Shown here: positions 1 to 64,000 of the stretch, one piece after another
Position numbering within the stretch: the stretch's first letter is position 1
Layout: each line of letters opens with the position of its first letter
NCBI GenBank assembly: GCA_016779225.1
Contig: JADHNZ010000013.1
Coordinates: 1 to 64,000 of the forward strand
Direction of reading: 5' to 3'
Length of the DNA: 64,000 nucleotides
From: Planctomycetota bacterium
Lineage (GTDB): Bacteria > Planctomycetota > UBA1135 > GCA-002686595
The notes under the pieces: model-generated
Told to the model about the DNA's origin: nothing
The model's input: only the letters and a program-made list of their open reading frames with translations
Database searches by the model: none
Made by a program: the position numbers and the translations under genes

Positions 1-324
1 GGAGGAGACTTCCCGGGTCGGCCTGGCCACGAATGGGGTCTGACCTTGAATGCCTGGCGTCCAGGCTATTTGCCAAGCACGGACTCTGGTGCCGAGGCTG
101 TGCTGAGCATTCTCGCGGTCCCTCAAATCGCTGCGTCGATCGAATCTGTGCGCGCGACATACTTGGCCTCGCCAGGGGACCCGTTCTTTGATCGACTCAA
201 TGGTGAACTGCTCCCCGACGGCCGGATGGCCACAGACGTCATCCTTCCCGCCGCTGGACATGGCTCCAGCTTCGAGGTCTACATCTATCCTGGGATTGTC
301 AGTGACCTCCTCACAGATGGGTAA
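1..324 (+). CDS. C-terminal part of a truncated unknown protein
   Basis: An open frame runs from the first base of the window to a TAA at 322-324, so the start most likely lies upstream. A TTG at 46 is the only candidate start inside the window and gives 92 residues, but codons before it are also open and read as plausible protein. The visible part has no motif I recognise; it contains a hydrophobic stretch (AVLSILAVPQIAASI) and a Gly/Asp-rich tail. Base composition is lower in GC than the genes that follow. It may be the C-terminal domain of a secreted protein. No function is assigned. Confidence 0.45.
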   Translation, partial: GGDFPGRPGHEWGLTLNAWRPGYLPSTDSGAEAVLSILAVPQIAASIESVRATYLASPGDPFFDRLNGELLPDGRMATDVILPAAGHGSSFEVYIYPGIVSDLLTDG

Positions 325-652
325 GGAGGCATGCCCATCCGGGCGAAGCGCACTTCACCGAATTGCAGCGGCTCGCTCTACTCTGTTGAGCCGATCCTGT
401 ACGGGTGCACCCACAGTGCAGCGGAACTCTCTAGCCGCTCGGGGGATCCCAGCAAGAAGTGCGATGCGGCGTCAAAGTCCTGCCCATCAAGACTACGATG
501 CGGGAGCATGCATTCCGCGAGATCGAGTCCATTGAATCGTCCGGACCGTGGGCTCTTGAGAGCCGCAACGGGAACTGCCCATCCGGTCTGGATTGGCGTG
601 AATCGTTCAATTAGGGGCTACGACCAGCATATCGCTGGGATGATCTCCGGCA
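325..652. other. Gap with one weak small ORF
   Basis: About 330 bases lie between the truncated gene and the prolyl oligopeptidase stop. The stretch is lower in GC than the rest. A frame opening after TAG at 432-434 and closing at TAG 612-614 could encode about 51 residues from GTG 459. Its codons look protein-like, but it has no recognisable motif and no clear ribosome binding site, so it may be a gene remnant. I see no tRNA, clear terminator or repeat here. Confidence 0.3.
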
Positions 653-2761
653 TTAGCGCAGGTGCGTCATCAGGAACCCGAGCTCCTCGGCCGCCTGCTG
701 GACCAGCATCTGCGTGGGGCGGCCGGCGCCGTGGCCGGCGCGCTTCTCCACGCGGATGAGGATGGGCGCGTCGCCCGTCTGCGCGTGCTGCATGGCCGCT
801 GCGTACTTGAAGCTGTGCAGGGGCACGACGCGGTCATCGCGGGCTGCTGTCGTGACCAGGACCGGCGGGTAGGGGACATCCGTCCGCGCGTTGTGGACGG
901 GGGAGTAGGCCAGCAGGGCACGGAACTCGTCGGGGTCGTCCGCCGTGCCGTAGTCGCTGGCCCAGGCCCAGCCAATGGTGAACAGGTGATAGCGCAGCAT
1001 GTCCATCACCCCGACCGCGGGGATCGCCGCCCCGAACAGGTCCGGGCGCTGGTTCACCACGGCTCCCACGAGCAGCCCGCCGTTGCTGCCGCCCCGCAGG
1101 GCCAGGTGCTCGGCTGAGGTCCAGCCGCTCGCGCACAGCCACTCGGCCGCCGCGATGCAGTCGTCGAACACATTCTGCTTGTTCAGCTTCGTGCCGGCCT
1201 GGTGCCACTCCTCCCCGTACTCCCCGCCGCCGCGCAGGTTGGCGACGGCGTACAGGCCGCCGGCGTCCAGCCACGCGATGGTCGAGGGGCTGAACCCCGG
1301 GGTCAGCGAGACGTTGAAGCCCCCGTAGCCGTAGAGGATCGTGGGCACGTCCCCCGTGGGCTCCACGTCCTTGCGATGCACGAGGAACATGGGGACCCGC
1401 GTGCCGTCCTTGCTGGTGACGAACACCTGCTCGGTCGTGTACGCCCCTTCATCGAGATCGACCTCGGGCGCGCGCCACAGGGTGGCCTCCCCCGTGGCGA
1501 CGTCCAGGCGGTAGATGCCGCCGGGGTCCGTGTAGCTCGTGAACCGGAAGAAGGTCTCTGTGTCCTCGCGGTCCCCGCCGAAGCCCCCGACGGAGCCGAT
1601 GCCTGGGAGCTCCAGCTCGCGCAGGAACGCCCCCTCGAGGTCGTACTGGCGCACCACCGACTGCGCGTCGCGGAGGAACTCGGCGATCAGAGTGTCGCCT
1701 ACCACGGAGACGCCCTCGAGGGTCTCCTCGCCCTCGGGGACCAGCTCCTCCCAGGCCGCGGGCTCTGGGTGGTTGCGATCGATGCGGACCACGCGCTTGC
1801 GGGGAGCGTCGAGGTCGGTGACGAAGGTGAAGCGGTCCCCGTCCGACAAGAGCATCGAGAAGTCCGCGACGAGGTCGGGCACCAGCTCCTCGACGGGGCG
1901 CTCGGGGTGCTGGAGGCTCTTGAGGAACACGCGATTGCGCGGATCGGTCCCTTGGCGGATCGAGAGGACCAGCCAGCTGCCGTCGTCCGTCACGCGGGCC
2001 CCGAAGCTCCACTCCGGGTGGTCGGGGCGCTCGTAGACGACCTCGTCCTCGGACTGGGGCGTGCCGAGGCGGTGGAAGCAGAGCTTCGGCGCACGGTTGA
2101 CCTCGAGGAGGGCATCGCCCTCCGGCTCCTCGTAGCGCGAGTAGAAGAAGCCGCTGCCGTCGTGCAGCCAGGCCGGCCGACTGAACTTGATCCAGTCGAG
2201 CTGCTCGGGGAGGTCCTCGCCCTGCTCGACGTCCAGGATGCGCCAGACGTTCCAGTCGGAGCCGCCGTCCGCGATCCCGTAGGCCATGTAGCGCCCGTCC
2301 TTGCTGAACGAGGTGCCAGCGAGCGCCTTGGTGCCATCCTCGGAGAGCGCGTTGGGATCGAAGAGGACGCGAGCCTCTCCGTCGAGGGAGTCCATCGCCA
2401 TCAGCACGCTCTGCGCCTGCATCCCGTCGTTGCGGGAGACGACCCAGCGAGGGCCGCGCTTGCGGGGCATGCTGATGCGCTCGTAGTCCCACAGCGTGGT
2501 CAGCCGCTCCTCGAACCCGGCGACCTCGGACAGCCCCTCGAGGTAGCGGTGGGTACGCTCGTTCTGGGCGTCGATCCAAGCCTCCAGGCGCGCGTTCTCG
2601 GAGTCCTCCATCCAGCGGTAGGGGTCCGCGACCTCCACGCCGTGGAGCGTCTCGACCACGTCCTCCCGTGCGGTTGGCGGGATCTCGGCCAGGGGCGGCG
2701 TCACGTGGCAGGAGGCGGCTGCGGCGGCGAGTGCGAGGAGGACACGGCTGTGGGGGACCAT
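653..2761 (-). CDS. Prolyl oligopeptidase family serine peptidase (S9A)
   Basis: This encodes a 702-aa alpha/beta-hydrolase peptidase that cleaves short peptides after proline. The start at 2761 is chosen because it gives a hydrophobic leader ending in Cys18 (AAAASC), suggesting a lipoprotein or secreted enzyme; the open frame extends further upstream to 3040 but that part looks non-coding. The N-terminal half has the VADPYRWMED signature and the beta-propeller region typical of S9A. The catalytic domain shows GGSNGG with Ser559, an Asp in the RDDRVVP segment at about 642-643, and His677 in AGHGAG. Length matches the usual 680-730 aa. It is the last minus-strand gene downstream of the Tad locus, separated by 196 bp from the MerC gene, so it is probably transcribed on its own. 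Family assignment is secure; the substrate is not known. Confidence 0.93.
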   Translation of the reverse strand: MVPHSRVLLALAAAAASCHVTPPLAEIPPTAREDVVETLHGVEVADPYRWMEDSENARLEAWIDAQNERTHRYLEGLSEVAGFEERLTTLWDYERISMPRKRGPRWVVSRNDGMQAQSVLMAMDSLDGEARVLFDPNALSEDGTKALAGTSFSKDGRYMAYGIADGGSDWNVWRILDVEQGEDLPEQLDWIKFSRPAWLHDGSGFFYSRYEEPEGDALLEVNRAPKLCFHRLGTPQSEDEVVYERPDHPEWSFGARVTDDGSWLVLSIRQGTDPRNRVFLKSLQHPERPVEELVPDLVADFSMLLSDGDRFTFVTDLDAPRKRVVRIDRNHPEPAAWEELVPEGEETLEGVSVVGDTLIAEFLRDAQSVVRQYDLEGAFLRELELPGIGSVGGFGGDREDTETFFRFTSYTDPGGIYRLDVATGEATLWRAPEVDLDEGAYTTEQVFVTSKDGTRVPMFLVHRKDVEPTGDVPTILYGYGGFNVSLTPGFSPSTIAWLDAGGLYAVANLRGGGEYGEEWHQAGTKLNKQNVFDDCIAAAEWLCASGWTSAEHLALRGGSNGGLLVGAVVNQRPDLFGAAIPAVGVMDMLRYHLFTIGWAWASDYGTADDPDEFRALLAYSPVHNARTDVPYPPVLVTTAARDDRVVPLHSFKYAAAMQHAQTGDAPILIRVEKRAGHGAGRPTQMLVQQAAEELGFLMTHLR

Positions 2762-2957
2762 CCGGGGAGGATAGGCCTCCGCGCTGGTCGGGAGGTTCCC
2801 GCTGCGAGAGCCCTTGCAGTTCCCTTGCACGCTCCCACGAGGGCGCCCCCGCGCGCTGCGAGGGAGGGGCGTGACCGGCCGAGGGAGGCCAGGGGTCTCG
2901 GCGAGGCGCGGCGCGGCACGCTGCGGGCGCGCTCGGTGCGCCACGACCGTGGGAGGA

Positions 2958-3497
2958 TCAGCCCTCCTCGCAGCACGCGCGCTCGCAGCACTGGCCGGTG
3001 CGGAGCGTGAAGACGTGGGCGCTCGAGAGGCAGAGTCCACCCGTCAGGCAGAGGAGGCTCGCCAGGGGCACGTTGAGGCCAGCCGTCTGGACGGACAGGC
3101 AGCACTCGTCCGTGCATCCGGCTGGCTCCAGTGCAGGGAGCCAGCTGGGGTAGGGCAGGGACAGCGCGATCGCCTCGGACCACTGCGTACCCGGAGCCAG
3201 CAGGCCCAGGCCCAGGATCGCGATGCCCGTCCACACGACGGCCCGCAGGTTGCGGCGCGTCCTGACCTCTTGGATCCTGCGCGTTCGCCGGACCAGGGAG
3301 AGCGCCGCCGGGACGGAGATGGAGGCGAAGGCCCAGTGGGTGAGAGGCGACGACCAGATCCCCCCGAGGACGGGTGCGAGAGCGAGGGCCAGGGGGGCCA
3401 CCATGCAGTGGAGGGCGCACGCAGTGGCTGCGACCAGGCCCAGGCGGTCGATGGCGCGCGGGCTGAGCATCGGGGCCTGGAGGGACAGGGCGTTCAT
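2958..3497 (-). CDS. MerC-domain membrane protein
   Basis: A 179-aa protein with about four membrane segments. The first carries the Cys-x-x-His-Cys pattern (C27, H30, C31 in CALHCMVAPL) typical of MerC-family proteins, which move or bind thiophilic metals. Two more cysteine clusters stand out: CTDECC before the last helix, and CC..CC at residues 170-171 and 175-176 at the extreme C-terminus, which is unusual. The start at 3497 fits a short amphipathic N-terminus; a longer open frame upstream is rejected as non-coding. It follows the TPR lipoprotein gene by about 23 bp and may be co-transcribed with the Tad locus, but no functional link is known. MerC homologues outside mer operons often have uncertain roles; metal (possibly zinc) handling is an inference. 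Confidence 0.8.
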   Translation of the reverse strand: MNALSLQAPMLSPRAIDRLGLVAATACALHCMVAPLALALAPVLGGIWSSPLTHWAFASISVPAALSLVRRTRRIQEVRTRRNLRAVVWTGIAILGLGLLAPGTQWSEAIALSLPYPSWLPALEPAGCTDECCLSVQTAGLNVPLASLLCLTGGLCLSSAHVFTLRTGQCCERACCEEG

Positions 3498-3520
3498 GGG
3501 TGATGGGGGCTCGCGCTGCG

Positions 3521-4207
3521 TCAGGGGGTTCGGGTCTCGAGCTGTGCCGCCACCCATCGACGGCGGTTCATGGCCGGCTCGAACGAGGCCTCGAGGTCGA
3601 GGCAGCGTGAGTAGTGGCGCGCCGCCGCCGTGAGGTCGTCCTGCCCCTCGGCGATGAGGCCACGGTGGTACTCGTTGCGCCACGAGGGGCCGCCCCGCAG
3701 GGCATCGGCCCGGTCGAGGGCGGCACTGGCCTCGCTGAGTCGCTCCTCCACGAACAGCACGGCGGCCTGAGCCTCGTGGAGCTCGGGGCGATCCGGGCGC
3801 AGGCGCAGCGCCGCATCGATCCTGCGGTGGGCCCCCGCCAGGTCGCCGGTCCTCGCCGAGATTCGAGTCGCGATCAGCAGGGCATCCACGTGGTCGGGCT
3901 GGGCGGCCAGGACCCTCTGGACGAGGGACGCGGCTCGCTCGGTGCGGCCGGTCTCCAGGGACAGCGCGGCGTCCGCCACCAGGACGGGGATCGCGTCGGG
4001 ACTCTCGAGGCTGAGCGCTCGCACCGCCTTGGAGAGTTCCTGGGTGCTCGTCGGTGAGGTCTCCAGGAGGTGTTGGAGCCTCTCCTCGGGGCTCTCGGGA
4101 CCGGAGGTCGGAGTCGCTGCGCAGCCGCTCAGGCCGAGAGCGAGGAGAGCGGCGACAGCGGGCAGGCGCCGGCGGCGCTGCGGATCTTGGAGGCTCGAGG
4201 AGGTCAT
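3521..4207 (-). CDS. TPR lipoprotein, TadD-like
   Basis: A 228-aa protein with a lipoprotein signal: the basic N-terminus RRRR is followed by a hydrophobic stretch ending LSGC, with Cys29 as the predicted lipidated residue. The remainder is alpha-helical tetratricopeptide repeats (for example the segments around AERAASLVQRVLAAQPDHVDA and the region ending in LDLEASFEPA). It starts inside the tadC stop codon (ATGA overlap at 4204-4207), so it is translationally coupled to the pilus operon. In Tad systems a TPR lipoprotein (TadD) is needed for secretin or pilus assembly in the outer membrane. Position and architecture support that role; sequence similarity to a specific TadD was not tested. Confidence 0.75.
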   Translation of the reverse strand: MTSSSLQDPQRRRRLPAVAALLALGLSGCAATPTSGPESPEERLQHLLETSPTSTQELSKAVRALSLESPDAIPVLVADAALSLETGRTERAASLVQRVLAAQPDHVDALLIATRISARTGDLAGAHRRIDAALRLRPDRPELHEAQAAVLFVEERLSEASAALDRADALRGGPSWRNEYHRGLIAEGQDDLTAAARHYSRCLDLEASFEPAMNRRRWVAAQLETRTP

Positions 4208-5175
4208 GGTTGGGCGGGGCCGACGGTCTCGGTCAGGCGGAGGAACGCGGCGACGGCAGGACCGAAGGTCCAGACGAACACGCCGGGGAGGAAGCAGATC
4301 ACGAGAGGGAAGGCCAGCTTGGTCGGCAGCACCTGAGCTCGCTGGATCGCGCTCTCCCGGCGCTGCGACCAGAGGTCCGTCGCTTGGGAGCGGAGCGTGA
4401 CTCCGATGCTGGCTCCCTGGTTCTCCGCGTGGATCAGGGCGGAGCTGAAGCTCGTCATTGAGGGGACGTCGAGGCGGCCGGCCATGGCACGGATGGCCGT
4501 CGCACGGTCCACGCCAGCCATGGTGGCTGCGCGGACGCGCTCGAACTCGAGGGTCAGGGCCCGGTCCTGTCCAAGCGCGCTCCCGACCTTGATGAGGGCT
4601 GCATCGAAGCCCAGTCCCGCCTCGACGAGGGTCGCGAGCAGCTCCAGCACGGTGGGGAGGTCGCGCTCGATCTCCTCGTTCCGCTGTCGTTGCCGTCGGC
4701 GCACGCTCACGATCGGGATCGCCGCGATCAAGAGGGCGATCAGCCACGACGAGGCCTTCATGATCGGGAGCAGGGCCTCGCCGAGTCCCGCGGGGACCTC
4801 CTCGAGCCAGGCGGCGCCGACCTCCGCGTAGCCCGAGGCCTCGACCAGGAGGGCGATGAACGCGGCAGCGAGCACCGCGGCCACGGAGCGTAGGAGGAAC
4901 TGGGTCCTCGCGCCCGGCCCATCGTGCCCGGCGCGCGCCAGCCAGCGCTCGATGCCGGACTCTTCGAGGTCCAGCGGGTCGGCAGGCGTCGCGGGCGCGG
5001 CCGCCGGGTCCAGACCCCGCTCCTCGCGGAACAGGATCGCCCTCACGCGACGCTTGCGGCTGGCGCCCTGCAGGAGCGCCAAGGTGCTGAGCCCGAGCAC
5101 CGCGCCTGCGAGCGCGAGTGCACCCGGCCTGCTCAGGTCGTCGAGCGACAGCGTGAGGAGGGGAGGCGTCGCCAT
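4204..5175 (-). CDS. tadC: Tad pilus inner-membrane platform protein TadC
   Basis: A 323-aa type II secretion system F-domain protein. One N-terminal membrane segment is followed by a helical cytoplasmic region and two further segments (around SWLIALLIAAIPIVS and the C-terminal LAFPLVICFLPGVFVWTFGPAVAAF). The conserved core EIERDLPTVLELLATLVEAG and the sequence VPSMTSFSSALIHAENQG are typical of TadC. It sits 2 bp downstream of tadB and overlaps the TPR lipoprotein gene by 4 bp. The start at 5175 is preferred over upstream in-frame codons because it begins right after the tadB stop. Together with TadB it forms the inner-membrane platform that couples TadA ATPase work to Flp pilin extraction. 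Confidence 0.92.
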   Translation of the reverse strand: MATPPLLTLSLDDLSRPGALALAGAVLGLSTLALLQGASRKRRVRAILFREERGLDPAAAPATPADPLDLEESGIERWLARAGHDGPGARTQFLLRSVAAVLAAAFIALLVEASGYAEVGAAWLEEVPAGLGEALLPIMKASSWLIALLIAAIPIVSVRRRQRQRNEEIERDLPTVLELLATLVEAGLGFDAALIKVGSALGQDRALTLEFERVRAATMAGVDRATAIRAMAGRLDVPSMTSFSSALIHAENQGASIGVTLRSQATDLWSQRRESAIQRAQVLPTKLAFPLVICFLPGVFVWTFGPAVAAFLRLTETVGPAQP

Positions 5176-5177
5176 GG

Positions 5178-6005
5178 TCAGACCTCCGCGCGCGTCATGC
5201 GCTGGACCCAGGCGAGGCCGATCGCCTGGAGGACGATCGAGAGACCAATGAGGCCCGAGCCGGCCTCCGAGGCGGCGAAGCCCTCCACCCGCTCGGGGTA
5301 CTGCTGCCACATGAGGAACGCGAGGCCATAGGTGATGGCCACGATCCCGACGATGGATGCCTGCGTCTCGATCGCCTGGGAGGCCGTTCGTCGGACGACG
5401 TCGGCGCGGTCACGGATCGAGCGCGAGACGTTGCTCAGGGACGAGGCTGCACTTCCCCCGCTGTCGAAGTGCGAGGTCAGGGCGAAGGCGAAGAGGCGGA
5501 CGCCTTCCTGGGGATGCCGGCGTGCGAGGTCGCCGAGCACGGAGTGGGCCGACTCGCCGAGCCGCACGCGTTCGGCGAGCTCCTTGAGGATCCCGGCTGC
5601 AGGTCCTCGGGTCTCGGCGGCGGCGGTCGAGATGCTCTCCACCAGCGCGGCGCCAGCGCGGAGGGAGGCCACGACCAGGTCCACTGCCGCGGCGACCGAG
5701 AGCTCCAGGGCGAGGTCCCTGCGGCTCGAGAGGATGCCGAGAGCCACGTGGGTGACGACACCGACCAGCACGCCGATCGCCCCGGCCTGCAGGGCGGCGA
5801 GGCCCGTGACCGCCAATGCCAGCGCGCACAGCGAGCCCGTTACCAGGGCCCACACGAGAGCACCGTTGCCACGGCCACCGGTCCGGATCCCCGCATCGGG
5901 GTCAGGCCCCGCGAACGCTGCTCTCTCCTCCTTCCTCGGAAGGAGTGCACCGACGAAGCCGGCGATGAGGACGCCGAGGGTCGCGATGAGGAGGAGGTCC
6001 AGCAT
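5178..6005 (-). CDS. tadB: Tad pilus inner-membrane platform protein TadB
   Basis: A 275-aa T2SSF-domain protein. Two hydrophobic segments lie at the N-terminus (LLLIATLGVLIAGFVGALL and ALVTGSLCALALAVTGLAAL), followed by the cytoplasmic F domain with the region LSVAAAVDLVVASLRAGAAL and a C-terminal pair of helices (SIVGIVAITYGLAFLMW; GLIGLSIVLQAIGLAW). It is shorter than many TadB proteins, which exceed 300 aa, but complete. It lies between tadA and tadC in the usual order, with 19 bp to tadA and 2 bp to tadC. Its partner is TadC in the platform. Confidence 0.88.
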   Translation of the reverse strand: MLDLLLIATLGVLIAGFVGALLPRKEERAAFAGPDPDAGIRTGGRGNGALVWALVTGSLCALALAVTGLAALQAGAIGVLVGVVTHVALGILSSRRDLALELSVAAAVDLVVASLRAGAALVESISTAAAETRGPAAGILKELAERVRLGESAHSVLGDLARRHPQEGVRLFAFALTSHFDSGGSAASSLSNVSRSIRDRADVVRRTASQAIETQASIVGIVAITYGLAFLMWQQYPERVEGFAASEAGSGLIGLSIVLQAIGLAWVQRMTRAEV

Positions 6006-6024
6006 GGCTCGGGGAGGGACGGCC

Positions 6025-7422
6025 CTACGACTGCTCCGGCATGCGGAAGAGCTCGAGCGGGAGATCGACTCCCATCGAGCGCTCGTCCTGGACGAAGCGC
6101 GGGACGATCCCGGTGGGCTCGAAGCGCCCCTCGATCCGGTGGCGGCTGGTCGAGGTGGTGCGGAAGACGAAGATGTCCTGCAGCAGGGGCGTGCCGGACT
6201 CCAGGCCAGTCACCTCGGAGACCGCGGCGATCCTCCGGATCCCGTCCTCGTAGCGCCGCACATGGACCACGAGGTCCAGGGCCGACGTGATCTGCTCGCG
6301 AATCGCCTGCGACGGGAGATCGGCGCCGGCCATGAGCACCATGGTCTCGAGGCGTGCCAGCGCATCGCGCGTCGAGTTCGCGTGGACCGTGCACAGGCCA
6401 CCCTCGTGGCCCGTGTTCATGGCCTGCAGCATGTCCAGGGCCTCCCCTGCACGCACCTCGCCCACGATGATCCTCGAGGGCCTCATCCTGAGGCTGTTGA
6501 TCATCAGGTCGCGGGCGGACACGTGCCCCTGCCCCTCGGCGTTCGCAGGCCGGGTCTCGAGACGAACGACGTGCTCCTGGTCGAGGATGAGCTCCGCCGT
6601 GTCCTCGATGGTGACGATGCGCTCGTCCTCAGGGATCGCCTCCGCGAGGATCCCCAGGAGCGTCGACTTGCCCGCGCCCGTGCCTCCAGAGAGCAGGATG
6701 TTCCGCTTCCCCCGGACGGCTGCCGAGAGGACGTGCCACATCGCGCTGTCCAGCATGTTCAGGCGGAGGACGTCGACCGAGCGGAGCCGGTTGCGACCGA
6801 ACCTGCGGATCGAGAGCGTCGGCCCATCGATGCTCACCGGGGGCAGCGTCGCATTGACACGACTCCCATCCGGTAGGCGAAGGTCGACCATGGGCGAGGC
6901 CTGGTCGATCCGGCGTCCGACGTTCATGGCCAGCCGCTCGATAAGCCGTCGCAGGTGGCGGTCGTCCGCGAAGCGGATGTCGACACGCTCGAGGCGGCCG
7001 AAGCGCTCGACGTACACCTGGTCGTGACCGTTCACCAGGATGTCCGTGATGGCGGGGTCGGCCAAGAGCGGTCCGAGGGGGCCGAGCCCCGTGGCCTCCT
7101 CGGCCAGCTCGAGGCCAAGCCGGCTGCGCTCGGCCTCGTTCAGCGGAAGGTCCTCGGTGGCCAGGACGTTGGCGACCCAGTCCTGGACGGCTGCCTCGAG
7201 TGCCTCGGGCTCGCCCCCGAGCAGCCCCTCCTCCTGGAGGTCCGCGATGACCCTGGCGTGCAGTTCGGCCTTGAGGTCGACGAACTGCGAGGCCGCAACG
7301 GGTGCCGCCAGTTCACCCGTGCCCTTGGTGGAGTGCACACCCGCATCGGTCCGACGGACCGGCGCACTCGCCGGTCGTCGAGCGAAGAGTGAGCGAACGG
7401 CTCGCGCGTCGTCCTGCGTCAC
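6025..7422 (-). CDS. tadA: Tad pilus assembly ATPase TadA/CpaF
   Basis: A 465-aa secretion ATPase that powers Flp pilus assembly on the cytoplasmic face of the membrane. The Walker A box GGTGAGKST is clear, preceded by the CpaF-type region ILVNGHDQVYVERFGRLERV and followed by TIEDTAEL (Asp box) and RMRPSRIIVGEVRAGEALDML (Walker B region), then the His box TGHEGGLCTVHANS. It begins with GTG at 7422, overlapping the end of the tadZ gene by 4 bp (GTGA), which supports this start. Length is as expected for CpaF. Assignment is certain at family level. Confidence 0.96.
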   Translation of the reverse strand: MTQDDARAVRSLFARRPASAPVRRTDAGVHSTKGTGELAAPVAASQFVDLKAELHARVIADLQEEGLLGGEPEALEAAVQDWVANVLATEDLPLNEAERSRLGLELAEEATGLGPLGPLLADPAITDILVNGHDQVYVERFGRLERVDIRFADDRHLRRLIERLAMNVGRRIDQASPMVDLRLPDGSRVNATLPPVSIDGPTLSIRRFGRNRLRSVDVLRLNMLDSAMWHVLSAAVRGKRNILLSGGTGAGKSTLLGILAEAIPEDERIVTIEDTAELILDQEHVVRLETRPANAEGQGHVSARDLMINSLRMRPSRIIVGEVRAGEALDMLQAMNTGHEGGLCTVHANSTRDALARLETMVLMAGADLPSQAIREQITSALDLVVHVRRYEDGIRRIAAVSEVTGLESGTPLLQDIFVFRTTSTSRHRIEGRFEPTGIVPRFVQDERSMGVDLPLELFRMPEQS

Positions 7423-8648
7423 GAGCCGACCTCCTCGGAGGTCGCCACTTGCGCTGCGGCTTCGAGGCCCAGGGGCTGGGCGCGCCCATCGAGGGACCCG
7501 GACGCGGGACTGGCGGCGGCGGCGCTGGCCAGGGTGCGGAGGGCCCGTCCCCAGCGCCCGAGCCTCCGGAGGCCGGTCATGGGGGGGGCACCCGTGTTCG
7601 CTGCGGCCAGGACCCGGCCGTAGTAGGGGACCACGTGCTCGATGGTGCGGTCGAGCCGCGTCGCGACGTCCGTTGGATCGATGCCACGGCCAGGGTGCGT
7701 GTTGTTCAGGACGACCTGTGCGCGGGTGCGTTCGACCCCGAGTCGATCGAGGACCCCCAGCAGCTCAGCGGTCCCGTTGATGGTGGGTGCGGAGTTGTTG
7801 AGGACGACGAAGGCACGGTCCGACATGTCCAGGATCGCCAGGGTCACGCTGTCCAGCAGCGGGAACGTGTCGACCACCACGAAGTCGTAGCTGCGGCGCG
7901 CCACCGTGATGACGCGCGACATGACCTGTTCATCGACCGCGGCGGCCTCGATGGCGTCGGCCGGGGCGGGGAGGAGGTCGATGCCGCAGGGGTGGGTCTC
8001 GACGAGGACCGAGAGGAGCTGGCCATCCAGGCGCTCGAGCTGACGCCCGGCATCGGCGAGCGTCGCGCTCGGGCTGAGTCCGAGGAGATCCGCAGCCACC
8101 CCATGCTGGAGCGAGGCGTCCATCAGCAGCGTGCTGCCCCTCCGCGCGAGCTCGACGGCCGTGTTGATGGCGAGGGTCGACTTGCCCACGCCGCCCTTGC
8201 TGCCGACGAACGACACCACCCGGCCAACGCTCTGCTGCACCCTCTGTTGGTCGCCGAACTCTCGTTTGAGGAGTGCCTCCAGCTCGTTGCGTGCCAGCGG
8301 CCGGCTGAGGAAGTCACGCACCCCGGCGCGGAGGAGGCCGACGAAGCGTGACGAGAGGCTCGCGTCGCCGCCGAACTCCTGTGGACGGTAGATGGCGGCG
8401 ACCGCGGGGGCATGCTCCGCATCCCGGAGGTCCTCGGCCAGCTGCACCAGGGCCTCGCCACCCTGCTGGAGCTCGACGAGGATGAGATCGACCCTTCGCT
8501 CGATCGCACGAACGACGGCGCGGCGGGCATCCTCCTCCACGCGGATCGCGAGACGGAAGGGGCCCCCGAGCTCCGCGCCGAGGGAACTGACCTCGGACTC
8601 GAGGCCCGGGTCGCGCGTGAGCAGGATCGTCTGGAGGGTTCGCTGCAC
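7419..8648 (-). CDS. tadZ: Tad pilus localisation ATPase TadZ/CpaE
   Basis: A 409-aa protein with an N-terminal receiver-like domain (about residues 1-130, without an obvious phospho-acceptor pattern) and a C-terminal ParA/MinD-type ATPase domain. The deviant Walker A motif KGGVGKST lies near residue 150, and the Asp-containing strand YDFVVVDTFP matches Walker A-prime/B. TadZ/CpaE places the pilus machine at the pole or at foci. The start is GTG at 8648; 36 bp separate it from the TadG-like gene. The C-terminal 40 residues are Ala/Ser-rich and probably disordered. Gene order directly upstream of tadA is the canonical one. Confidence 0.92.
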   Translation of the reverse strand: MQRTLQTILLTRDPGLESEVSSLGAELGGPFRLAIRVEEDARRAVVRAIERRVDLILVELQQGGEALVQLAEDLRDAEHAPAVAAIYRPQEFGGDASLSSRFVGLLRAGVRDFLSRPLARNELEALLKREFGDQQRVQQSVGRVVSFVGSKGGVGKSTLAINTAVELARRGSTLLMDASLQHGVAADLLGLSPSATLADAGRQLERLDGQLLSVLVETHPCGIDLLPAPADAIEAAAVDEQVMSRVITVARRSYDFVVVDTFPLLDSVTLAILDMSDRAFVVLNNSAPTINGTAELLGVLDRLGVERTRAQVVLNNTHPGRGIDPTDVATRLDRTIEHVVPYYGRVLAAANTGAPPMTGLRRLGRWGRALRTLASAAAASPASGSLDGRAQPLGLEAAAQVATSEEVGS

Positions 8649-8684
8649 GGGTGTGGGGGAGTGATGGAGGGAGGCCGGTGGCGT

Positions 8685-9989
8685 TCAGCGCGCCAGCACT
8701 GGCGCAAGGAGCTGTGGCCCGGCCGGTGGCGGGCTCGCGAAGTCGAGGTCCACCGCGCGCATCCTCTGGGCGCTCGCGTTGGCGGGGGCGATGGTCTGAC
8801 CGAGCTTCGTCCCGGTCAGCTGGAGCGTCGGGCCAGCCTCGATCGCGGCCGCCGTGATCTCGAGCGCGACGAAGCCTCGAACGCGCAGGCCTGCGGTGGC
8901 TGGATCGACCGCATGCACCGCGGCGAACACGATTCCATCGAGCTCGACCGAGGGCGAGGATGGGAGGCTGACGGGGGCGCTGGTCAGCAGCCCGCCAAGG
9001 GCCTGGGAGCCACCGACTGCCTGGCCATCGAAGCTGCCGCTGATCGTACCGCTCGCATCGAGGCTCACGCTGAACGCCCCGCCGGCCGGCAGTGCGGACC
9101 AGGAACCTTCCTCGACCGACATCCAGCGAACGGAGCCATCGGAGGCGTCCGTGGCGAGCGGTGCGAGGCCGGGGAGCCCGGGCCGGGCGAGTCCCACGAT
9201 CATCGCGCGGCGAGCGTCCGCGATCGCCGTCGCGCGCACGGTGATCCCGTCCCGCCGCGGATCGTAGGTCCCGGGATCGCTGGCGCTGAGCGCGGACCCG
9301 AGGCCGAACAGGAACGGGAGGGTCGGGGCGGCCGTGCTCTCTCCAGGAACACGATCGAGTGGGGCATCAACACGCGTCCTGCGCAGCCGGGCGAGGAAGG
9401 CGGTCCCCTGGGGGTCGGTCGTGAAGTCCGCCCTCGCGTAGTTCGACGCCTCCACGTGCCAGTCCACACGCCCAGGATTCGCCGGATCGAGGGCCGTGAA
9501 CGTCCCCGCAACGAGATCGCCGCTCGCCGCGTTCGCCAGGACGTTCGTTGCCGGGGACGGGATCCAGGGACCCGACGACGTCAACACCCCACCTGCAGGG
9601 TCATCGACGCCACCAACGCCGGTCTCCAGGATCGGTCCCGCACCCAGCGCGAACCGCTGGTTGGCCGTCGCTGGATCGAGGTCCTCGTCGAACACGAGGG
9701 TCGCGAGCAGGGAGGCCGCCTCGCGGCGCGCTGCGTCCGAGGCACCCGTATCGTCGACGACGGCATCACGCCCCGCGAGGCCCTCCAGTGCGGCCACGTC
9801 GGCACTGGCCTGCATCTGCTGCTGGGTCAGACGGGCGATCCCCAGATCCGCGATCACTGCGAAGAGGCCGAAGGTCGCGACGAGGAACAGCGCGAAGAAC
9901 ACGAGGACGACGCCGCGACGCTCGCGCGCGGCGCGCACCAGCGGCCGACGGTGGCCACGAACGCCAACGGTCCCCGGACGGTGCCGCAT
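8685..9989 (-). CDS. TadG-like pseudopilin/anchor protein
   Basis: A 434-aa protein with an N-terminal basic stretch followed by one transmembrane segment (GVVLVFFALFLVATFGLFAVIADLGI) and the TQQQMQASADVAALEGL motif that is typical of TadG/TadE-type proteins. The large remainder (about 370 aa) is predicted extracytoplasmic and Gly/Ala/Thr-rich with no Cys. It resembles the Tad-locus proteins that carry a putative TadG/Flp-like N-terminus and anchor or tip the pilus. It lies 5 bp downstream of cpaB. The assignment rests on N-terminal pattern and locus position; the C-terminal domain is not recognised. Confidence 0.82.
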   Translation of the reverse strand: MRHRPGTVGVRGHRRPLVRAARERRGVVLVFFALFLVATFGLFAVIADLGIARLTQQQMQASADVAALEGLAGRDAVVDDTGASDAARREAASLLATLVFDEDLDPATANQRFALGAGPILETGVGGVDDPAGGVLTSSGPWIPSPATNVLANAASGDLVAGTFTALDPANPGRVDWHVEASNYARADFTTDPQGTAFLARLRRTRVDAPLDRVPGESTAAPTLPFLFGLGSALSASDPGTYDPRRDGITVRATAIADARRAMIVGLARPGLPGLAPLATDASDGSVRWMSVEEGSWSALPAGGAFSVSLDASGTISGSFDGQAVGGSQALGGLLTSAPVSLPSSPSVELDGIVFAAVHAVDPATAGLRVRGFVALEITAAAIEAGPTLQLTGTKLGQTIAPANASAQRMRAVDLDFASPPPAGPQLLAPVLAR

Positions 9990-9994
9990 CGTCC

Positions 9995-11023
9995 TCAGCG
10001 ATCCTCGCCCTGCTGCGCCCGGGGCACCGCGGTGAAGGTCCGCTCGTCCCCGGCCATCGTCTCGATGATGGAGTAGCCGGTGCCTTCGTACCCGGAGGGC
10101 GTCAGTGCATCACCCCCGCCCACGGAGGTCTCACTCAGGCCAGGCGTGAGGCTTGCTTCGGGGTCGTCGGGATGCCCCGACCGCGCGACGCACGTGAGGC
10201 CGGACTCGAGCTCCAGTGCCGCCATGAGCGGTGCCACCTCCTCGGGGTCCAGGGCGATGACCATCTCCTGGACGGGCCGGGTCCTCGTGATCCCGCCGGC
10301 CGTGAGGCTCGTGGTGTAGGTGGGGATCATGCGGGTCTCGACCCCCGAGATCACGACGCCGCCCTGGACCACGACGTCGACGCGAGCCGTGGCACGTGCC
10401 CTCTGACTCGAGAAGCTCCCGCTGCGGTCACCGATCAGGCGCTGCGTGTCCACCGGCTTGAACGAACGTGCCGCCAGCAGGTCGAAGCGATCCCCCGGCT
10501 TGAGGCCGATGATCCCCTGGACCAGTTCGGTCTCGACGCGGATCGCACGCTTGCCCGGAGGGATCCCCCCGGCCAGCCCAGGGCGGGTGCCCTCCGGCAG
10601 GAAGTTCTTCTCGGTGAACGGGAAGCCTGGTGCCTTGGGACGAGCCATCACCCTCCCGACGATCGGCTCCGTCCCGACCAGGATGCCGTTGGTCTCGACG
10701 AACTCCGGATCGAGGTCGATGAACGCGAAGCGTGACCGCCGAGCGTCGAACAGATCGTCGCGGGTCACGCGTGCGTAGGCGGGGATCTCGCGCGCCGAGA
10801 TCATGACCCGGACCATGCCCTCCCTCGGGCCTGAGATCTCGTTGACCGGGTTCCCGGACTCAGCGGCCACCTCCGTGACCGGACCGAACAGACCGAAGGG
10901 CCCCCGAAGCTCCTGATCGGTCAGCCGCAGGTACAGGACCCAGGCCACGCACGAGATCAGGATCGCGAGGACCAGGAGGGGACTAACGGGGCGGCGTCGA
11001 GTTCTGCGAGGGGCAACTGCCAT
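9995..11023 (-). CDS. cpaB: Flp pilus assembly protein CpaB/RcpC
   Basis: A 342-aa periplasmic protein with one N-terminal membrane anchor (SPLLVLAILISCVAWVLYL). An SAF-like beta-clip domain follows (MVRVMISAREIPAYARVTRDD region), then an RcpC/CpaB core (KRAIRVETELVQGIIGLKPGD) that in other Tad systems works with the secretin in the periplasm. The tail (last 60 aa) is low complexity. It lies between the TadE-like and TadG-like genes, an unusual position since cpaB is often next to the secretin gene. Start ATG 11023 is well placed, 21 bp after the TadE-like stop. Confidence 0.9.
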   Translation of the reverse strand: MAVAPRRTRRRPVSPLLVLAILISCVAWVLYLRLTDQELRGPFGLFGPVTEVAAESGNPVNEISGPREGMVRVMISAREIPAYARVTRDDLFDARRSRFAFIDLDPEFVETNGILVGTEPIVGRVMARPKAPGFPFTEKNFLPEGTRPGLAGGIPPGKRAIRVETELVQGIIGLKPGDRFDLLAARSFKPVDTQRLIGDRSGSFSSQRARATARVDVVVQGGVVISGVETRMIPTYTTSLTAGGITRTRPVQEMVIALDPEEVAPLMAALELESGLTCVARSGHPDDPEASLTPGLSETSVGGGDALTPSGYEGTGYSIIETMAGDERTFTAVPRAQQGEDR

Positions 11024-11044
11024 TCGGTTGAGGGGCCGAGGGAT

Positions 11045-11914
11045 CTAGAGGGCGACTTCGCGCCGGAAGAGGGACTGAGCGGCGATGAGGCGCCGGAAGG
11101 GACGAACGGAGAGACCGAGCGCCTCGAGGCGCCCCAGCCCGAGCGATCCCGCGTACGGGCCCGCTCCACCCGGGCCGGGCCCGACGATCGAGATGTCGCC
11201 CCCCAGCCCGGTATTGGCCTCGATGGGGAGGTTCGTTCCGAGATCGGGCGGCAGGAACGCGGTGAAGGCGGCCGACTGGAAGGGGACGTTGAGACGCACC
11301 CCGGCGATCCCGCTCGTGGTGTCACTGCTCGAGAAGGCGAACTTGCCCGGCAGCCCCGGCGCGCCGATCTCCTCGAGGACCGGCGCCAACTCGAACGAGG
11401 TCTCCTCGCCCGTGGAGGGATCGCGCTCGAGGATGCGAGGGACCAAGACGCTCAGTCCGGTCGGACTCGTGGCGGAGGCCACGATGGCGCCAGGCATGTG
11501 GAGCAGCCGACGCTGGCCATCCGGCGTCTGCACGTCGGAGGTGATCATGAGGGGACGCAGGGAGCGATTGACCACGGGGAGCGCTGCGAACCAGGCCTCG
11601 AGGTCGGGTCCCGGCGGGTTCGCCACGATGTCCACGACCGTGTGGTCCGGGTCGTACACCGCGCTGCGGAAGCCCGGGTCCGCCAGGGCGTCCGCGAACG
11701 TGTACTCCGCAGGGAGCGGGTAGAGAGCGAGCTCGCGCGCCGCGAAGCGGGCAGCGTCCTGGGCGGACTGCTGGACGGCCATCCAGCGACCGATGGATAT
11801 CATCCCCGCGACGACGAGGTAGAGGGCGAGCGAGATCAGGGCGAACTCGACGGCGACGCCTCCCTGCCTGGCGGTCTTCCCCGTCACCCACGCGTGCTTC
11901 ACGGGCCTGTTCAT
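11045..11914 (-). CDS. TadE-like pilus protein
   Basis: A 289-aa protein with the classic TadE N-terminus: GGVAVEFALISLALYLVVAG, a single membrane segment starting after a Gly and carrying a Glu at position +5, followed by QQSAQDAARFAARELALYP. TadE/TadF are minor pseudopilins processed by the Tad prepilin peptidase. The extracytoplasmic part is longer than the usual 150-200 aa of TadE. The start at 11914 overlaps the cpaA stop by 4 bp (ATGA), which decides it against the longer upstream frame. The neighbour upstream is the predicted processing peptidase, consistent with the role. Confidence 0.88.
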   Translation of the reverse strand: MNRPVKHAWVTGKTARQGGVAVEFALISLALYLVVAGMISIGRWMAVQQSAQDAARFAARELALYPLPAEYTFADALADPGFRSAVYDPDHTVVDIVANPPGPDLEAWFAALPVVNRSLRPLMITSDVQTPDGQRRLLHMPGAIVASATSPTGLSVLVPRILERDPSTGEETSFELAPVLEEIGAPGLPGKFAFSSSDTTSGIAGVRLNVPFQSAAFTAFLPPDLGTNLPIEANTGLGGDISIVGPGPGGAGPYAGSLGLGRLEALGLSVRPFRRLIAAQSLFRREVAL

Positions 11915-12321
11915 CCGGCGAGCGTCATGGGGATGAAGGCCAGGAGCCCGAGGAGCATCGCCGGCGCGTAGGCCATCTCGCGCTCGCCGCGGCCTCTGAG
12001 AGCCAGGGCCAAGACGCCACCCGCGACCGCACATGCGGCGCAGAACACCAGGAAGGGCTGCAGGCCCAGGGTCAGGCCGAGCGCCATCATCAGCTTGGTG
12101 TCCCCGCCCCCGAACCAACCCCTGCGGAAGAGGGGGAGGGTGATGCACGAGGCGGCCACCAGGCCGAGAACGGCCTGTGACCATCCGAGCGGATGGTGAC
12201 CCAGGGCGGTCAGGGCGCCGGCGGCGAGGAAGAGCACGCCAGGGATGGCGTTCGGGATCGTCCTCGTGCGCAGGTCCGTGACCACGGCACAGCAGGTCGC
12301 AAGGAGCGCGAGGGTGTACAT
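11911..12321 (-). CDS. cpaA: Prepilin peptidase CpaA/TadV (A24)
   Basis: A 136-aa integral membrane aspartic peptidase that cleaves Flp prepilin and the TadE/TadG-type pseudopilins after Gly. Both catalytic aspartates are visible: Asp in VTDLRTRTIPN near the N-terminus and Asp in FGGGDTK about residue 73. Four to five hydrophobic segments span the length. A TTG at 12327 would add two residues, but ATG 12321 is preferred. No strong ribosome binding site is seen. It is shorter than the bifunctional PilD-type enzymes and lacks their methylase domain, as is normal for Tad loci. Confidence 0.92.
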   Translation of the reverse strand: MYTLALLATCCAVVTDLRTRTIPNAIPGVLFLAAGALTALGHHPLGWSQAVLGLVAASCITLPLFRRGWFGGGDTKLMMALGLTLGLQPFLVFCAACAVAGGVLALALRGRGEREMAYAPAMLLGLLAFIPMTLAG

Positions 12322-12384
12322 CAGCAAGGAGGGATCCCCCAGCCCGATGGGCTGAGGGACCCCGCTCCGGCTACTCGGAATCCG

Positions 12385-12528
12385 CTACTCCGCCTCGAGG
12401 ACGAGACCGGACAGGTCGTAGCCCAGGTTGTTGCCCAGGCGGGGCGTGTCCGAGTTCGTCGCGATGGCCGCCAGGAGGGCGTACTCCAGGAGAGCAGCGC
12501 CCTTCTCGTTGCGGAGCAGCGAGCGCAT
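12385..12528 (-). CDS. Miniature Flp-type pilin (47 aa)
   Basis: A short gene that starts one base inside the stop of the full-size pilin (TGATG at 12526-12530). The product keeps the Flp processing region NEKGAALLEYALLAA, with predicted cleavage after Gly10 and Glu/Tyr at mature positions 5 and 6, and a C-terminal end NNLGYDLSGLVLEAE that closely matches the C-terminus of the upstream pilin. The roughly 62 residues between these two blocks in the full pilin are missing, so the predicted mature peptide is only 37 aa. It looks like a tandem duplicate with an in-frame internal deletion. Both conserved blocks are intact and the frame is open, so a functional mini-pilin or a minor subunit is possible; a decaying copy cannot be ruled out. 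Confidence 0.72.
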   Translation of the reverse strand: MRSLLRNEKGAALLEYALLAAIATNSDTPRLGNNLGYDLSGLVLEAE

Positions 12529-12857
12529 CACTGGGCCTCGAGGACGAGGCCAGTGACGTCGACGCCGAGGTTGTTGCTCAGGCGGGAGGTGTCGGTCCCG
12601 GTTGCGATGGCGGCGGTGTCGACGGAGATCTGGCCGGTGTCGGCACCGGTCGTCTCGATGATCTTGCCGCTCACGATGGGGCCGTTGTCGTCGGTGTGGG
12701 CGCCCGGCATGATCGTCGCGACCGAGCTGATCATGTCGTTGGTCTTGTGACCGAAGATGGAGACGCCGGCGGCGGACATCAGGGAGACGCCAGCGGCGAG
12801 GAGGCTGTACTCGAGGAGGGCGGCGCCCTTTTGGTTGCGGATGAGGTTCTTGAACAT
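12528..12857 (-). CDS. flp: Flp-family major pilin
   Basis: A 109-aa type IVb pilin. The leader MFKNLIRNQKG is followed by AALLEYSLLAAGVSLMSAAG; cleavage is expected after Gly11, giving Glu5 and Tyr6 of the mature pilin, the Flp hallmark. After the hydrophobic helix comes a variable region and the C-terminus NNLGVDVTGLVLEAQ. It is larger than typical Flp pilins (50-80 aa). ATG 12857 is chosen because the leader then has the normal short basic form; the longer upstream frame adds non-pilin sequence. The gene lies 80 bp downstream of the secretin gene and is translationally linked to the mini-pilin. Confidence 0.93.
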   Translation of the reverse strand: MFKNLIRNQKGAALLEYSLLAAGVSLMSAAGVSIFGHKTNDMISSVATIMPGAHTDDNGPIVSGKIIETTGADTGQISVDTAAIATGTDTSRLSNNLGVDVTGLVLEAQ

Positions 12858-12937
12858 GGCTGAAAAGGTTTCGAAGTGAAGAGCCGCCGCTGCGCCGGAC
12901 CCACCGTGGGTCGTGCCGCAGCGACGGTGGTCGTCGC

Positions 12938-14923
12938 TCATCGGGAGCGAGGGCGCGTGGTGGGGGCGTCTGGTGAACGGACGGCCTCGAGGCAGCGAGT
13001 CAGCACCTCATTGGTCGTGGGGAAGGCCCAGAGCTCGGCGTTCGGCCGCGGCTCGCGGACCACCGAGGGACGCACCACGATCACCAGCTCTCGCTCCTCG
13101 GAGTCCGCGGCGTCGTTCCGGAAGAGCCACTGGAGGACGGGGAGGGAGCCGAGGACGGGCGTCCGCGCCTCGGCGCTCTGGCTGCGTGCGCTGGAGAGGC
13201 CACCGATGACCAGCGCGTCGCCGTCGAACACGCGCGCCGACGTGCGGGTCGCCCGGGACTCGAAGGCCGTGGCGCCGCTGGACTGACCCGTCGCGCTCCC
13301 GATCGCTGCCGTGAGGGCGAGGTCCGGGTTCGAGATCCGGGGGGTGACGTCGAGCGTGATCCGACTCGAGCTTCGCTCCTCGACCAGCGGGCGGACGAGG
13401 AGGTCGATCCCGTAGTCGCGGAACTCAATGCTGTTCAGCACCTGGTCCGTCCCGCCCCCGACGGTCCGCGCGATGGGCACGGGGATCTGTCCGCCGACCT
13501 GGAACTGGGCGACCTCCCCGGAGAGCACGGCCAGGGAGGGGTTGGAGATGCTGCGCGCGACCTCGGCCTCCACCAGCAGCTGGAACAGGCTGTCCACGGC
13601 GAGGCCGCCCGAGACCGCCTGCCCGCCCCCGGAGAGCGTTCCGTTCAGGAAGCCGAGCAGCCCCTGGACGTCCCCGTCCCCGACGGACGGGGCGCTGCCG
13701 CCCTGCAGGTCCCGGGAGATCCGCGACGGGAGCAGCGAAGGCTGATCGAAGCTCGCGACGGCGAGGCCGAGCTGGCTCCGCCACGTCCGCAGCCTGCTGG
13801 AGTCCACCTCGTAGAGCCGGACGTCCACGCGGACCAGGGGGAGGTGCTCCACCTGGATCGTCGAGAGGATGCGACCGCCGGCTGCCTCAACGACCTTCGC
13901 GCGGCCGACCTGGGAACCGATGCGGTTGGCGACCTGCTGCTGGGTCTGTCCCGACCCCCCGCCCCCGAGGGCCTGGTTCCCCGTCGTCCTGAGCCCCTGC
14001 TGCTGGCCTCCGGCTCCACCGACGGAGCCCGCTCCGAGGATGTTGCGAGCCTGGGTGAGGGCTCCGGCCTCGTCCGTCAGGGCGCGCACCTCGTTACTCC
14101 CCCGGGCCCCACCGATGGTGCGGGAGGCGAGGTACAGAGCGCGCGTCAGGGTGACCTGGTCGGGCACGGTGCCCGAGAGGTGGAAGACGTCCTGCTCGTC
14201 GTCCGGCTGGAGGCCGGACTGGATGCGCCTGACGTCGATGGCCGAGTCGGTGAAACCGTCGAGGGCCCCCAGGATCCTCGTCTCGAGCGGTGCCGGCAGG
14301 GTCCGCACTCGGAGGAGGTTGACCACGGCGCCCTGGCTCGGCCGCTCGAGATCGATGGGGGCCTCGGTGATGGCGGTCGGGCCACTCCCCTCCGAGCCCT
14401 CGCCGAGCAGCGGGGTGGGGGTGCGAGCTCCGAGGAAGGCCTCGACCGCGGTCTGGGCGGTCTCGCGCAGGGTGAGGGTCTCGACCGTTCCGGTCAGCAC
14501 CACGAAGTCGCGGTCCGCGGCGAACTCGAGCTCGATGGCCGGATCGATCGAGGCGAGCAGCTCACGCAGGAGGCTCAGGTCCCGCCCGACGGTGACGAGC
14601 TGCTGGAGAGGATCCCCAGTCGCGAACCAGATCGTCAGGGACGTGACGCCGGGCGCGATGCCGGACAGCAGGACCTCGCGATCGTCCAGCACGTCCGACC
14701 GCAGCACGTCCGGGTCGGCGACCGAGACGCGCCGCACGGGGGTCTCGAAGGTCAGGCGCTCGCTACGACCGACGAGGAGTCCGCGCTCCGTGACCTGCGC
14801 GGCAGCATGGCCGAGGATCGTCACCAGGAGGGCGCAGAGGAGTGCGGTCCGGGCGACCCGGCTCGCGAGCGATCCATCCTCGCGGCGCAGGTGCGCATCG
14901 GTCTTCGGCTCGCGGTTCTGCAT
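12938..14923 (-). CDS. cpaC: Tad pilus secretin CpaC/RcpA
   Basis: A 661-aa outer-membrane secretin forming the channel for the Flp pilus. A signal peptide (ALLCALLVTILGHAAAQ) is followed by the type II/III-specific N domain (GLLVGRSERLTFETPVRRVSV) and a long Gly/Gln-rich linker around residues 320-360, then the secretin domain with the VEHLPLVRVDVRLYEVD, EVARSISNPSLAVLSGEVAQF and VGGQIPVPI blocks and the C-terminal beta region ending in TPVLGSLPVLQWLFR. The start at 14923 fits the signal peptide; the frame is open further upstream but reads as non-coding. It is the first gene of the Tad operon, with a palindrome just upstream. Confidence 0.93.
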   Translation of the reverse strand: MQNREPKTDAHLRREDGSLASRVARTALLCALLVTILGHAAAQVTERGLLVGRSERLTFETPVRRVSVADPDVLRSDVLDDREVLLSGIAPGVTSLTIWFATGDPLQQLVTVGRDLSLLRELLASIDPAIELEFAADRDFVVLTGTVETLTLRETAQTAVEAFLGARTPTPLLGEGSEGSGPTAITEAPIDLERPSQGAVVNLLRVRTLPAPLETRILGALDGFTDSAIDVRRIQSGLQPDDEQDVFHLSGTVPDQVTLTRALYLASRTIGGARGSNEVRALTDEAGALTQARNILGAGSVGGAGGQQQGLRTTGNQALGGGGSGQTQQQVANRIGSQVGRAKVVEAAGGRILSTIQVEHLPLVRVDVRLYEVDSSRLRTWRSQLGLAVASFDQPSLLPSRISRDLQGGSAPSVGDGDVQGLLGFLNGTLSGGGQAVSGGLAVDSLFQLLVEAEVARSISNPSLAVLSGEVAQFQVGGQIPVPIARTVGGGTDQVLNSIEFRDYGIDLLVRPLVEERSSSRITLDVTPRISNPDLALTAAIGSATGQSSGATAFESRATRTSARVFDGDALVIGGLSSARSQSAEARTPVLGSLPVLQWLFRNDAADSEERELVIVVRPSVVREPRPNAELWAFPTTNEVLTRCLEAVRSPDAPTTRPRSR

Positions 14924-15265
14924 GGGCTGGCACTGGCGCTTAGCGCAAGTGGCTTGCAACAATAGGGCAGAGCCGATTTCCAAGGATGTGCAACCGTGAC
15001 GCGAGCCTCGCCCTGCAGCGATCCCACAGTCGGGCTCGTGGACGTCGCTCGTCGTCCGTCCTAATGCACGGGTCGCGCCATGGGTCCACTCGATGTCCCG
15101 ACGGTTGTGCAATCGACGGGCTGCGGCGAGGTCCACAATCCGCCCCCCGCTGGTTCCGGGCGGGAGGGAGCTGGTCCAGCAGCCACCGGACCTCGCACGG
15201 CGACCGACCCTGCGAGGTCGAGGAACGCCTGGCAGGTCGCAGCACCGCAGCCCACTGAGTCCACC
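14924..15265. other. Divergent intergenic region, Tad operon / arsR
   Basis: This 342-bp stretch separates the minus-strand secretin from the plus-strand arsR gene. It should hold the promoters of both. It contains the palindrome at 14931-14951 and otherwise no gene I can support. A frame on the minus strand is open across it, but its residues look like chance coding of GC-rich DNA. Confidence 0.6.
14931..14951. promoter_or_regulatory. Palindrome 7 bp upstream of the secretin start
   Basis: The arm CACTGGCGCT (14931-14940), one spacer base, then AGCGCAAGTG (14942-14951) match in 9 of 10 positions as inverted repeats. It sits only 7 bp upstream of the cpaC ATG on the minus strand. It could be an operator or a 5-prime untranslated hairpin occluding the ribosome site. 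No regulator is identified; the adjacent ArsR is one candidate but the half-sites do not resemble known SmtB operators. Confidence 0.4.
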
Positions 15266-15628
15266 ATGTTCTCCCCCGACGATCCCCCTGCCGTGGATGG
15301 GCTCGAGTGCTCTCCCAGTGAGCACGCGCCTCGCCCCTACGTCGAGCCCTCAGCGCGGGCCTTTCGCGGAGCGGTCTCCCTGTTCAAGGCGCTGTCCGAC
15401 GAGCAGCGCCTGCGGACCCTCGAGTTCCTGAGCCAGGGCGAGGCCTGCGCCAGTGAGATCGCAGCGCAGTTCGATGAGCCCCTCTCGACGGTGTCGCACC
15501 GCATGAAGCTGCTCGAGCAGGCGGGGCTCGTGTCCCGTCGACGAGACGGGCGACACGTGCACTTCAGCCTGCTCGATCACCACGTCTTGAACATGGTGCG
15601 GGACGCCCTCGATCACGCGGTCGAGTAG
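15266..15628 (+). CDS. ArsR/SmtB-family metal-sensing repressor
   Basis: A 120-aa winged-helix regulator. The recognition helix region is [18 protein letters not shown]. The C-terminal helix carries Asp104, His106, His117 and Glu120, the same residues at the same numbers as the alpha-5 zinc site of cyanobacterial SmtB; Cys61 with Glu64 and the N-terminal Cys15/His20 suggest a second alpha-3N-type site. Such proteins release DNA on binding zinc. ATG 15266 gives an SmtB-sized protein; an upstream open frame is discarded. It is followed after 148 bp by a COG0523 GTPase gene, which supports a zinc role. Dimeric, cytoplasmic. The metal is inferred from ligands, not tested. Confidence 0.88.
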
Positions 15629-15685
15629 CCGGCCGGGCCGTGGGCCGGGCAGGAGCCGTGGGGGACCGCCCCCTGGGCCCGGCAA

Positions 15686-15730
15686 GGGTGTTCAAGCATC
15701 GAACCCCTTACACCCGCGAGCCGGTAGACT
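15686..15730 (+). promoter_or_regulatory. Putative operator and promoter of the CobW gene
   Basis: An imperfect inverted repeat, GGTGTTC (15687-15693) and GAACCCC (15701-15707) with 7 bp between, pairs in 6 of 7 positions. It lies directly upstream of a -10-like TAGACT at 15725-15730, so a bound repressor would cover the -35 region. The half-sites (GTTC / GAAC) recall the TGAAC-type cores of SmtB-family operators. The call is inference from symmetry and position. Confidence 0.4.
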
Positions 15731-15776
15731 CCTGGACTGCGCACCGTCCTCACGAATCGATCCTCACCGCAGGGCC

Positions 15777-17036
15777 ATGAACTCGACCGACCCGACCCAG
15801 CAGCAGCAATCTCGCCTCCCCGTGACCGTTCTGTCCGGCTTCCTGGGAGCGGGCAAGACGACCCTCCTCAACCAGGTCCTCAACAATCGCGAGGGCCGCA
15901 AGGTCGCCGTGATCGTCAACGACATGAGCGAGGTCAACATCGATGCCGCGCTCGTGGAGCGTGGCGGCGCCGAGCTCTCGCGAACCGAGGAGAAGCTCGT
16001 CGAGATGTCCAACGGCTGCATCTGCTGCACCCTCAGGGACGACCTGCTCGCCGAGGTCGCGCGTCTCGCTGAGGAGGGGCGGTTCGACTACCTCCTCATC
16101 GAGTCGACGGGGATCTCCGAGCCGATCCCCGTGGCGCAGACGTTCACCTTCGAGGACGAGAACGGCGTCAGTCTGGGGGACGTCGCCCGTCTCGACACGA
16201 TGGTCACCGTGGTCGACGCAGCGAGCTTCGTCCGCGACTACTACAAGGCCGACGACCTCCGGGAGCGGGGGCAGGCCTTGGACGAGGACGACGACCGGAC
16301 GGTCACCGACCTGCTCATCGACCAGGTCGAGTTCGCGGACGTCATCGTCCTCAACAAGATCGATCTCGTCAGCGAGGCCGAGGCAGGGGAGGTCGAGGCC
16401 GTCCTCGCGGCCTTGAACCCTGGAGCGCGCATCGTGCGTGCGACGCGAGGTCAGGTCCCCCTCGAGCACGTCCTCGAGACGGGGCTGTTCGACTACGAGC
16501 GTGCGGAGAACTCGGCGGGCTGGATCCGTGAGCTCGAGGGGGAGCACACGCCCGAGACGGAGGAGTACGGCATCTCCAGCTTCACCTACCGCAACCCCCG
16601 GCCGTTCGATGCGGTCAAGCTGCGTGAGTTCGTGCACGACGAGGACGTCTGGCGCGGGGTCCTCCGCTCGAAGGGGTTCTTCTGGGTCGCGGCGGCCGAT
16701 CACGTCGCTTACGAGTTGGCCCAGGCGGGCGGCGTCAATGGGATCAGCCCGGCGGGGACCTGGTGGGCCTCGGTCCCGAGGGAGGACTGGGGGCAACCGG
16801 AAGGGGAGCGTCCCGACCAGCAGTCGCGTTGGCATCCCGTCTATGGGGATCGCGCTCAGACCATCGTGTTCATCGGTCAGCAGCTGGACGAGGCCGGGAT
16901 CCGGGCACGTCTCGACGCCTGCCTCCTGGACGTGGCCGTGGCCGAGGCGGGGCCCGAGGCCTGGCAGGGCCTGCCGAACCCCTTCCCCTGTCCCGAGTTG
17001 GAGCCCGAGCCCGAGCTCGACTCGGTGACGTCCTGA
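15777..17036 (+). CDS. COG0523 GTPase, CobW/ZigA-type metallochaperone
   Basis: A 419-aa G3E-family GTPase. The Walker [10 protein letters not shown] (residues 21-29), the metal-binding CxCC motif (Cys81, Cys83, Cys84), the switch region [11 protein letters not shown] and the guanine-specificity motif NKIDL are all present, followed by a C-terminal CobW domain ([11 protein letters not shown] region). COG0523 proteins deliver metal ions, often zinc under starvation, to client enzymes. Length is in the range of ZigA/YciC-type members. It is 148 bp downstream of the SmtB-type regulator on the same strand with a possible operator between. Zinc specificity follows from context and family, not from residues that define it uniquely. 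Confidence 0.9.
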
Positions 17037-17232
17037 TCGCGTCGGCGGGGAACCACTCGTGACCAGGTCGCCACCACGGGGTCGGTGACCTCCCGGTGGA
17101 GCGAGCGGGGCCCTCGGACCAATGGCTCCCCACGGGCACCCGTTCGCAACAGGGTCAAGCTCGCAACGGGACCGCGAGGGGTCGTCCGCGTTGTGCGGAG
17201 CGTGGGGATGCCCCACGATCGGTGTCCGTCCC

Positions 17233-18543
17233 ATGTTCGTCCCGACCCTCGTCCTCTCGGCCCCGCTCCTCGCGCCCCTCCAGGGGCCGTCCCAGACCGG
17301 CCTGACCCTTCGCCCACGTCGGCCCAACATCGTCCTCGTGCTCGCCGACGACTTCGGCGTGGACCTCGTCGGGGCGTACGGCGAGGGGACGGACCCTCCC
17401 TGCACGCCGACGCTCGACGGTCTCGCTCAAGAGGGCCTCCTGTTCCGGAACGCGTGGACGAACCCGGTCTGCACGCCCAGCCGCGCCGCGACCCTGACGG
17501 GGCGTCACGGCTTCCGAACGGGCGTGGGCAGCGTGGGCCAGGGGTCCGAGCTCCCCCTGGTCCAGACGATCGTGCCGGAGGCGCTCCCCGACTACGCAAG
17601 CAGCGCCGTCGGGAAGTGGCACCTCGCTCGCGGCAGCAGCGAGCCGCAGGACCATCCCAACGACAGCGGCTTCCAGCACTACGCCGGCGGACTGGGTGGA
17701 GGTGTGGGCGACTACTTCTCGTGGACGAAGGTGGTCGACGGGCAGAGCTCCGTCTCGACGACCTACGCGACCACCGACACGGCCGATGAGGCCATCGCCG
17801 CCGTGCTGGCGATGCCGGAACCCTGGTTCCTGTACGTGGCGTTCAACTCCCCGCACGCTCCGTTCCACGTCCCGCCGGCCTCCGTCTGCGCGCTGCCCGC
17901 CTGCGGCAGCAGCTGGTGCGGGAACCTCCCCAACAACCCCTCGAACCGTGACCGGGGCAAGGCGATGGTCGAGGCCATGGATGCCGAGCTGGGTCGTGTC
18001 CTCGAGGTCGTGGACGCCCTCGACCCGGACGCCTTCGTGTTCTTCATGGGGGACAACGGCACGGCCGGCCAGCTCTCGGAGGCGCCCTTCGCGAACGATC
18101 ACGCCAAGGGCACCGTCTACGAGGGTGGCGTCAACGTACCGCTGATGGTCCGCGGTCCCGGAGTCGTGCAGGGGGAGTGCGCAGGACTCGTGTCCAGCGT
18201 CGACCTCTTCACGACGTTCACCGACCTCGCGGGCTTCCCGGCCGTGACCGAGGACTCGCGCTCGCTCGTGCCGTACTTCCGCAACCCGGGGCTCTCGCTG
18301 AGGCAGTTCGTCTACTCGGAGCGCTTCTCGCCGAATGGCGGCGCGCCGCCCTTCACGGATCACCGCAGGGCGGTCCGCGGGGCGCGCTACAAGCTCCTGC
18401 GGCAGACCGGTCAGCCCGACGAGCTCTACGACCTGCTCGTCGATCCGTTCGAGACCGCGAACCTCCTCCCGAGCCCGACCCCCGATCAGCAGGCCGCCTA
18501 CGTCGAGCTGATCGCGGAGCTCGTGCGCCTCGGGGTGGACTGA
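17233..18543 (+). CDS. Secreted sulfatase (S1 family, FGly type)
   Basis: A 436-aa arylsulfatase-type enzyme that removes sulfate esters outside the cytoplasm. The start at 17233 gives a short signal peptide (MFVPTLVLSAPLLAPLQG); upstream in-frame codons do not. The metal site ADDFG (residues 38-42) and the formylglycine motif CTPSRAATLTG with Cys80 are intact, followed by GKWHLA and the DNGTAG metal site. Shorter than many sulfatases (450-550 aa). It includes an unusual Cys-rich loop CALPACGSSWC in the middle, possibly two disulfides. It ends 4 bp from the convergent nitronate monooxygenase gene. Substrate unknown. Confidence 0.9.
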   Translation: MFVPTLVLSAPLLAPLQGPSQTGLTLRPRRPNIVLVLADDFGVDLVGAYGEGTDPPCTPTLDGLAQEGLLFRNAWTNPVCTPSRAATLTGRHGFRTGVGSVGQGSELPLVQTIVPEALPDYASSAVGKWHLARGSSEPQDHPNDSGFQHYAGGLGGGVGDYFSWTKVVDGQSSVSTTYATTDTADEAIAAVLAMPEPWFLYVAFNSPHAPFHVPPASVCALPACGSSWCGNLPNNPSNRDRGKAMVEAMDAELGRVLEVVDALDPDAFVFFMGDNGTAGQLSEAPFANDHAKGTVYEGGVNVPLMVRGPGVVQGECAGLVSSVDLFTTFTDLAGFPAVTEDSRSLVPYFRNPGLSLRQFVYSERFSPNGGAPPFTDHRRAVRGARYKLLRQTGQPDELYDLLVDPFETANLLPSPTPDQQAAYVELIAELVRLGVD

Positions 18544-18547
18544 GCGC

Positions 18548-19531
18548 TCAGGCGATCGGCGCTCGCGCGCCGAGGCGTTCGCTGATAGCCTCCACCTGCC
18601 CGCGTGCGGTGGCCATGAGCTCGTCCATGAGGGCCGCCACGGTGGGGAGCTCGCGGACGAGGCCCACCCCCGAGCCCGAGGGGAGGATGCCCTCCTCGAT
18701 GCTGCCCTCGACGCACCCGAGGCGGGCGCGGTCGATCCCGCGCGCGGCGCGCAGGTCCTCGGCGCTCGCGCCCTCGCGGGCGAGCTCGACCATGTGCTGC
18801 ACGGCCGGGGTCGCGAGCCCGCGGCTGATCTTGCCCTCGGGGCCATAGAGGACCGCGTCCTCCGAGCCCGCGGCCACGAGGCTCTGCTTGAACGCGGCGT
18901 GGGCCTCGCACTCCTGGGTAGCGACGAAGCGCGTCCCGAGCTGGACGGCGCTCGCGCCGAGGGCGAGCGCCGCGGCGACCCCACGGCCGTCCGTGATCCC
19001 GCCCGCGGCCACGACCGGGATCGGCACGGCGTCCACGACCTGGGGAACCAAGGACAGGGTCGCGAGACCATGGGGACGCACGTGGCCCCCGGCCTCGTTG
19101 CTCTCGGCCACGACGAAGTCCACGCCGGCGGCGTGCGACTTCTGCGCGAGGCGCGCGGAGGGCACGACGTGGCCGACCAGCAGCCCCGCCTCCTTGAAGG
19201 TCGAGGTCCACTTGGCCGGAGACCCGGCCCCCGTGATCACGACCGGCGGACGCTCTGCGAGGATGACGTGCGCCAGCTCCTCGACCCGGTCCGCACCATC
19301 CGCGCGCAGGAGGATCAGGGGCAGGTTGACGGCGAAGGGGCGCTCGGTCCGCTGCCGGACCGCGTGGATGTGCCGTCGCAGCTCGCGTGGGTCCATGGTG
19401 GCCGCACCGAGGACGCCGAGGCCACCCGCCTGGCTGACGGCCGAGGCCAGGCGACTTCCACTGACCCAGGCCATGCCGCCCTGGACGATCGGGACGGAGA
19501 GGCCCAGGGTGCTGGTCAGGTCGGTGAGCAT
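18548..19531 (-). CDS. Nitronate monooxygenase / FabK-like FMN enzyme
   Basis: A 327-aa TIM-barrel flavoprotein of the 2-nitropropane dioxygenase family. Recognisable blocks are PIVQGGMAWVSG at the N-terminus, ESNEAGGHVRPHG (FMN phosphate/active-site loop) and PVVAAGGITDGRGVAAALALGASAVQLGTRF. Members oxidise alkyl nitronates or act as enoyl-ACP reductase II (FabK); the sequence alone does not separate these. ATG 19531 has a GAGAGGA-like ribosome binding site. It is a single gene, convergent with the sulfatase and divergent from the orphan module at 19645. Confidence 0.85.
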   Translation of the reverse strand: MLTDLTSTLGLSVPIVQGGMAWVSGSRLASAVSQAGGLGVLGAATMDPRELRRHIHAVRQRTERPFAVNLPLILLRADGADRVEELAHVILAERPPVVITGAGSPAKWTSTFKEAGLLVGHVVPSARLAQKSHAAGVDFVVAESNEAGGHVRPHGLATLSLVPQVVDAVPIPVVAAGGITDGRGVAAALALGASAVQLGTRFVATQECEAHAAFKQSLVAAGSEDAVLYGPEGKISRGLATPAVQHMVELAREGASAEDLRAARGIDRARLGCVEGSIEEGILPSGSGVGLVRELPTVAALMDELMATARGQVEAISERLGARAPIA

Positions 19532-19644
19532 GGGGAGGTCCTCTCGGTCAGAATCCACGATCCTATGGCGTCACTGCGATCCGTGGGGATCGGATCGGCA
19601 GAACGCGGAGTCCCACCGACACCGACCCCAGCACGTGGGGAGGC

Positions 19645-20145
19645 GTGGACGAGTGGCGCAGCTGGTCCTTCTCGATCAAGGACTTCTGGGTCACGGCATC
19701 CGGCGACCAGGGCCGCAGCGGCTTCGCCCTCGGGGACGGGGTCATCGCCGTGGCGGACTCGGACGAGTGGCACGACGCTCCCACCGAGCGCGGTGAGGAG
19801 GGGGGGGTCCTGGCGGTGATGACCACGCCTGCCATCGACCTCCGCCCGGCGGCTCGCGGACCGCTCCTGCTCGCCTTCGACTCGTCGTGGGTGCCCGACG
19901 AGCCGATGGTGGCGCGGGTGTTCGCCGAGTTCGACCGCGGGGGTCGCGTGCCGGTGCTCGAGTGGTCGTCGATCCAGGGGAGTGCGACCTACAAGGCGGC
20001 TGGATCCAGTGAACGGGTCCGGATCCCGATCGATCCGCCCGCGCGCGCCCGGTCCGTGCGCCTCGTGTTCCAGCTGGGGGAGTCCAACAACGACTGGTAC
20101 TGGGCCCTCGACGACGTCCGGCTGCTGGGGACGGCGCGCCGCTGA
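19645..20145 (+). pseudogene. Orphan C-terminal module, probably a gene remnant
   Basis: A 166-aa frame from GTG 19645. The sequence WSFSIKDFWVTASGDQGRS, AVADSDEWHD, LLLAFDSSWVP and NDWYWALDDVRLLG resembles a beta-sandwich module that I recall from the ends of planctomycete phosphatases and other secreted enzymes. Here it has no signal peptide and no catalytic domain. The same frame is open upstream into the divergent gene but offers no other start, and its codons read on as plausible interior protein. The most likely explanation is the surviving 3-prime end of a deleted gene; a short cytoplasmic protein is the alternative. It is followed 118 bp later by a PhoD-type phosphatase. Confidence 0.45.
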
Positions 20146-20263
20146 GACATGGTCGTCATCGCGACTCTCCGCGCGGGCGCCGTGGGGGCGGCGGGCTCCT
20201 GTCGATAGCATCGAGCCGCAGACGCGCTCGAGTGCAGCGCCCTCCGTTCCCGAGCAGTCCCTC

Positions 20264-22276
20264 ATGAACCCCCGCACCTCGCCTATCGTGAGCCTCCTCC
20301 TCGGCCTGCTGTGCGGGTCGGCCCTCGCTCAGGACGTCGGGCCGGTCGTCGGACACGTGGACAGGCACACGGCCCATCTCCTCCTGCGGCATGGGGAGGT
20401 GGAGGGCCGCTATCGCCTCCACCTCGCGAGCGAGACGGCACCGGCCGTCGAGCCCGTCGAGGCCGCGGCGCGAGCGGAGGGCGACTTCGTCGCGCGCTTC
20501 GAGGTCCGGGGCCTGCAGCCCGACACCCTGTATCGCTACCGCATCGACCGGCTGGAGGGCGTCGTGGAGACGGCCGTCGCCGAGGGCGAGGACCTCTCCT
20601 TCCGAACGGCCTCCGCCGAGCGCCGCGGCGGCGACGTGACTCTCTGCTTCACGTCCTGCGTGGACATCGAGACGAACCCCATGTGGGACGACGTGGCCGT
20701 GCTGGGCCCCGACCTGCTGCTCCTGATGGGGGACACGCCCTACATCGACAGCTCCGATCTCGGCGTGGCGCGCCGGCGGCACCGGGAGTTCCTCGCCATG
20801 CAGGGGCTGGCCGACCTCGCGCGCTCGATCCCGACCGTCGGCACCTGGGACGACCACGACTTCGGACGCAACAACGGCAACGGGCGCAACATGGCCGGTG
20901 GCAAGCACGCCACGCGGCAGGCGTTCGTCGAGTACCGCGCCCACGATCGCTACGGGACCGGGGAGGAGGGCGTCTTCCACGGGATCGACCTCGGCATGAT
21001 CGAGGTCTTCCTGCTCGATCCGCGGACCTTCGCGCAGACGGGGCCGTCCCCGGTGGATCCCCGCCAGCCGACGTGCTTCGGGGAGGCACAGTGGGAGTGG
21101 CTCGCCGCCTCCCTGCGCGCTTCCGAGGCGCCCTTCAAGGTCCTCGCCCAGGGTGCGATCTGGCAGGACAAGAAGAACGGCGAGACCGACGACCTCTTCA
21201 CCTACTGGTACGAGCGGGACGCCCTCCTCGACCTGGTCGAGCGCGAGGGGATCGGCGGCGTCGTGCTGCTGGGGGGCGACATCCACGTCTCGCGCCACCT
21301 GGTGCATCGGCAGCGTGTCGGGTACGACCTGCACGACTTCGTCGTCTCGCCGGGGCACGAGCGCACCATCACCGGGCTCGACGTGTTCCATCCCGACCTC
21401 GCGTGGTCCCTGGTCGAAGGACGCCAGTTCCTGTCCCTCCGTGCGAGCGACGGCCCCGGGGGGCCGACGCTGACGGCTCGCTTCCAGCAGGCCGGAGGGC
21501 GCGTGAATCGCGTCGTGCAGCTCACGCTGGACGAGCTGACGCCGCGCCGGGGTGAGGGCCTCGAGCGTGACCTGCGCGCGTGGTGGGACTTCGAGGAAGG
21601 GCTGGCTGGGCGCGGCCCCCTCGCGAACCACCTGCCAGCTGTTCCATCACACCCGGACCTGGTCCAGCAGGACCCTCAGCGAGGCTGGGCCCTGCGCCTC
21701 GATCGGGCTCAGGAGCAGTTCCTGCGGGTCGCTGGCAATCCCCTCGACGACAACTCCGCGGCACACAGCCTCGCGCTCTGGATGCGTCCGGAGACGTTGC
21801 CCGCGCATGGGACCGAGGAGCGCATGTTCCTGCTCGAGAGCACGGCCGAGCGGCAGCCGAGCGGGGCGAGCGCCTGGCACCTGTCCCTCGGCCTGCGAGC
21901 GGCAAATGATCCGAGCCAGGTGAACCTCGAGCTGCACACCCACACGCTCTGGCCCGCGGCCGCGCCCGAGGCGGCTCCGACCGCCCACTCCCAGGGTGGC
22001 TTCGCGTGCCTGCTCGATCGGAGCGAGCTCGAAGGGTGGACTCACCTCGCCTGCACGTTCGACTCGACCAGCTGGCGGCTCTACGTCGATGGCGCTCCGA
22101 GGGCGGAGCACCGACTGCCGGTCCCTGGACCTGCGTCCGAGTTCGGCGGCCTCGTCATCGGCGGTCACCGCGCGGGTGCCGGTCGGAACCTCGATGGCTG
22201 GATCGACGACCTGGCGCTGTGGGCCCGCGCGCTGGAGCCGGAGGAGGTCCACTCGCTGGCTCGCGGGGGCCGGTGA
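20264..22276 (+). CDS. PhoD-like alkaline phosphatase with LamG domain
   Basis: A 670-aa secreted enzyme. ATG 20264 begins a clear signal peptide (SPIVSLLLGLLCGSALAQ). After a fibronectin-like N-terminal domain (LQPDTLYRYRID), the PhoD metallophosphatase domain shows SCVDIETNPMWDD, LLLMGDTPYID, GTWDDHDFGRNNGN and LLGGDIHVSRH, the usual Asp/His/Asn metal ligands. The last 230 aa form a LamG/concanavalin-like domain (WWDFEEG, ALWMRPETLP, HLACTFDSTSWRLYVDG, GWIDDLALWARALEPEEV) that likely binds glycans. PhoD enzymes release phosphate from mono- and diesters. The fusion is common in particle-associated bacteria. Confidence 0.92.
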   Translation: MNPRTSPIVSLLLGLLCGSALAQDVGPVVGHVDRHTAHLLLRHGEVEGRYRLHLASETAPAVEPVEAAARAEGDFVARFEVRGLQPDTLYRYRIDRLEGVVETAVAEGEDLSFRTASAERRGGDVTLCFTSCVDIETNPMWDDVAVLGPDLLLLMGDTPYIDSSDLGVARRRHREFLAMQGLADLARSIPTVGTWDDHDFGRNNGNGRNMAGGKHATRQAFVEYRAHDRYGTGEEGVFHGIDLGMIEVFLLDPRTFAQTGPSPVDPRQPTCFGEAQWEWLAASLRASEAPFKVLAQGAIWQDKKNGETDDLFTYWYERDALLDLVEREGIGGVVLLGGDIHVSRHLVHRQRVGYDLHDFVVSPGHERTITGLDVFHPDLAWSLVEGRQFLSLRASDGPGGPTLTARFQQAGGRVNRVVQLTLDELTPRRGEGLERDLRAWWDFEEGLAGRGPLANHLPAVPSHPDLVQQDPQRGWALRLDRAQEQFLRVAGNPLDDNSAAHSLALWMRPETLPAHGTEERMFLLESTAERQPSGASAWHLSLGLRAANDPSQVNLELHTHTLWPAAAPEAAPTAHSQGGFACLLDRSELEGWTHLACTFDSTSWRLYVDGAPRAEHRLPVPGPASEFGGLVIGGHRAGAGRNLDGWIDDLALWARALEPEEVHSLARGGR

Positions 22277-22443
22277 GGGGGGGGACCTCGCCACGGCTCG
22301 TCGGCGGAGGGAACCCGGGGACGGGCACGCCCAGGGCTGGCGAGGACCCTCGGGCCCTCGGGTGGGCTCATCGCCATCCCCTCCAGTAGCGGAGCCCGCG
22401 CCTTCGGGCGGTGGCGCCTCGCCAAGGCCGCGAGGGGGAGGAG

Positions 22444-22519
<76 letters not shown>

Positions 22520-22758
22520 TCGCAGAGGCGCGGATTCTAGTCGCGGCGGGGGGGCTGTCAATGGGCGTGGCCCGTGGGACCTGGCCTGGGGCCCAGGTCG
22601 CACCAGGGCGGTGAGGGGCTCGCGAGCGGCCTCACCGCGGGGGGGCGTGATTTTTCTCGAGGCGGCTGTCCGGTCCAGGCACGTCCGGTGCAGGGAGGGG
22701 TGTGCCGCGCGGTGCGGCACGAACGACACCACCCCCAACGCCAAAAGGAGACCTTCCC

Positions 22759-23448
22759 ATGAAGCCCCTCACCATCCTCGCCGTCCTCGCCCTCTCGGGC
22801 ACCAGCCTCTTCGCTCAGGGAGAAGAGGGCGGCTATGTCTACAACCAGGGCGAAGCCCGGTTCGCTAGCAACGTCTTCAACTTCCTCGACCACTTCGAAT
22901 ACGACCAGTACCACTGGTGCGAGGACTGGATGTTCACGACGAGCAACAGCTCGTTCGTGGACAACATGGACTTCGCCTACTACAGCGGCCACGGGAACAA
23001 CTTCCTCATGGGCATGGGCCCGGGAGCCTCGGCCAGCAGCGTCTCGATCGGCACGAGCACTCAGTGGGGCGACGCGGACCTCGAGTTCATCGTGTTCCAG
23101 TCCTGCAAGGTCGTTCCCTCACCCATCGATCGCTCGGACTGGTACCAGCGCTGGGTAGGTGCCAACGACACCTTCCAGGGCCTGCACCACGCAACCGGCT
23201 ATCGGACCAACAGCTACTCGGGCAACGGCATCTCCGACAACTACGGCGGCCGCATCCGCAACAACCAGCGGGTGCGCCAGGCGTGGTTCTGCGCCGTCAA
23301 TGACGAGCGCTCCTGGTGGTACGGCTCCAACTACCCGGGCTACGCCTCGGGCGTCTACCACCCGACCTGTGCCAACGACCGCTACTACGACTTCGTGGGC
23401 GACCCGCCGGCCGGTCACACCAACCTCTCCGTCTTCTACCAGCACTGA
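22759..23448 (+). CDS. Secreted DUF6345-like protein with caspase-like His/Cys pair
   Basis: A 229-aa exported protein. AAAAGGAG lies 8 bp upstream of ATG 22759, and residues 1-20 form a signal peptide ending FAQ. The mature part has the segment MDFAYYSGHGN with His78 and the segment DLEFIVFQSCK with Cys116, each following a hydrophobic beta-strand. This is the order and spacing of the His-Cys dyad in clan CD (caspase-fold) peptidases, and the whole resembles the DUF6345 family as I recall it. Tyr, Trp and Asn content is high. No further domain is visible. The next gene, 78 bp downstream, encodes another exported protein that may be its partner. Peptidase activity is an inference. Confidence 0.7.
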   Translation: MKPLTILAVLALSGTSLFAQGEEGGYVYNQGEARFASNVFNFLDHFEYDQYHWCEDWMFTTSNSSFVDNMDFAYYSGHGNNFLMGMGPGASASSVSIGTSTQWGDADLEFIVFQSCKVVPSPIDRSDWYQRWVGANDTFQGLHHATGYRTNSYSGNGISDNYGGRIRNNQRVRQAWFCAVNDERSWWYGSNYPGYASGVYHPTCANDRYYDFVGDPPAGHTNLSVFYQH

Positions 23449-23526
23449 TCCAGACCGACTCCGTCACACCCCCAACCCACCCTTCACATCACCACCCCTT
23501 GAGTCCCACTCACACCCAACCAAGCC

Positions 23527-24525
23527 ATGAAGAACACCATTCTCTCCCTGATCGCCCTGACCCTCGCCACCGCCGGTGCCTCCGCCCAGGACCTGTCCCT
23601 CGACAGCGTCCGCCTCGAGGCCCAGCCCGTAGCCAACGGCCTGCGCCTGCCGGCCTTCGAGGGCCTCCGCTCCGAGCAGAAGCCCGAGATCCTGACCCAG
23701 CGCCTCATCGCCTGGTCGGGCTGCGAGGAGCCCCTCCTCGGCGTGAGCCTCACCCCGCTCATGAAGGGGTCCAAGCTCGCCTTCCAGGGCCGCTTCGACA
23801 CCAGCATCGTGATGCAGTTCGAGCCCACCACTGGCGACTTCTCCTTCCAGGCCGACCCCGCCGGGATCGACGAGCTTGCCGACACCCCGGGCCTGCCCAT
23901 GGGTCAGGACGCCGTCCGCCAGGCGCTCCAGCACCTCAAGGGCCTGGGCCTCTTGCCGGAGGATCCCCGCCAGCTCGTGGTGCGCCACATTGGCGGCGAG
24001 CGGATGGCGCACTTCGACGGGGAGACCACCCAGGACTTCGCCAAGGTGACCATGGTCCACTTCGGCCGCCGCCTCGGCGGGTTCGATGTGGGCGGCCCCG
24101 GCTCCAAGATCGTGGTCGGCCTCGGTGAGAACGGCCGCCTCGTGAGCCTCATCCGCCGCTGGCAGGAGCTCGACCTGGTCCAGGGCAGCGCCGAGCGCAT
24201 GCTGCCGGCCGAGAAGATCGGCACCCTGACCCAGCTTGACCTGGCGCGCACCCACAACAAGGCCATGAAGGTGGACGCCGGCCGCCCGGAGCTCGGCTTC
24301 TACGACGATGGCAAGGGCCGCATCGAGCCGGCCTGGTTCACCAAGGCGAAGGTCGCCCACGACCCCGAGGTGCATGAGTTCGCCCGCAGCGGCGAGGTCC
24401 TGGACGCCCTCAGCGTGGTCCCCGCCCTCGAGGGCTCTCGCCTGGACACGGTCCAGCAGCGCGACGCCGAGGTGCTGCCGAGCGCGCCGGATGCGACTGC
24501 GCCAGCATCCTCCGACGACGAGTGA
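23527..24525 (+). CDS. Secreted PepSY-like protein, possible pro-domain partner
   Basis: A 332-aa exported protein with signal peptide MKNTILSLIALTLATAGASAQ. The middle region (about residues 100-230) contains KVTMVHFGRRLGGFDVGGPGSKIVVGLGENGRLVSLIRRWQEL, quoted here only to its key points: the sequence FGRRL, the GPGSKIVV strand and the RRWQEL end, which look like the PepSY-type segments found N-terminal to DUF6345 and in metalloprotease propeptides. The C-terminus is disordered and acidic. No Shine-Dalgarno sequence is seen before ATG 23527. Gene order suggests co-transcription with the His/Cys protein upstream. Function as an inhibitor or chaperone is inferred; the family match needs a profile search. 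Confidence 0.55.
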   Translation: MKNTILSLIALTLATAGASAQDLSLDSVRLEAQPVANGLRLPAFEGLRSEQKPEILTQRLIAWSGCEEPLLGVSLTPLMKGSKLAFQGRFDTSIVMQFEPTTGDFSFQADPAGIDELADTPGLPMGQDAVRQALQHLKGLGLLPEDPRQLVVRHIGGERMAHFDGETTQDFAKVTMVHFGRRLGGFDVGGPGSKIVVGLGENGRLVSLIRRWQELDLVQGSAERMLPAEKIGTLTQLDLARTHNKAMKVDAGRPELGFYDDGKGRIEPAWFTKAKVAHDPEVHEFARSGEVLDALSVVPALEGSRLDTVQQRDAEVLPSAPDATAPASSDDE

Positions 24526-24550
24526 GCCCCGGTCTGCTCATCAAGAGCCG

Positions 24551-24582
24551 AAGGCCCCCTGCCCAGCCGGGCGGGGGGCCTT
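24551..24582. terminator. Bidirectional hairpin terminator
   Basis: The arm AAGGCCCCCTGCCC (24551-24564), loop AGCC and arm GGGCGGGGGGCCTT (24569-24582) form a 14-bp stem with one G-U pair. It lies between two convergent genes (ends at 24525 and 24609). There is no U-tract, so it may work as an intrinsic stop with weak 3-prime sequence or together with Rho. Confidence 0.75.
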
Positions 24583-24608
24583 CTCCCGTCTCGGAGTGCG
24601 CGAAGGGC

Positions 24609-26288
24609 TCACTCCCAGGTCACGGCCACCGCGTCCGAGAAGTTCGAGGTCGCGCCCACATCGCGGTGCCAGAGCTGGAAGTGCCAGGTCTCGCCCACGG
24701 CGATCGTGGTGTTCTGGGGCAGGGCGGCGAGGGAAGGCGAGAACTCGACCACGCCGAAGGGACCGCTGTTCAGGACCGCGCCGCTGAAGCGCACCAGGGG
24801 CGGCGCGAGGCAGAGCACGCCGCTCGCCACGGGGGTGCTGCCGCTGGAGGCGGCCATCACGAAGTAGGCGAAACGCCCGGTGGGCAGGCCCGTGACGCGG
24901 AACGACAGCAGGTCGTCCGCCAGGTGGGGGGAGCCGTTGGCCTCGAGGCTCGAGGGGGCGCCGGTGGAGTTTGCGTTGGGGGTGCAGGCCACGGGCTCAC
25001 CAATGCCCGCCTGGACCTCCAGCGCTCCCATGTCGACCACGCCGCCCGCGCCGACGCCGGTGTTGGGGACCGCCCACAGGTCGAGGACGCGGGGCTCGCC
25101 CGCGGCGTCCAGCGTGATCCCGGCGGGCAGGGCCGCGTTGGTGCCCGCGTCCACGGCCGGGGAGGTGCCCCGCAGGCGCAGATCCCCGCTGGCCGCGTCC
25201 ACGAAGACGGGGTCGGACGAGACATTGCCGCTGCCTGCGGCGCCGCCCTGCACGAGGCAGTACTGGGCCGCCGCGCCGCTGAGCTGGTTCACGGCGTTGG
25301 TGGCGCCGCTCGGTCCCATGTTCCCCCACAGGATCGAGTTCCGCAGGGTCACCGATGCGCCCTGGTTGTAGAGCCCGCCGATGTTGCTGGTGGTGCCCTG
25401 GTTCTCGACGATCGTGCAGTTCACCACCTGGGTCGAGCCGCCCGAGCCCAGCCACAGACCGCCGCCGCCGCCCGAGCCCGTGGAGACATTCCCGCGGAAG
25501 ATGCAGTTGGTTACCACGATCCCGCTGGAGGCGAAGATCTCCAGCGCGCCGGCCCGCGCCGCGCTGTTGCCGATGAAGGTGCAGCGGTCGAAGCGCACAT
25601 TGCTCGCGGTCGCCATGTCGAAGGCACCGCCGTACGAGCCGCCGATGTTGTCGAGGAACTGGCAGTCGGTGAAGGTGGGCGAGGAGCCGTTGATGTAGCC
25701 CGCGCCGCCTCCGAAGGTGCAGCGGTTGCTCTCGAAGGAGCAGCTGCGGACGGTCGGGTTCGAGCCGCCCGTGCACAGGATCCCGCCCCCGCGGTCGTTG
25801 CTGGCGCCGCTCCCGTTCGCGAAGCCGCCGCGCACCACGAAGCCGTCCAGCACCGCCGAGGCGCTGACGCCAAAGCCGCGGATCACATGGTAGGAGTTGT
25901 CCGTGATCACGCCGCTGGCGTCGTTGCCGGCGAGGTCGGCGGAGAGGATCGTGGGGGCTGAGCCGATGGGAGGACGCTCGGCCGGCTCGAGCTCCGTGCC
26001 CACGCAGCCGCCGTAAAGCTCCACCCCGTCACGCAGCGGGAAGCTCTGGGTGCGGGCACCGGTGTCGGTGGGCAGGTAGGTCCCCTGCGCGACGAAGATG
26101 CGGTCCCCGGCCACGGCCACGGCCAGGGCGTCCTTCAGGCCCAGAGGGCCCTGGAACGCGTCGGCCCAGGAGCCCCCCGTGCCGGCTCCCGTTGTCAGGG
26201 AGACATCCACGAAGAGGTCTCCCGCCAGGGCGGGCGCGGAGGCCAGGAGAACGGAGCCGAGGAGGTGGGAGGCGGGGTGGAGCTTCAT
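24609..26288 (-). CDS. Secreted right-handed beta-helix protein
   Basis: A 559-aa exported protein. ATG 26288 starts a signal peptide (LLGSVLLASAPALAG). Residues from about 25 to 400 form a parallel beta-helix like pectate lyases and choice-of-anchor Q proteins: repeated short strands with C-x-F / G-G turns such as PTVRSCSFESN, PTFTDCQFLDN, VRFDRCTFIGN, VVTNCIFRGN and QVVNCTIVEN. The helix ends with the RLRGTSPAVDAGTN and VDMGALEVQ signature common in planctomycete surface proteins. The last 130 aa form a separate domain. No catalytic residues are evident, so binding or adhesion is as likely as polysaccharide cleavage. Confidence 0.8.
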   Translation of the reverse strand: MKLHPASHLLGSVLLASAPALAGDLFVDVSLTTGAGTGGSWADAFQGPLGLKDALAVAVAGDRIFVAQGTYLPTDTGARTQSFPLRDGVELYGGCVGTELEPAERPPIGSAPTILSADLAGNDASGVITDNSYHVIRGFGVSASAVLDGFVVRGGFANGSGASNDRGGGILCTGGSNPTVRSCSFESNRCTFGGGAGYINGSSPTFTDCQFLDNIGGSYGGAFDMATASNVRFDRCTFIGNSAARAGALEIFASSGIVVTNCIFRGNVSTGSGGGGGLWLGSGGSTQVVNCTIVENQGTTSNIGGLYNQGASVTLRNSILWGNMGPSGATNAVNQLSGAAAQYCLVQGGAAGSGNVSSDPVFVDAASGDLRLRGTSPAVDAGTNAALPAGITLDAAGEPRVLDLWAVPNTGVGAGGVVDMGALEVQAGIGEPVACTPNANSTGAPSSLEANGSPHLADDLLSFRVTGLPTGRFAYFVMAASSGSTPVASGVLCLAPPLVRFSGAVLNSGPFGVVEFSPSLAALPQNTTIAVGETWHFQLWHRDVGATSNFSDAVAVTWE

Positions 26289-26394
26289 CGAGGGAGCCGC
26301 GGTCTGCGGCCCCCCAGAGTAGACCCTTCCCCGGATTCCGGGGCGCCCCTCGTCCCCTGGATCCCGATGGGACACAGGAGCGCTCCCCGAGTCC

Positions 26395-27447
26395 TCAGGT
26401 CCGGGGGAGGTTCGGGCGCTCCAGCCGGCGGCCGTGGGTCCGCAGCCACTCGAGGCGGCGTTCGCCGCCCAGGGCCATCAGGCGGAAGAGGATCACGCCG
26501 CCCGTGAAGACGCTGACGCTGAGCAGGGCCAGTCCGACGGTCTGAGGGATGATCAGCAGGCCGGCGATGAACTGGATGGCGATCGAGACATAGAGGATCC
26601 CCGCCACGAACAGGCGCGAGCGGTCGCGGATGAAGCGCGCGCCGAAGGGGGCCCCGACGACCACGATGGGCACGCAGACCCACCAGTAGCTCCAGGCGTC
26701 CGCGGCCATTCCGCCGCCCCAGCGGGACTTCCAGAGGAAGCCGACGGCCGCATTGATCGCCATCAGGATCACGGAGGTCGGCGTGGCGATCTTCTCGCTG
26801 ATCCGAAACCGCAGGACCAGCAGCGAGAAGGTCAGGATATCGAGCCCGCTCCCGGTGAGGCCGCTGATGGCCCCGCCGATCACCCCGGTCGCGGCCAGCA
26901 GCAGGCCGTGCTTGGTTGTGAAGCCCTCGATCTTGTCGCGGACCTCGCGCTCGGCCGAGCGGTTGATCCAGAACAGGGCCACCGAGAACGACAGCCAGAT
27001 CGAGAGGAAGGTCATCTTCGTGGCGGCCGGCGGCAGGTGCGGGCTGATGAGCTCGATGCCGAGCACCACGCCCAGGGCTCCGCCCAGGCTGCCCCACACC
27101 AGCGCGCGCCGCTCTACCGGGATGCGCGTCCACAGGATCGTGGCCGCTGCCGCCGTCATGCCGACCGCCTGGATCATGAGGCTGAAGTCCCGCGCCGTCG
27201 GCGGCGGGATCTTGAACAGCATGGTCATGACCGGGAAGGCCACGGCTCCGCCTCCCTCGCTCGTGGCGCCGGCGATGAACGACCCGAAGACCATCGTCAC
27301 CGACATGAACCAGTTGTCGGCGAAGAGCGCCCAGCGGTCGCCGTTCACCATTCCGGTCAGCCAGAGGGCCCAGACGAGGGCCGCAACGCCGACGACCGAG
27401 TGGATGGCGCGGCGGGCAGGGGGTGAGGGGACTTCGGCCTTGGACAT
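26395..27447 (-). CDS. TauE/SafE family sulfite or sulfonate exporter
   Basis: A 350-aa inner-membrane protein with about eight helices. The TauE motif is visible in FGSFIAGATSEGGGAVAFPVM at residues 55-75 and again, in the second half, VIGGAISGLTGSGLDILTFSLL, the internal duplication typical of the family. A C-terminal cytosolic tail of about 25 residues is basic. The family exports sulfite, sulfoacetate or other C2 sulfur anions. It is divergent from the YdjM-like gene with a 147-bp shared upstream region. Its closeness to several sulfatases fits sulfur handling but no operon links them. Confidence 0.87.
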   Translation of the reverse strand: MSKAEVPSPPARRAIHSVVGVAALVWALWLTGMVNGDRWALFADNWFMSVTMVFGSFIAGATSEGGGAVAFPVMTMLFKIPPPTARDFSLMIQAVGMTAAAATILWTRIPVERRALVWGSLGGALGVVLGIELISPHLPPAATKMTFLSIWLSFSVALFWINRSAEREVRDKIEGFTTKHGLLLAATGVIGGAISGLTGSGLDILTFSLLVLRFRISEKIATPTSVILMAINAAVGFLWKSRWGGGMAADAWSYWWVCVPIVVVGAPFGARFIRDRSRLFVAGILYVSIAIQFIAGLLIIPQTVGLALLSVSVFTGGVILFRLMALGGERRLEWLRTHGRRLERPNLPRT

Positions 27448-27594
27448 GGACTGAGGGGTCTATCGACCGGTCCCGGAGGGGACTGGACCCCACGGTTTCG
27501 AGCCGTGCGGCTCGGGGCTCGGGCAGGGCCTCTCAGAACGGGCAGTTCGGTTCTGTGGTTGGAGGAGGCCGCGGTCGGGGCGAGGATGCTCCCC

Positions 27595-28632
27595 ATGGAT
27601 GTGGTGACCCAGGGGGTCCTTGGCGCGGCCCTCGCCCAGGCCTGCGCCCCGGCCGAGCGGCAGAGAGTTGCGGCTCTCGCCGGGGCCGTGGGGGGGCTCC
27701 TGCCCGATGCGGACATCTTCATCCGCTCGGCGACGGACCCGCTGCTCTCGCTCGAGTACCACCGCCACTTCACGCACTCGCTCGTGGCGATCCCCCTCGG
27801 CGGCGTGCTGGCCGCCAGCGTGACCTGGCTCCTCCTGCGCGGTCGGCGCCCCTGGCGGGAGCTCCTCGCGCCCGCGCTCCTGGGCTGGGCGACCCACGGC
27901 CTGCTGGACGCGTGCACCAGCTACGGCACGCATCTCACCTGGCCGTTCGACCAGCACCGCGCCGCCTGGAACCTGATCTCCATCCTCGACCCCCTCTTCA
28001 CCGTCCCGCTCCTTTGGGGCTGCCTGCGCGGGGTCCGCAGAAGCACGCGGCTCGCGCCTGCCCTTGGTCTTGCACTCGCCCTCGCCTACCTGGGCGCCTG
28101 CTCGGTGCAGCACATGAAGGCCGAGGTGCTGCAGTCCAAGCTCGTCCAGGCGCGCGGCCACGCGGCCGTCGGCCTCGAGCTGAAGCCGTCGCTTGCCAAC
28201 AACATCGTGTTCCGCTCCTTCTACGAGTGGGAGGGCGAGTACTGGGTCGACGCGATCCGCGTCCCCTGGTGGGGGGCAGGCAGCGTGCATCCCGGCGAGC
28301 GGCACCCCGTTCTTGACACTGAGGCCCTGATCGAGCGCTTCGAGCTCGACGAGGTCCAGCGCGCCGACCTCGAGCGCTTCCGCCACTTCAGCGACGGCTG
28401 CCTGATCGAGGACCGGCGCTTCGAGGGCGTCGTGGGCGACTTCCGCTACGCCGCGGTTCCCGACTCCGTGGCGCCGCTGTGGGGGATCGGCGTCGACGGC
28501 CTCGCTCCGGGTGAGCATGTGCGCTTCGGGCGCTTCAGCACCCTCGACGCGCGCATGCGCGGCCGGTTCGTGGATCTGTTGCTCGGGCGCACCGAGGAGC
28601 CGAGACCGGACGGCGCCGAGCCTGGCATGTAG
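27595..28632 (+). CDS. YdjM-like membrane metal-dependent hydrolase
   Basis: A 345-aa membrane protein of the DUF457/YdjM family. The N-terminus shows MDVVTQGVLGAALAQ, GGLLPDADIFI and the motif YHRHFTHSLVAIPLG, whose His and Asp residues are the conserved putative metal ligands. Further His/Asp pairs lie in WATHGLLDACTSYGTHL. Four to five membrane helices precede a soluble C-terminal half of about 170 aa. ATG 27595 is chosen because GCGAGG lies about 9 bp upstream; ATG 27586 is an alternative. The downstream gene starts 4 bp after its stop. The reaction is not known for the family. Confidence 0.82.
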   Translation: MDVVTQGVLGAALAQACAPAERQRVAALAGAVGGLLPDADIFIRSATDPLLSLEYHRHFTHSLVAIPLGGVLAASVTWLLLRGRRPWRELLAPALLGWATHGLLDACTSYGTHLTWPFDQHRAAWNLISILDPLFTVPLLWGCLRGVRRSTRLAPALGLALALAYLGACSVQHMKAEVLQSKLVQARGHAAVGLELKPSLANNIVFRSFYEWEGEYWVDAIRVPWWGAGSVHPGERHPVLDTEALIERFELDEVQRADLERFRHFSDGCLIEDRRFEGVVGDFRYAAVPDSVAPLWGIGVDGLAPGEHVRFGRFSTLDARMRGRFVDLLLGRTEEPRPDGAEPGM

Positions 28633-28636
28633 GCTC

Positions 28637-29629
28637 GTGCCCGTGCCGCCGCTCAAGCACCGCCCCCTCCGCTCGCGAGTCGCGACCCCGAACGCCGGCC
28701 TCGCCGTCGGGGTTGGCGGCCTGTTCGCGGGCATCGGAGCGCTCGTCGTGCGCTCGGGGTGGGCGGCTTGGAGCGCGCTGCCCGAGGGAGCCGAGGTCCT
28801 CACGCGCCGAGGCTTCCAGCAACACGGCAAGGGGCCTGCGCTCACGGTGTTCGGCGCCGCGTTCCTCACGCTGGGGGTCCTCGTCCTCCTGATTGGGCTG
28901 TTCCGACTGCTCCAGGCGCGGGAGGTGCAGCACGACCGGGACGAGGCGGCCCCGGGCGTCTCGCGCTCGCCGGTCCTCGGGGAGGAGGCCTACACCCTGA
29001 CCGGCGTTCTCCATCGCCTGGGTCCGGGGTGCTTCAGCACGGATCCGAAGCGCGTCGCGGGCAGGAGGCTCGGGCTGATCCTCGGCCTGCTCGGTGGGGG
29101 GGCAGCGCTGACCGCGGTGGTCCTGGTGTTCGGGCCCGCTCCGAGCGATGAGAGCGCCGCCCCTCTCGTCCTGAGGGGCGTGATGATCGTGGCGGTCTGG
29201 GGAGGGCTGGGGCTTGCCGGGCTCGTGGTGACCGCGCTCGGCCGGCGCGGAGCCTCGAGCTTCCCGGACCTCGAGTGGGACGACGGGCGCTGGCGCCTCG
29301 TCCAGGGGGGCGAGGTGCTCGAGGGCGGGGCGCGCTCGGACCTGCACGCGGTGCAGGCCTGCGCCGCCTGGTTCCGTATCCAGCACCAGGGTGAGCGCAC
29401 CACGGCGGCGGCCCTCGAGCTGAACCTCGCCTGGCGCGAGGGAGACGAGGTGCGCCGCGCCAACCTCTGCCGCGGCCACGGGAACCTGGTGGCGATCGCA
29501 CGCCAGGGGCAGGAGCTGGCGGACGCCCTCGACCTGCCCTACCTCTTCCACGGCCGCAGCGACGACTGGGGCACCGAGCGCCGCCGGGCACGCAGGCGCC
29601 GACCCGTCGAGCGCGGTGGGATCAGCTGA
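28637..29629 (+). CDS. Unknown membrane protein, four predicted helices
   Basis: A 330-aa protein, starting at GTG 28637 (GTG 28643 also possible), just 4 bp after the YdjM-like stop and so in the same transcript. Two hydrophobic segments near the N-terminus (GLAVGVGGLFAGIGALVV and ALTVFGAAFLTLGVLVLLIGLF) and two in the middle (RRLGLILGLLGGGAALTAVVLVF, shown here by its core LGLLGGGAALTAVVLVF, and MIVAVWGGLGLAGLVVTAL) are followed by a soluble C-terminal domain rich in Arg/Glu. A conserved-looking block is DLEWDDGRWRLV. I recognise no family. Function not assigned. Confidence 0.7.
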   Translation: MPVPPLKHRPLRSRVATPNAGLAVGVGGLFAGIGALVVRSGWAAWSALPEGAEVLTRRGFQQHGKGPALTVFGAAFLTLGVLVLLIGLFRLLQAREVQHDRDEAAPGVSRSPVLGEEAYTLTGVLHRLGPGCFSTDPKRVAGRRLGLILGLLGGGAALTAVVLVFGPAPSDESAAPLVLRGVMIVAVWGGLGLAGLVVTALGRRGASSFPDLEWDDGRWRLVQGGEVLEGGARSDLHAVQACAAWFRIQHQGERTTAAALELNLAWREGDEVRRANLCRGHGNLVAIARQGQELADALDLPYLFHGRSDDWGTERRRARRRRPVERGGIS

Positions 29630-29644
29630 GCTGCCGCGGGCGGC

Positions 29645-31357
29645 TCAGAACGGCCACTCGCGGACGCCGACGCGGTCGGCCCAGGCCTGCCAGGCTGCGA
29701 CCATGGCCTGGAGGCGCTCGGGGTGCTGCGCGGCGAGGTTGGTCTGCTCCGTGCGGTCCTGCTCCATGTCGTAGAGCTCCCAGGTGCGCGGCTGCTTGGC
29801 GCGGTACTGGCTCACGATCTTCCAGCGGCCGTCGCGCAGGGCGAGGTTCCCGTGGTGCTCGAAGGCGAGGGGCGCCGTGCGCTCGAGGTGGCTGCCCGCC
29901 CAGGCGTCCAGGAGGCTCACGCCCTCCATGGGCTGGATCGCGTTGCCGCCGTAGCTCGCGGGATAGGCGGCCCCGGCCGCGTCCAGCAGGGTGGGCATCA
30001 GGTCGATCAGGTGGGCCGGCGGGTCCACGATCGAGCCCGCGTGCGCGGGGCCCAAGCGGGCCGGCCAGTGCACGATGAGGGGCGTGCTCAGCCCGCCCTC
30101 GTAGGCGTCGTGCTTGAAGCCGCGGAAGGGGGTGTTCGACGCGTTCGCCCAGCCGCGGCCGTAGGCCACATAGCTGTCCGCCGGGCCCGCCAGGACCTCG
30201 GGCCCGGTCGAGACCCACTCCCCGTCTCGGGTCCACATGGGGGGCCAGATCTGCGGCTGGAGCTGGTCCGCGGCCATGCGCTCCTCGAGGTCGGGCTGGC
30301 GCTTGGCCTCGTTCGAGCTCCGGCCCATGCCCTCCGCACAGGCTCCGTTGTCTTGCAGGTAGATCACCAGCGTGTTCTCGAGCGCGCCGGCCTGCTCCAG
30401 GGTCTCGAGGATGCGGCCGATCCCAGCGTCCATGCACGACACCATGGCCGCATAGGTCTCCATGTTGCGGGCGTCCCATGCGGGATGGGGGTTCTGTGCC
30501 CAGTCGTCCGTGGGCGAGCTCAGCGGCCAGGAGTCCTCGAGGACGCCCAGGCGGCGCGCCCGCTCGAGCCTCGTGGCGCGCAGGGGTGCGTAGCCCTCGT
30601 CGTAGACGCCGCGGTAGCGCGCGATCCACGACTCGGGAGCGTGCATGGGCCAGTGAGCGCTGGTGTAGGCCACATAGAGGAACAGCGGCTCCTCGCGGCT
30701 CTCGAGGTGGTCACGCGCGTAGCGAGCGGCCTGGTCGCTGATGGCGTCGGTGTAGTACCAGCCGTCGGAGGAGAGCTCCGGGTCGCTCTCCGGCGTGATG
30801 TAGGCGTCATCGCGACAGAGGGTCGCCGGATCCCAGAAGCTGCCTGCACCGCGGATGGTCCCGTAGAAGCGCTCGAAGCCGCGACCCAGGGGCCACGAGT
30901 CCTTCGGGCCCTCGGGCCTCCACTGGTTCGTGACATGCCACTTGCCCGCCATGTAGGTGGCATAGCCGGCCTCGCCGAGCGCCTCGGCCAGGGTCACGCA
31001 GCTGCGGTTCAGGATCCCTCGGTAGGCGTCCGTGCCCCGATCCCCCTCCATCAGGCCGATCCCCGCCTGGTGCGAGTACAGGCCGGTCAGCAGGGCGGCC
31101 CGCGTGGGGCAGCAGCGGGAGGTGTTGTAGAACTGGGTCATCCGCACGCCGCCCTCTGCAAGGGCGTCGAGGTGCGGAGTGCGGATCTCGCTGCCGTAGC
31201 AGCCGATGTCGGTGTAGCCCATGTCGTCCGCCATGATCAGGACGATGTGAGGGCGCTCGGCCTCGTGCCCGGCCGGCGCCTCGCCTGCGGGCGGTGCGGA
31301 GCAGGACCCCGTGAGAGCCAGGGCCGCAGCCAGCGGCACCAGACGCAGCGCCCTCAT
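29645..31357 (-). CDS. Lipoprotein sulfatase (arylsulfatase, CCPTR type)
   Basis: A 570-aa arylsulfatase. ATG 31357 is set by the ATGA overlap with the upstream sulfatase stop. The leader ends LTGSC with Cys19 as a likely lipid anchor. The metal-binding HIVLIMADDMG (residues 37-47), formylglycine site SRCCPTRAALLTG (Cys82 modified) and AGKWHV, followed by QDNGAC and the C-terminal WELYDM block, are complete. The RCCPTR variant is common in planctomycete arylsulfatases. It is translationally coupled to the second sulfatase and probably acts on the same polysaccharide, one enzyme working on the product of the other. Substrate unknown. Confidence 0.92.
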   Translation of the reverse strand: MRALRLVPLAAALALTGSCSAPPAGEAPAGHEAERPHIVLIMADDMGYTDIGCYGSEIRTPHLDALAEGGVRMTQFYNTSRCCPTRAALLTGLYSHQAGIGLMEGDRGTDAYRGILNRSCVTLAEALGEAGYATYMAGKWHVTNQWRPEGPKDSWPLGRGFERFYGTIRGAGSFWDPATLCRDDAYITPESDPELSSDGWYYTDAISDQAARYARDHLESREEPLFLYVAYTSAHWPMHAPESWIARYRGVYDEGYAPLRATRLERARRLGVLEDSWPLSSPTDDWAQNPHPAWDARNMETYAAMVSCMDAGIGRILETLEQAGALENTLVIYLQDNGACAEGMGRSSNEAKRQPDLEERMAADQLQPQIWPPMWTRDGEWVSTGPEVLAGPADSYVAYGRGWANASNTPFRGFKHDAYEGGLSTPLIVHWPARLGPAHAGSIVDPPAHLIDLMPTLLDAAGAAYPASYGGNAIQPMEGVSLLDAWAGSHLERTAPLAFEHHGNLALRDGRWKIVSQYRAKQPRTWELYDMEQDRTEQTNLAAQHPERLQAMVAAWQAWADRVGVREWPF

Positions 31358-32970
31358 CGCCGCACCTCGAAGCGCTGGCGCCACGCGGCCGGCTGGATCG
31401 ACACATCGCTCGTGTCACCGTACTGCACCCGGAGCTCGAGGAGCCTGCGCTTGAGGTCGCGCGTCTGGGCCTCCAGGCCCGGGGCCCCATAGAGGTTGGT
31501 GAGCTCGTCAGGATCCGCGGCCAGGTCGAACAGCTCCCACTCGTCGAACTGGTAGTGCCGGATCAGCTTCCAGCGCGCGGTGCGGATGCCGTAATGCCGC
31601 GCCACCCGGTGGATGCTGGGGAAGGCGTAGTAGTGGTAGTAGATCGCGTCGCGCCAGCCGCCGGGATCCTCACCCGCAAGCAAGGGCGCGAGGGAGCGCC
31701 CCTGCATGTCGGCCGGCGCCTCCACCCCTGCGAGCTCGAGGAAGGTCTGGGCGTAGTCGAGGTTCTGGACCAGGTGCTCATCGACGGCGTTCGCGGGCAC
31801 CACGCCAGGCCAGCGCACGATCAGCGGCATCTTGAGGCTCTCCTCGTACATCCAGCGCTTGTCGAACCAGCCGTGGTCGCCGAGGTAGAAGCCCTGGTCG
31901 GAGGAGTAGACCACCACGGTGCTCTCCGCCAGGCCACGCTCCTCGAGGGCGTCCACCAGGCGGCCGACGCTGTCGTCCACACCGCGGATCGTGCGCAGGT
32001 AGTTCTTCATGTAGCGCTGGAACTTCCAGCGCACGAGAGCCTCGCCCTCCAGCCCCGCGGCGAGAAAGGCGGCGTTCTCGTCTGCATAGGCTGCGTCCCA
32101 GGCCGCGCGCTGCTCCGCCGTCATGCGCCCCAGGTTCCGGAATCCGCTGCCGTCGTTGGCGAAGCCCGCCTTGGGGTCCCAGCTCTCCCACGGGTCCACG
32201 AACAGGTCGTAGACCAGGCTCATGTCCCGGTCGATCTCCATCTCCTGGAGGCGCGCCGGCGAGGCGTCGTCCTCGTGCCGGTCGAAGAGGGTCGCGGGCT
32301 CGGGCAGCTCCACCCCGTCATAGAGGTTCAGGTGGCGCGGGGCCGGCATCCAGTTGCGGTGCGGCGCCTTGTGCTGGCACATCAAGAGGAACGGCGCCGC
32401 GGGATCCTCGCGCGCGTCGAGCCACTCGATCGCGAGGTCCGTGACGATGTCCGTGCAGTAGCCCTCGACCACGCGCTCGCCCTCCGGGCCGATCAGCTTG
32501 GGGTTGTAGTAGTCGCCCTGGCCCGGCAGCACCTCCCAGGCGTCGAAGCCCTGGGGGGTCGTCCCCAGGTGCCACTTCCCGAAGAGCGCCGTGTCGTAGC
32601 CCGCGGCCTGGAGCAGCTTGGGGAAGGTCGTCTGGTCCCCGTTGAAGCGGTCGCCGTTGTCGCGGAAGCCGTTGCGGTGGCTGTGCTTGCCCGTCTGGAT
32701 CACCGCGCGGCTGGGTCCGCAGATGCTGTTCGTGCAGAAGGAGTTCCGGAAGAGCATCCCCTCGCGCGCGAGCCGGTCGATGTTGGGCGTCGGGTCGAGG
32801 GCGGCGTAGGGCGAGCCGTAGGCCCCGATGGCGTGGGGCGCGTGGTCGTCCGTGAAGACGAACAGGATGTTGGGCCGTGAGGGCTCCTCTCCCGTGGAGG
32901 CGGCCGGAGCCGCGGCGTTCAGGAGGAGGCCGGCAGCGGCCAGGGCGCGGAGCAGCGGGGCGCGGGTCAT
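31354..32970 (-). CDS. Secreted sulfatase, MdsA/GlcNAc-6-sulfatase-like
   Basis: A 538-aa sulfatase. ATG 32970 opens a signal peptide (LLRALAAAGLLLNAAAPAAS); an open frame further upstream looks non-coding and covers the divergent AbgT promoter. The metal site FVFTDDHAPHA, formylglycine motif NSICGPSRAVIQTGKHSHRNG (Cys84) and the blocks TFPKLLQAAGYDTALFGKWHLG and LPGQGDYYNPKL match mucin-desulfating and N-acetylglucosamine-6-sulfatase-like enzymes (S1_11 type, by recall). It is the first gene of a two-sulfatase transcript. Natural substrate could be a sulfated glucosamine glycan; this is inference. Confidence 0.9.
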   Translation of the reverse strand: MTRAPLLRALAAAGLLLNAAAPAASTGEEPSRPNILFVFTDDHAPHAIGAYGSPYAALDPTPNIDRLAREGMLFRNSFCTNSICGPSRAVIQTGKHSHRNGFRDNGDRFNGDQTTFPKLLQAAGYDTALFGKWHLGTTPQGFDAWEVLPGQGDYYNPKLIGPEGERVVEGYCTDIVTDLAIEWLDAREDPAAPFLLMCQHKAPHRNWMPAPRHLNLYDGVELPEPATLFDRHEDDASPARLQEMEIDRDMSLVYDLFVDPWESWDPKAGFANDGSGFRNLGRMTAEQRAAWDAAYADENAAFLAAGLEGEALVRWKFQRYMKNYLRTIRGVDDSVGRLVDALEERGLAESTVVVYSSDQGFYLGDHGWFDKRWMYEESLKMPLIVRWPGVVPANAVDEHLVQNLDYAQTFLELAGVEAPADMQGRSLAPLLAGEDPGGWRDAIYYHYYAFPSIHRVARHYGIRTARWKLIRHYQFDEWELFDLAADPDELTNLYGAPGLEAQTRDLKRRLLELRVQYGDTSDVSIQPAAWRQRFEVRR

Positions 32971-33040
32971 GGCCGCACCGTAGCAAGGGCCCGCGAGGCG
33001 GAGGGTGGGCCGACGCGAGGGCACCCGATCGCCCATGCGC

Positions 33041-33069
33041 TTGGGGCCCGGGGAGGGGCGGCGTACAGT
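33041..33069 (+). promoter_or_regulatory. Candidate promoter of the AbgT gene, leaderless
   Basis: TTGGGG (33041-33046) and TACAGT (33064-33069) are separated by exactly 17 bp and lie 6 bp upstream of the ATG at 33076, so transcription would start at or next to the start codon. No ribosome binding site is visible, which fits a leaderless mRNA. Confidence 0.45.
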
Positions 33070-33075
33070 GCTCGC

Positions 33076-34707
33076 ATGACGGCCAAGACCGACGCCGCGC
33101 CGGCCAACGGCGGGCTCCTCGGCCGGATCGAGTGGCTGGGCAACAAGCTCCCCGATCCGGCGACCCTGTTCCTCCTGGGCACCCTGCTCGTGATGGTCCT
33201 CAGCGCGGTGGCGGTGGGCTCCGGCTGGGAGGTCCTCCACGAGCTGCCACGGGTCCAGGGCGATGGCAGCGTCCAGTGGCGGGTGGTCCAGGAGACGGTG
33301 ATCGGCGCTGACGGCGTGGAGGTGCTGCAGGACAAGGTCTCCCGCCCCACGAGCCTGCTCACCGGGGACGGCCTCTTCTGGCTGCTCTCGACCCTCGTGA
33401 AGAACTTCACGGGCTTCGCGCCCCTGGGCGTCGTGCTCGTGGGAATGCTCGGGATCGGACTGGCCGAGCGCGTGGGCCTGATCGCCGTCCTGCTGAAGTA
33501 CCTGATGCAGTGGGTGCCCGCGCGGTTCCTCACGCCGGCCATGGTGTTCCTCGGCGTGATGAGCTCGGCGGGGATCGACGCGGGCTATGTCGTGCTGCCG
33601 CCCCTCGCCGCGGCGGTGTTCCGGGCGGCGGGTCGCTCTCCGGTTGCGGGCATCGCTGCGGCCTTCGCGGGGGTCTCGGCCGGCTTCAACGCGAACCTCC
33701 TGATCACCGGGCTCGACCCGATGCTGGCGGGCTTCGCCACCGAGGGGGCACGGGTGCTGGATGCCGGCTACTCCGTCGCGGCCACCTGCAACTGGTACTT
33801 CGCCATCGCCTCGACCTTCCTGATCACCGCGGCAGGCTGGTGGACCACCTCGGTGTTCGTGGAGCGCAGGCTCGCGGGCAAGGGGCCGGACGAGGGCGGA
33901 CCGGTCCCGGTCAGCGCCGCGGCCCTGGCCGACCAGCAGGTGCGCCCCGAGGAGCGCGTCGCCCTGCGCAAGGCCCTTGGCGCCGTCGTCCTCCTGCTCG
34001 GGATCTTCTTCACCGCCGCCAACCTGGACGGCTGGGCCCTCCAGGGCGAGGGCGCCCACTTCGACCGCTGGGTCGAGGTCATCGTCCCGCTCCTGTTCCT
34101 GCTCTTCACGGTGCCGTCCTTGGTCTACGGCTTCTCCATCGGAGCCCTGAAGGACGACAAGGGCGTGGCCAAGATGATGATCGACTCGATCGCCGCCATG
34201 GCGCCGATCATCGTGCTGGCCTTCTTCGCGGCCCAGTTCATCGAGGTCTTCAAGCACTCGGGCCTGGATCGCATGGCGGCCCTCGCGGGTGGTCAGGCCC
34301 TGGGCAAGGCGGAGCTTCCGGCCTCCCTCCTGATCGTGGCCTTCATCGGCGTGACCGTGCTCTTCAACCTGTTCGTGGGCTCGATGAGCGCGAAGTACGC
34401 CATGTTCGCGCCGATCTTCATCCCCATGTTCATGCTGGTGGGAATCTCGCCCGAGCTGACCCAGGCGGCCTACCGCATCGGCGACTCGGTCTCGAACATC
34501 ATCACGCCGCTGAACGCGTACCTCGTGATCGTGCTCGTGTTCCTGAAGAAGGAGATGCCCGGCGCGGGGATGGGCACGCTGATCTCCACGATGCTGCCCT
34601 ACACCGTGGTCTTCACGGTGGTCTGGACGGTGATGCTCGTGGTGTGGATGACCCTCGGACTGCCTCTCGGGATCGAGGGCCCCCTCGAGTACCAGCTGCC
34701 CGGCTGA
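33076..34707 (+). CDS. AbgT-family transporter
   Basis: A 543-aa inner-membrane transporter with about nine to eleven membrane segments. Family signatures are NKLPDPATLFLLG at the N-terminus, VLVGMLGIGLAERVGLIAVLLK, SSAGIDAGYVVLPPLAAAVF, AGVSAGFNANLLITGLDP and the second-half FVGSMSAKYAMFAPIFIPMF and RIGDSVSNIITPLNAYL. AbgT proteins move p-aminobenzoyl-glutamate or act as sulfonamide/antimetabolite exporters driven by the proton gradient; which applies here cannot be told. Divergent from the sulfatase pair, convergent with the next gene. An extracytoplasmic loop between helices 1 and 2 is about 55 aa. Confidence 0.93.
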   Translation: MTAKTDAAPANGGLLGRIEWLGNKLPDPATLFLLGTLLVMVLSAVAVGSGWEVLHELPRVQGDGSVQWRVVQETVIGADGVEVLQDKVSRPTSLLTGDGLFWLLSTLVKNFTGFAPLGVVLVGMLGIGLAERVGLIAVLLKYLMQWVPARFLTPAMVFLGVMSSAGIDAGYVVLPPLAAAVFRAAGRSPVAGIAAAFAGVSAGFNANLLITGLDPMLAGFATEGARVLDAGYSVAATCNWYFAIASTFLITAAGWWTTSVFVERRLAGKGPDEGGPVPVSAAALADQQVRPEERVALRKALGAVVLLLGIFFTAANLDGWALQGEGAHFDRWVEVIVPLLFLLFTVPSLVYGFSIGALKDDKGVAKMMIDSIAAMAPIIVLAFFAAQFIEVFKHSGLDRMAALAGGQALGKAELPASLLIVAFIGVTVLFNLFVGSMSAKYAMFAPIFIPMFMLVGISPELTQAAYRIGDSVSNIITPLNAYLVIVLVFLKKEMPGAGMGTLISTMLPYTVVFTVVWTVMLVVWMTLGLPLGIEGPLEYQLPG

Positions 34708-34710
34708 GCG

Positions 34711-34736
34711 GAGGAGCCGGCCGGGCGGGCCTCCTC
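34711..34736. terminator. Hairpin between convergent genes
   Basis: GAGGAG (34711-34716) and CTCCTC (34731-34736) pair, extended by CC/GG with one bulged C, in the gap between the abgT stop and the convergent membrane protein stop. It overlaps the end of the minus-strand gene by two bases. Probable bidirectional terminator without a U-tract. Confidence 0.5.
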
Positions 34737-37326
34737 AGCGAGGGAGGGGGAGGCCCACCCAGTCGAGCTGCTGGGCGTAGACGAAGCGCACGGCCGTGCG
34801 GCCTGCCGGGACCAGGCTGTCGCGGAGGCGCACCGAAGGGCGTCCAGCCGCCGTGCTCGAGTAGCTGCCGAAGCGCGTGCCCCCCGGTCCGGTGTCCTGC
34901 TGCATGCCCGTGCCCCGAGCCGCCACCTGGAACGCGCTGGGTCCGCGCACCTCCCAGTGCACCCTCGCTTCGGTTCCCTCGTAGCGGGGGAGCTCGAGGG
35001 TGAGAGAGCCGCGGAAGGCCAGCTCGACCGCGGGTCGCGTGAGGGCCAGCGTCACCTTGCGCAGGGTCTGGGTGCGCGCGCTCCGGGTGAAGGGGAAGGC
35101 GAGGGTCGAGTCCGTTTGGACCACGCCCTCGACCTCACGGTCGTCCAGGGTGACCGAGGAGACGGACATGCCGGGGGGGAGGGTCAGCCGGCAGAGATCT
35201 CCGACCGCGCCGGCGTCGAACACGAGCTCGGCGAAGTGGAGCAGGCGTCCGTCGGCCTCGATGAGGGTGAGGTGGTGGGACTCACGGGCGGCGATCTCGT
35301 AGACGGGCTTGAGCGGCGGCAGCTCAGGCGCGGGGTCGCCGCCCTCTTCGAGCCCCGAGGTCTCCGCGGTCTCGGACGCCGTCGCTTCGCTCCCGTCCCC
35401 GGACTCGACGGCCTGCCCAGACTCGGGCCTCCCCAGGTCACGCCAGGTGATCCAGATCGGCTGGGTTCCCACGCCGAAGGTCCAGGTGATGCCCTCCGCC
35501 TTCACGCTCCTCGACCAGATGGGGTTGTCGGGGAACTCGAGCCCGCTTCGCGTGCTCTGCAGGACCCCCGTGCCCACCGTGGTCAGGAAGGTCGGCACCT
35601 GCACCTCCGAGGCGGCTCCTTCGCGCCGCGCGGGCACGCGGTAGAGGACCCGGACCTCGCCCTTTCCAGCGTCGAGCAGGTGCAGATCGAGGCCCGTGCC
35701 GCTGATGCTGAAGCGCAGGAACTCCGGAGCCGTCACGCTCTCCAGGAACACCCCGGAGCCCATCAGGCGCGTGGGGCGAGAGGAGGCGCCGGTCGACTCC
35801 ACGGGCAGCACCGCCTCGACGGCGACCCAATCCTCGGTCCAGTCGAGGAGGTAGTGCGCGACGCCCACAAGCAGCTCTCCCGGAGCCGGCTTGGGGAGCT
35901 CCTGGGAAACGGCAGCCGCGGTGGGCAGGAGCTCCGCGGGGAGCGAGACGCGGATCTCTCCGTCCTGTAGGGGAAGCGGGACCAGGGCGGCGAGGGCAAC
36001 TGCGCCGCTCCCCATGCTCTCCTTCAGCCTGCGCGTCTGCAGGCTCACGAGGGCGAGCAGGCTGATGCTGCCGAGGGAGAGCAGCACCAGGCCGCGGTCC
36101 CACTGGGCGAAGGCCATCATCGTCGGCACCAGCTGGAACGCCACCAGGAGCCCGAGGCCGAGGAGGACACCCAAACGGCCGCCGATCAAGAAGCGCAGGT
36201 AGTTGAGGACCACCACGGCCGACGCCACGAAGGCAATGGGGACGGCCCACTTCATGGGCATGTTCGCGTTCAGGTAGACGACGAGCGGGAAGTAGTAGGC
36301 ATAGGCCAGGGCGAGCAGGAAGAGCTCGCCGCTTCGCGGCGTGCGGCGCGCCGCCAGGATCGAGAGCAGCGTCACGAGGAACATCGCGGCCACGAGGGGA
36401 GCGATCTGCAGCAGGCGCTCCAGGGCGTCGAAGACGCTGTGCCCGGGGAGAAGGGTGAAGCCGAGTCCCACGCCCGCGGGCGTGCGCCCGGTCCACTCGT
36501 GGGCGCTCATGGGGCCGCTGGGGCTTCCCGGCGCCGCACCCCGCAGGCGCAGGGGGACCTCCTCACCCTCGATGCGCAGGGAGGCCCGCTGGGCTGCCGC
36601 GCCGCGGTTCCCGTGCCAGGCCAGGTCGGAGGTGGGGGGCAGGGGGTGTGCGAGCTCCACCGCGAAGGTGGCGCCGCTTGGCAGGAAGCCGGTCGCGATC
36701 CAGCCGCCTGGGGTCGTCAGGACCTCGCCCTCGTCCAGGCCCGTGACCTTCAGGCTGGCCTGATCCGCCTCGAACTCCGTCGGGTAAGCCTTCGGAAGCG
36801 GCAGCTGCCACACCAAGTGCTCTCCCTCCTCCGAGCGGTTGGTGTAGCTCATGCGAGCGAGCACCGTGCCCTCCAGGTAGCGCGTCACCTGCAGGCCCCG
36901 GTAGTCCTGCAGCGCGGTCAGGTCGAGCTCGACGCTCGCCTCGTTCAGGTCGAGCCACCGCACCTCGTGGGCCGGCCGCCCTGCGGTTCGTACGGCGAGG
37001 GAGGGAGCGTCCTGATCGTGGGAGCGGTAAGGCGGGGCCAGGCCCCAGCCGGCGAACTGGGGCCGCGTCTCGAGCACGGCCAGCATGACGACGAAGCCCA
37101 GGCCGAGGATGACGGTGAGCAGGGCCAGCTGGCCCAGGAGCCTGCCGAGGGAGGGGGCCCGCTCGGCGCTGGGCGCGCTCTCCTCGGCTCGCCGGCGGCG
37201 CCGGCGGCTCCGGCGCTCACGGACGGACGGCTCGGGCTCGTCGAGGGAGTCCAGCGGTGCCTGCGGCGAACCGTCCTGGGGGCGTGGGGTGAGGTCGCGT
37301 GCGGCGTTGGGGTCTTCGTGGTCCAT
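34735..37326 (-). CDS. Large membrane protein of unknown function
   Basis: An 863-aa protein starting at ATG 37326; a longer frame upstream is rejected since it overlaps the phosphofructokinase gene. An Arg-rich cytoplasmic N-terminus (RERRSRRRRRRAEE) leads to one helix at about 62-85, then an extracytoplasmic domain of about 230 aa, a block of five to six helices at about 310-450 (AMFLVTLLSILAA, ELFLLALAYAYYFPLVVYL, VPIAFVASAVVVLNYLRFL, LGVLLGLGLLVAFQLVP), and a C-terminal 400-aa extracytoplasmic region rich in beta-strand. The helix block vaguely recalls CreD but I cannot confirm it. Single gene, divergent from pfkA. Confidence 0.7.
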   Translation of the reverse strand: MDHEDPNAARDLTPRPQDGSPQAPLDSLDEPEPSVRERRSRRRRRRAEESAPSAERAPSLGRLLGQLALLTVILGLGFVVMLAVLETRPQFAGWGLAPPYRSHDQDAPSLAVRTAGRPAHEVRWLDLNEASVELDLTALQDYRGLQVTRYLEGTVLARMSYTNRSEEGEHLVWQLPLPKAYPTEFEADQASLKVTGLDEGEVLTTPGGWIATGFLPSGATFAVELAHPLPPTSDLAWHGNRGAAAQRASLRIEGEEVPLRLRGAAPGSPSGPMSAHEWTGRTPAGVGLGFTLLPGHSVFDALERLLQIAPLVAAMFLVTLLSILAARRTPRSGELFLLALAYAYYFPLVVYLNANMPMKWAVPIAFVASAVVVLNYLRFLIGGRLGVLLGLGLLVAFQLVPTMMAFAQWDRGLVLLSLGSISLLALVSLQTRRLKESMGSGAVALAALVPLPLQDGEIRVSLPAELLPTAAAVSQELPKPAPGELLVGVAHYLLDWTEDWVAVEAVLPVESTGASSRPTRLMGSGVFLESVTAPEFLRFSISGTGLDLHLLDAGKGEVRVLYRVPARREGAASEVQVPTFLTTVGTGVLQSTRSGLEFPDNPIWSRSVKAEGITWTFGVGTQPIWITWRDLGRPESGQAVESGDGSEATASETAETSGLEEGGDPAPELPPLKPVYEIAARESHHLTLIEADGRLLHFAELVFDAGAVGDLCRLTLPPGMSVSSVTLDDREVEGVVQTDSTLAFPFTRSARTQTLRKVTLALTRPAVELAFRGSLTLELPRYEGTEARVHWEVRGPSAFQVAARGTGMQQDTGPGGTRFGSYSSTAAGRPSVRLRDSLVPAGRTAVRFVYAQQLDWVGLPLPR

Positions 37327-37380
37327 GGCGTACTCCGGGGGTCTAGAGCGCCAAGACCGAGCCATCCTGAGGAGAGACAC

Positions 37381-37396
37381 GGATTCTCCGGAATCC
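37381..37396. promoter_or_regulatory. Inverted repeat in the divergent pfk promoter region
   Basis: GGATTC and GAATCC flank a 4-bp spacer TCCG, a perfect 6-bp inverted repeat, 45 bp upstream of the pfk ATG and 55 bp upstream of the divergent membrane-protein start. It is a plausible operator for either gene. A -10-like TATCCT lies at 37425-37430 before pfk. Confidence 0.35.
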
Positions 37397-37440
37397 GTTC
37401 GCGGGGTCCGTCCCACCCCCTTCGGTATCCTCCCCGCGCC

Positions 37441-38544
37441 ATGAGCATCCACCCCAAGCGCATCGCCGTCCTCACCGGCGGCGGGGACTGCCCCGGGCTG
37501 AACGCCGTCATCCGCGTCGTGACCCTCGAGGCCCTGGCCGCGGGCATCAAGGTGGTCGGGATCGAGGATGGCTTCGAGGGCCTGGTGGAGGGGCGCCTCC
37601 GACCCCTGGGCCTGCGCGAGGTCGTCGGGATCCTCGACGAGGGCGGCACGATCCTGGGCTCGTCCAACCGCTCGGACCCCAGCCGCTACCTGGTGGGCCA
37701 CGACGGCGAGGGCCGCCCCGTCTACGAGGACCGCGTGCCCCAGTGCCTCGAGCGCCTCGAGGCCGAGGGGATCGACGCCCTCGTGGTCATTGGCGGGGAC
37801 GGCACCATGACCTGCGCCCAGCCCTTCGTTGAGGCGGGGCTGAAGGTCGTCGGGGTCCCCAAGACCATCGACAACGACATCGAGGGCACGGAGATCACCT
37901 TCGGCTTCCTCACCGCGGTGCAGATCGCGACCGAGGCCCTCGACCGCGTCCGCACCACCGCCGACAGCCACGGCCGCGTGCTGACCGTCGAGGTCATGGG
38001 CCGCAACGCCGGCTGGATCGCGCTCTACTCGGGCATCGCCGGCGCCGCGGACCAGATCCTGATCCCCGAGCTCGAGTACGACATCGAGGCCGTTGCGGAC
38101 CATGTGCGTCGTCGGGTGGCCGAGCGCGGCTCGACCGTGCTGTGCGTCGCCGAGGGAGCGCGTCCCAAGGGCGGCCAGCAGGTCGTGAAGCGCATCGAGG
38201 CCACCTCGCCGGACCCGATCCGGCTGGGAGGCGTCGGCAACCTGGTCGCGCACCAGGTCGAGGAGCTGACGGGGATCGAGTCCCGCTCGGTCGTCCTGGG
38301 ACACCTCCTGCGCGGGGGCTCGCCCACGGCGGCCGACCGCGTGCTGGCGACCAACTTCGGCCACCATGCCATCGAGCTCCTCCTCGCGGGGGAGAGCGCC
38401 CGCATGGTCGCTCGCCAGAACGGCGACATGACCTCCGTGGACATGCGCCTGCCGGCAGGCAAGCAGCGCCTGGTGCCCCTGGATCACAGCCTGGTGCGCA
38501 CCGCGCGCGGCGTCTGGACCGGCTTCGGCGACCGCGTCTCCTGA
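37441..38544 (+). CDS. pfkA: 6-phosphofructokinase
   Basis: A 367-aa phosphofructokinase that phosphorylates fructose 6-phosphate in glycolysis. The nucleotide loop LTGGGDCPGLN, GGDGT (Gly121), and VPKTIDNDIEGTE with catalytic Asp residues (Asp144, Asp146) and Lys141 are clear, then MGRNAGWIA and the sugar-phosphate site EGARPKGGQQ. The GGDGT/PKTIDND pairing corresponds to Gly104/Lys124 in E. coli numbering. PPi enzymes typically have Asp104/Lys124 and classical ATP enzymes Gly104/Gly124; the Gly/Lys mix is known from group III actinobacterial ATP-PFKs. ATP is the likelier donor. NAD synthetase follows 19 bp downstream, probably co-transcribed. Confidence 0.93.
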   Translation: MSIHPKRIAVLTGGGDCPGLNAVIRVVTLEALAAGIKVVGIEDGFEGLVEGRLRPLGLREVVGILDEGGTILGSSNRSDPSRYLVGHDGEGRPVYEDRVPQCLERLEAEGIDALVVIGGDGTMTCAQPFVEAGLKVVGVPKTIDNDIEGTEITFGFLTAVQIATEALDRVRTTADSHGRVLTVEVMGRNAGWIALYSGIAGAADQILIPELEYDIEAVADHVRRRVAERGSTVLCVAEGARPKGGQQVVKRIEATSPDPIRLGGVGNLVAHQVEELTGIESRSVVLGHLLRGGSPTAADRVLATNFGHHAIELLLAGESARMVARQNGDMTSVDMRLPAGKQRLVPLDHSLVRTARGVWTGFGDRVS

Positions 38545-38563
38545 GCCTCGCGCCCCTGGAGCC

Positions 38564-39595
38564 ATGCCCGTCCTCGACCCGAGCGCCCTCCTCGACGACC
38601 GCGTCGAGGCCCTGCGCGCCTACCACCGCGTCACCGGCATCGAGCGCGCGGAGCTCGATGTGTCCGGGGGCATCGACAGCGCCGTGATGGCGGGGCTGTT
38701 GACGCTGGCCCTCGGCACCGAGCGCGTCACCTTCGTCTACTCCGCGATCCACAGCGGTGGTGCGACGCGGGCGCGGGCGCAGGCCCTCCTGGATGCCCTT
38801 GGCGGGACCCTGCTCATCCACGACCTGACGGGCGTCTACGACGCCATGGTCGCGGACATGCTGGCGAACCTGGAGGCCGCCGGCGTCGACATGGAGGCCG
38901 TCCGGGCGCGCATCGCCGAGGACGGCCGCGTGCTCGGCTCGATCCGCAGCTGCATGCGCGCGCCCCTTGGCCGTGGCTACCTCCGCCTCATGGGTCCGGG
39001 CATCCGTCACGGCACGGGGAACGAGTGCGAGGACCGCTGGCTGCGCTTCTACCAGAAGGGTGGCGACGGCGAGGTCGACACGAACCCGATCGCGATGCTC
39101 TCCAAGGGGGAGGTGTTCCAGCTGGCCCTTGCCCTGGGCGAGCGCCTCAGCGCGCGCGAGGCCTACCGCAGCATCGTGACGGCCGCGCCCACCCCGGAGC
39201 TGTGGGGAGCCGACCACCCGCACACCGACGAGGACGAGATCGCGGGCTACCTGGGCCTCGAGGGCCACGGCGAGACCTGCTACGGCTATGTGGACCCGGA
39301 CACGGGGGCCTACGCCCGCGTGGGCCTGATCGAGCGGGTGGCGCGCTTCGCGGACACCCCCGAGGGCGCGGGCCTCTTCGGAGCGGAGGCGGATGAGGAG
39401 GCCCTCGCCTCCCGCGCGTCGGATGCCCCAGCCTTCGCCGGGCTGGCCCCCCAGCTCGTCCTGGACCTCCTGCGCGCCGCGCGCCGGGCGGAGCGCAGCT
39501 CACGCCACAAGGCCAACCCCAACTGCCCTACCCTCGGCGAGCGTGCTCCCCTGCTGGCGGCCGGGGTGCTCACCGACGCCCTCCCGACGGGCTGA
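38564..39595 (+). CDS. nadE: NAD synthetase
   Basis: A 343-aa ammonia-dependent NAD+ synthetase making NAD from deamido-NAD. The PP-loop LDVSGGIDSAVMAG near residue 35, GTGNECEDRW and the VDTNPIAMLSKGEVFQLA block, and the C-terminal TAAPTPELWG are typical of NadE. There is no N-terminal glutaminase domain, so free ammonia is the nitrogen source. It is about 60 aa longer than the E. coli enzyme, mostly from an insertion around DADGRVLGSIRSCMRAPLG-like sequence and a Gly/Ala-rich C-terminal part. Start ATG 38564 lies 19 bp after the pfkA stop. Confidence 0.88.
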   Translation: MPVLDPSALLDDRVEALRAYHRVTGIERAELDVSGGIDSAVMAGLLTLALGTERVTFVYSAIHSGGATRARAQALLDALGGTLLIHDLTGVYDAMVADMLANLEAAGVDMEAVRARIAEDGRVLGSIRSCMRAPLGRGYLRLMGPGIRHGTGNECEDRWLRFYQKGGDGEVDTNPIAMLSKGEVFQLALALGERLSAREAYRSIVTAAPTPELWGADHPHTDEDEIAGYLGLEGHGETCYGYVDPDTGAYARVGLIERVARFADTPEGAGLFGAEADEEALASRASDAPAFAGLAPQLVLDLLRAARRAERSSRHKANPNCPTLGERAPLLAAGVLTDALPTG

Positions 39596-39654
39596 GCGGA
39601 CCCGCGCGCCGGCTGAGGCGAGACGCCCGGCGGGAGAGGCCTTAGGCTCAGGCC

Positions 39655-41013
39655 ATGAGCTCCTCGCCTCGCGCTCGCCTCCCCAGGCTGCTCGTCCTCG
39701 CGGCAGGCCTGCTGCCTGCCGGCCTCCAGGCCTTCGCTGACCCCTGTGGCCCGGCGCCTGGCCCGGCCCTCGGCCAGGAGCCTTCCCCAGCGCCGGCTTT
39801 GGCGGCAGACCTGCCCGCGACTCCTGGCCCCCTCGAGGAGCGCGAGTGGTCGCGCCTCGTGGACTGGCTCACGCCGCCGGTGGAGGAGCTGGAGTGGTTG
39901 GAGATCGGCTGGGCCCCGACCCTGGAGGAGGGCGTGCGCCGCGCGGCCCTTGAGGGCCGGCCTCTCCTCCTGTGGGCGATGAACGGGCACCCTCTCGGCT
40001 GCACATGAAACAACGGAGTCATCGCCAGGCGGTCGCTCTGGACGGATCCCGAGGTGCGGCGCGAGCTCGAGTTCTTCGTGCCCGCGGCCGATGAGGTGGC
40101 GCGCCTCCAGCGCGTGAAGACGCCGGAGGCGGAGTGGTTCCGTGAGGTGGCGGAGGAGGGGCACAACGGCGGCCGCGGCCCGGGCGTGACGCGCCAGGGG
40201 ATTTATGCGGCGACGGCCGGCGGGCGGTTCCTCGCCTCGATCAACACCCGCAGCCCCGAGCGCATGGTCGCGATGCTGCGGGAGGCGCGCGAGCGCTGGG
40301 ACGAGCTCACCGAGGAGGAGCGCGCGGCGACGCGCGAGGCGGGAGGGGCGCGCCCGGAGGATCGCTATCCGGAGGGAGGCCTGGCCTTGCTGGCGCACCT
40401 GCGCGACCTCCCCCGGGAGGACCTCCCCGACGACTGGCGCGCCGACGCGCGGAACCTGGACCGCGCGTGGTTCCAGCGGGAGGAGCTCGCCGGCCTCCTG
40501 CCGCCCGATCCGGGGCGCCGGCGCTCCGAGGGGCCGGTCGAGGCGAGCCTCGCCCAGCGCCTGGCGCGCCTGCACCTCGTGGACAATGTGCGCGGGCAGG
40601 CTCCGCTGTTTCGGCCCGAGTGCGTGGTCGAGGCGGAGCTGAGCGTCCGGGTCGTGCGCGTGAAGCGCGGGCGGGCGGAGCTCGAGTATGTGGGCCGCGC
40701 GCGCCTCGAGGAGCGAGGCCGCTGGGCCGTGGAGCACCCGGGCCGCCGGAAGGTCGAGGCTGATCGCCAGCGCGGCTACGCGGCCGCCCTGCGCGGGGAG
40801 GCCGTGTGGAACCTCGAGGATCAGCGCTTCGAGCGCTTCGACCTGGTGGCGGCGGGCCCGCGCTGGGGGGCGACCCAGTTCAACGGTCGCTACGACGACG
40901 AGGGGCCGGCCGGCATGGGCGTGCTCTTCACGCTTGCCCCCTCCGAGGATCGCGTCGCTCCGGCCTACCACTGGGCCTATCCGGCGCCCCGGCCGGTCCC
41001 TCAGGAGCGCTGA
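39655..41013 (+). CDS. Predicted selenoprotein: secreted thioredoxin-like, CxU motif
   Basis: The frame begins at ATG 39655, meets TGA at 40006-40008 and continues open in the same frame for 334 more codons. Read through as selenocysteine, it gives a 452-aa protein with Sec118 in GHPLGCTUNNG, i.e. a Cys116-Thr-Sec118 redox motif. A signal peptide (LPRLLVLAAGLLPAGLQAFA) exports it. Around the motif the pattern fits a thioredoxin fold: strand PLLLWAMNG, active site, helix with DPEVRRELE, strand FFVPAADE, then QGIYAATAGGRFLASIN and a helix. Stopping at TGA would cut the fold at its active site, and the downstream part has no good start near the TGA. The C-terminal 230 aa form an extra domain of unknown type. 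TAGGCT 6 bp before the ATG may be a -10 box. Alternatives are a nonsense mutation or split pseudogene. Confidence 0.8.
40016..40038 (+). promoter_or_regulatory. SECIS-like hairpin just after the TGA
   Basis: Starting 7 nt after the TGA, 23 nt fold as a stem: GAGT pairs with GCTC (one G-U), one C-C mismatch, then ATCGC pairs with GCGGT (one G-U), closing a 3-nt loop CAG. The apical loop lies about 18-20 nt from the TGA, within the range of bacterial SECIS elements, which must sit in the coding region right behind the codon. It does not show every consensus detail (a G early in the loop is missing), so this is a candidate. Confidence 0.5.
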
Positions 41014-41082
41014 CCCGCTGCCTTGGGCGCCGCGCGTCCTCCACGGGCGGCCGGCGCAGAGCTCGGCGGTTGAGGCCGCGGG

Positions 41083-41913
41083 CTAGTCCCGGTTGCGGAG
41101 GAGCGCACCCGCCGTGGCCGTGGCCCAGGTGCGGGGCAGGCGCGTGGCGAGCAGGGCCCCGAGCCGGTTGAAGAGCCCCGGGATGGTCGTGGGGCGGCCG
41201 CGCTCCATGCCCCGGACGCCGAGCTCCGCGACCCGGCGCGCGGTCATCATCGTGCGCCTCTGCAGGCCGCTGGGCCGATGCCCCGCGGTGGCCAGGAACG
41301 CCGTGGCCGTCGGCCCGGGGCAGAGGGTCGTGCAGGTGACCCCGCTGCCGCGCAGCTCGTGGTGCAGCGCGTTGCTCCAGGACAGCAGCGCGCTCTTGCT
41401 GGCCGCATAGAGCGCGTAGCCGGGACAGGGTTGGAACGAGGCGGTGGAGGCGACCTGCAAGATGCGCCCCGACCCGCGAGCCCGCATGGCCGGCACCAGC
41501 GCGCGGGTGAGGTCCACGGGCACCTGGACCAGGAGCTGGAGCATGGCGCGCTCCCGCTCGGACGGAGCCTCGAGGGTCGGCCCGTGGGTGCCGAAGCCTG
41601 CGTTGTTCACGAGGACATCGACCTCGAGGCCCTGCTCGTGGAGCCAGGCCACCAGCACGGCGACTGCCCCCTCGGCCGCTAGGTCGAGGGGCAGGACATG
41701 GGTCCGGGCCCCGAGCACCTCGAGCTCGCTCGACAGCTCGCGCAGGAGGTCCTCCGAGCGTGCGGTCAGGACGAGGTCGTGTCCCCGCTCTGCCAGCACC
41801 CGGGCCAGCTCGGCTCCGATCCCCATGGACGCGCCGGTCACCAGCGCCAGGGGGCGCCGGGGGAGGGGAGGGGCGGAGGTCGATCCTCCGACGGCACGGC
41901 TCGCGGGTTGCAT
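41083..41913 (-). CDS. Short-chain dehydrogenase/reductase
   Basis: A 276-aa SDR oxidoreductase with the Rossmann cofactor motif TGASMGIG at about residue 27, NNAGFG, catalytic Ser in VASTASF and the YALYAASK active-site Tyr/Lys. TARSEDLL at the end of the second strand, with Arg after the strand, suggests NADP(H). The C-terminal tail (FNRLGALLATRLPRTWATA) recalls SDRs of the short-chain acyl/retinol type with a membrane-associated end. Substrate is not predicted. It is the downstream partner of typA by position, 49 bp apart, but not obviously related. Confidence 0.9.
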   Translation of the reverse strand: MQPASRAVGGSTSAPPLPRRPLALVTGASMGIGAELARVLAERGHDLVLTARSEDLLRELSSELEVLGARTHVLPLDLAAEGAVAVLVAWLHEQGLEVDVLVNNAGFGTHGPTLEAPSERERAMLQLLVQVPVDLTRALVPAMRARGSGRILQVASTASFQPCPGYALYAASKSALLSWSNALHHELRGSGVTCTTLCPGPTATAFLATAGHRPSGLQRRTMMTARRVAELGVRGMERGRPTTIPGLFNRLGALLATRLPRTWATATAGALLRNRD

Positions 41914-41961
41914 GGTGATTCGTGCCTCCCCCCAAGGGGCGGTCGCCGGCGAGGGACGCCC

Positions 41962-43788
41962 TCAGACCGTGGTCGCCGCCCGCTTCTTGTCCTTCTTGCG
42001 GTCGTTGGCGTTCAGGACGATCTTGCGCAGGCGCAGGCTTCCGGGCGTGACCTCCACGACCTCGTCGTCCTCCACATACTCGAGCATCTCCTCGAGGCTC
42101 ATGCGGATCGGCGGCGCGATCTTCACATTGTCGTCCCGGCCGGACGCGCGCATGTTGGTGAGCTTCTTCGCGCGGCAGACATTGACCTCGAGGTCGGTGT
42201 CCTTGTTGTTCTGCCCGACGATCATGCCCTCGTAGACGGGCTCGCCAGGGGCCACGAAGAACTGGCCGCGGTCCTGCAGGCCGTCGAGCCCGTAGGCCAC
42301 CACCTCGCCGGCGCGGTCGCTGATGAGCACCCCGTTCGTACGCCGCGGGATCGGCCCGCCGTCGGGGCCCCACGAGTCGAACACATGGCTCAGCACCGCC
42401 TCACCCTGGGAGAGGGTGAGCAGGGCCGTGCGCGCGCCGATCAGCCCGCGAGCGGGGATCTTGAACTGGACCTTCGCCAGGTTCCCGGCGTGGCCCATGT
42501 CCAGCAGCTCGCCGCGGCGACGGCCGAGGTACTCGATGACGCGCCCCGCGGAGTCGGAGGGCACCTCGACGGTGGCGCGCTCGTAGGGCTCGCAGCGCCT
42601 CCCGTCGACCTCCTTGAGGATCACGCGCGGCTTGCCCACCGCGAACTCGAAGCCCTCGCGACGCATCTCCTCGATGAGGACCGACAGGTGCATCACGCCG
42701 CGGCCACAGACCTCGAAGGAGTCCGCGGAGTCCGTGGACTTCACGCGCAGGGCCACATCCCGGGTCAGGGCCCGGTCCAGGCGCGCGAGGACGTGCCTGC
42801 TGGTGACGAAGTCCCCGTCGAGGCCGGCCAGGGGCGAGTTGTTGACCTGGAAGACCATCGAGATGGTCGGCTCGTCGATGGCGATCGCGGGGAGGGGGTC
42901 GGCCTGCTCCACGGGGCAGAGGGTGTCGCCGATGCCGATCTCCTCGATGCCGGCCACCACGGCCACATCCCCGGCCACGACCTGCTCGACGGGAGTGCGC
43001 TTGAGGCCCTCGTAGCGGAAGAGGTTCTTGACCGTCACCGCGACCGGCTTCGCGCGATCGGGGTGGGTGACCCACACGCGCGCGCCGGCTCGCAGGATGC
43101 CGCGGTGGACGCGCCCGACCGCGATGCGGCCGAGGTAGTCGTCGTGGTCCAGGGTCGCCGCCTGGAACTGCAGCGGCGCGCCCTGGTCGGCCTCGGCGAA
43201 GGGGACATGGTCCAGGAGCAGCTTCGCGAGGGGCGCGAGGTCGCCTCCTGTCGAGGTCGGGTCGTGCGAGGCCCAGCCGTCGCGCCCCGAGCCGTAGATG
43301 ACCGGGAAGTCGAGCTGCTGGTCGGTCGCGCCGAGGTCCACGAACAGGTCGAACACCTCGTTCAGCACCTCGTCTGCGCGTGCGTCCGGTCGGTCGATCT
43401 TGTTGACCATGACGAGCGCCTTGAGCCCGTGCTCGAAGGCTTTCTTGAGCACGAAGCGCGTCTGCGGCATCGGCCCCTCGAAGGAGTCGACCAGCAGCAG
43501 CACAGCGTCCGCCATGGACAGGGTGCGCTCGACCTGGCCGCCGAAGTCCGCGTGTCCGGGGGTATCGACGATGTTGACCCGGTGCCCCTCCAGGGAGATG
43601 GCGGTGTTCTTGGCCAGGATGGTGATGCCCCGCTCGCGCTCCTGCGCGTTCGAGTCCATCACGCGCTCGGCCACCTCCTGCCCCTGGCGGAAGGTGCCCG
43701 CGTAGCGGAACAGGGCGTCGACGAGGGTGGTCTTCCCGTGGTCGACGTGGGCCACGATGGCCACGTTGCGGATGCTGCTCTCGGGCAT
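41962..43788 (-). CDS. typA: Ribosome-associated GTPase TypA/BipA
   Basis: A 608-aa translational GTPase. G1 [15 protein letters not shown]2 region [14 protein letters not shown]3 [11 protein letters not shown]4 NKIDRPDAR are intact at the N-terminus, followed by EF-G-like domains II, III, V and the BipA-specific C-terminal domain ([23 protein letters not shown]... region, ending in [16 protein letters not shown]). BipA assists 50S assembly and growth at low temperature or stress. ATG 43788 gives the usual N-terminus [14 protein letters not shown]; a start 12 codons upstream would add unlikely sequence. Length is normal (about 605-615 aa). Confidence 0.97.
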
Positions 43789-43878
43789 GGGGAGGGGTTT
43801 GGTGCGGTGGGTCGAGCCGCACATCCTACCGCCGCGGGGTGCGCCCGCCAGCGCCCCCGGCCCGGTTCCGCGCGGATC

Positions 43879-44694
43879 TCAGCGAGGCTCCAGGACCCGC
43901 TGGACCCGCTCCAGCAGGTAGGTCTTGAGGAGGCCGGAGTGGTGGCACTCCGCCTCCAGGTAGCCCTTGCCCTTGCGCTCGAAGAGGAACAGGGGCGTGA
44001 CCGGCAGTTCGGAGGGCGAGCGGCCCTCGCCGTAGACCAGCCGCACGCTCTCCCCGGCCCGGGCGGCGCGCTCCAGAGGACGCAGGCGCCCTGGGAGGCG
44101 GGGGGCCTCCGGGCCCTTGCCGGCGACCGTGATGGGGACCCGCCCCAAGAGGCCCGCAGCGGTCCACTCGTCCTCCTGGGCCTCGGCCTCCGCGGCGCAG
44201 GCGGCGAACACCTGCCAGCACCAGGTGGCGTCGTCGAGGGCCCGGTGGTGGTCGCCCTCCTCGAGGTCGAGGTACTGGCACAGGGTCTCCAGCTTGTGGT
44301 CGGGAGCCTCGGGCAGGTAGCGCTTCGCCAGGGGCACCGTGTCCACGAACGGGTTGCGGGGGGGCGTGATCCCGGCCCGCGCACACTCGTAGGCCAGCAC
44401 CCGGGCGTCGAAGCCCGCGCTGTGGGCGACCAGCCAGTCGTCCCCGAGGAACTCCAGGAACCGGCGCAGGACCAGGGGGGCCGGGTCCGCCTGCCGCACC
44501 GCGTCCTCGTCGATGCCGTGGATCTCCGTGGCCTCGGGCTCGATCGGCACCGGGGGCAGCACGAGCTCCGCGAAGGTGTCCACGACCTCGCCGCCCTCCA
44601 CGCGCACCCCGGCGAGCTCGAGCAGGAACGGCGCGCCTCGCAGGGTCGCCGTCTCGGTGTCCATGAACACCAGGGGCCTCCCGTCGGGATTCAC
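43879..44694 (-). CDS. DEDDh exonuclease fused to a WYL-like domain
   Basis: A 271-aa protein. Residues 1-165 form a DnaQ-type 3-prime-5-prime exonuclease: PLVFMDTET (Asp/Glu pair of Exo I), VAHSAGFDARVL (Exo II Asp) and HHRALDDATWC (Exo III His/Asp). Residues about 180-271 contain VRLVYGEGR, VTPLFLFERKGKGYLEAECHHSG and LKTYLLERVQRVL, which look like a WYL ligand-binding or regulatory domain. GTG 44694 overlaps the kinase stop (GTGA) and is needed to include the first strand. Such a fusion could tie nuclease activity to a nucleic-acid or nucleotide signal. Role in repair or defence is inference. Confidence 0.8.
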   Translation of the reverse strand: MNPDGRPLVFMDTETATLRGAPFLLELAGVRVEGGEVVDTFAELVLPPVPIEPEATEIHGIDEDAVRQADPAPLVLRRFLEFLGDDWLVAHSAGFDARVLAYECARAGITPPRNPFVDTVPLAKRYLPEAPDHKLETLCQYLDLEEGDHHRALDDATWCWQVFAACAAEAEAQEDEWTAAGLLGRVPITVAGKGPEAPRLPGRLRPLERAARAGESVRLVYGEGRSPSELPVTPLFLFERKGKGYLEAECHHSGLLKTYLLERVQRVLEPR

Positions 44695-46811
44695 GACGCC
44701 AGCTCCTGGAAGTCCCTCCGCCCTCGCAGCCCGTCGAACTGCGGGTTGTGGGCGATCTCGCTGGCCACGAAGTAGCCGCGGTCGAGCGCGCGCTGCAGGT
44801 GGCGCACGGCCTCGGCCTCGTCGCCGAGCACGGCAGCCACGAGCCCGGCGTGGAACGCCACGAAGCCGTCCTTCGGAGCTGCCTCGCGCGCGGCCTGGAC
44901 CGCCTCGCGGGCGCGCTCCGCAGCGCCCAGGCGCGTCTGGAGCAGGGCCATGTGGAGCTGGGCATCCAGGTCGCTCGGCACCTCGGCCAGGCGCTCCTCC
45001 GCGGCGTCCACCCCGCGCACGGCGACCTCGTCCGCCTTCTCGCGCAGGTCCAGTCGCACCAGGGTCAGCCACAGGTGGTCATAGGCGCCGATCTGGTGGC
45101 GGTTCAGGTTGACCGCGCGCTCCAGGTGGCTGCGCGCCGAGGTGAAGTTCCCCTGGTTCTTCTGCAGGGCGCCCAGCAGGCGGTGGGCGAACCACTCGTC
45201 CTGATCGATCCCGAGGGCCAGGCGATACTCGCGCTCGGCGTCCGCCGTGCGACCCGTGAGGTGGTAGCCGAACCCCAGGGCCACATGGGCCAGGGCGCAG
45301 CGCGAGTCGAGCTCGAGGGCGCGCGCGGCCGAGCGCCGGGACTCGATCAGGTGCTCCTCGTCACCGTCGTAGTGGAGGAACTTGTAGACCATGGCCTCCG
45401 CGAGCTGGGCGTGGGCGCGCGCGCTGTAGCGGTCGAGCTCCACTGCGTTGCGCAGCATGAGCAGGGCGCGGGTCAGGGCGCGGTGCGTGCCCTCGTGCAG
45501 GCGGCTCCGGGCGCTCTGGACGAGGGCCTCGGCGCGCTGGGCCTGCTCGGCGCGGCTGGCGCCGGGGGTGCGCCGCGGGGCCGTCCCGAGCATGCGCCGG
45601 ATCGTGCGCGCGCCGGCGAAGGCGAGGTCTTGCTGGAGGGCAACGAGGTCCGCGTCCCCGGTCTCGATGGCCTCCACAGCCCGCCCGGATCGCGGCTCGG
45701 ACGCGCGCCGCTCGCCGTGGGGCCAGGACAGGTGCGTCAGCTGCACCGCGAGCCGCCCCTCCGCCTCATCCAGCTCGAGGTCCAGCCGCACCTCGGCGTC
45801 CGCGCGGTTCTCGGCGTTCGCGCGCCCGGCGAGCACCTCCAGGCCACGGTTGCGGCCAAGCGCGTCGATGAGCTCCTTCCAGATGGCGTTCGCGAGCCCC
45901 GGGTGGCTCTGGGCCGCTGGCCCGCCCAGCATGGGGACGGCCACCACGCCCTCGAGCTGGGGGCGAACCGAGACGCCCTCGAGCCGGCTCTGCACGAGGC
46001 TGAGGCCCGCGAGCACCTCGCGGCCGTTCTGGAAGCGGTCCTCCGGGCGCAGCTCGAGGCAGCGCAGCAGGAACTCCTCGACCTCACCAGGGAGGCCCGG
46101 GCGCGCCTGGGAGGGGAGCACCGCCGGTCGGCCGTCCAGGATGGCCATGCAGACCTCCGGGAAGCTGCGCCCGGGGTAGGGGAACTCGCCGGTGAACAGG
46201 TTGTAGAGGGTCGCGCCGAGGGAGAACACATCTGCCGTCGGGGCCAGGTCCTCGCCCCGCACCTGCTCCGGCGACATGAACAGGACCGTGCCCACCATCA
46301 TCCCCTCCTGGGTGAGGCCGGTCTCGTTCTTGGCGCGGGCGATGCCGAAGTCCAGCAGCTTCACGCGGCCGTCCGGGGTAACGAACACATTCGCCGGCTT
46401 GAGGTCCCGGTGGACCAGGTCCATGCGGTGCACCTCCGCGACCGCAGCGGCGACCTGGATCGCGATGCGTACGCACTCGTCGATCCCCAGCAGGCGCTCG
46501 CGGAGGAGGTCCTCCAGGGTGTGGCCCTGGAGCAGCTCCATCGCGATGTAGTCGCGCGGGTCGCCATGCTCCGTCGCCGCCGTGCCGAGCTCGTAGACCT
46601 CCGTGATGTTGGGGTGCGTCAGGCGCGCCAGCGCCTTGCCCTCGCGCTCGAAGCGCTGGTCCCCCTTGGGGTCGATCTCCGCGGTGGGGCGCAGGACCTT
46701 CAGGGCCACCTCGCGATCCAGGCGCGTGTCACGCGCGCGGAAGACCTCCGACAGGGGGCCTTCACCCAGGCGATCGCTCGCCGGGTCGAACTCGAAGTGA
46801 CCGAGCTTCAT
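44691..46811 (-). CDS. Ser/Thr protein kinase with TolB-like and TPR regions
   Basis: A 706-aa cytoplasmic kinase with no membrane helix. N-terminal Hanks-type domain: P-loop GEGPLSEVF, catalytic lysine in EVALKVL, HRDLKPANV, DFG in LLDFGIARA, and SPEQVRG. Residues about 280-410 resemble the TolB N-terminal-like domain common in CadC-type and eukaryote-like kinases (IWKELIDAL, LSWPHGE, DLVALQQDLAFAGARTI). The C-terminal 280 aa are TPRs (ARALELDSRCALAHVALGFGY, AHRLLGALQKNQGNF). The stop overlaps the exonuclease-WYL start, so both are co-transcribed. Likely a sensor kinase with protein-interaction tail; targets unknown. Confidence 0.92.
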   Translation of the reverse strand: MKLGHFEFDPASDRLGEGPLSEVFRARDTRLDREVALKVLRPTAEIDPKGDQRFEREGKALARLTHPNITEVYELGTAATEHGDPRDYIAMELLQGHTLEDLLRERLLGIDECVRIAIQVAAAVAEVHRMDLVHRDLKPANVFVTPDGRVKLLDFGIARAKNETGLTQEGMMVGTVLFMSPEQVRGEDLAPTADVFSLGATLYNLFTGEFPYPGRSFPEVCMAILDGRPAVLPSQARPGLPGEVEEFLLRCLELRPEDRFQNGREVLAGLSLVQSRLEGVSVRPQLEGVVAVPMLGGPAAQSHPGLANAIWKELIDALGRNRGLEVLAGRANAENRADAEVRLDLELDEAEGRLAVQLTHLSWPHGERRASEPRSGRAVEAIETGDADLVALQQDLAFAGARTIRRMLGTAPRRTPGASRAEQAQRAEALVQSARSRLHEGTHRALTRALLMLRNAVELDRYSARAHAQLAEAMVYKFLHYDGDEEHLIESRRSAARALELDSRCALAHVALGFGYHLTGRTADAEREYRLALGIDQDEWFAHRLLGALQKNQGNFTSARSHLERAVNLNRHQIGAYDHLWLTLVRLDLREKADEVAVRGVDAAEERLAEVPSDLDAQLHMALLQTRLGAAERAREAVQAAREAAPKDGFVAFHAGLVAAVLGDEAEAVRHLQRALDRGYFVASEIAHNPQFDGLRGRRDFQELAS

Positions 46812-46915
46812 GGGGACCGGGAGAGCCCGTGCGTCCGGGTATCCTCGCGTGCGAGGTCCGGGCGTCCGTGGGGACGGCTCACCGCCCAGGATACCTGCGA
46901 GCCCCCCGAGATCGC

Positions 46916-47680
46916 GTGCCTGCTCCCAAGGACGAACCCACCGCCGCTCCCCTGGGCCCCTTCGAGCCCTGGGACTTCGAGGCCCTCTCCGACGCCCGCT
47001 CGCGGAGCGCCGAGTACAACGACCACCGCCTGCGGGCTCGCCGGCGGCTGCTGGCCATGGCGAAGGAGGTGGCTAAGCGGGCTAAGGCCGCCGGCCTGCC
47101 CCTCGAGCCGCGCACGAGCATCCACAACCCGCACCAGTTCAACGGGAATCGGGTCAGCCGCCTGTGGGCCTATCTCGTGCGGCCCAAGGCGGCCAAGACC
47201 AAGCTGAAGCGCGTCCTGGGCGCGGACCTCGCGAAGGACCTGGACCAGGCCTACAAGAACCTCTACCTCTGCATGGCGCTCGAGCACGGCGCCCTCGAGG
47301 TCAGCCTGCGCATCCACCCGGACGCCTGGTACGACGGCCAGAACCTGCTGCGACGGGTGAAGGCGGAGGGGCCCGAGGGCTGGCTGCAGGTCCTGAACAC
47401 CCTCGACGGGTTCCGGCTGGGGCTCGCGGACTGGAAGGGAGAGTGGCGCTGCGGAGAGCTGTCCCTGGAGCGGGTCGAGGACTACCTGCGCCACTACACG
47501 CCGGGTGAGCACCAGCTCGTGCTCGAGCGCCGCTGGCCGGTGCCCACGGATCCGGCCGCGCGCGAGACCGTCCTCACCGAGGAGGTCCCCGGGATCCTGA
47601 TGGACGAGGTCCTGCGCCTCGTCCCGGCCTACCGCTACATGGCCTGGTCGGACGAGAGCGACTTCCTGTTCGGGGGCTGA
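46916..47680 (+). CDS. Conserved-looking protein of unknown function
   Basis: A 254-aa soluble protein from GTG 46916 (the frame is open upstream but shares the promoter region of the divergent kinase). The N-terminal third is Arg/Lys-rich and helical (RLRARRRLLAMAKEVAKRAKAA). The centre has SIHNPHQFNGNRVSRLWAYL, LDQAYKNLYLCMALEHGALEVSLRIH and PDAWYDGQNLLRRV, then LGLADWKGEWRCGEL and DYLRHYTPGEHQLVLERRWPV. These motifs look like a compact alpha/beta fold but I recognise no family. Divergent from the kinase gene, convergent with the histidine kinase gene. Confidence 0.7.
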   Translation: MPAPKDEPTAAPLGPFEPWDFEALSDARSRSAEYNDHRLRARRRLLAMAKEVAKRAKAAGLPLEPRTSIHNPHQFNGNRVSRLWAYLVRPKAAKTKLKRVLGADLAKDLDQAYKNLYLCMALEHGALEVSLRIHPDAWYDGQNLLRRVKAEGPEGWLQVLNTLDGFRLGLADWKGEWRCGELSLERVEDYLRHYTPGEHQLVLERRWPVPTDPAARETVLTEEVPGILMDEVLRLVPAYRYMAWSDESDFLFGG

Positions 47681-47726
47681 CGGCCGGCGTAGCCGGGCTC
47701 TGGCGCCGCTGGGGTCTTGCGCGCCC

Positions 47727-49331
47727 TCAGGAGGTCGGGAGGTGCAGGGCGAGCCGAGCGCCGCCCGTGGCCCCGTTCCCCGCCTCGAGCCGTCCACCGT
47801 GGGCCGCGGCCACCCGGCGCACCACCGCAAGGCCCAGGCCGGCGGAGTCGGGGCGCTGCTTGCGCTGGGCCAGCGCCTCCCAGTCGACCTCTCCGTCGGG
47901 CCCGAGCTCGAGGCCCGGCCCGTCGTCGCTGATCACGAAGACCACCTCCGACTCGTCCGCCTGCGTCACCTTCAGGCGCACCCGCGCGTGCGCGTGCTCG
48001 AGGCCGTTGCGGATCAGGTTCTCGAGCGCGCGCATCAGGCGTCCCCCGTCGGCGTCCAGGGTCGGCAGCCCGCGGTCGATCTCCACCTCGAGCTGCCGCT
48101 CCAGCTGGTCGGCGAAGCCCTGCATGACCGCGGCGGCCTGGCGTGCCAGCTCCCCGGGGGGCACCGGCTCGAGGACCAGGGCCTTCTCGGTGTCCAGGCG
48201 CGCGAAGTCGAGCAGGTCGTCGGTGAGGGTGCGCAGGCGCTGGGCGTCGGTGAGGGCGAGCTGCATGCGGCGCACCACGGCTCCTCGCTCGGGGCTCGCG
48301 GGGACCTGCTCCAGGTCCACGAGCGCCGTCTCGAGGCAGGTCGTCAGGGCCGTCAGCGGCGTGCGCAGGTCGTGGGACACGAGCGCGATCCACCTGCGCC
48401 GCTCAGCGTCCTGCTCCGTGAGGCTCGCGATCAGGTCGCGCGCGCGCCGCCGCAGGTCTCGCAGGGCCCCGGCCAGCAGAGCGATCTCGTCCTGGCCCTG
48501 GACCGCGGGATCCTCGAGCTCGGTGACCTCGTCGAGGGGGACCGCGGCGTGGGTCACGAGGTCGGACAGGCGTCGGGTGACCAGCCGCGAGAGCGACACG
48601 CTCCCGATGACCGCGACCAGGACGAACAGGAGCAGCTCAATGCCTGCCGCCAGGGCCGCGCGTCGCTCCCGGCGCGCCGGGCTTAGGCTCGGCTCAGGCT
48701 CGTCCTCGATGCGGCCCTCGGCCAGGAATCCCTCGAGCGGGCGGCCGAGGGTCAGCAGCCGCAGCTGCCCGACCAGCTCGCCCCCCAGATGGATTGGATA
48801 GGCCGTCTGCCAGACATTGGGGTGCTCCGGCTCACGCTGGGCCCCCTCCAGCAGGTGGGCCTCGACGGCAAGCGCTCCCAGGTCGAGGAAGGCGCCCTCC
48901 TCGAGGCCGAGCGCCGGCGTGGCCGCGAGGACCCGGCCCTCCGGATCGAGCCAGGCAAAGGCCTGACCGAACACGGCCAGCTCGGCGGTGAGCTGCTCGA
49001 CCGCAGCGTCGGGAGGCACCGGCAGGCCGCGCTCGTTGGGCTCCGCCCAGTTCACCAGGCGGTGGATGACGCTGCTCTCGTCGGCGGGCACATGCAGCAG
49101 GTCCACATAGGGCTCCTGCAGGATCCCCTCGAGCCAGGGCTCGTCCCGCTCATCGGCCGCCGGCGGGTCGGGGAGCGGCGACACCTGCTCGAGCAGGGCC
49201 TCACCCAGGCCCTGCAGGCTGGGGCCAGCGAAGAACGAGGCCAGCAGCAGCAGGACGAGCAGCAGCGCGAACCGGACTGGGAGGCGGCGCCACGGACGCA
49301 CCGGAGGGGTGGGGGCGTTGGCGCGGCTCAT
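47727..49331 (-). CDS. Membrane sensor histidine kinase
   Basis: A 534-aa two-component kinase. Two membrane segments (LPVRFALLLVLLLLASFFA near the N-terminus and AAGIELLLFVLVAVIGSVSL at about 235-255) flank a periplasmic sensor domain of about 190 aa. A HAMP-like linker leads to the H-box VSHDLRTPLTALT, the N-box ENLIRNGLEHA and the G-boxes (ISDDGPGLEL, AGLGLAVVRR). It lies 11 bp downstream of the response regulator gene in the same transcript. The signal sensed is not known. Confidence 0.95.
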   Translation of the reverse strand: MSRANAPTPPVRPWRRLPVRFALLLVLLLLASFFAGPSLQGLGEALLEQVSPLPDPPAADERDEPWLEGILQEPYVDLLHVPADESSVIHRLVNWAEPNERGLPVPPDAAVEQLTAELAVFGQAFAWLDPEGRVLAATPALGLEEGAFLDLGALAVEAHLLEGAQREPEHPNVWQTAYPIHLGGELVGQLRLLTLGRPLEGFLAEGRIEDEPEPSLSPARRERRAALAAGIELLLFVLVAVIGSVSLSRLVTRRLSDLVTHAAVPLDEVTELEDPAVQGQDEIALLAGALRDLRRRARDLIASLTEQDAERRRWIALVSHDLRTPLTALTTCLETALVDLEQVPASPERGAVVRRMQLALTDAQRLRTLTDDLLDFARLDTEKALVLEPVPPGELARQAAAVMQGFADQLERQLEVEIDRGLPTLDADGGRLMRALENLIRNGLEHAHARVRLKVTQADESEVVFVISDDGPGLELGPDGEVDWEALAQRKQRPDSAGLGLAVVRRVAAAHGGRLEAGNGATGGARLALHLPTS

Positions 49332-49342
49332 GCGGTGTGGGC

Positions 49343-50044
49343 TCAGGTCGCGGCGGAGGCCTCGACCATGCGATAGCCCACGCCCCAGACGGTGTGGATC
49401 AGCTGGGGGTCGCCGGGGTCGTCCTCGATGCGCGCGCGCACGCGGCGGACATGGAGGTCCACGGTGCGGGCATCCCCCTTGTAGTCGGCGCCCCAGACCT
49501 TGTCGAGGAGCTGGTCGCGGGTGAAGGTCCGGCCGGGGTGGCGCACCAGGAACAGGAGCAGCTCGAACTCCCGGGGCTTGAAGGTCAGGGGCTGACCACC
49601 CTTGGTGGCCTGGCGGATCTCGGGGTCGAGCACCAGGTCCCCGTGCTGGACCGGGCCCGTGCCGAACGAGCGGCCCGCGCGGCGCAGGAGGTTGCGCACG
49701 CGGGCGAGCAGCTCGGGCAGGTGGAAGGGCTTGACGACATAGTCGTCGGCTCCGGCCTCGAGGCCGGCCACCCGCTGCTCCGGCGCGTCGCGTGCCGTGA
49801 GGATCAGGATCGGCACGCCGCGCCCGGCGGCTCGCAGCTCCTGGACCAGGTCAAGGCCGTCACCGTCCGGGAGCCCGAGATCCAGGATCACCGCGCCGAA
49901 GGGGCGGTCCAGGGCCGAGCGGGCGTCCTTGAGGGAGACGGCGACCTGCGTGTCGAGGCCCTCCTGGTGGAGAGCCTCGAGGAGCTCGCAGCGGATGCGG
50001 TGGTCGTCCTCGACGAGGAGCAGTCGGGAGTCGGAGCGGGACAT
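49343..50044 (-). CDS. OmpR/PhoB-family response regulator
   Basis: A 233-aa regulator. The receiver domain has the acidic pair LLLVEDDHR, phospho-acceptor Asp in VILDLGLPDGDG, Thr in ILILTARDA and Lys in VVKPF. The C-terminal winged helix shows LTFKPREFELLLFLVRHPG and DARTVDLHVRRVRARIE with the wing VWGVGYRM, typical of OmpR/PhoB. ATG 50044 gives the standard short N-terminus. It is the first gene of a two-gene operon with the histidine kinase and shares the 237-bp divergent region with the sulfatase-like genes. Confidence 0.96.
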   Translation of the reverse strand: MSRSDSRLLLVEDDHRIRCELLEALHQEGLDTQVAVSLKDARSALDRPFGAVILDLGLPDGDGLDLVQELRAAGRGVPILILTARDAPEQRVAGLEAGADDYVVKPFHLPELLARVRNLLRRAGRSFGTGPVQHGDLVLDPEIRQATKGGQPLTFKPREFELLLFLVRHPGRTFTRDQLLDKVWGADYKGDARTVDLHVRRVRARIEDDPGDPQLIHTVWGVGYRMVEASAAT

Positions 50045-50281
50045 CAGGGGCCGGAAGAGACAGGTTAGCCGAACGCGCGCGGTCTGGCGGGGGGGGCCAT
50101 CCTGCGCGTGCCTCATCGACGGGGAGGGCCCCCTGCTTGTTCACCCCCCTCTGCTGGGGAAACCGTCCGGACGCGAGTTGGACGCGGATCGGTCCGAGGA
50201 GACCCTCTGCTAGAGTCCTCCAGCGCCTGCCCGAGCGCAGGCGACCCTCGCGCCTGGACCCTCCGCTCACCCCTCGATCCC

Positions 50282-51814
50282 ATGGCACTCAGCCCCTGCT
50301 GCCTCCCTCCGAGCCGCTCCGCGGCAGGAGCCCGCAGGCGGAGATCCCCGCGCCAAGGCCCCCTCTCGAGCGCGCTCCTCCTGGGCGTGCTTGCCCTCGG
50401 CGGCTGCCGGGAGGCGGAGGCCCCCAGCCCGCCCGATGTGGTGCTCTTCGTGGTGGATACCCTGCGCCGGGACTACCTGTCCTGCTACGGCTACCCGCAC
50501 CCGACCTCGCCGCGCATCGACGCCTTCGCCGCCCAGGGGGCGCTCTTCGAGGATCCCACCTCCCAGTGCTCCTGGACCAAGCCGTCCATGGTGTCGCTCG
50601 TCACGGGGCGCTATGTGACCAGCTACCGGGACCTCGTCTTCGAGGACGCACCCACCCTCGCGGAGGTGTTCAAGGAGGCGGGCTATCGGACCGCCGCGGT
50701 CGTCGCGAACACCCTGCTCGACGAAGAGGCTGGGTTCACGCGCGGCTTCGACTGGTACGACCTCTCCAACAAGCCCAACCCCGAGCTCCCCGGGAAGCGC
50801 CTGGCCCGGGATCTCGAGGACCTGGAGGAGGCCCTCTGGCCCATCCTCGACGGTGCCTTGGCGAGCGAGGCCGGCGAGCGTCCGCCGCTGTTCCTGGTCG
50901 TCCACGCCATGGAGCCGCACTTCCCCTACGACCTGCGGCCGGAGTACGACGCCGAGCTGCCCCTCGAGGCTGCCACGCCCCTGCGGTCCGCCCAGCGTGA
51001 GGACTTCCTGGCCAACGGGCCCGCCGCTCCGGCCGAGGACCCGGGCTGGGTGCAGGGCTTCGACAGGCTGCGCAACGAGCGCGGTCGGTACGCGCGCGAC
51101 ATCCGCGAGGCGGACCGCCTGCTCGGGCGCCTGGTGGACCGCCTGGCGACCCGCGGGGTGGGGGACAACGCCCTGTTCGCCCTGGTCTCGGACCACGGCG
51201 AGACCCTGTTCGAGGAGCGCACGCCCCTGCCGGCCGCGGACCGCGCGAGCCTGCCGCCCTACCGCTACTTCTACCGGGAGCACGGCGTCTACCTGCGCGA
51301 GGGCCTGATCAACACGCCGTTCATTCTGTGGGGGGCAGGTGTGCCCGCGGGGCTGCGCGTGGCCGAGCCCGTGGAGAATGTGGACCTCTTCCCGACCCTG
51401 CTCGATCTCGCGGGCCTGCCGCGGCCCGCAGGCCTGCACGGCCAGAGCCAGGCCCCTCGCCTGCTGGGCCAGCAGTCCCAGGAGCGCGAGTTCGTCTTCT
51501 CGGCGGTGTTCCAGCACCGCGCCGTGCGCGAGGTGGCGACCGGGCTCAAGCTCGTGGTCCCGACCGAGGCGGGCCGGGCCTCGGGCTTTGGGCCTGCGCT
51601 CTACCACCTGGGCAGCGATCCCCAGGAGCTCGTGAACCTCCTCCCCGAGCGCCCCCAGGACGGCAAGCGCCTGGCCGAGGCCCTCGACACCTGGATCCGC
51701 CGCTATCCCACCCCCTCCACCCTCGGCCGCGAGCTCTCCACCAGCGAGCGCTCCGCCCTGGACGCCATGGGCTACGCCGGCGAAGGCGGCCAAGCGAAGC
51801 CGGAGGACGAGTGA
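50282..51814 (+). CDS. Lipoprotein sulfatase-like hydrolase without FGly Cys
   Basis: A 510-aa protein. The leader ends LALGGC (Cys42), a lipoprotein. The alkaline-phosphatase-fold core shows VVLFVVDTLRRD, then SQCSWTKPSMVSLVTG where the nucleophile position is Thr99 and the motif (TKPSM) lacks the Cys-x-Pro-x-Arg needed for formylglycine; it is followed by VSDHGETLFEE and HGVYLREGLINTPFILWG. It belongs to the sulfatase superfamily but likely uses Thr, as in phospho-transferases and LTA-type enzymes. ATG 50282 is chosen to retain the lipobox. The next gene overlaps by 4 bp and is a paralogue. TAGAGT at 50211-50216 could be a -10 box. Confidence 0.85.
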   Translation: MALSPCCLPPSRSAAGARRRRSPRQGPLSSALLLGVLALGGCREAEAPSPPDVVLFVVDTLRRDYLSCYGYPHPTSPRIDAFAAQGALFEDPTSQCSWTKPSMVSLVTGRYVTSYRDLVFEDAPTLAEVFKEAGYRTAAVVANTLLDEEAGFTRGFDWYDLSNKPNPELPGKRLARDLEDLEEALWPILDGALASEAGERPPLFLVVHAMEPHFPYDLRPEYDAELPLEAATPLRSAQREDFLANGPAAPAEDPGWVQGFDRLRNERGRYARDIREADRLLGRLVDRLATRGVGDNALFALVSDHGETLFEERTPLPAADRASLPPYRYFYREHGVYLREGLINTPFILWGAGVPAGLRVAEPVENVDLFPTLLDLAGLPRPAGLHGQSQAPRLLGQQSQEREFVFSAVFQHRAVREVATGLKLVVPTEAGRASGFGPALYHLGSDPQELVNLLPERPQDGKRLAEALDTWIRRYPTPSTLGRELSTSERSALDAMGYAGEGGQAKPEDE

Positions 51815-53241
51815 ACGCTGGGCAGAGGATCGGGGTAGCCGCCCTCATGGGCTCACTTTCTTGCTGTCAGCCCGCGCCGCAGCGGCCAGACATCATCTTG
51901 ATTGTTGCCGATACCCTGCGGCGCGACGCCCTGGGCGTCTATGGAGCTTCTCCCGCGGCCACTCCCAAATTGGATTCCCTCGCGGCACAGGGCGTGGTGT
52001 TCGAGGACTGCATCGCACAGTGTTCTTGGACTCGGCCGTCGATGGTCTCGTTGTTCCAAGGTGTGCACCTCCCGAGCTACAGAGACCGACCCGCGGAGGA
52101 GCTGAGTACGCTGGCAGAGGAACTGTCTGATGAAGGGTATCTCTGCCTTGCGAGCGGGGCGAACCCGCTCTTGGGGGCAGATGTGGGCTTCGCACGCGGG
52201 TTCGAGAGATACGAGCTTCGCACGCGTCCGCCCGAGGTGCCTGAGGGGGTACCGCTTGGCGGTTCCTGGCAGGAGGTCTGGCTTGCTGCGGATCCAGGAG
52301 TTCGCGCGGCGCCTAGCGATGCGCCGCTCTTCATCTACCTGCACCTCATGGAGCCGCACGCACCCTATGAGCTGGACCCCCGCTGGGGTCAGGAGCTCGC
52401 GCTCCCGGACGCAAGGCCTCTCTCGCTCCGGCTCTTGGCCAAGCTTAAGGAGCAGCTGGGGGCCGATGTGGCTGATGGCGGCGCCTGGCAGGAAGGTCTG
52501 GCTCGGATCCAGGCAGCTCGCCACGCGTACTCCCACAGCGTGCGGTCCCTGGACGAGGGGGTTGGGCTGATCGTGGACGAACTCCGCAGCCTGCGGCCAG
52601 AGCGTCCCAAGATCTTTCTGTTAGCCAGTGATCACGGCGAGGCACTCTTCGATGTGCTCGCGCCGACGCAGCCTCGAGGCGATGCTGTCAGGGACCCCGA
52701 GGTGGCCCTCTACCGCGATCACGGACAGATTCTGCCGGAGGCTCTGATTCGTGTGCCTCTGATCGTGTTTGGCCATGGGATTCCGCGGGGGCTACGCGTG
52801 AAGGACTCGGTGCAGAACCTCGATCTGTTTCCGACCTTGATCGAGCTTGCCGGCCGTGATCCTGCTCCTACTCGGGACGGTCGCTCGCTGTTGCCCTGGT
52901 CATCCGCTCGTGCGGCTTCGGCCCTCTCCTTCGCATCTGTCTTGCATGAGCACGCCGTTCGGGATCAGGCCTCTGGACTGAAGCCGGTGCTCCCAACGGC
53001 TGTGGGGCGGTCAGCGGGGCGGGGCCCGATGCTCACCTCCTGGGTCGAAGATCCTGCAGGGCTTGAGGACCTGAGCAGGACCCTGCCCCGGGAGAGAGAA
53101 CTCCTGGAGGCTGAATTGGATTCCTGGAGCAGGCGAGGCGCCGTCTCTAGCTCGCTCCGGGTCAGTGATCCCGCGGTCCTACGGGCCCTGGGCTACTCCG
53201 GGCCCGGGGGCGATCCACTTCCCCCTCCTGGTGAACGATAG
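51811..53241 (+). CDS. Second sulfatase-like hydrolase without FGly Cys
   Basis: A 476-aa paralogue of the preceding protein, starting at GTG 51811 inside its stop codon (GTGA). The leader ends SLSCC, with a lipobox at Cys18 or Cys19. It has DIILIVADTLRRD, QCSWTRPSMVSL with Thr74 at the nucleophile position and no formylglycine Cys, and LLASDHGEALFD. Its codon use is noticeably less GC-rich at third positions (many TTG, GAT, AAA-type choices by eye) than its neighbour. This argues for separate transfer or replacement and not a recent tandem duplication. Function presumably similar to the neighbour; unknown. Confidence 0.82.
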   Translation: MNAGQRIGVAALMGSLSCCQPAPQRPDIILIVADTLRRDALGVYGASPAATPKLDSLAAQGVVFEDCIAQCSWTRPSMVSLFQGVHLPSYRDRPAEELSTLAEELSDEGYLCLASGANPLLGADVGFARGFERYELRTRPPEVPEGVPLGGSWQEVWLAADPGVRAAPSDAPLFIYLHLMEPHAPYELDPRWGQELALPDARPLSLRLLAKLKEQLGADVADGGAWQEGLARIQAARHAYSHSVRSLDEGVGLIVDELRSLRPERPKIFLLASDHGEALFDVLAPTQPRGDAVRDPEVALYRDHGQILPEALIRVPLIVFGHGIPRGLRVKDSVQNLDLFPTLIELAGRDPAPTRDGRSLLPWSSARAASALSFASVLHEHAVRDQASGLKPVLPTAVGRSAGRGPMLTSWVEDPAGLEDLSRTLPRERELLEAELDSWSRRGAVSSSLRVSDPAVLRALGYSGPGGDPLPPPGER

Positions 53242-53365
53242 GTCCCAAGGACCCCGAGATCCTGTTGCCCCCGCCCCGGGCGGTCGGGAACATGCACGGA
53301 GCGCGAGAGGGCGACCTGGGCCTCGACCGAGGCCAGCCCGAGGCCCTCCGCGCTGGATGGCCCTC

Positions 53366-54496
53366 ATGAGAATCGGAGTCCTGAAGGAGACCCGGGAGGG
53401 GGAGACGCGCGTCGCCCTCGTTCCGGATGCGGTGCCCAAGCTGCTGAAGCTTGGGGTGGAGGTGCTCGTGGAGCCCGGGGCCGGCGTGGCCTCCGGCTTC
53501 CTCGACGCGGCGTACGAGGCCAAGGGTGCCCAGGTGTCCGGGGATGCCTCGTCCGCGGAGGTCGTGCTTGGCGTGCAGGCCCCGGATCCCGCGCGCCTCC
53601 AGGCAGGCCAGGTCGTTGCCAGCACCATGAACCCGCTCGGGGAGCCCGCCGGCGTGGCGGCGCTTGCAGAGCGAGGCGTCACCGGCATCGCCCTCGAGCT
53701 CGTCCCGCGCATCAGCCGTGCCCAGGCCATGGATGTGCTCTCCTCCATGGCGAATGTCGCCGGCTACAAGGCGGTGCTGATGGCAGCCACTGCGAGCCCG
53801 AAGCTGTTCCCGCTGATGATGACCGCCGCTGGGACCGTGAGGCCGGCCAAGGTCTTCATCCTGGGCGCAGGCGTCGCGGGGCTGCAGGCGATCGCCACCG
53901 CCCGTCGCCTGGGCGCCGTGGTCGAGGCCTACGACATCCGCTCGGACACGAAGGAGCAGGTCGAGAGCCTCGGCGCGCGCTTCGTGGAGTTCGACCTGGG
54001 CGTGGGGGATCAGCAGGATTCCGGTGGCTATGCCAAGGAGCTCTCAGAGGAGCAGAAGGCGCTGCAGGCGCGGCTCATGGCCGAGGTCATCCAGGCCGCC
54101 GACGCGGTCATCACGACGGCCCAGGTGCCGGGGCGCCGCGCGCCGCGCCTGATCACCGAGGAGGTCGTCGAGGGCATGAAGCCCGGCGCCGTGGTCGTGG
54201 ACATGGCCGCGGACAGCGGCGGCAACTGTGCCTACTCGAAGCCCGGCGAGGAGGTCGTCGTGAACGGCGTCACCATCCTTGGGCCGAGCAACCTGCCCGC
54301 CTCGGTGGGCTCGACCACCAGCCAGCTCTTCGCCCAGAACCTCGTGGCCCTGCTGGGCCTCATCGTCCAAGAGGGCGCGCTCACGATCGACCTCGAGGAC
54401 GAGATTCTCGCCGGCGCGGTCGTCTGCAAGGACGGCACGATCGTCCATCCTCGCGTCCAGGAGGCCCTCGGGGCCCAGCAGGAGACCCAGTCATGA
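53366..54496 (+). CDS. pntA: Transhydrogenase subunit alpha part 1 (PntAA)
   Basis: A 376-aa NAD(H)-binding subunit dI of the proton-translocating NAD(P)+ transhydrogenase. MRIGVLKETREGETRVAL starts the alanine-dehydrogenase-like fold; GAGVAGLQAIATARRLGAVVEAYDIR is the Rossmann motif; ITTAQVPGRRAPRLITEE is a conserved loop. ATG 53366 matches family N-termini; ATG 53357 is an alternative. It overlaps the next gene by 4 bp. The split of alpha into two polypeptides is usual in many bacteria. Confidence 0.95.
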   Translation: MRIGVLKETREGETRVALVPDAVPKLLKLGVEVLVEPGAGVASGFLDAAYEAKGAQVSGDASSAEVVLGVQAPDPARLQAGQVVASTMNPLGEPAGVAALAERGVTGIALELVPRISRAQAMDVLSSMANVAGYKAVLMAATASPKLFPLMMTAAGTVRPAKVFILGAGVAGLQAIATARRLGAVVEAYDIRSDTKEQVESLGARFVEFDLGVGDQQDSGGYAKELSEEQKALQARLMAEVIQAADAVITTAQVPGRRAPRLITEEVVEGMKPGAVVVDMAADSGGNCAYSKPGEEVVVNGVTILGPSNLPASVGSTTSQLFAQNLVALLGLIVQEGALTIDLEDEILAGAVVCKDGTIVHPRVQEALGAQQETQS

Positions 54497-54816
54497 TCGC
54501 CGTGCTCCCCACCCTCTCGCCCGAGGTGCTGATCGCGGCCCTGTCCGTGTTCGTGCTCTCGATCTTCCTGGGCTTCGAGCTCATCTCGAAGGTCCCCCCG
54601 ACGCTGCACACGCCGCTGATGAGCGGCGCCAACGCCATCAGCGGCATCACCATCGTGGGGGCCCTGGTCGCCGCGAATGTCGCGATGGAGGGGGGGCGCA
54701 GCAGCCTCGCCGCGGGCATCGGCGTCCTCGCCCTGGCGCTCGCGACCATCAATGTCGTGGGGGGCTTCCTGGTGACCGGACGGATGCTGGCCATGTTCAA
54801 GAAGAAGGAGCGCTGA
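54493..54816 (+). CDS. pntAB: Transhydrogenase subunit alpha part 2 (PntAB)
   Basis: A 107-aa membrane subunit with three to four helices (EVLIAALSVFVLSIFLGFELIS, the SGANAISGITIVGALVAAN loop, and VLALALATINVVGGFLVTG). It overlaps pntA (ATGA) and ends 1 bp before pntB. It contributes helices 2-5 of the proton channel together with PntB. Confidence 0.95.
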   Translation: MIAVLPTLSPEVLIAALSVFVLSIFLGFELISKVPPTLHTPLMSGANAISGITIVGALVAANVAMEGGRSSLAAGIGVLALALATINVVGGFLVTGRMLAMFKKKER

Positions 54817-54817
54817 G

Positions 54818-56254
54818 ATGGACCAGATCACCCACCTCGCGGACCTCGGCTACCTCGTGGCCGCCGCGCTCTTCATCCTTGGCATCAAGGGCCTGGGCTC
54901 GCCGCGCACCGCCGTGCGCGGCAACCAGCTCGGTGCGGCGGGGATGTTCCTGGCCGTGCTGATCACGGTCGTTCAGATGCAGGCCGAGGCCGGCGAGGGC
55001 GGGGTCCAGTGGGGCCTCGTGGCTCTGGGCCTCGCTGCCGGTGGCGCCGTTGGCCTCCTGATGGCCAAGCGCGTCGAGATGACGGGGATGCCCGAGCTGG
55101 TCGCCCTGCTCAACGGCTTCGGAGGGGCGGCCTCGTCCCTCGTGGGCCTCGCTGAGCTCGTGCGGCTCGCGCCGGAGATGACGGCGGCTGATGGCGATCC
55201 CGCAGCGGGCTACGCCCTGTGGCGGGCCGTGTTCCTCATCGGCGTTGGCGCCTCGAGCCTGATCGGCTGGACCACCCTCACCGGCTCGGTCGTGGCCATG
55301 CTCAAGCTATCGGGCAAGTGGAACGACAAGCTGGGTCTGCCCGGGGGCAATGCGGCCAAGGCGGTGCTGCTCGCCGGCGCGGTGGTGTCTGCCGGCATGC
55401 TGTTCGGCGATCCCGCCAGCACGACCTGGCTGGTTGCCCTGACGGTGACCTCGTGCCTCTTGGGGGTGGCCTTCGTGGCACCCATCGGCGGTGCCGACAT
55501 GCCCGTCGTGATCTCGTTCCTCAACTCCCTCTCGGGGGTGGCCGCCAGCGCCACGGGCTTCGTCGTGGGCAACAACGCCCTGATCATCTCGGGCTCGCTC
55601 GTGGGCGCCGCCGGCCTGATCCTGACTGGGATCATGTGCAAGGCCATGAACCGTCCCTTCAAGGATGTGATGTTCAAGGCCTACGGCGCGGCGGCCGGCA
55701 GCAGCGGCTCGGGTGAGAAGCGCTCGGCCCGCGGCTACGAGGCGGACGAGGCCGCCATGACCTTCGACGGGGCGCGCCTCGTCATCGTCGTGCCCGGCTA
55801 CGGGATGGCGGTCAGCCAGGCCCAGCATGTGGTCCGCGAGATCGCGGATGAGCTTGAGGCCAAGGGCACGGAGGTGCGCTACGCGATCCACCCGGTCGCG
55901 GGGCGGATGCCCGGGCACATGAATGTGCTGCTCGCCGAGGCGAATGTGCCCTACGACAAGCTGTACGAGCTGGACGACATCAACAGCGCCTTCAGCGAGT
56001 GCGATGTGGCCCTCGTCGTGGGTGCGAACGACACCGTCAACCCCGCGGCCCACACCGATCCCACCGGCCCGCTGGGCGGCATGCCGATCCTCGATGTCGA
56101 GAAGGCGCGCACCACGATCATCGTCAAGCGCTCCCTCTCGCCGGGCTACGCGGGCGTCGACAACGACCTCTTCTACCGGTCGAGCACGATGATGCTCTTC
56201 GGGGACGGCAAGAAGAAGCTCACCGAGCTCCTGAGCTCGGTCAAGGAGCTCTGA
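54818..56254 (+). CDS. pntB: Transhydrogenase subunit beta (PntB)
   Basis: A 478-aa protein with eight to nine N-terminal helices (for example YLVAAALFILGIKGLGSP, GMFLAVLITVVQMQ, VVISFLNSLSGVAASATGF) and a C-terminal NADP(H)-binding domain dIII: IVVPGYGMAVSQAQHVVREI, YAIHPVAGRMPGHMNVLLAEA, VVGANDTVNPAA and VIVKRSLSPGYAGVDN. It completes the complex that uses the proton gradient to make NADPH from NADH. The downstream hairpin at 56280 ends the operon. Confidence 0.96.
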   Translation: MDQITHLADLGYLVAAALFILGIKGLGSPRTAVRGNQLGAAGMFLAVLITVVQMQAEAGEGGVQWGLVALGLAAGGAVGLLMAKRVEMTGMPELVALLNGFGGAASSLVGLAELVRLAPEMTAADGDPAAGYALWRAVFLIGVGASSLIGWTTLTGSVVAMLKLSGKWNDKLGLPGGNAAKAVLLAGAVVSAGMLFGDPASTTWLVALTVTSCLLGVAFVAPIGGADMPVVISFLNSLSGVAASATGFVVGNNALIISGSLVGAAGLILTGIMCKAMNRPFKDVMFKAYGAAAGSSGSGEKRSARGYEADEAAMTFDGARLVIVVPGYGMAVSQAQHVVREIADELEAKGTEVRYAIHPVAGRMPGHMNVLLAEANVPYDKLYELDDINSAFSECDVALVVGANDTVNPAAHTDPTGPLGGMPILDVEKARTTIIVKRSLSPGYAGVDNDLFYRSSTMMLFGDGKKKLTELLSSVKEL

Positions 56255-56279
56255 GCGGAGCGCGCTCTTGGGCCGTCTG

Positions 56280-56311
56280 AGGGGGGCGCGGCGCCTGCGC
56301 CGCGCCCCCCT
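56280..56311. terminator. Perfect 15-bp hairpin terminator
   Basis: AGGGGGGCGCGGCGC (56280-56294) and its exact complement (56297-56311) form a 15-bp stem around a 2-nt spacer, followed by TT. It lies between pntB and the convergent gene, so it may stop both transcripts. Confidence 0.8.
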
Positions 56312-56360
56312 TAGCTGCCGCCCAGGGGCGCAGGCGTCGCAGGGTCACCTCCTGTGCGTC

Positions 56361-57023
56361 CTAGCGTGCCGCCCGGAGCGTGCGCGCCAGGAGGTCTCGA
56401 GCCTCGCCGACCTCACTGGCCTCCGCCTCCTCGCGGTCGGCCACCTCCTGGAGGATGATGAAGGTCGTGGCCCAGCGGCCCTCCTCGTCCTTGAGGACGG
56501 CATACAGGTCGCAGCGGAACTCGAGCTCGCCCCACGGCATCACCGCCCGGAAGGCACGCAGCCGCAGCCCCTCCACCTCGAGCTCGTTCGGCTCCTCCTC
56601 CAGGACCTCCCCGTCGCCCAGGTCGGCCAGGAAGCCGAAGTAGTCCTTGGCGAAGCCCTGGGGACGCTGGGAGATCGGGTTCACCTGCACCTGCAGGGTG
56701 GCGTCGTTGCCGTCGAGGGTCCAGGTCTCCGAGCCCTCTGAGGGGTCGTACTCGAATCCCATGCTGGTCGGATAGTCGAGGCACACCTCGGGCGTGCAGA
56801 GCGTCCGTGTTCCCAGGACTTCCACCATCAGCCGGACGGTCTCCCCACCGATCTCGACCTCGAAGGGCTCACCCTCCTGGACGGTCAAGGGCTCCCCGAG
56901 CCCCGAGACGCGAAGCGTGAGGGGAGGCTCCTCGTCCTGTCGCTGGGGAGTGCTATGGCCCAGCATCAGCGGGGCCAAGGCAATCGCGGTCATCGAGAGA
57001 GTGCGGGCAGGCGTTCGGCGCAT
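56361..57023 (-). CDS. Unknown secreted protein
   Basis: A 220-aa exported protein. The start at 57023 gives a leader (TLSMTAIALAPLMLGHS). The mature part is acidic (EEPPLTLRVSGLGEPLTVQEG; GDGEVLEEEPNELEVEG) and contains TLCTPEVCLDYP, with two cysteines four apart, likely a disulfide. Predicted mainly beta-structure. No family recognised. It is convergent with pntB and the last gene before a lower-GC segment on the minus strand. Confidence 0.65.
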   Translation of the reverse strand: MRRTPARTLSMTAIALAPLMLGHSTPQRQDEEPPLTLRVSGLGEPLTVQEGEPFEVEIGGETVRLMVEVLGTRTLCTPEVCLDYPTSMGFEYDPSEGSETWTLDGNDATLQVQVNPISQRPQGFAKDYFGFLADLGDGEVLEEEPNELEVEGLRLRAFRAVMPWGELEFRCDLYAVLKDEEGRWATTFIILQEVADREEAEASEVGEARDLLARTLRAAR

Positions 57024-57097
57024 CGTGCCGAGAGCATAGGTCTTGCCGGGTCCGCCGAGGGGAGTCCTGGCAGGGCGCGCGCTTGGGCCGTCAGGCC

Positions 57098-57931
57098 TCA
57101 GGATCGAGCTCGCTCCCAGACCGCAGTGCCGAGTCCTCTGTGGGAACGAGCACTCCAGCCTGCGAGGAGATTGACGGACAAGAAGATCAGAAGGCCAAGC
57201 GGAGTTCGTATCGCCGCGGCAAGAAGGGCACCGAGTCCAGGGCCTTGGCGGCTATCAAGGCAAGACTCTCTGTTCCCCCTCGCCCAGCGTGAGCGCATTT
57301 GGAGCAGGTCCCAGAGGCTCTTGGGAGGAGTGATCTCGAAGCGAGCCTCTTCGGAGATGAACCCTGGGCCAGAATCGACATGGCTCAGGAACCAGAGGTC
57401 GTCTGCGACCAGCTCCGGGACAGGGCCCCAGCTTGCTCGGGCGTCACGATGGGCTCCGAGGAAGCCGGCCCCGACGCAGACTCTATTCGCATGAAGCACC
57501 TTCCAGGTGTGGAAGTAGGAGTTCACGAGGAGGCTTCCTCCGGGCCGCATCGTGGGCCGGAGTCCACCGGCGCTATGGGTCTCCAGGAGCCGTTGGGCGC
57601 ATTCCTGCAAGGTTCCCGCGGGGACACGGATGTCTGCATCAAGCCAGAAGAGGACCTCTTCGAGGGGTCCACTGTCCTCGGCGGCGCGCAGGGCTGCTGG
57701 CTTGCTGCGGTGGGGGTGGTCAAGGACGAGGAGTCTGTGACCACGCTCACGGGCCGCGGGAGTCCACGCGCGGGCCGCGGCCGCTGTCTGATCCGTACAG
57801 CCGTTGCAGCTGACTCGGATGTCGAGCCCAATGCTGTCCTGAGAGACAAGGTCGGCCAGGAGGCTCGGCAGGCGTTCCCCTTCGTTGTGGGCAGGGACGA
57901 TGACCGTAGCCCGCAGCTGGACATCAGGCAT
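57098..57931 (-). CDS. Family 2 glycosyltransferase
   Basis: A 277-aa GT-A fold glycosyltransferase. It begins MPDVQLRATVIVPAHNEGE, continues with LDIRVSCNGCTDQTAAA and the DXD-like LFWLDADIRVP, and has the later region ELVADDLWFLSHV and RSRWARGNRES typical of polysaccharide GT2 enzymes. One helix at the C-terminus (LLIFLSVNLLAGWS) may attach it to the membrane. ATG 57931 overlaps the second GT by 8 bp. Codon use is lower in GC than neighbours. Confidence 0.88.
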   Translation of the reverse strand: MPDVQLRATVIVPAHNEGERLPSLLADLVSQDSIGLDIRVSCNGCTDQTAAAARAWTPAARERGHRLLVLDHPHRSKPAALRAAEDSGPLEEVLFWLDADIRVPAGTLQECAQRLLETHSAGGLRPTMRPGGSLLVNSYFHTWKVLHANRVCVGAGFLGAHRDARASWGPVPELVADDLWFLSHVDSGPGFISEEARFEITPPKSLWDLLQMRSRWARGNRESCLDSRQGPGLGALLAAAIRTPLGLLIFLSVNLLAGWSARSHRGLGTAVWERARS

Positions 57932-58796
57932 GGTCCCAGGCTGCACCTGTCCGAGTTGGCGTGAGCCACGCGTAGACTGTGACACCCAAGTGGACTGCGA
58001 AGGCCACGGCAGCGGCACCCCAAGAGTGCGGAGCTCGCAACACGGCGACCGCAGCCTTGCTCCATCGACCATCCTCCCTCGGGCGCAGTTGTGGATAGTG
58101 CAGGCGGAGTTGATGGTTGTTCCTTGCCCATCTCGTCCGGGCTCGGAGGAACTCCAGTGACCCTGATGGCAGCGCGACGGTGGCGGTGGCGTCAGGTATC
58201 TGGACCTGCTCCTCCGCACCGAAGTGGAGGCGCACGAACTTGTCCTCTCCGCCAGTCTCTGGGAAGGCGCCCCACCGTCGCCGCCCTTCCGGCGAGACGG
58301 CATAGACCCCACAGAAGACGACCTGCTGCCGTGTGAGCGGCAGCTCGTTCCAGACGCTCCAATAGGTTCTCGCGATCCACGAGCGCGGCTGCGCACAGCT
58401 CCGCCGCGGTGCACAGAGGTGACACGAAGTGCTGCCCTGGAGCTCCCGCATGATGCAGGAGATGCTCGAGGGGCTCAGTCGTGTGTCCACATCCAGGTAG
58501 ATCGAGGGGCCCGTGGCGGGAAACATCGTCTCCGCACGATTCAACGCCCCTGGCTTGCCCGGCGGGCCGATTGGGGTCGAGCAGACCTCGAAGCGTGGTT
58601 GAGTCCAGTCGATCCAGCGCCTGAGGCGTTGCAGGAACTCGCCGTCGGGGCCGTTGGGGCTGACCACGACCCGCAGTCCTCCGTCCCAGTCCTGTTCGGC
58701 AAGGGCGTCGAGGCAAGCCTCCAGTTCCGGGTCACCAGTGCGAACGGGGATGTAGACGGTCGGTTGGTGACCGGCGCGATGGGATGCGAGTTCCAT
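57924..58796 (-). CDS. Family 2 glycosyltransferase, second
   Basis: A 290-aa GT2 enzyme, with YIPVRTGDPELEACLDALAEQ, LRVVVSPNGPDGEF, the DXD-like IYLDVDTRLS, and TRWARNNHQLRLHYP near the end, then a C-terminal helix (WGAAAVAFAVHLGVTVYAWL). The paired arrangement with the next gene suggests a small surface-polysaccharide or glycoprotein pathway. Lower GC and rarer codons than neighbours suggest recent acquisition. Confidence 0.87.
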   Translation of the reverse strand: MELASHRAGHQPTVYIPVRTGDPELEACLDALAEQDWDGGLRVVVSPNGPDGEFLQRLRRWIDWTQPRFEVCSTPIGPPGKPGALNRAETMFPATGPSIYLDVDTRLSPSSISCIMRELQGSTSCHLCAPRRSCAQPRSWIARTYWSVWNELPLTRQQVVFCGVYAVSPEGRRRWGAFPETGGEDKFVRLHFGAEEQVQIPDATATVALPSGSLEFLRARTRWARNNHQLRLHYPQLRPREDGRWSKAAVAVLRAPHSWGAAAVAFAVHLGVTVYAWLTPTRTGAAWDHA

Positions 58797-58985
58797 GCGG
58801 GCCTCGTCTTTGCGAGGAATGCATGATGGGTTGGGTGCGCTCGAGCGGCAAGGTCAAACCCGCGGCATGCAGTGAGGCCTGCCAAGGCTGCCACCTCTGA
58901 CCCCCTAGACGGACTCAAGGGGCCTCGGGGCACGCGCCGCCGAGCCATGGGCTCCATGACTCCCAGGGGCTCGCACTGTGAGGCC
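58797..58985. other. Short gap before the repeats
   Basis: About 190 bp between the glycosyltransferase start and the tandem repeats. It likely holds the promoter of the glycosyltransferase pair on the minus strand. A small hairpin (CCTCG 58802-58806, CGAGG 58813-58817) is visible. No gene seen. Confidence 0.5.
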
Positions 58986-59191
58986 GGACGCTCGCTGCCT
59001 GACTAGGCGCTCGCGCGGTGCTTCTGGGGCGCTCGCTGGCTGTTTAGGCGCTCGCGCTGTGCCTCTGGGGCGTTCGCTGCCTGTTCAGGCGCTCGCGCTG
59101 TGCCTCTTGGGCGCTCGCTGCCTGTTCAGGCGCTCGCGCTGTGCCTCTTGGGCGCTCGCTGCCTGTTCAGGCGCTCGCGCCGTGTTCCTCG
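58986..59191. repeat. 41-bp minisatellite, five copies
   Basis: Five head-to-tail units of 41 bp begin at about 58987, 59028, 59069, 59110 and 59151. The two central copies differ at one base; the outer ones are more diverged. Each unit holds GGCGCTCG twice and the small palindrome GCCTG-TT-CAGGC. The last unit overlaps the 3-prime end of the radical SAM gene, whose stop codon (59167-59169) is part of the repeat, so copies of the gene end appear to have been amplified downstream. Confidence 0.92.
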
Positions 59192-60786
59192 ACGAGGCGG
59201 GCGTGGGTCTCGGGTTGGAGCTGGGCGTACTCCTGGCTCACATGGTCGCCGGCCTGGGTCTGGCCAGTGAGGCGCACATAGAGGTCGAAGAGCTTCTGCT
59301 CGATCGGGAACCCGTAGGCGCCGCGCTTGAGGCGCTCGCCGGCCATCTTGGAGAGCAGCTTGCGCATCCAGAGGGGGCCCTCCTGGACATGCATGTCATA
59401 GATGGCCGCCGTGTTGTTGTAGCGCTGCCAGGTGTGGCGCACCGACTCGGGGAGCTCGGTGTTCTGGCTGTTGTACTTGTACTCGAAGCAGCCGCCCCAC
59501 TCCTCGAAGCTCTGCGGCGCTTGGTAGCCCAGCTCGACGGCCTGGCGGAAGTCCTCGGTCCCGGGGATCGGGCGGAACGGATAGACATCCGAGCCGCAGA
59601 GGGGGTAGAGGTGCTTGACGCGCGCGGCCTGCTTGAGCGTGGCCTCCATCGACTCCTGGGTCTCCCCCGGGTAGCCGATGATCCAGAAGGCGCCGGGCGT
59701 GATGTTGCGCTTGACCAGCTCGCCAATCGCCCGCGGGATGTTCTCGATGTCGATGAACTTCTTGATGCGGTCCTGCATCTCCTTGGTGCCGGTCTCGGCC
59801 CCAAGCCAGAGCAGGTGACACTTCGACTCCTCGAGGAGGTCGAGCGTGTCCTTCTTGTACCGCATGATCGTCTCGATCTCGATCGTGCCGTTCCAGTGGA
59901 TCGGGACCTTGAGGTCGACGAGGGCCTCGCAGAACTCGCGCGTGCGCTTCTCGGCGACGCCGAAGTTCGCGTCCTGGAAGCGCAGCACATCGAACCCGAA
60001 GCGCTGCTGCAGCTCGGCCACCTCCTCGGCGAGCTGCTTGCCAGGGATGGCCTTCCAGCGGCGGCCCGTCACGAGGGGCGAGCAGCAGAAGGTGCAGGGC
60101 TCCGGGCAGCCAAAGCTCGAGAACATCGAGAAGCCCTTGGGCGGGTTCTCAGGCGTCCAGTGGCCTGGCAGGGGGAAGCGGTGGCGGACCTTCTGGTTGT
60201 AGCTGGGGCGCAGCTGCAGGTCGACATAGCGGTCGTACTCGAGCAGCTCCCACGGCACGCGCTCGAGCTTGTCGAAGCCGACCACATCGCGGTGGGCGGT
60301 GTAGACGGTCTTGCCGTCGCGCGGCAGCGCTAGGCCCGGCACATCGTCCAGGGGCGTGCCGTGGTCGATCGCCTGCACGACCTCGCGGAAGGTGACCTCG
60401 CCCTGGCCGATGCCCACCGCGTCGGCGATGTTCGACTCGAAGTACATCTCGGGCGTGACGCTGGGGAACCAGCCGCCCCACACGATCGGCAGGTCGGGGA
60501 AGCGCTCCCGAACCATCTTGGCGACGACATAGCCGTCGTAGACCTGGTAGCCGAGGATGCAGGACGAGGCGAACAGCAGGGCGCCGTCGCAGGCCTCGAG
60601 GACCTTCTCCTTGTAGTCCTCCTCGATCATCGCGTCGATCATCACGACCTCGTAGCCATCGGCCACGGGCCCCGACGCGATCTGGAGCAGCTCGAGCGGG
60701 AGCAGGTCCGCGCTGAATCGCTCGCCCCGGCCGGGGTCGGCTCGGTGGGGGAGGAACAGGACGACGCGCTTCTTGCGTTGGATCAT
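59167..60786 (-). CDS. B12-binding radical SAM enzyme (first of pair)
   Basis: A 539-aa enzyme. The N-terminal region (about 1-150) has the fold of a cobalamin-binding domain: VVLFLPHRAD, ADGYEVVMIDAMIEEDY, LLFASSCILGYQV and PIVWGGWFPSVTPEMYF. The radical SAM 4Fe-4S motif is CPEPCTFC (Cys227, Cys231, Cys234), followed by FQDANFGVAEKRTREFCEAL, IEIETIMRY and FWIIGYPGETQESMEATL. B12-rSAM enzymes methylate or rearrange unactivated carbons. It lies 4 bp from its paralogue, so both are probably made together. Substrate unknown; the operon contains no biosynthetic neighbours in view. Confidence 0.93.
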   Translation of the reverse strand: MIQRKKRVVLFLPHRADPGRGERFSADLLPLELLQIASGPVADGYEVVMIDAMIEEDYKEKVLEACDGALLFASSCILGYQVYDGYVVAKMVRERFPDLPIVWGGWFPSVTPEMYFESNIADAVGIGQGEVTFREVVQAIDHGTPLDDVPGLALPRDGKTVYTAHRDVVGFDKLERVPWELLEYDRYVDLQLRPSYNQKVRHRFPLPGHWTPENPPKGFSMFSSFGCPEPCTFCCSPLVTGRRWKAIPGKQLAEEVAELQQRFGFDVLRFQDANFGVAEKRTREFCEALVDLKVPIHWNGTIEIETIMRYKKDTLDLLEESKCHLLWLGAETGTKEMQDRIKKFIDIENIPRAIGELVKRNITPGAFWIIGYPGETQESMEATLKQAARVKHLYPLCGSDVYPFRPIPGTEDFRQAVELGYQAPQSFEEWGGCFEYKYNSQNTELPESVRHTWQRYNNTAAIYDMHVQEGPLWMRKLLSKMAGERLKRGAYGFPIEQKLFDLYVRLTGQTQAGDHVSQEYAQLQPETHARLVEEHGASA

Positions 60787-60789
60787 CGG

Positions 60790-62397
60790 TCAGACGGGGG
60801 CAGAGGGCGTGACCCCGGGTGTGCGGTCCAGGTTGTCCGAGGGTGCGCCGACCACGGGCGGCTTCTTTAGGGTCTGGTTCGTCGCCTTGACATAGGCGTG
60901 GAACAGGCGCCCCTCGATGGGCATCGCGTAGTTGTTGTTGCGCAGGCGCCAGCCGCTGATGCGCTGCATGAGGCCGCGGACCCAGCCGGCGCCCTCCTTG
61001 GCGAGGCCGTCGTAGAAGGTCGACGCGACGCCGTAGCGGCGCCAGGTCCGGATGACCTCCTCGGGCAGCTGCAGGTCATCGATCTCGAGGCGATACTCGA
61101 GCATGGCGCCCCAGCCCTCGAGGTCCGTCGGCGGGCGGTAGCCCATCTCGACGGACTTGTCGAAGTCCTCGGTGCCCGGGATCGGGCGGAAGGGGTAGAC
61201 ATCGGACGCCGAGCGGGGGAAGCGGTACTTCATCTCCGCTGCGACGCGCAGGGTCTCGAGCATCGACTCGGGCGTCTCGGTGGGGTACCCGATGATCCAC
61301 GACAGGCCCGTCGTGATGTTGCGCCGGTTCATCTCTCCGAGCGAGTACTCGAAGTGGCCGACATCGATGTTCTTCTTGATCTTGGCCTGCTGCTCGGCAG
61401 AGCCCGCCTCGGCCCCGACGCCGATCATGTGGCAGCGGGACTCCTGCATGAGGTCCATGGACTCCTGCTTGTAGCGGTGGACCGTCTCGATCTCGTAGCA
61501 GCCCGACCACCAGAACTTGGAGCCCGCGTCGATCAGGCGGTTGCAGAACTCATTGGAGCGCTTCTCCGCGACGCCGAAGTTGGCGTCCTGGAAGCGCATC
61601 ACATTGAAGTTGAAGCGGTCGTGCAGCTCGAGCAGGCGATCTGCGAGGAGCTCGCCCGGCATGGCCTTCCAGCGGCGTCCGGTGACGATGGGGGAGCAGC
61701 AGAAGGTGCAGGGCTCCGGGCAGCCGAAGCTGGAGTAGTAGCTGAAGCCCCGGACAGGCTCGCTGGGGTCCATCTCCCAGGGATCTGGGTACTTGTGCCG
61801 CAGCTTGTAGCCGCCGGTGTTCTGCTGGCGCTCGACATACTCCTCGTAGTCGATCAGGTGCCAGGGAGCGTCCGGGATCTTGTCGAAGCCGACCACCGCG
61901 CGGTGGTCGGTGTAGACGCACTTGCCGTCACGCTCGACCACGAGGCCCGGAACCGTGGCGAGGTCCTCGCCGTTGTCGAGGGCCTGAACGACATCCCAGA
62001 AGGTGAGCTCACCCTGGCCCAGGCCGACGGCGTCCGCGATGCCCTCCTTGAAGTAGAGCTCGGGCGCGACGGAGGGGAACCAGCCCCCCCAGATCATGGG
62101 CAGGTCCGGGTAGCGCTGGCGGATGGCCTTCGCGACGCGCGCGCCGTGGGCGACCTGGAAGCCGAGGATGCAGGAGCTCGCGAACAGGAGGGCGCCGTCG
62201 CAGAGCTGCATCAAGCGCTCCATGTAGTCGTCGTGCACCATGGCGTCGACGATGTGGACCTCGTAGCCGTTGGCCTCCGGCAGAGCCGCGATCTGCAGCA
62301 GCTCCAGCGGGAGCAGGTCCGCCGCCACGCGGATCCCCTGGTCCGGGTCCGCCCGGTGGGGCAGGAAGAGCACCAGGCGCTGCTTGCGTTGGATCAT
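60790..62397 (-). CDS. B12-binding radical SAM enzyme (second of pair)
   Basis: A 535-aa paralogue with the same layout: cobalamin-type N-terminal domain (YEVHIVDAMVHDDY; MIWGGWFPSVAPELYF), radical SAM site CPEPCTFCC, FQDANFGVAEKRSNEFCNRL, and WIIGYPTETPESMLETL. By eye the two proteins share roughly half their residues, with identical start MIQRK and near-identical catalytic loops, but differ in the stretch that lies after the third Cys region, where substrate contacts are expected. It is the first gene of the pair. The likely role is a two-step or paired modification of the same molecule. Confidence 0.93.
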   Translation of the reverse strand: MIQRKQRLVLFLPHRADPDQGIRVAADLLPLELLQIAALPEANGYEVHIVDAMVHDDYMERLMQLCDGALLFASSCILGFQVAHGARVAKAIRQRYPDLPMIWGGWFPSVAPELYFKEGIADAVGLGQGELTFWDVVQALDNGEDLATVPGLVVERDGKCVYTDHRAVVGFDKIPDAPWHLIDYEEYVERQQNTGGYKLRHKYPDPWEMDPSEPVRGFSYYSSFGCPEPCTFCCSPIVTGRRWKAMPGELLADRLLELHDRFNFNVMRFQDANFGVAEKRSNEFCNRLIDAGSKFWWSGCYEIETVHRYKQESMDLMQESRCHMIGVGAEAGSAEQQAKIKKNIDVGHFEYSLGEMNRRNITTGLSWIIGYPTETPESMLETLRVAAEMKYRFPRSASDVYPFRPIPGTEDFDKSVEMGYRPPTDLEGWGAMLEYRLEIDDLQLPEEVIRTWRRYGVASTFYDGLAKEGAGWVRGLMQRISGWRLRNNNYAMPIEGRLFHAYVKATNQTLKKPPVVGAPSDNLDRTPGVTPSAPV

Positions 62398-62711
62398 GGG
62401 AGAGGGAGGGCGGAGGAGGCTGACGCGGGCGGGAGAGTTTCTTCGGCCCGCGGCCCTGGTTTCCTGTCGACCAGATGTCTCTAGGTGCTGGAGCCGCGGC
62501 GGCTGGGACGGGTCCGGGGGGTACGGATTCCGACGACTCCAGAGGATAGCCGGGTCCCTGCGAAGGGGGTTTCAATTCGGGATCTGACCGAGCGTTCGCG
62601 ACATTTTGGCCGCTCCTTGCGGCAGTCGAGTCGGCTGTGGAGCAGGTCTAGACTGGGGACCCCCCGGCCTGGCCCGCCAGCGCAGGCTCCCGGGAGCCCC
62701 TCCGCCACCCC
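62398..62711. other. Divergent intergenic region
   Basis: About 314 bp between the divergent radical SAM and SGNH genes. On the plus strand TCGAGT (62626-62631) and TAGACT (62649-62654) are spaced by exactly 17 bp and form a fair promoter for the SGNH gene, with a leader of about 50 nt. No gene or RNA seen. Confidence 0.45.
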
Positions 62712-64000
62712 ATGAAGCGCCCCCGAAGCCGCACCCTCCTCCGCGTCCTGCTGGTGCTGGGGGCCAGCGTCCTGGGGCTGGAGGGCCTCTTCCGCCTGGC
62801 GCTCTTCCACCCGGACTGGGCCCCGGAGGGCACCGGCCTGCGCCGGCCGGAGCTCTACTTCGCCGGAGACGACCCACGCTTCTGGGTGCTGAGGGCGCGC
62901 CTCAACGGTCACCACGAGCTGGGCGAGCCCGACGATCCGGACCCGGTCCTGGGCTGGACCAGCGGCCGCTTCGAGCCCGGCACGCGCCTGCACATGGACG
63001 AGGCCCTGCTGGGCGACCAGCGGCCCGTGCTGCTGGTGGGGGACTCGTTCGCGGCCTGCTCGGGCGCCCCGGAGCGGTGCTACGAGCACCTGCTCGAGGA
63101 GGGGCCCTTCGGGCCGACGCACGAGCTGCTGAACTACGGGGTGGGCGGCTATGGCACCGACCAGGCGCTGCTCCTCTCCTTCGACCTGATGGAGCGCTTC
63201 GCCGAGCGCGACCCCGTCATCGTGCTCAGCATCCTGGTCGATGACGACCTGGACCGCTGCACGCTCCCGTACCGCGGAGCCCCCAAGCCGGTGCTCGCAG
63301 CGCAGGGGGAGCGGCGCGTGCGCATCGCCCGCCCGGCGGCCCCGCTCGACCGCTCGGCGTGGTTCGCGGCGAATCCCCTCGAGGTCCCCTGGTGGAGCTG
63401 GCGCTTCTTCCAGGTGAACCTGCTCATGGACGAAGAGGCCCTGGTTGCGGACTCGGGGGTCGAGGGGCGCCTCGAGACCATGCGCGTGGCGATGGCCGCA
63501 GGCCTGCTGGAGTGGAAGGACCGCCTGGACGCGCTCGGGCTCGAGGGCTTCGTGCTCCTGTTCGGCGATCGGCAGCGGCATGAGGGCGTCTCCACCAAGG
63601 AGGATCGGTTCCGCTGGCTCGAGGCTGTCCTCGAAGGTCAGGGGATTCCCTGGATCCGCGCCTGGGAGGAGCTCGAGCAGGACTGGGAGCTCTACGACCG
63701 CCCGCTGGACGACTACTTCGTCACCGGCAAGGTGGGAAAGGGGCACTACACGGCTCTGGGGAACGAGCTGACCCATCTCGCCCTCGAGCGCGGCTTGCGC
63801 GGGGCCTTCGATGGCCCCTCGATGGTGCTGCACGACAGCGAGCGTCAGGACCGGATCGGCCCGGGCGCCTTCGTCCGCTGGGAGCGCTATCCCTACGCCA
63901 GCTTCGGCGAGGACGACCTGCCGCACGCGCTCCTGCGTCCGGGCGACGGCGAGGGCGGGGCCGCCGAGCTCGCCTTCGTGCCCGAGCGTTCCATACGGCG
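62712..64000 (+). CDS. SGNH-fold hydrolase/acyltransferase-like, partial
   Basis: The frame opens at ATG 62712 and is still open at the window edge, giving at least 429 residues. An N-terminal helix (TLLRVLLVLGASVLGLEGLF) anchors it to the membrane. The block LLVGDSFAACSG contains the nucleophile Ser in GDSF, followed by NYGVGGYGTDQALL and VIVLSILVDDD, typical of SGNH proteins related to AlgX/AlgJ acetyltransferases. The later block HYTALGN may hold the catalytic His, though the expected preceding Asp is not obvious. Possibly modifies an exopolysaccharide. The 3-prime end lies outside the window. Confidence 0.82.
   Translation, partial: MKRPRSRTLLRVLLVLGASVLGLEGLFRLALFHPDWAPEGTGLRRPELYFAGDDPRFWVLRARLNGHHELGEPDDPDPVLGWTSGRFEPGTRLHMDEALLGDQRPVLLVGDSFAACSGAPERCYEHLLEEGPFGPTHELLNYGVGGYGTDQALLLSFDLMERFAERDPVIVLSILVDDDLDRCTLPYRGAPKPVLAAQGERRVRIARPAAPLDRSAWFAANPLEVPWWSWRFFQVNLLMDEEALVADSGVEGRLETMRVAMAAGLLEWKDRLDALGLEGFVLLFGDRQRHEGVSTKEDRFRWLEAVLEGQGIPWIRAWEELEQDWELYDRPLDDYFVTGKVGKGHYTALGNELTHLALERGLRGAFDGPSMVLHDSERQDRIGPGAFVRWERYPYASFGEDDLPHALLRPGDGEGGAAELAFVPERSIR

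Follow-up and report, generated by a model that had tools for sequence, protein, structure and literature searches.

Organization of the pilin locus

In the 64,000-nucleotide stretch of DNA analysed here (the window), the gene of an Flp-type major pilin is followed directly by a second, very short frame, and the question raised by this arrangement is whether the short frame (the mini frame) encodes a working pilus subunit or is what remains of a longer gene. We regard the latter as fairly probable, namely that the mini frame is the remnant of a once functional second full-length pilin which was cut by a recent in-frame slippage deletion and is probably still translated. Both frames belong to a Tad/Flp pilus locus on the minus strand that encodes a secretin, the pilin, the mini frame, a peptidase, TadE, CpaB-like, TadG-like, TadZ-like and TadA proteins and two T2SSF proteins (Table 1). 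The draft of the source genome is 77% complete and comprises 99 contigs. The sole tRNA found in the window (22444-22519) is not located at the edge of the tad island.

Table 1. Features of the pilin region and of the surrounding tad locus (positions in the window)
Feature	Position	Strand	Basis
Full-length Flp-type major pilin, 109 aa	12528..12857	-	Aligned to 32 relatives; Pfam Flp_Fap match of 22.0 bits does not reach the 32.2 cut-off
Mini frame, 47 aa, with the leader, the cleavage block and the C-terminal 26 residues of a second copy of the pilin	12385..12528	-	ORF and homology
TGATG, overlap of pilin stop and mini start	12526..12530	-	Sequence
GAGG, putative ribosome-binding site for the mini frame	12536..12539	-	Inferred from sequence
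15-bp hairpin without T tail, 21 nt past the mini stop	12331..12363	-	Folding, z -3.2 for a 66-nt stretch
Prepilin peptidase (TadV/CpaA type)	11911..12327	-	Peptidase_A24 match
TadE-like minor pilin	11045..11917	-	Domain match
Secretin (RcpA/CpaC type)	12938..15325	-	Listed ORF; real start probably further downstream
Rest of tad locus: CpaB-like, TadG-like, TadZ-like ATPase, TadA ATPase, two T2SSF platform proteins	4204..11023	-	

As the original prediction had described, a 47-aa frame lies behind the full pilin and is linked to it by a TGATG overlap, in which the TGA of the pilin and the ATG of the mini frame have one base in common. The mini frame was observed to be unbroken, with 47 open codons and both start and stop in place, and the GAGG is located 7 nt 5' of its ATG, within the terminal pilin codons. 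Neither a sigma-70 promoter nor a T-tailed terminator was scored in this region. For 16 of the 34 related loci, we folded the 90 nt that follow the lone pilin gene. Nine of them (L039, L041, L042, L045, L048, L055, L056, L057 and L060) have a hairpin at or below -24 kcal/mol, and the other seven, including the nearest relatives (L035-L038 and L040), have weaker hairpins only. The mini frame seems to form part of the pilin message, at a site ahead of the usual hairpin. Since the 15-bp hairpin comes after the mini frame, both frames are probably carried by one pilin message, and the mini product is probably still translated through coupling to the pilin at the overlap. The proposal that both frames are translated from a single message is therefore retained as far as co-transcription and coupling are probable.

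Relationship between the two frames

The similarity between the mini frame and the full pilin is not due to chance because the mini query matched the full copy with E-values of 7e-7 at the C-terminal end and 3e-4 at the N-terminal end. Mini codons 2-21 pair with codons 3-22 of the full gene and mini codons 22-47 with codons 84-109, so that the mini frame aligns to the first 22 and the last 26 codons of the full pilin. Excluding the start Met, 33 of 46 residues are identical, with 15/20 at the N-terminal end and 18/26 at the C-terminal end. The two ends are hence similar, not identical as had been claimed, and the shared C-terminal end comprises about 26-28 residues where 15 had been stated. 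The internal deletion was correctly recognized; it measures 61 codons, and the 62nd of the residues reported as missing from the middle is a single codon absent from the leader. The prepilin block G/AALLEY (the slash marks the cleavage site) is present in both products, which agrees with the predicted retention of this block.

A total of 38 differences were found among the 138 aligned bases, distributed over the first, second and third codon positions as 13, 5 and 20. At some of the differing sites the mini frame has the residues found in related species (EK; DTPRLGNNLG) and the full copy carries derived ones (QK; DTSRLSNNLG); the mini frame is therefore not a cut-down version of the present full gene. 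The earlier observation holds with these corrections: duplication of an Flp gene and an in-frame deletion are supported as the origin of the mini frame, and the deletion would have fallen in a copy other than the full gene present today.

Constraint on the retained codons and the deletion join

Comparison of the mini frame with the full gene (NG86) gave a dN of 0.22, a dS of 0.82 and a dN/dS of 0.27. We observed 13 amino-acid changes, compared with a mean of 23.6 for random placement of these base changes; none of 20,000 placements was as low, and 34.5% of the random placements created a stop. Unique changes are similar in number for the two copies against all seven outgroups used, and at the protein level the distance to the seven relatives is about equal for the mini frame and the full copy. 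The two frames share a GC3 of 94%, compared with 83-90% in eight other tad genes. The low dN/dS, the few amino-acid changes, the outgroup distances and the GC3 together suggest that the kept codons were constrained for most of the time since the duplication. With a dN/dS of 0.27, a dS of 0.8 and a GC3 of 94%, the mini frame is best read as an old, formerly constrained paralogue.

The original prediction had proposed dN/dS as a check on purifying selection, and the pairwise value points to constraint at some period in the past; it gives no date for the loss of the middle. A codon maximum-likelihood comparison run on two trees did not reject neutrality of the mini branch (2dL of 3.5 and 2.9, p about 0.06-0.09); the synonymous sites are saturated and the synonymous branch lengths reached the bound. 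No relaxation was observed either, and the deletion may be too young for relaxed constraint to have become visible. The position of the mini frame in the tree differs among three FastTree runs.

If the present full gene is taken to represent the ancestor of copy 2, a 6-nt microhomology is seen where the deletion was joined. Deletions of 150-230 nt were modelled for comparison, and 1.8% of these 4,245 had a microhomology of at least 5 nt. We infer that a tandem duplication would have placed copy 2 right behind copy 1, ahead of the hairpin, and that this event would be old, the synonymous sites being heavily changed. For most of the time that followed, the protein constraint on copy 2 would have been about equal to that on copy 1, until slippage between two short GCCGC-containing repeats, probably recent, removed 61 codons in frame, including codons 23-49.

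The join also bears on whether the short frame exists in any cell. The genome is metagenome-assembled, and the assembly might have merged strains that have a full second copy with strains that lack it, producing a frame that neither carries; the draft is incomplete and fragmented, and tandem repeats are able to mislead assemblers. We consider such an artefact very improbable: the copies differ at more bases than a simple collapse would explain, a natural microhomology is present at the in-frame join, and the contig agrees with its genus.

Distribution among related genomes

The mini frame was searched over 81 genomes of the family, 154 of the order and 392 of the phylum (overlapping sets which include the source genome), and the window's own genome was the only one with a match across mini positions 1-47. 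In the other genomes of all three sets the mini query matches just one end of a full pilin. A pilin profile found one match per genome in 20 of the 81 family genomes, representing 15 of 42 genera, and scanning the GTDB contigs yielded 34 pilin loci which, by their titles, are mostly from Planctomycetota with some from Nitrospirota and Acidobacteria. No short second pilin was found nearby in these 34 loci or in the 19 other family genomes with a pilin; some loci are identical between the two sets, and L052 offers just 414 nt downstream for inspection. The original prediction had called for a search for the two-gene arrangement in relatives, and no relative with a pilin has the mini frame. It had also named absence from close relatives as a refuting observation, and this outcome counts against its two-size proposal to the extent that relatives carry the locus at all, the sister species having no Tad locus. 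The mini frame is missing from every relative examined, and we therefore rejected the reading of the mini frame as an ordinary conserved second gene.

No pilin was found by the profile search in any of the six other genomes of the genus (78-91% complete), and the secretin has only a 25-27% identical match in five of them and none in the sixth. In the sister species (G003), window stretches 654-2829 (92% identical) and 17268-19691 (96%) are separated by only 172 nt, and the whole tad island (about 2830-17267, about 14 kb) is missing. A separate explanation, that the contig was misbinned from another genus, was rejected on the grounds that its BipA is 94% identical to that of the same congener and that the flanks are collinear.

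Two full-length pilins were found in 2 of the 34 loci (L043 and L066), and these tandem pairs establish that pilin duplication occurs in the group. The two copies in the window are about as diverged as species are, yet the second copy occurs in none of the close outgroup loci. This combination fits badly with every reading and requires either loss of the copy there or another origin of copy 2.

Searches of other collections gave no relative of the pilin and no exact match to the join among viral contigs, no NCBIfam family for either the mini frame or the full pilin and, by sequence in the PDB, no match for the mini frame and a weak one for the pilin family. Nothing on a mini pilin was found in the open-licence papers surveyed, which were judged mostly from listings. 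The full pilin was observed to fall in a well-conserved group of roughly 110-aa Flp-type pilins from Planctomycetota, Nitrospirota and Acidobacteria, and the C-terminal extension of this group carries the motifs FGHKTxD, PGAHADDNGP, RLGNN and LVxE. A 105-aa frame behind the pilin of L086 (minus strand, 659-973) has a weak score and a pilin-like hydrophobic stretch without a prepilin or cleavage motif and was set aside.

Predicted properties of the mini protein

The leader of the mini protein is that of an Flp pilin, with a Gly end, Glu at +5 and Tyr at +6, all three of which are invariant in the aligned pilins, and its location in a tad locus is also that expected of an Flp pilin. Pfam PF04964 does not separate the two products, as both the mini protein (17.8 bits) and the full pilin (22.0 bits) score below the gathering score of 32.2. 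In the model of the full pilin a single helix spans residues 2-49 and the tail is loosely structured (mean pLDDT 75), and in that of the mini protein a helix at residues 2-24 is followed by coil with one short helical turn (mean pLDDT 62, a modest confidence). The deletion takes out residues 23-49, which form most of the pilin helix. The mature mini protein has 37 residues and a calculated mass of 3,833 Da, and its cleavage site is followed by 13 mostly hydrophobic residues (AALLEYALLAAIA) and then TNSD, short of the approximately 21 mostly hydrophobic residues after the Gly that characterize a class III signal peptide. The best 19-residue hydrophobicity mean is 0.85 for the mini protein vs 1.67 for the full pilin.

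In type IV pilins the tract of about 21 residues is described, in the available parts of PMC4471445, as both the membrane anchor and the main assembly interface. The portions of PMC11067988 that we used describe the 45 mature residues of the C. crescentus pilin (PilA, PDB 8u2b) as a single helix packed against six neighbours and placing the Glu/Tyr pair at the core, whereas the mini protein has about 13 hydrophobic helix residues in its mature 37. PilA and the mini protein share the leader, the G/xxxxEY block and the tad locus of the Flp/Tad type IVb pilins (PF04964); 8u2b and the profile of the window-type pilins align weakly (E 0.28). The mini protein retains the core Glu/Tyr pair without the packing surface, and it is probably unable to build fibres. 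Its hydrophobic stretch would be too short for insertion and packing, and the product, translated by coupling, would probably be degraded.

Against a remnant stands the lack of visible decay, as there is no stop and the start, the coupling and the cleavage block are kept. A long-lived mini gene under selection would fit the same sequence data from this one genome. Such a gene would pair the cleavage block, the Glu/Tyr pair and the C-terminal tail in a product that is co-translated with the pilin and serves to initiate or terminate the fibre or to restrain its assembly; we think this unlikely. The original prediction had gone further and suggested that two pilin sizes could give a capping or length-control subunit, which is not supported since no relative has the mini frame and most of the helix is deleted.

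In a more specific form of this idea the mini protein would be cleaved by TadV, sit at the fibre base, the tip or the TadE/TadG junction and cap the fibre or limit its length. The intact frame, start, coupling and cleavage block, the retained Glu and Tyr, the pairwise dN/dS and the probable place in the pilin message all agree with such a role, as do KilK and KilO, small Flp paralogues which the consulted text of PMC12075869 describes as tip adapters in Myxococcus xanthus. We nevertheless rate it as rather improbable, as the hydrophobic tract is well below the usual length (PMC4471445, in the parts available), the packing surface is missing and the frame is private to a single genome. A capping subunit is also expected to be scarce, as the weak transcription of kilK and kilO illustrates, whereas the mini frame lies in the message of the major pilin.

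The mini product might instead act as a decoy that does not itself assemble; by taking up the prepilin peptidase or the assembly platform, or as a small released peptide, it would reduce the number of pili made. Retention of the leader and cleavage block with loss of the packing helix would suit this role, and the decoy would be produced in step with the pilin if coupling works. Its absence from all relatives and a weak membrane anchor, which makes an encounter with the peptidase doubtful, leave the decoy quite implausible to us.

We know of no length-control mechanism for Tad pili. A working mini protein would offer one, and it would also reveal what small part of such a pilin suffices for participation in a Tad fibre. 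On present evidence, the remnant is an instructive case in which a duplicated pilin gene would have been lost in a single in-frame step, leaving a tidy, translatable short gene.

Comparison with known second pilins

Aggregatibacter flp-2 is a second pilin located close to the first. According to the parts of PMC12075869 that were accessible, KilK and KilO resemble the mini protein in being small Flp paralogues encoded next to the major pilin. KilO is wholly helical and similar to KilK, whereas the mini protein is half coil by prediction and thus lacks the fully helical form of such adapter minor pilins; kilK and kilO are weakly transcribed and belong to tip gene clusters, in contrast to the location of the mini frame in the pilin message (PMC12075869, same parts). 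The portions of PMC10934763 that we drew on describe separate clusters and an orphan pilin in S. meliloti and mention no truncated copy.

Within the loci collected here, L043 (Rhodopirellula solitaria) and L066 (Nitrospirales) are like the window in having a second pilin near the first, but their second pilins are full length and separated from the first by over 450 nt. Upstream of each of the two L043 pilins (frames ending at 2684 and 4330), a similar small gene seems to be repeated.

Follow-up and report, generated by a model that had tools for sequence, protein, structure and literature searches.

The gene at positions 39655-41013 of the window (the whole 64,000-nucleotide stretch of Planctomycetota DNA analysed here) very likely specifies a selenoprotein, secreted or periplasmic, from a family absent from the catalogues consulted, in which the UGA at codon 118 is read as selenocysteine (Sec). 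The case is computational, without protein data. What the computation supports is Sec coding, the fold, the position of the residue, its conservation and the signal-like N-termini; a thiol-type oxidoreductase mechanism is the reading to which we lean, by a modest margin, its catalytic cycle, substrate and partner, and the role of Cys116, being inferred. The parts of the gene are these:

39655-41013, + strand: proposed selenoprotein gene, 452 residues, Sec at 118, terminal stop TGA at 41011-41013 (translation and homologues).
39655-39741, + strand: probable signal peptide, MSSSPRARLPRLLVLAAGLLPAGLQAFAD (sequence, and the signal or lipobox N-termini of relatives; no dedicated predictor).
39826-40320, + strand: thioredoxin-like domain, residues 58-222 (AlphaFold pLDDT 94.3; Foldseek matches).
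40000-40002, + strand: Cys116, likely resolving thiol of a CxU motif (conserved as Cys in 120 of the 127 distinct Sec members).
40006-40008, + strand: in-frame TGA, selenocysteine 118, where helix 1 begins (homologue column, pattern scan, AlphaFold).
40015-40017, + strand: Gly121, invariant, sitting where CxxC has its second Cys (invariant column; comparison with a UxxC protein, L246).
40023-40044, + strand: bSECIS-like hairpin whose GGUC loop spans 40031-40034, starting 22 nt past the UGA (-8.4 kcal/mol; rules of PMC13188914).
40372-40974, + strand: alpha/beta domain at the C terminus, of no known family, which has a long beta sheet and a conserved HLVDNVRGQ (AlphaFold, full length, pLDDT 89.4).

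On translation, the frame from ATG 39655 has a single internal stop, the TGA of codon 118, in the context GHPLGCT-TGA-NNG. Third-position GC is high on both sides of it (0.85 upstream, 0.93 downstream); the coding pattern therefore carries on past the TGA. A sequence-only reading had given this frame, these coordinates and this motif, all of which held exactly, and had remarked on the high-GC codons after the TGA, which held as well. It had also called the product secreted, and this too held: most family members begin with a signal peptide or a lipobox, and these N-termini, in the absence of a dedicated predictor, support a secreted or periplasmic location for the window protein. A minus-strand open frame of 553 codons (39310-40971) lies antisense to the gene; most probably it arises from GC-rich codons, and conservation lies in the + frame. 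The sole RNA family match across the window is a tRNA gene at 22447-22519 on the minus strand (Rfam).

Conservation carries most of the argument. Of 101 related genomes, 50 returned a match, and nearly every match holds one in-frame TGA and no more; in the 50 homologues extracted and aligned, the residue-118 column holds TGA in 47, Ser in three and Cys in none. When a public genome collection was scanned for the exact pattern with codon 118 left unspecified, at least 117 stretches were returned, and 117 of 117 carried TGA. TAG, TAA and Trp were never observed at the site in homologues. The reading frame is kept at 40-50% identity on either side of the TGA. Record titles of the scan matches name Planctomycetota, Fimbriimonadales and other Armatimonadota, Poribacteria, Latescibacteria, Marinimicrobia, Chloroflexi, Hydrogenedentota and Rubricoccaceae; most label metagenome-assembled genomes, and individual labels may be wrong. 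The same TGA stands in the complete chromosomes CP036290.1 and CP036434.1, and the named carrier strains with complete chromosomes include Pla163, Poly30 and Armatimonadetes Uphvl-Ar1. A TGA conserved in frame at a functional site across independent genomes is one criterion for a selenoprotein, and it is met. Clustering of neighbouring genes revealed no conserved gene neighbourhood or partner gene.

More distant relatives retain Sec with altered flanks, for example RCUVFAGAAR and VCUAAGSAGR. One set (L230, L232, L237 and L239), with the motif xCUVFAGAAREAVFS and similar, is possibly a second uncatalogued selenoprotein family; other divergent Sec relatives (L225, L229, L233, L235 and L236) show FCUHNG, STUA, NCUAGS, VCUAAG and VCUTAA.

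A second criterion, that the host encode the machinery for Sec insertion, is also met: the source genome has selB on contig 49, and selA, tRNA-Sec (72.8 bits) and selD on contig 76, so that all four genes sought are present in a draft assembly of 99 contigs and 77% completeness. The three genes of contig 76 lie within ~8 kb. The selD gene there (L240; G000 contig 76, 4503-5450) holds one in-frame TGA of its own; SelD is therefore probably a selenoprotein too. SelA is found in 97 of 101 close relatives and has no discriminating power among them; association was therefore sought in phylum-wide samples. Among 392 genomes of the phylum, 88 carried a TGA-bearing member (members counted at E below 1e-20), and SelA was present in 84 of these as against ~155 of the 304 others (p 2e-16 by Fisher's test); for the other phylum sampled, that of an Armatimonadetes carrier, the figures were 15 of 18 and 58 of 133 (p 0.002). 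These SelA counts were transcribed by hand from output tables and the genomes are related, which makes the p-values nominal. The TGA-bearing genomes without a full SelA (4 of 88 and 3 of 18) are likely to be incomplete assemblies. In five genomes the only full-length member has Ser or Pro at the site; three of the five (G193, G265 and G376) have no SelA match.

Third, the message just 3' of the UGA can fold. Published bSECIS rules (PMC13188914) call for a G in the first two loop positions, a location 16-37 nt after the UGA and a minimum free energy of -7.5 or below; the hairpin of the window gene meets them. Taken singly, it does not stand out from its own shuffles (z -1.1). Across the family the signal is stronger: with shuffles that are synonymous and preserve protein and codon usage, a hairpin score of at least 14 is reached by 84% of 94 distinct members versus 29% of shuffles. 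Codons in the hairpin loop are biased as well: CGG or AGG supplies Arg at +8 in 58 of 62 cases, as against 26% at other places in these genes, and TCN supplies Ser at +9 in 78 of 78, as against 64%. From this bias and the enrichment over shuffles, we infer that the hairpin is under synonymous constraint. RNAalifold found no structure in an ungapped codon-register alignment, since the hairpin occurs in two registers and one codon is deleted in a few members; per-gene scoring against synonymous shuffles took its place. Local folding-energy z-scores after the TGA (-0.6 to -0.7) are only modestly below those elsewhere.

The fold places the residue where a redox centre would be expected. AlphaFold gave a pLDDT of 89.4 at full length (77-member alignment) and 94.3 for the N-terminal domain (53-member alignment), which was folded alone because the full-length Foldseek search was uninformative. 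Residue 118 ends the loop that leads from strand 104-109 into helix 119-127, where thioredoxins have their active site. The Foldseek matches of the domain are to thioredoxin-like domains such as those of DsbH type, DsbD-gamma, ERp18 and AGR2 (probability 0.98-1.00), though the E-values are no lower than 0.007 and the TM-scores lie around 0.5. The predicted model thus satisfies the criterion of a thioredoxin-like fold, a beta-alpha-beta core in which helix 1 begins at the active residue; such a fold had been proposed by the sequence-only reading. A PDB sequence search gave only sub-significant AGR2-type matches, and the C-terminal domain had no significant Foldseek match.

The active-site motif is CTU(N/G)NG: among 127 distinct Sec members, 69 have CTUNNG and 46 CTUGNG. 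At +1 to +3, Cys occurs in none of the 127. His112, Pro113, Arg125, Gly182 and Asp310 are among the invariant residues. When L246, which belongs to the VPGUxxT family and has UxxC, is compared in register by eye, its Sec coincides with Sec118 and its second Cys with Gly121. By this comparison, Sec118 replaces the first Cys of CxxC, and invariant Gly121 replaces the resolving Cys; the earlier description of the site as CxU, not UxxC, was right but incomplete, as it is CxU and UxxG both. Cys116, the only widely conserved thiol remaining, is inferred to be the likely resolving partner of Sec118. Its role is uncertain, for it is missing from seven of the 127, and in distant relatives the Cys stands at -1 rather than -2.

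The favoured working of the enzyme, that of an oxidoreductase, follows by inference. UGA 118 is very likely decoded as selenocysteine by SelB and tRNA-Sec with the hairpin just 3'; the selenolate would attack an oxidised substrate, which could be a peroxide or, on an exported protein, a disulfide or sulfenic acid; Cys116 would resolve the intermediate as a Cys-x-Sec selenenylsulfide; a periplasmic thiol donor would regenerate the enzyme; and the C-terminal domain would probably confer specificity for substrate or partner.

The protein had looked undocumented on sequence alone, and this held against Pfam, NCBIfam release 20, the 119-family prokaryotic selenoprotein catalogue of 2026 (PMC13188914) and the open-access full text searched: the window protein has no family in the first two, no such protein is in the catalogue, and the motif is absent from that full text. 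The supplementary planctomycete selenoprotein candidates of PMC4807772 lay outside the search and could hold a member. The nearest known systems share part of the design. VPGUxxT proteins (NF041382/NF041383) have a thioredoxin-like domain, Sec at the first CxxC position and the same phylum, and, of all NCBIfam matches to members, theirs is the best (E 0.0045, across the Sec-holding region); they differ in their VPGUxxC/T motif, in having Cys versions (L244, VPGCSGC) and in profiles of 287-349 positions, of which only the thioredoxin region is matched, with scores far below the curated cut-offs. The window protein does not meet the terms of membership (curated cut-off and VPGU motif). Thioredoxin_7, DsbH, DsbD-gamma and ERp18-AGR2 domains share the fold and the active residue at helix 1, but use CxxC or CxxS, whereas the window family has UxxG, Cys at -2 and an extra C-terminal domain; eight of 77 members match Thioredoxin_7 weakly, and membership of PF00085 or Thioredoxin_7 (PF13899) is not met, by Pfam cut-off or by motif (CxxC/UxxC). 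Thioredoxin-like selenoprotein Sec.1 (PF13192) likewise has CxU in a thioredoxin-like fold (PMC13188914, Table 1), but neither the window protein nor any other member scanned matches PF13192. Glutathione peroxidase-like selenoproteins (UxxT) share a thioredoxin fold and Sec without the resolving Cys of CxxC; Foldseek matches to their structures are weak (E above 0.1), and there is no match to their sequence family, PF00255.

What sets the family apart is that no Cys version of it was seen. Its TGA-free full-length members have Ser (L039-L041, L221, L222 and L223), Asp (L220 and L226) or Pro (L224) at the site, and none has Cys. FastTree places them among the Sec members on five or so separate branches, the number being approximate, since support values were left out of account; read as losses of Sec, these went to Ser, Asp and Pro though Cys is one base change from TGA. 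Protein queries carried Cys in place of Sec, a bias that favours finding Cys versions; the 392-genome search scored only the top candidates of each genome, and a divergent Cys paralogue may escape it. The statement is limited to the family, C-terminal domain included; Cys abounds in the wider thioredoxin superfamily. Each check that the sequence-only reading had proposed, the search for selA, selB, selC and selD among them, bore it out. It had looked for support to homologues aligning across the TGA with Cys or Sec at the site; these were found with conserved flanks, but with Sec only, and the lack of a Cys version family-wide makes the case more unusual. Cys-containing homologues are the usual discovery criterion for selenoproteins, not a defining feature, and the authors of the 2025 deep-Sep study state that every known selenoprotein now has Cys homologues, adding that any lacking them could be overlooked by their method (PMC12013277); the family is an apparent exception to that statement. 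Some TGA-free members adjoin a Sec paralogue on the same contig, as tandem pairs of a Sec member with a Ser or Asp member (L221 and L226); the Ser or Asp copy may be a partner or a pseudo-enzyme paralogue.

Four other accounts can be considered. The one that survives best, and remains possible, supposes that Sec is not a two-electron thiol-type catalyst, and instead binds a metal or metalloid or scavenges an electrophile once, with Cys116 as co-ligand. In its favour are a CxxC position without a resolving Cys, a Cys adjoining Sec at -1 or -2, a lack of Cys homologues that is unusual among thiol-type oxidoreductases, and a conserved HLVDNVRGQ domain whose role is unknown; against it are the thioredoxin-like fold, in which Sec occupies precisely the redox position, and the absence of any His/Cys cluster besides invariant His112. 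A second account, an unlikely one, makes the family a divergent branch of VPGUxxT selenoproteins. The NCBIfam match over the Sec region and the by-eye register of Sec on Sec speak for it; against it, scores are 15-17 bits where the cut-offs are 275-350, VPGU is absent, the site is UxxG rather than UxxC or UxxT, the C-terminal domain is the family's own, and the window protein itself has no match. A third, that the TGA is a true or leaky stop yielding residues 1-117 or a standard amino acid, is very unlikely: it can appeal to the lack of protein data for Sec and to TGA being the gene's terminal stop as well, so that the internal TGA, unless recoded, would end translation, but must face the SelA association in two phyla, the constrained hairpin, the codon's place at the catalytic position of the fold, and the site's freedom from TAG, TAA and Trp. 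Finally, sequencing error, which had been named beforehand as a refutation, or pseudogene decay finds support only in the draft state of the assembly and is all but excluded, because homologues share the TGA, in more than 100 independent genomes including complete chromosomes, with the frame conserved on both sides.

The selenoprotein reading admits a bolder form: a widespread, secreted and obligately selenium-dependent family, in which Sec is ancestral, is not replaceable by Cys and serves a selenium-specific reaction. We would as readily doubt this as accept it; if true, the family performs chemistry that cysteine cannot support. Bacterial selenoproteins have mostly been found by the pairing of Sec and Cys in homologues, and a large Cys-free family would escape such methods; gene calls in the carrier phyla would be truncated at the TGA. 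The selenoproteomes of Planctomycetota and Armatimonadota are thus suggested to be under-counted. The family offers a test case for why some proteins retain Sec, and as its carriers include named strains with complete chromosomes, that question is directly testable.
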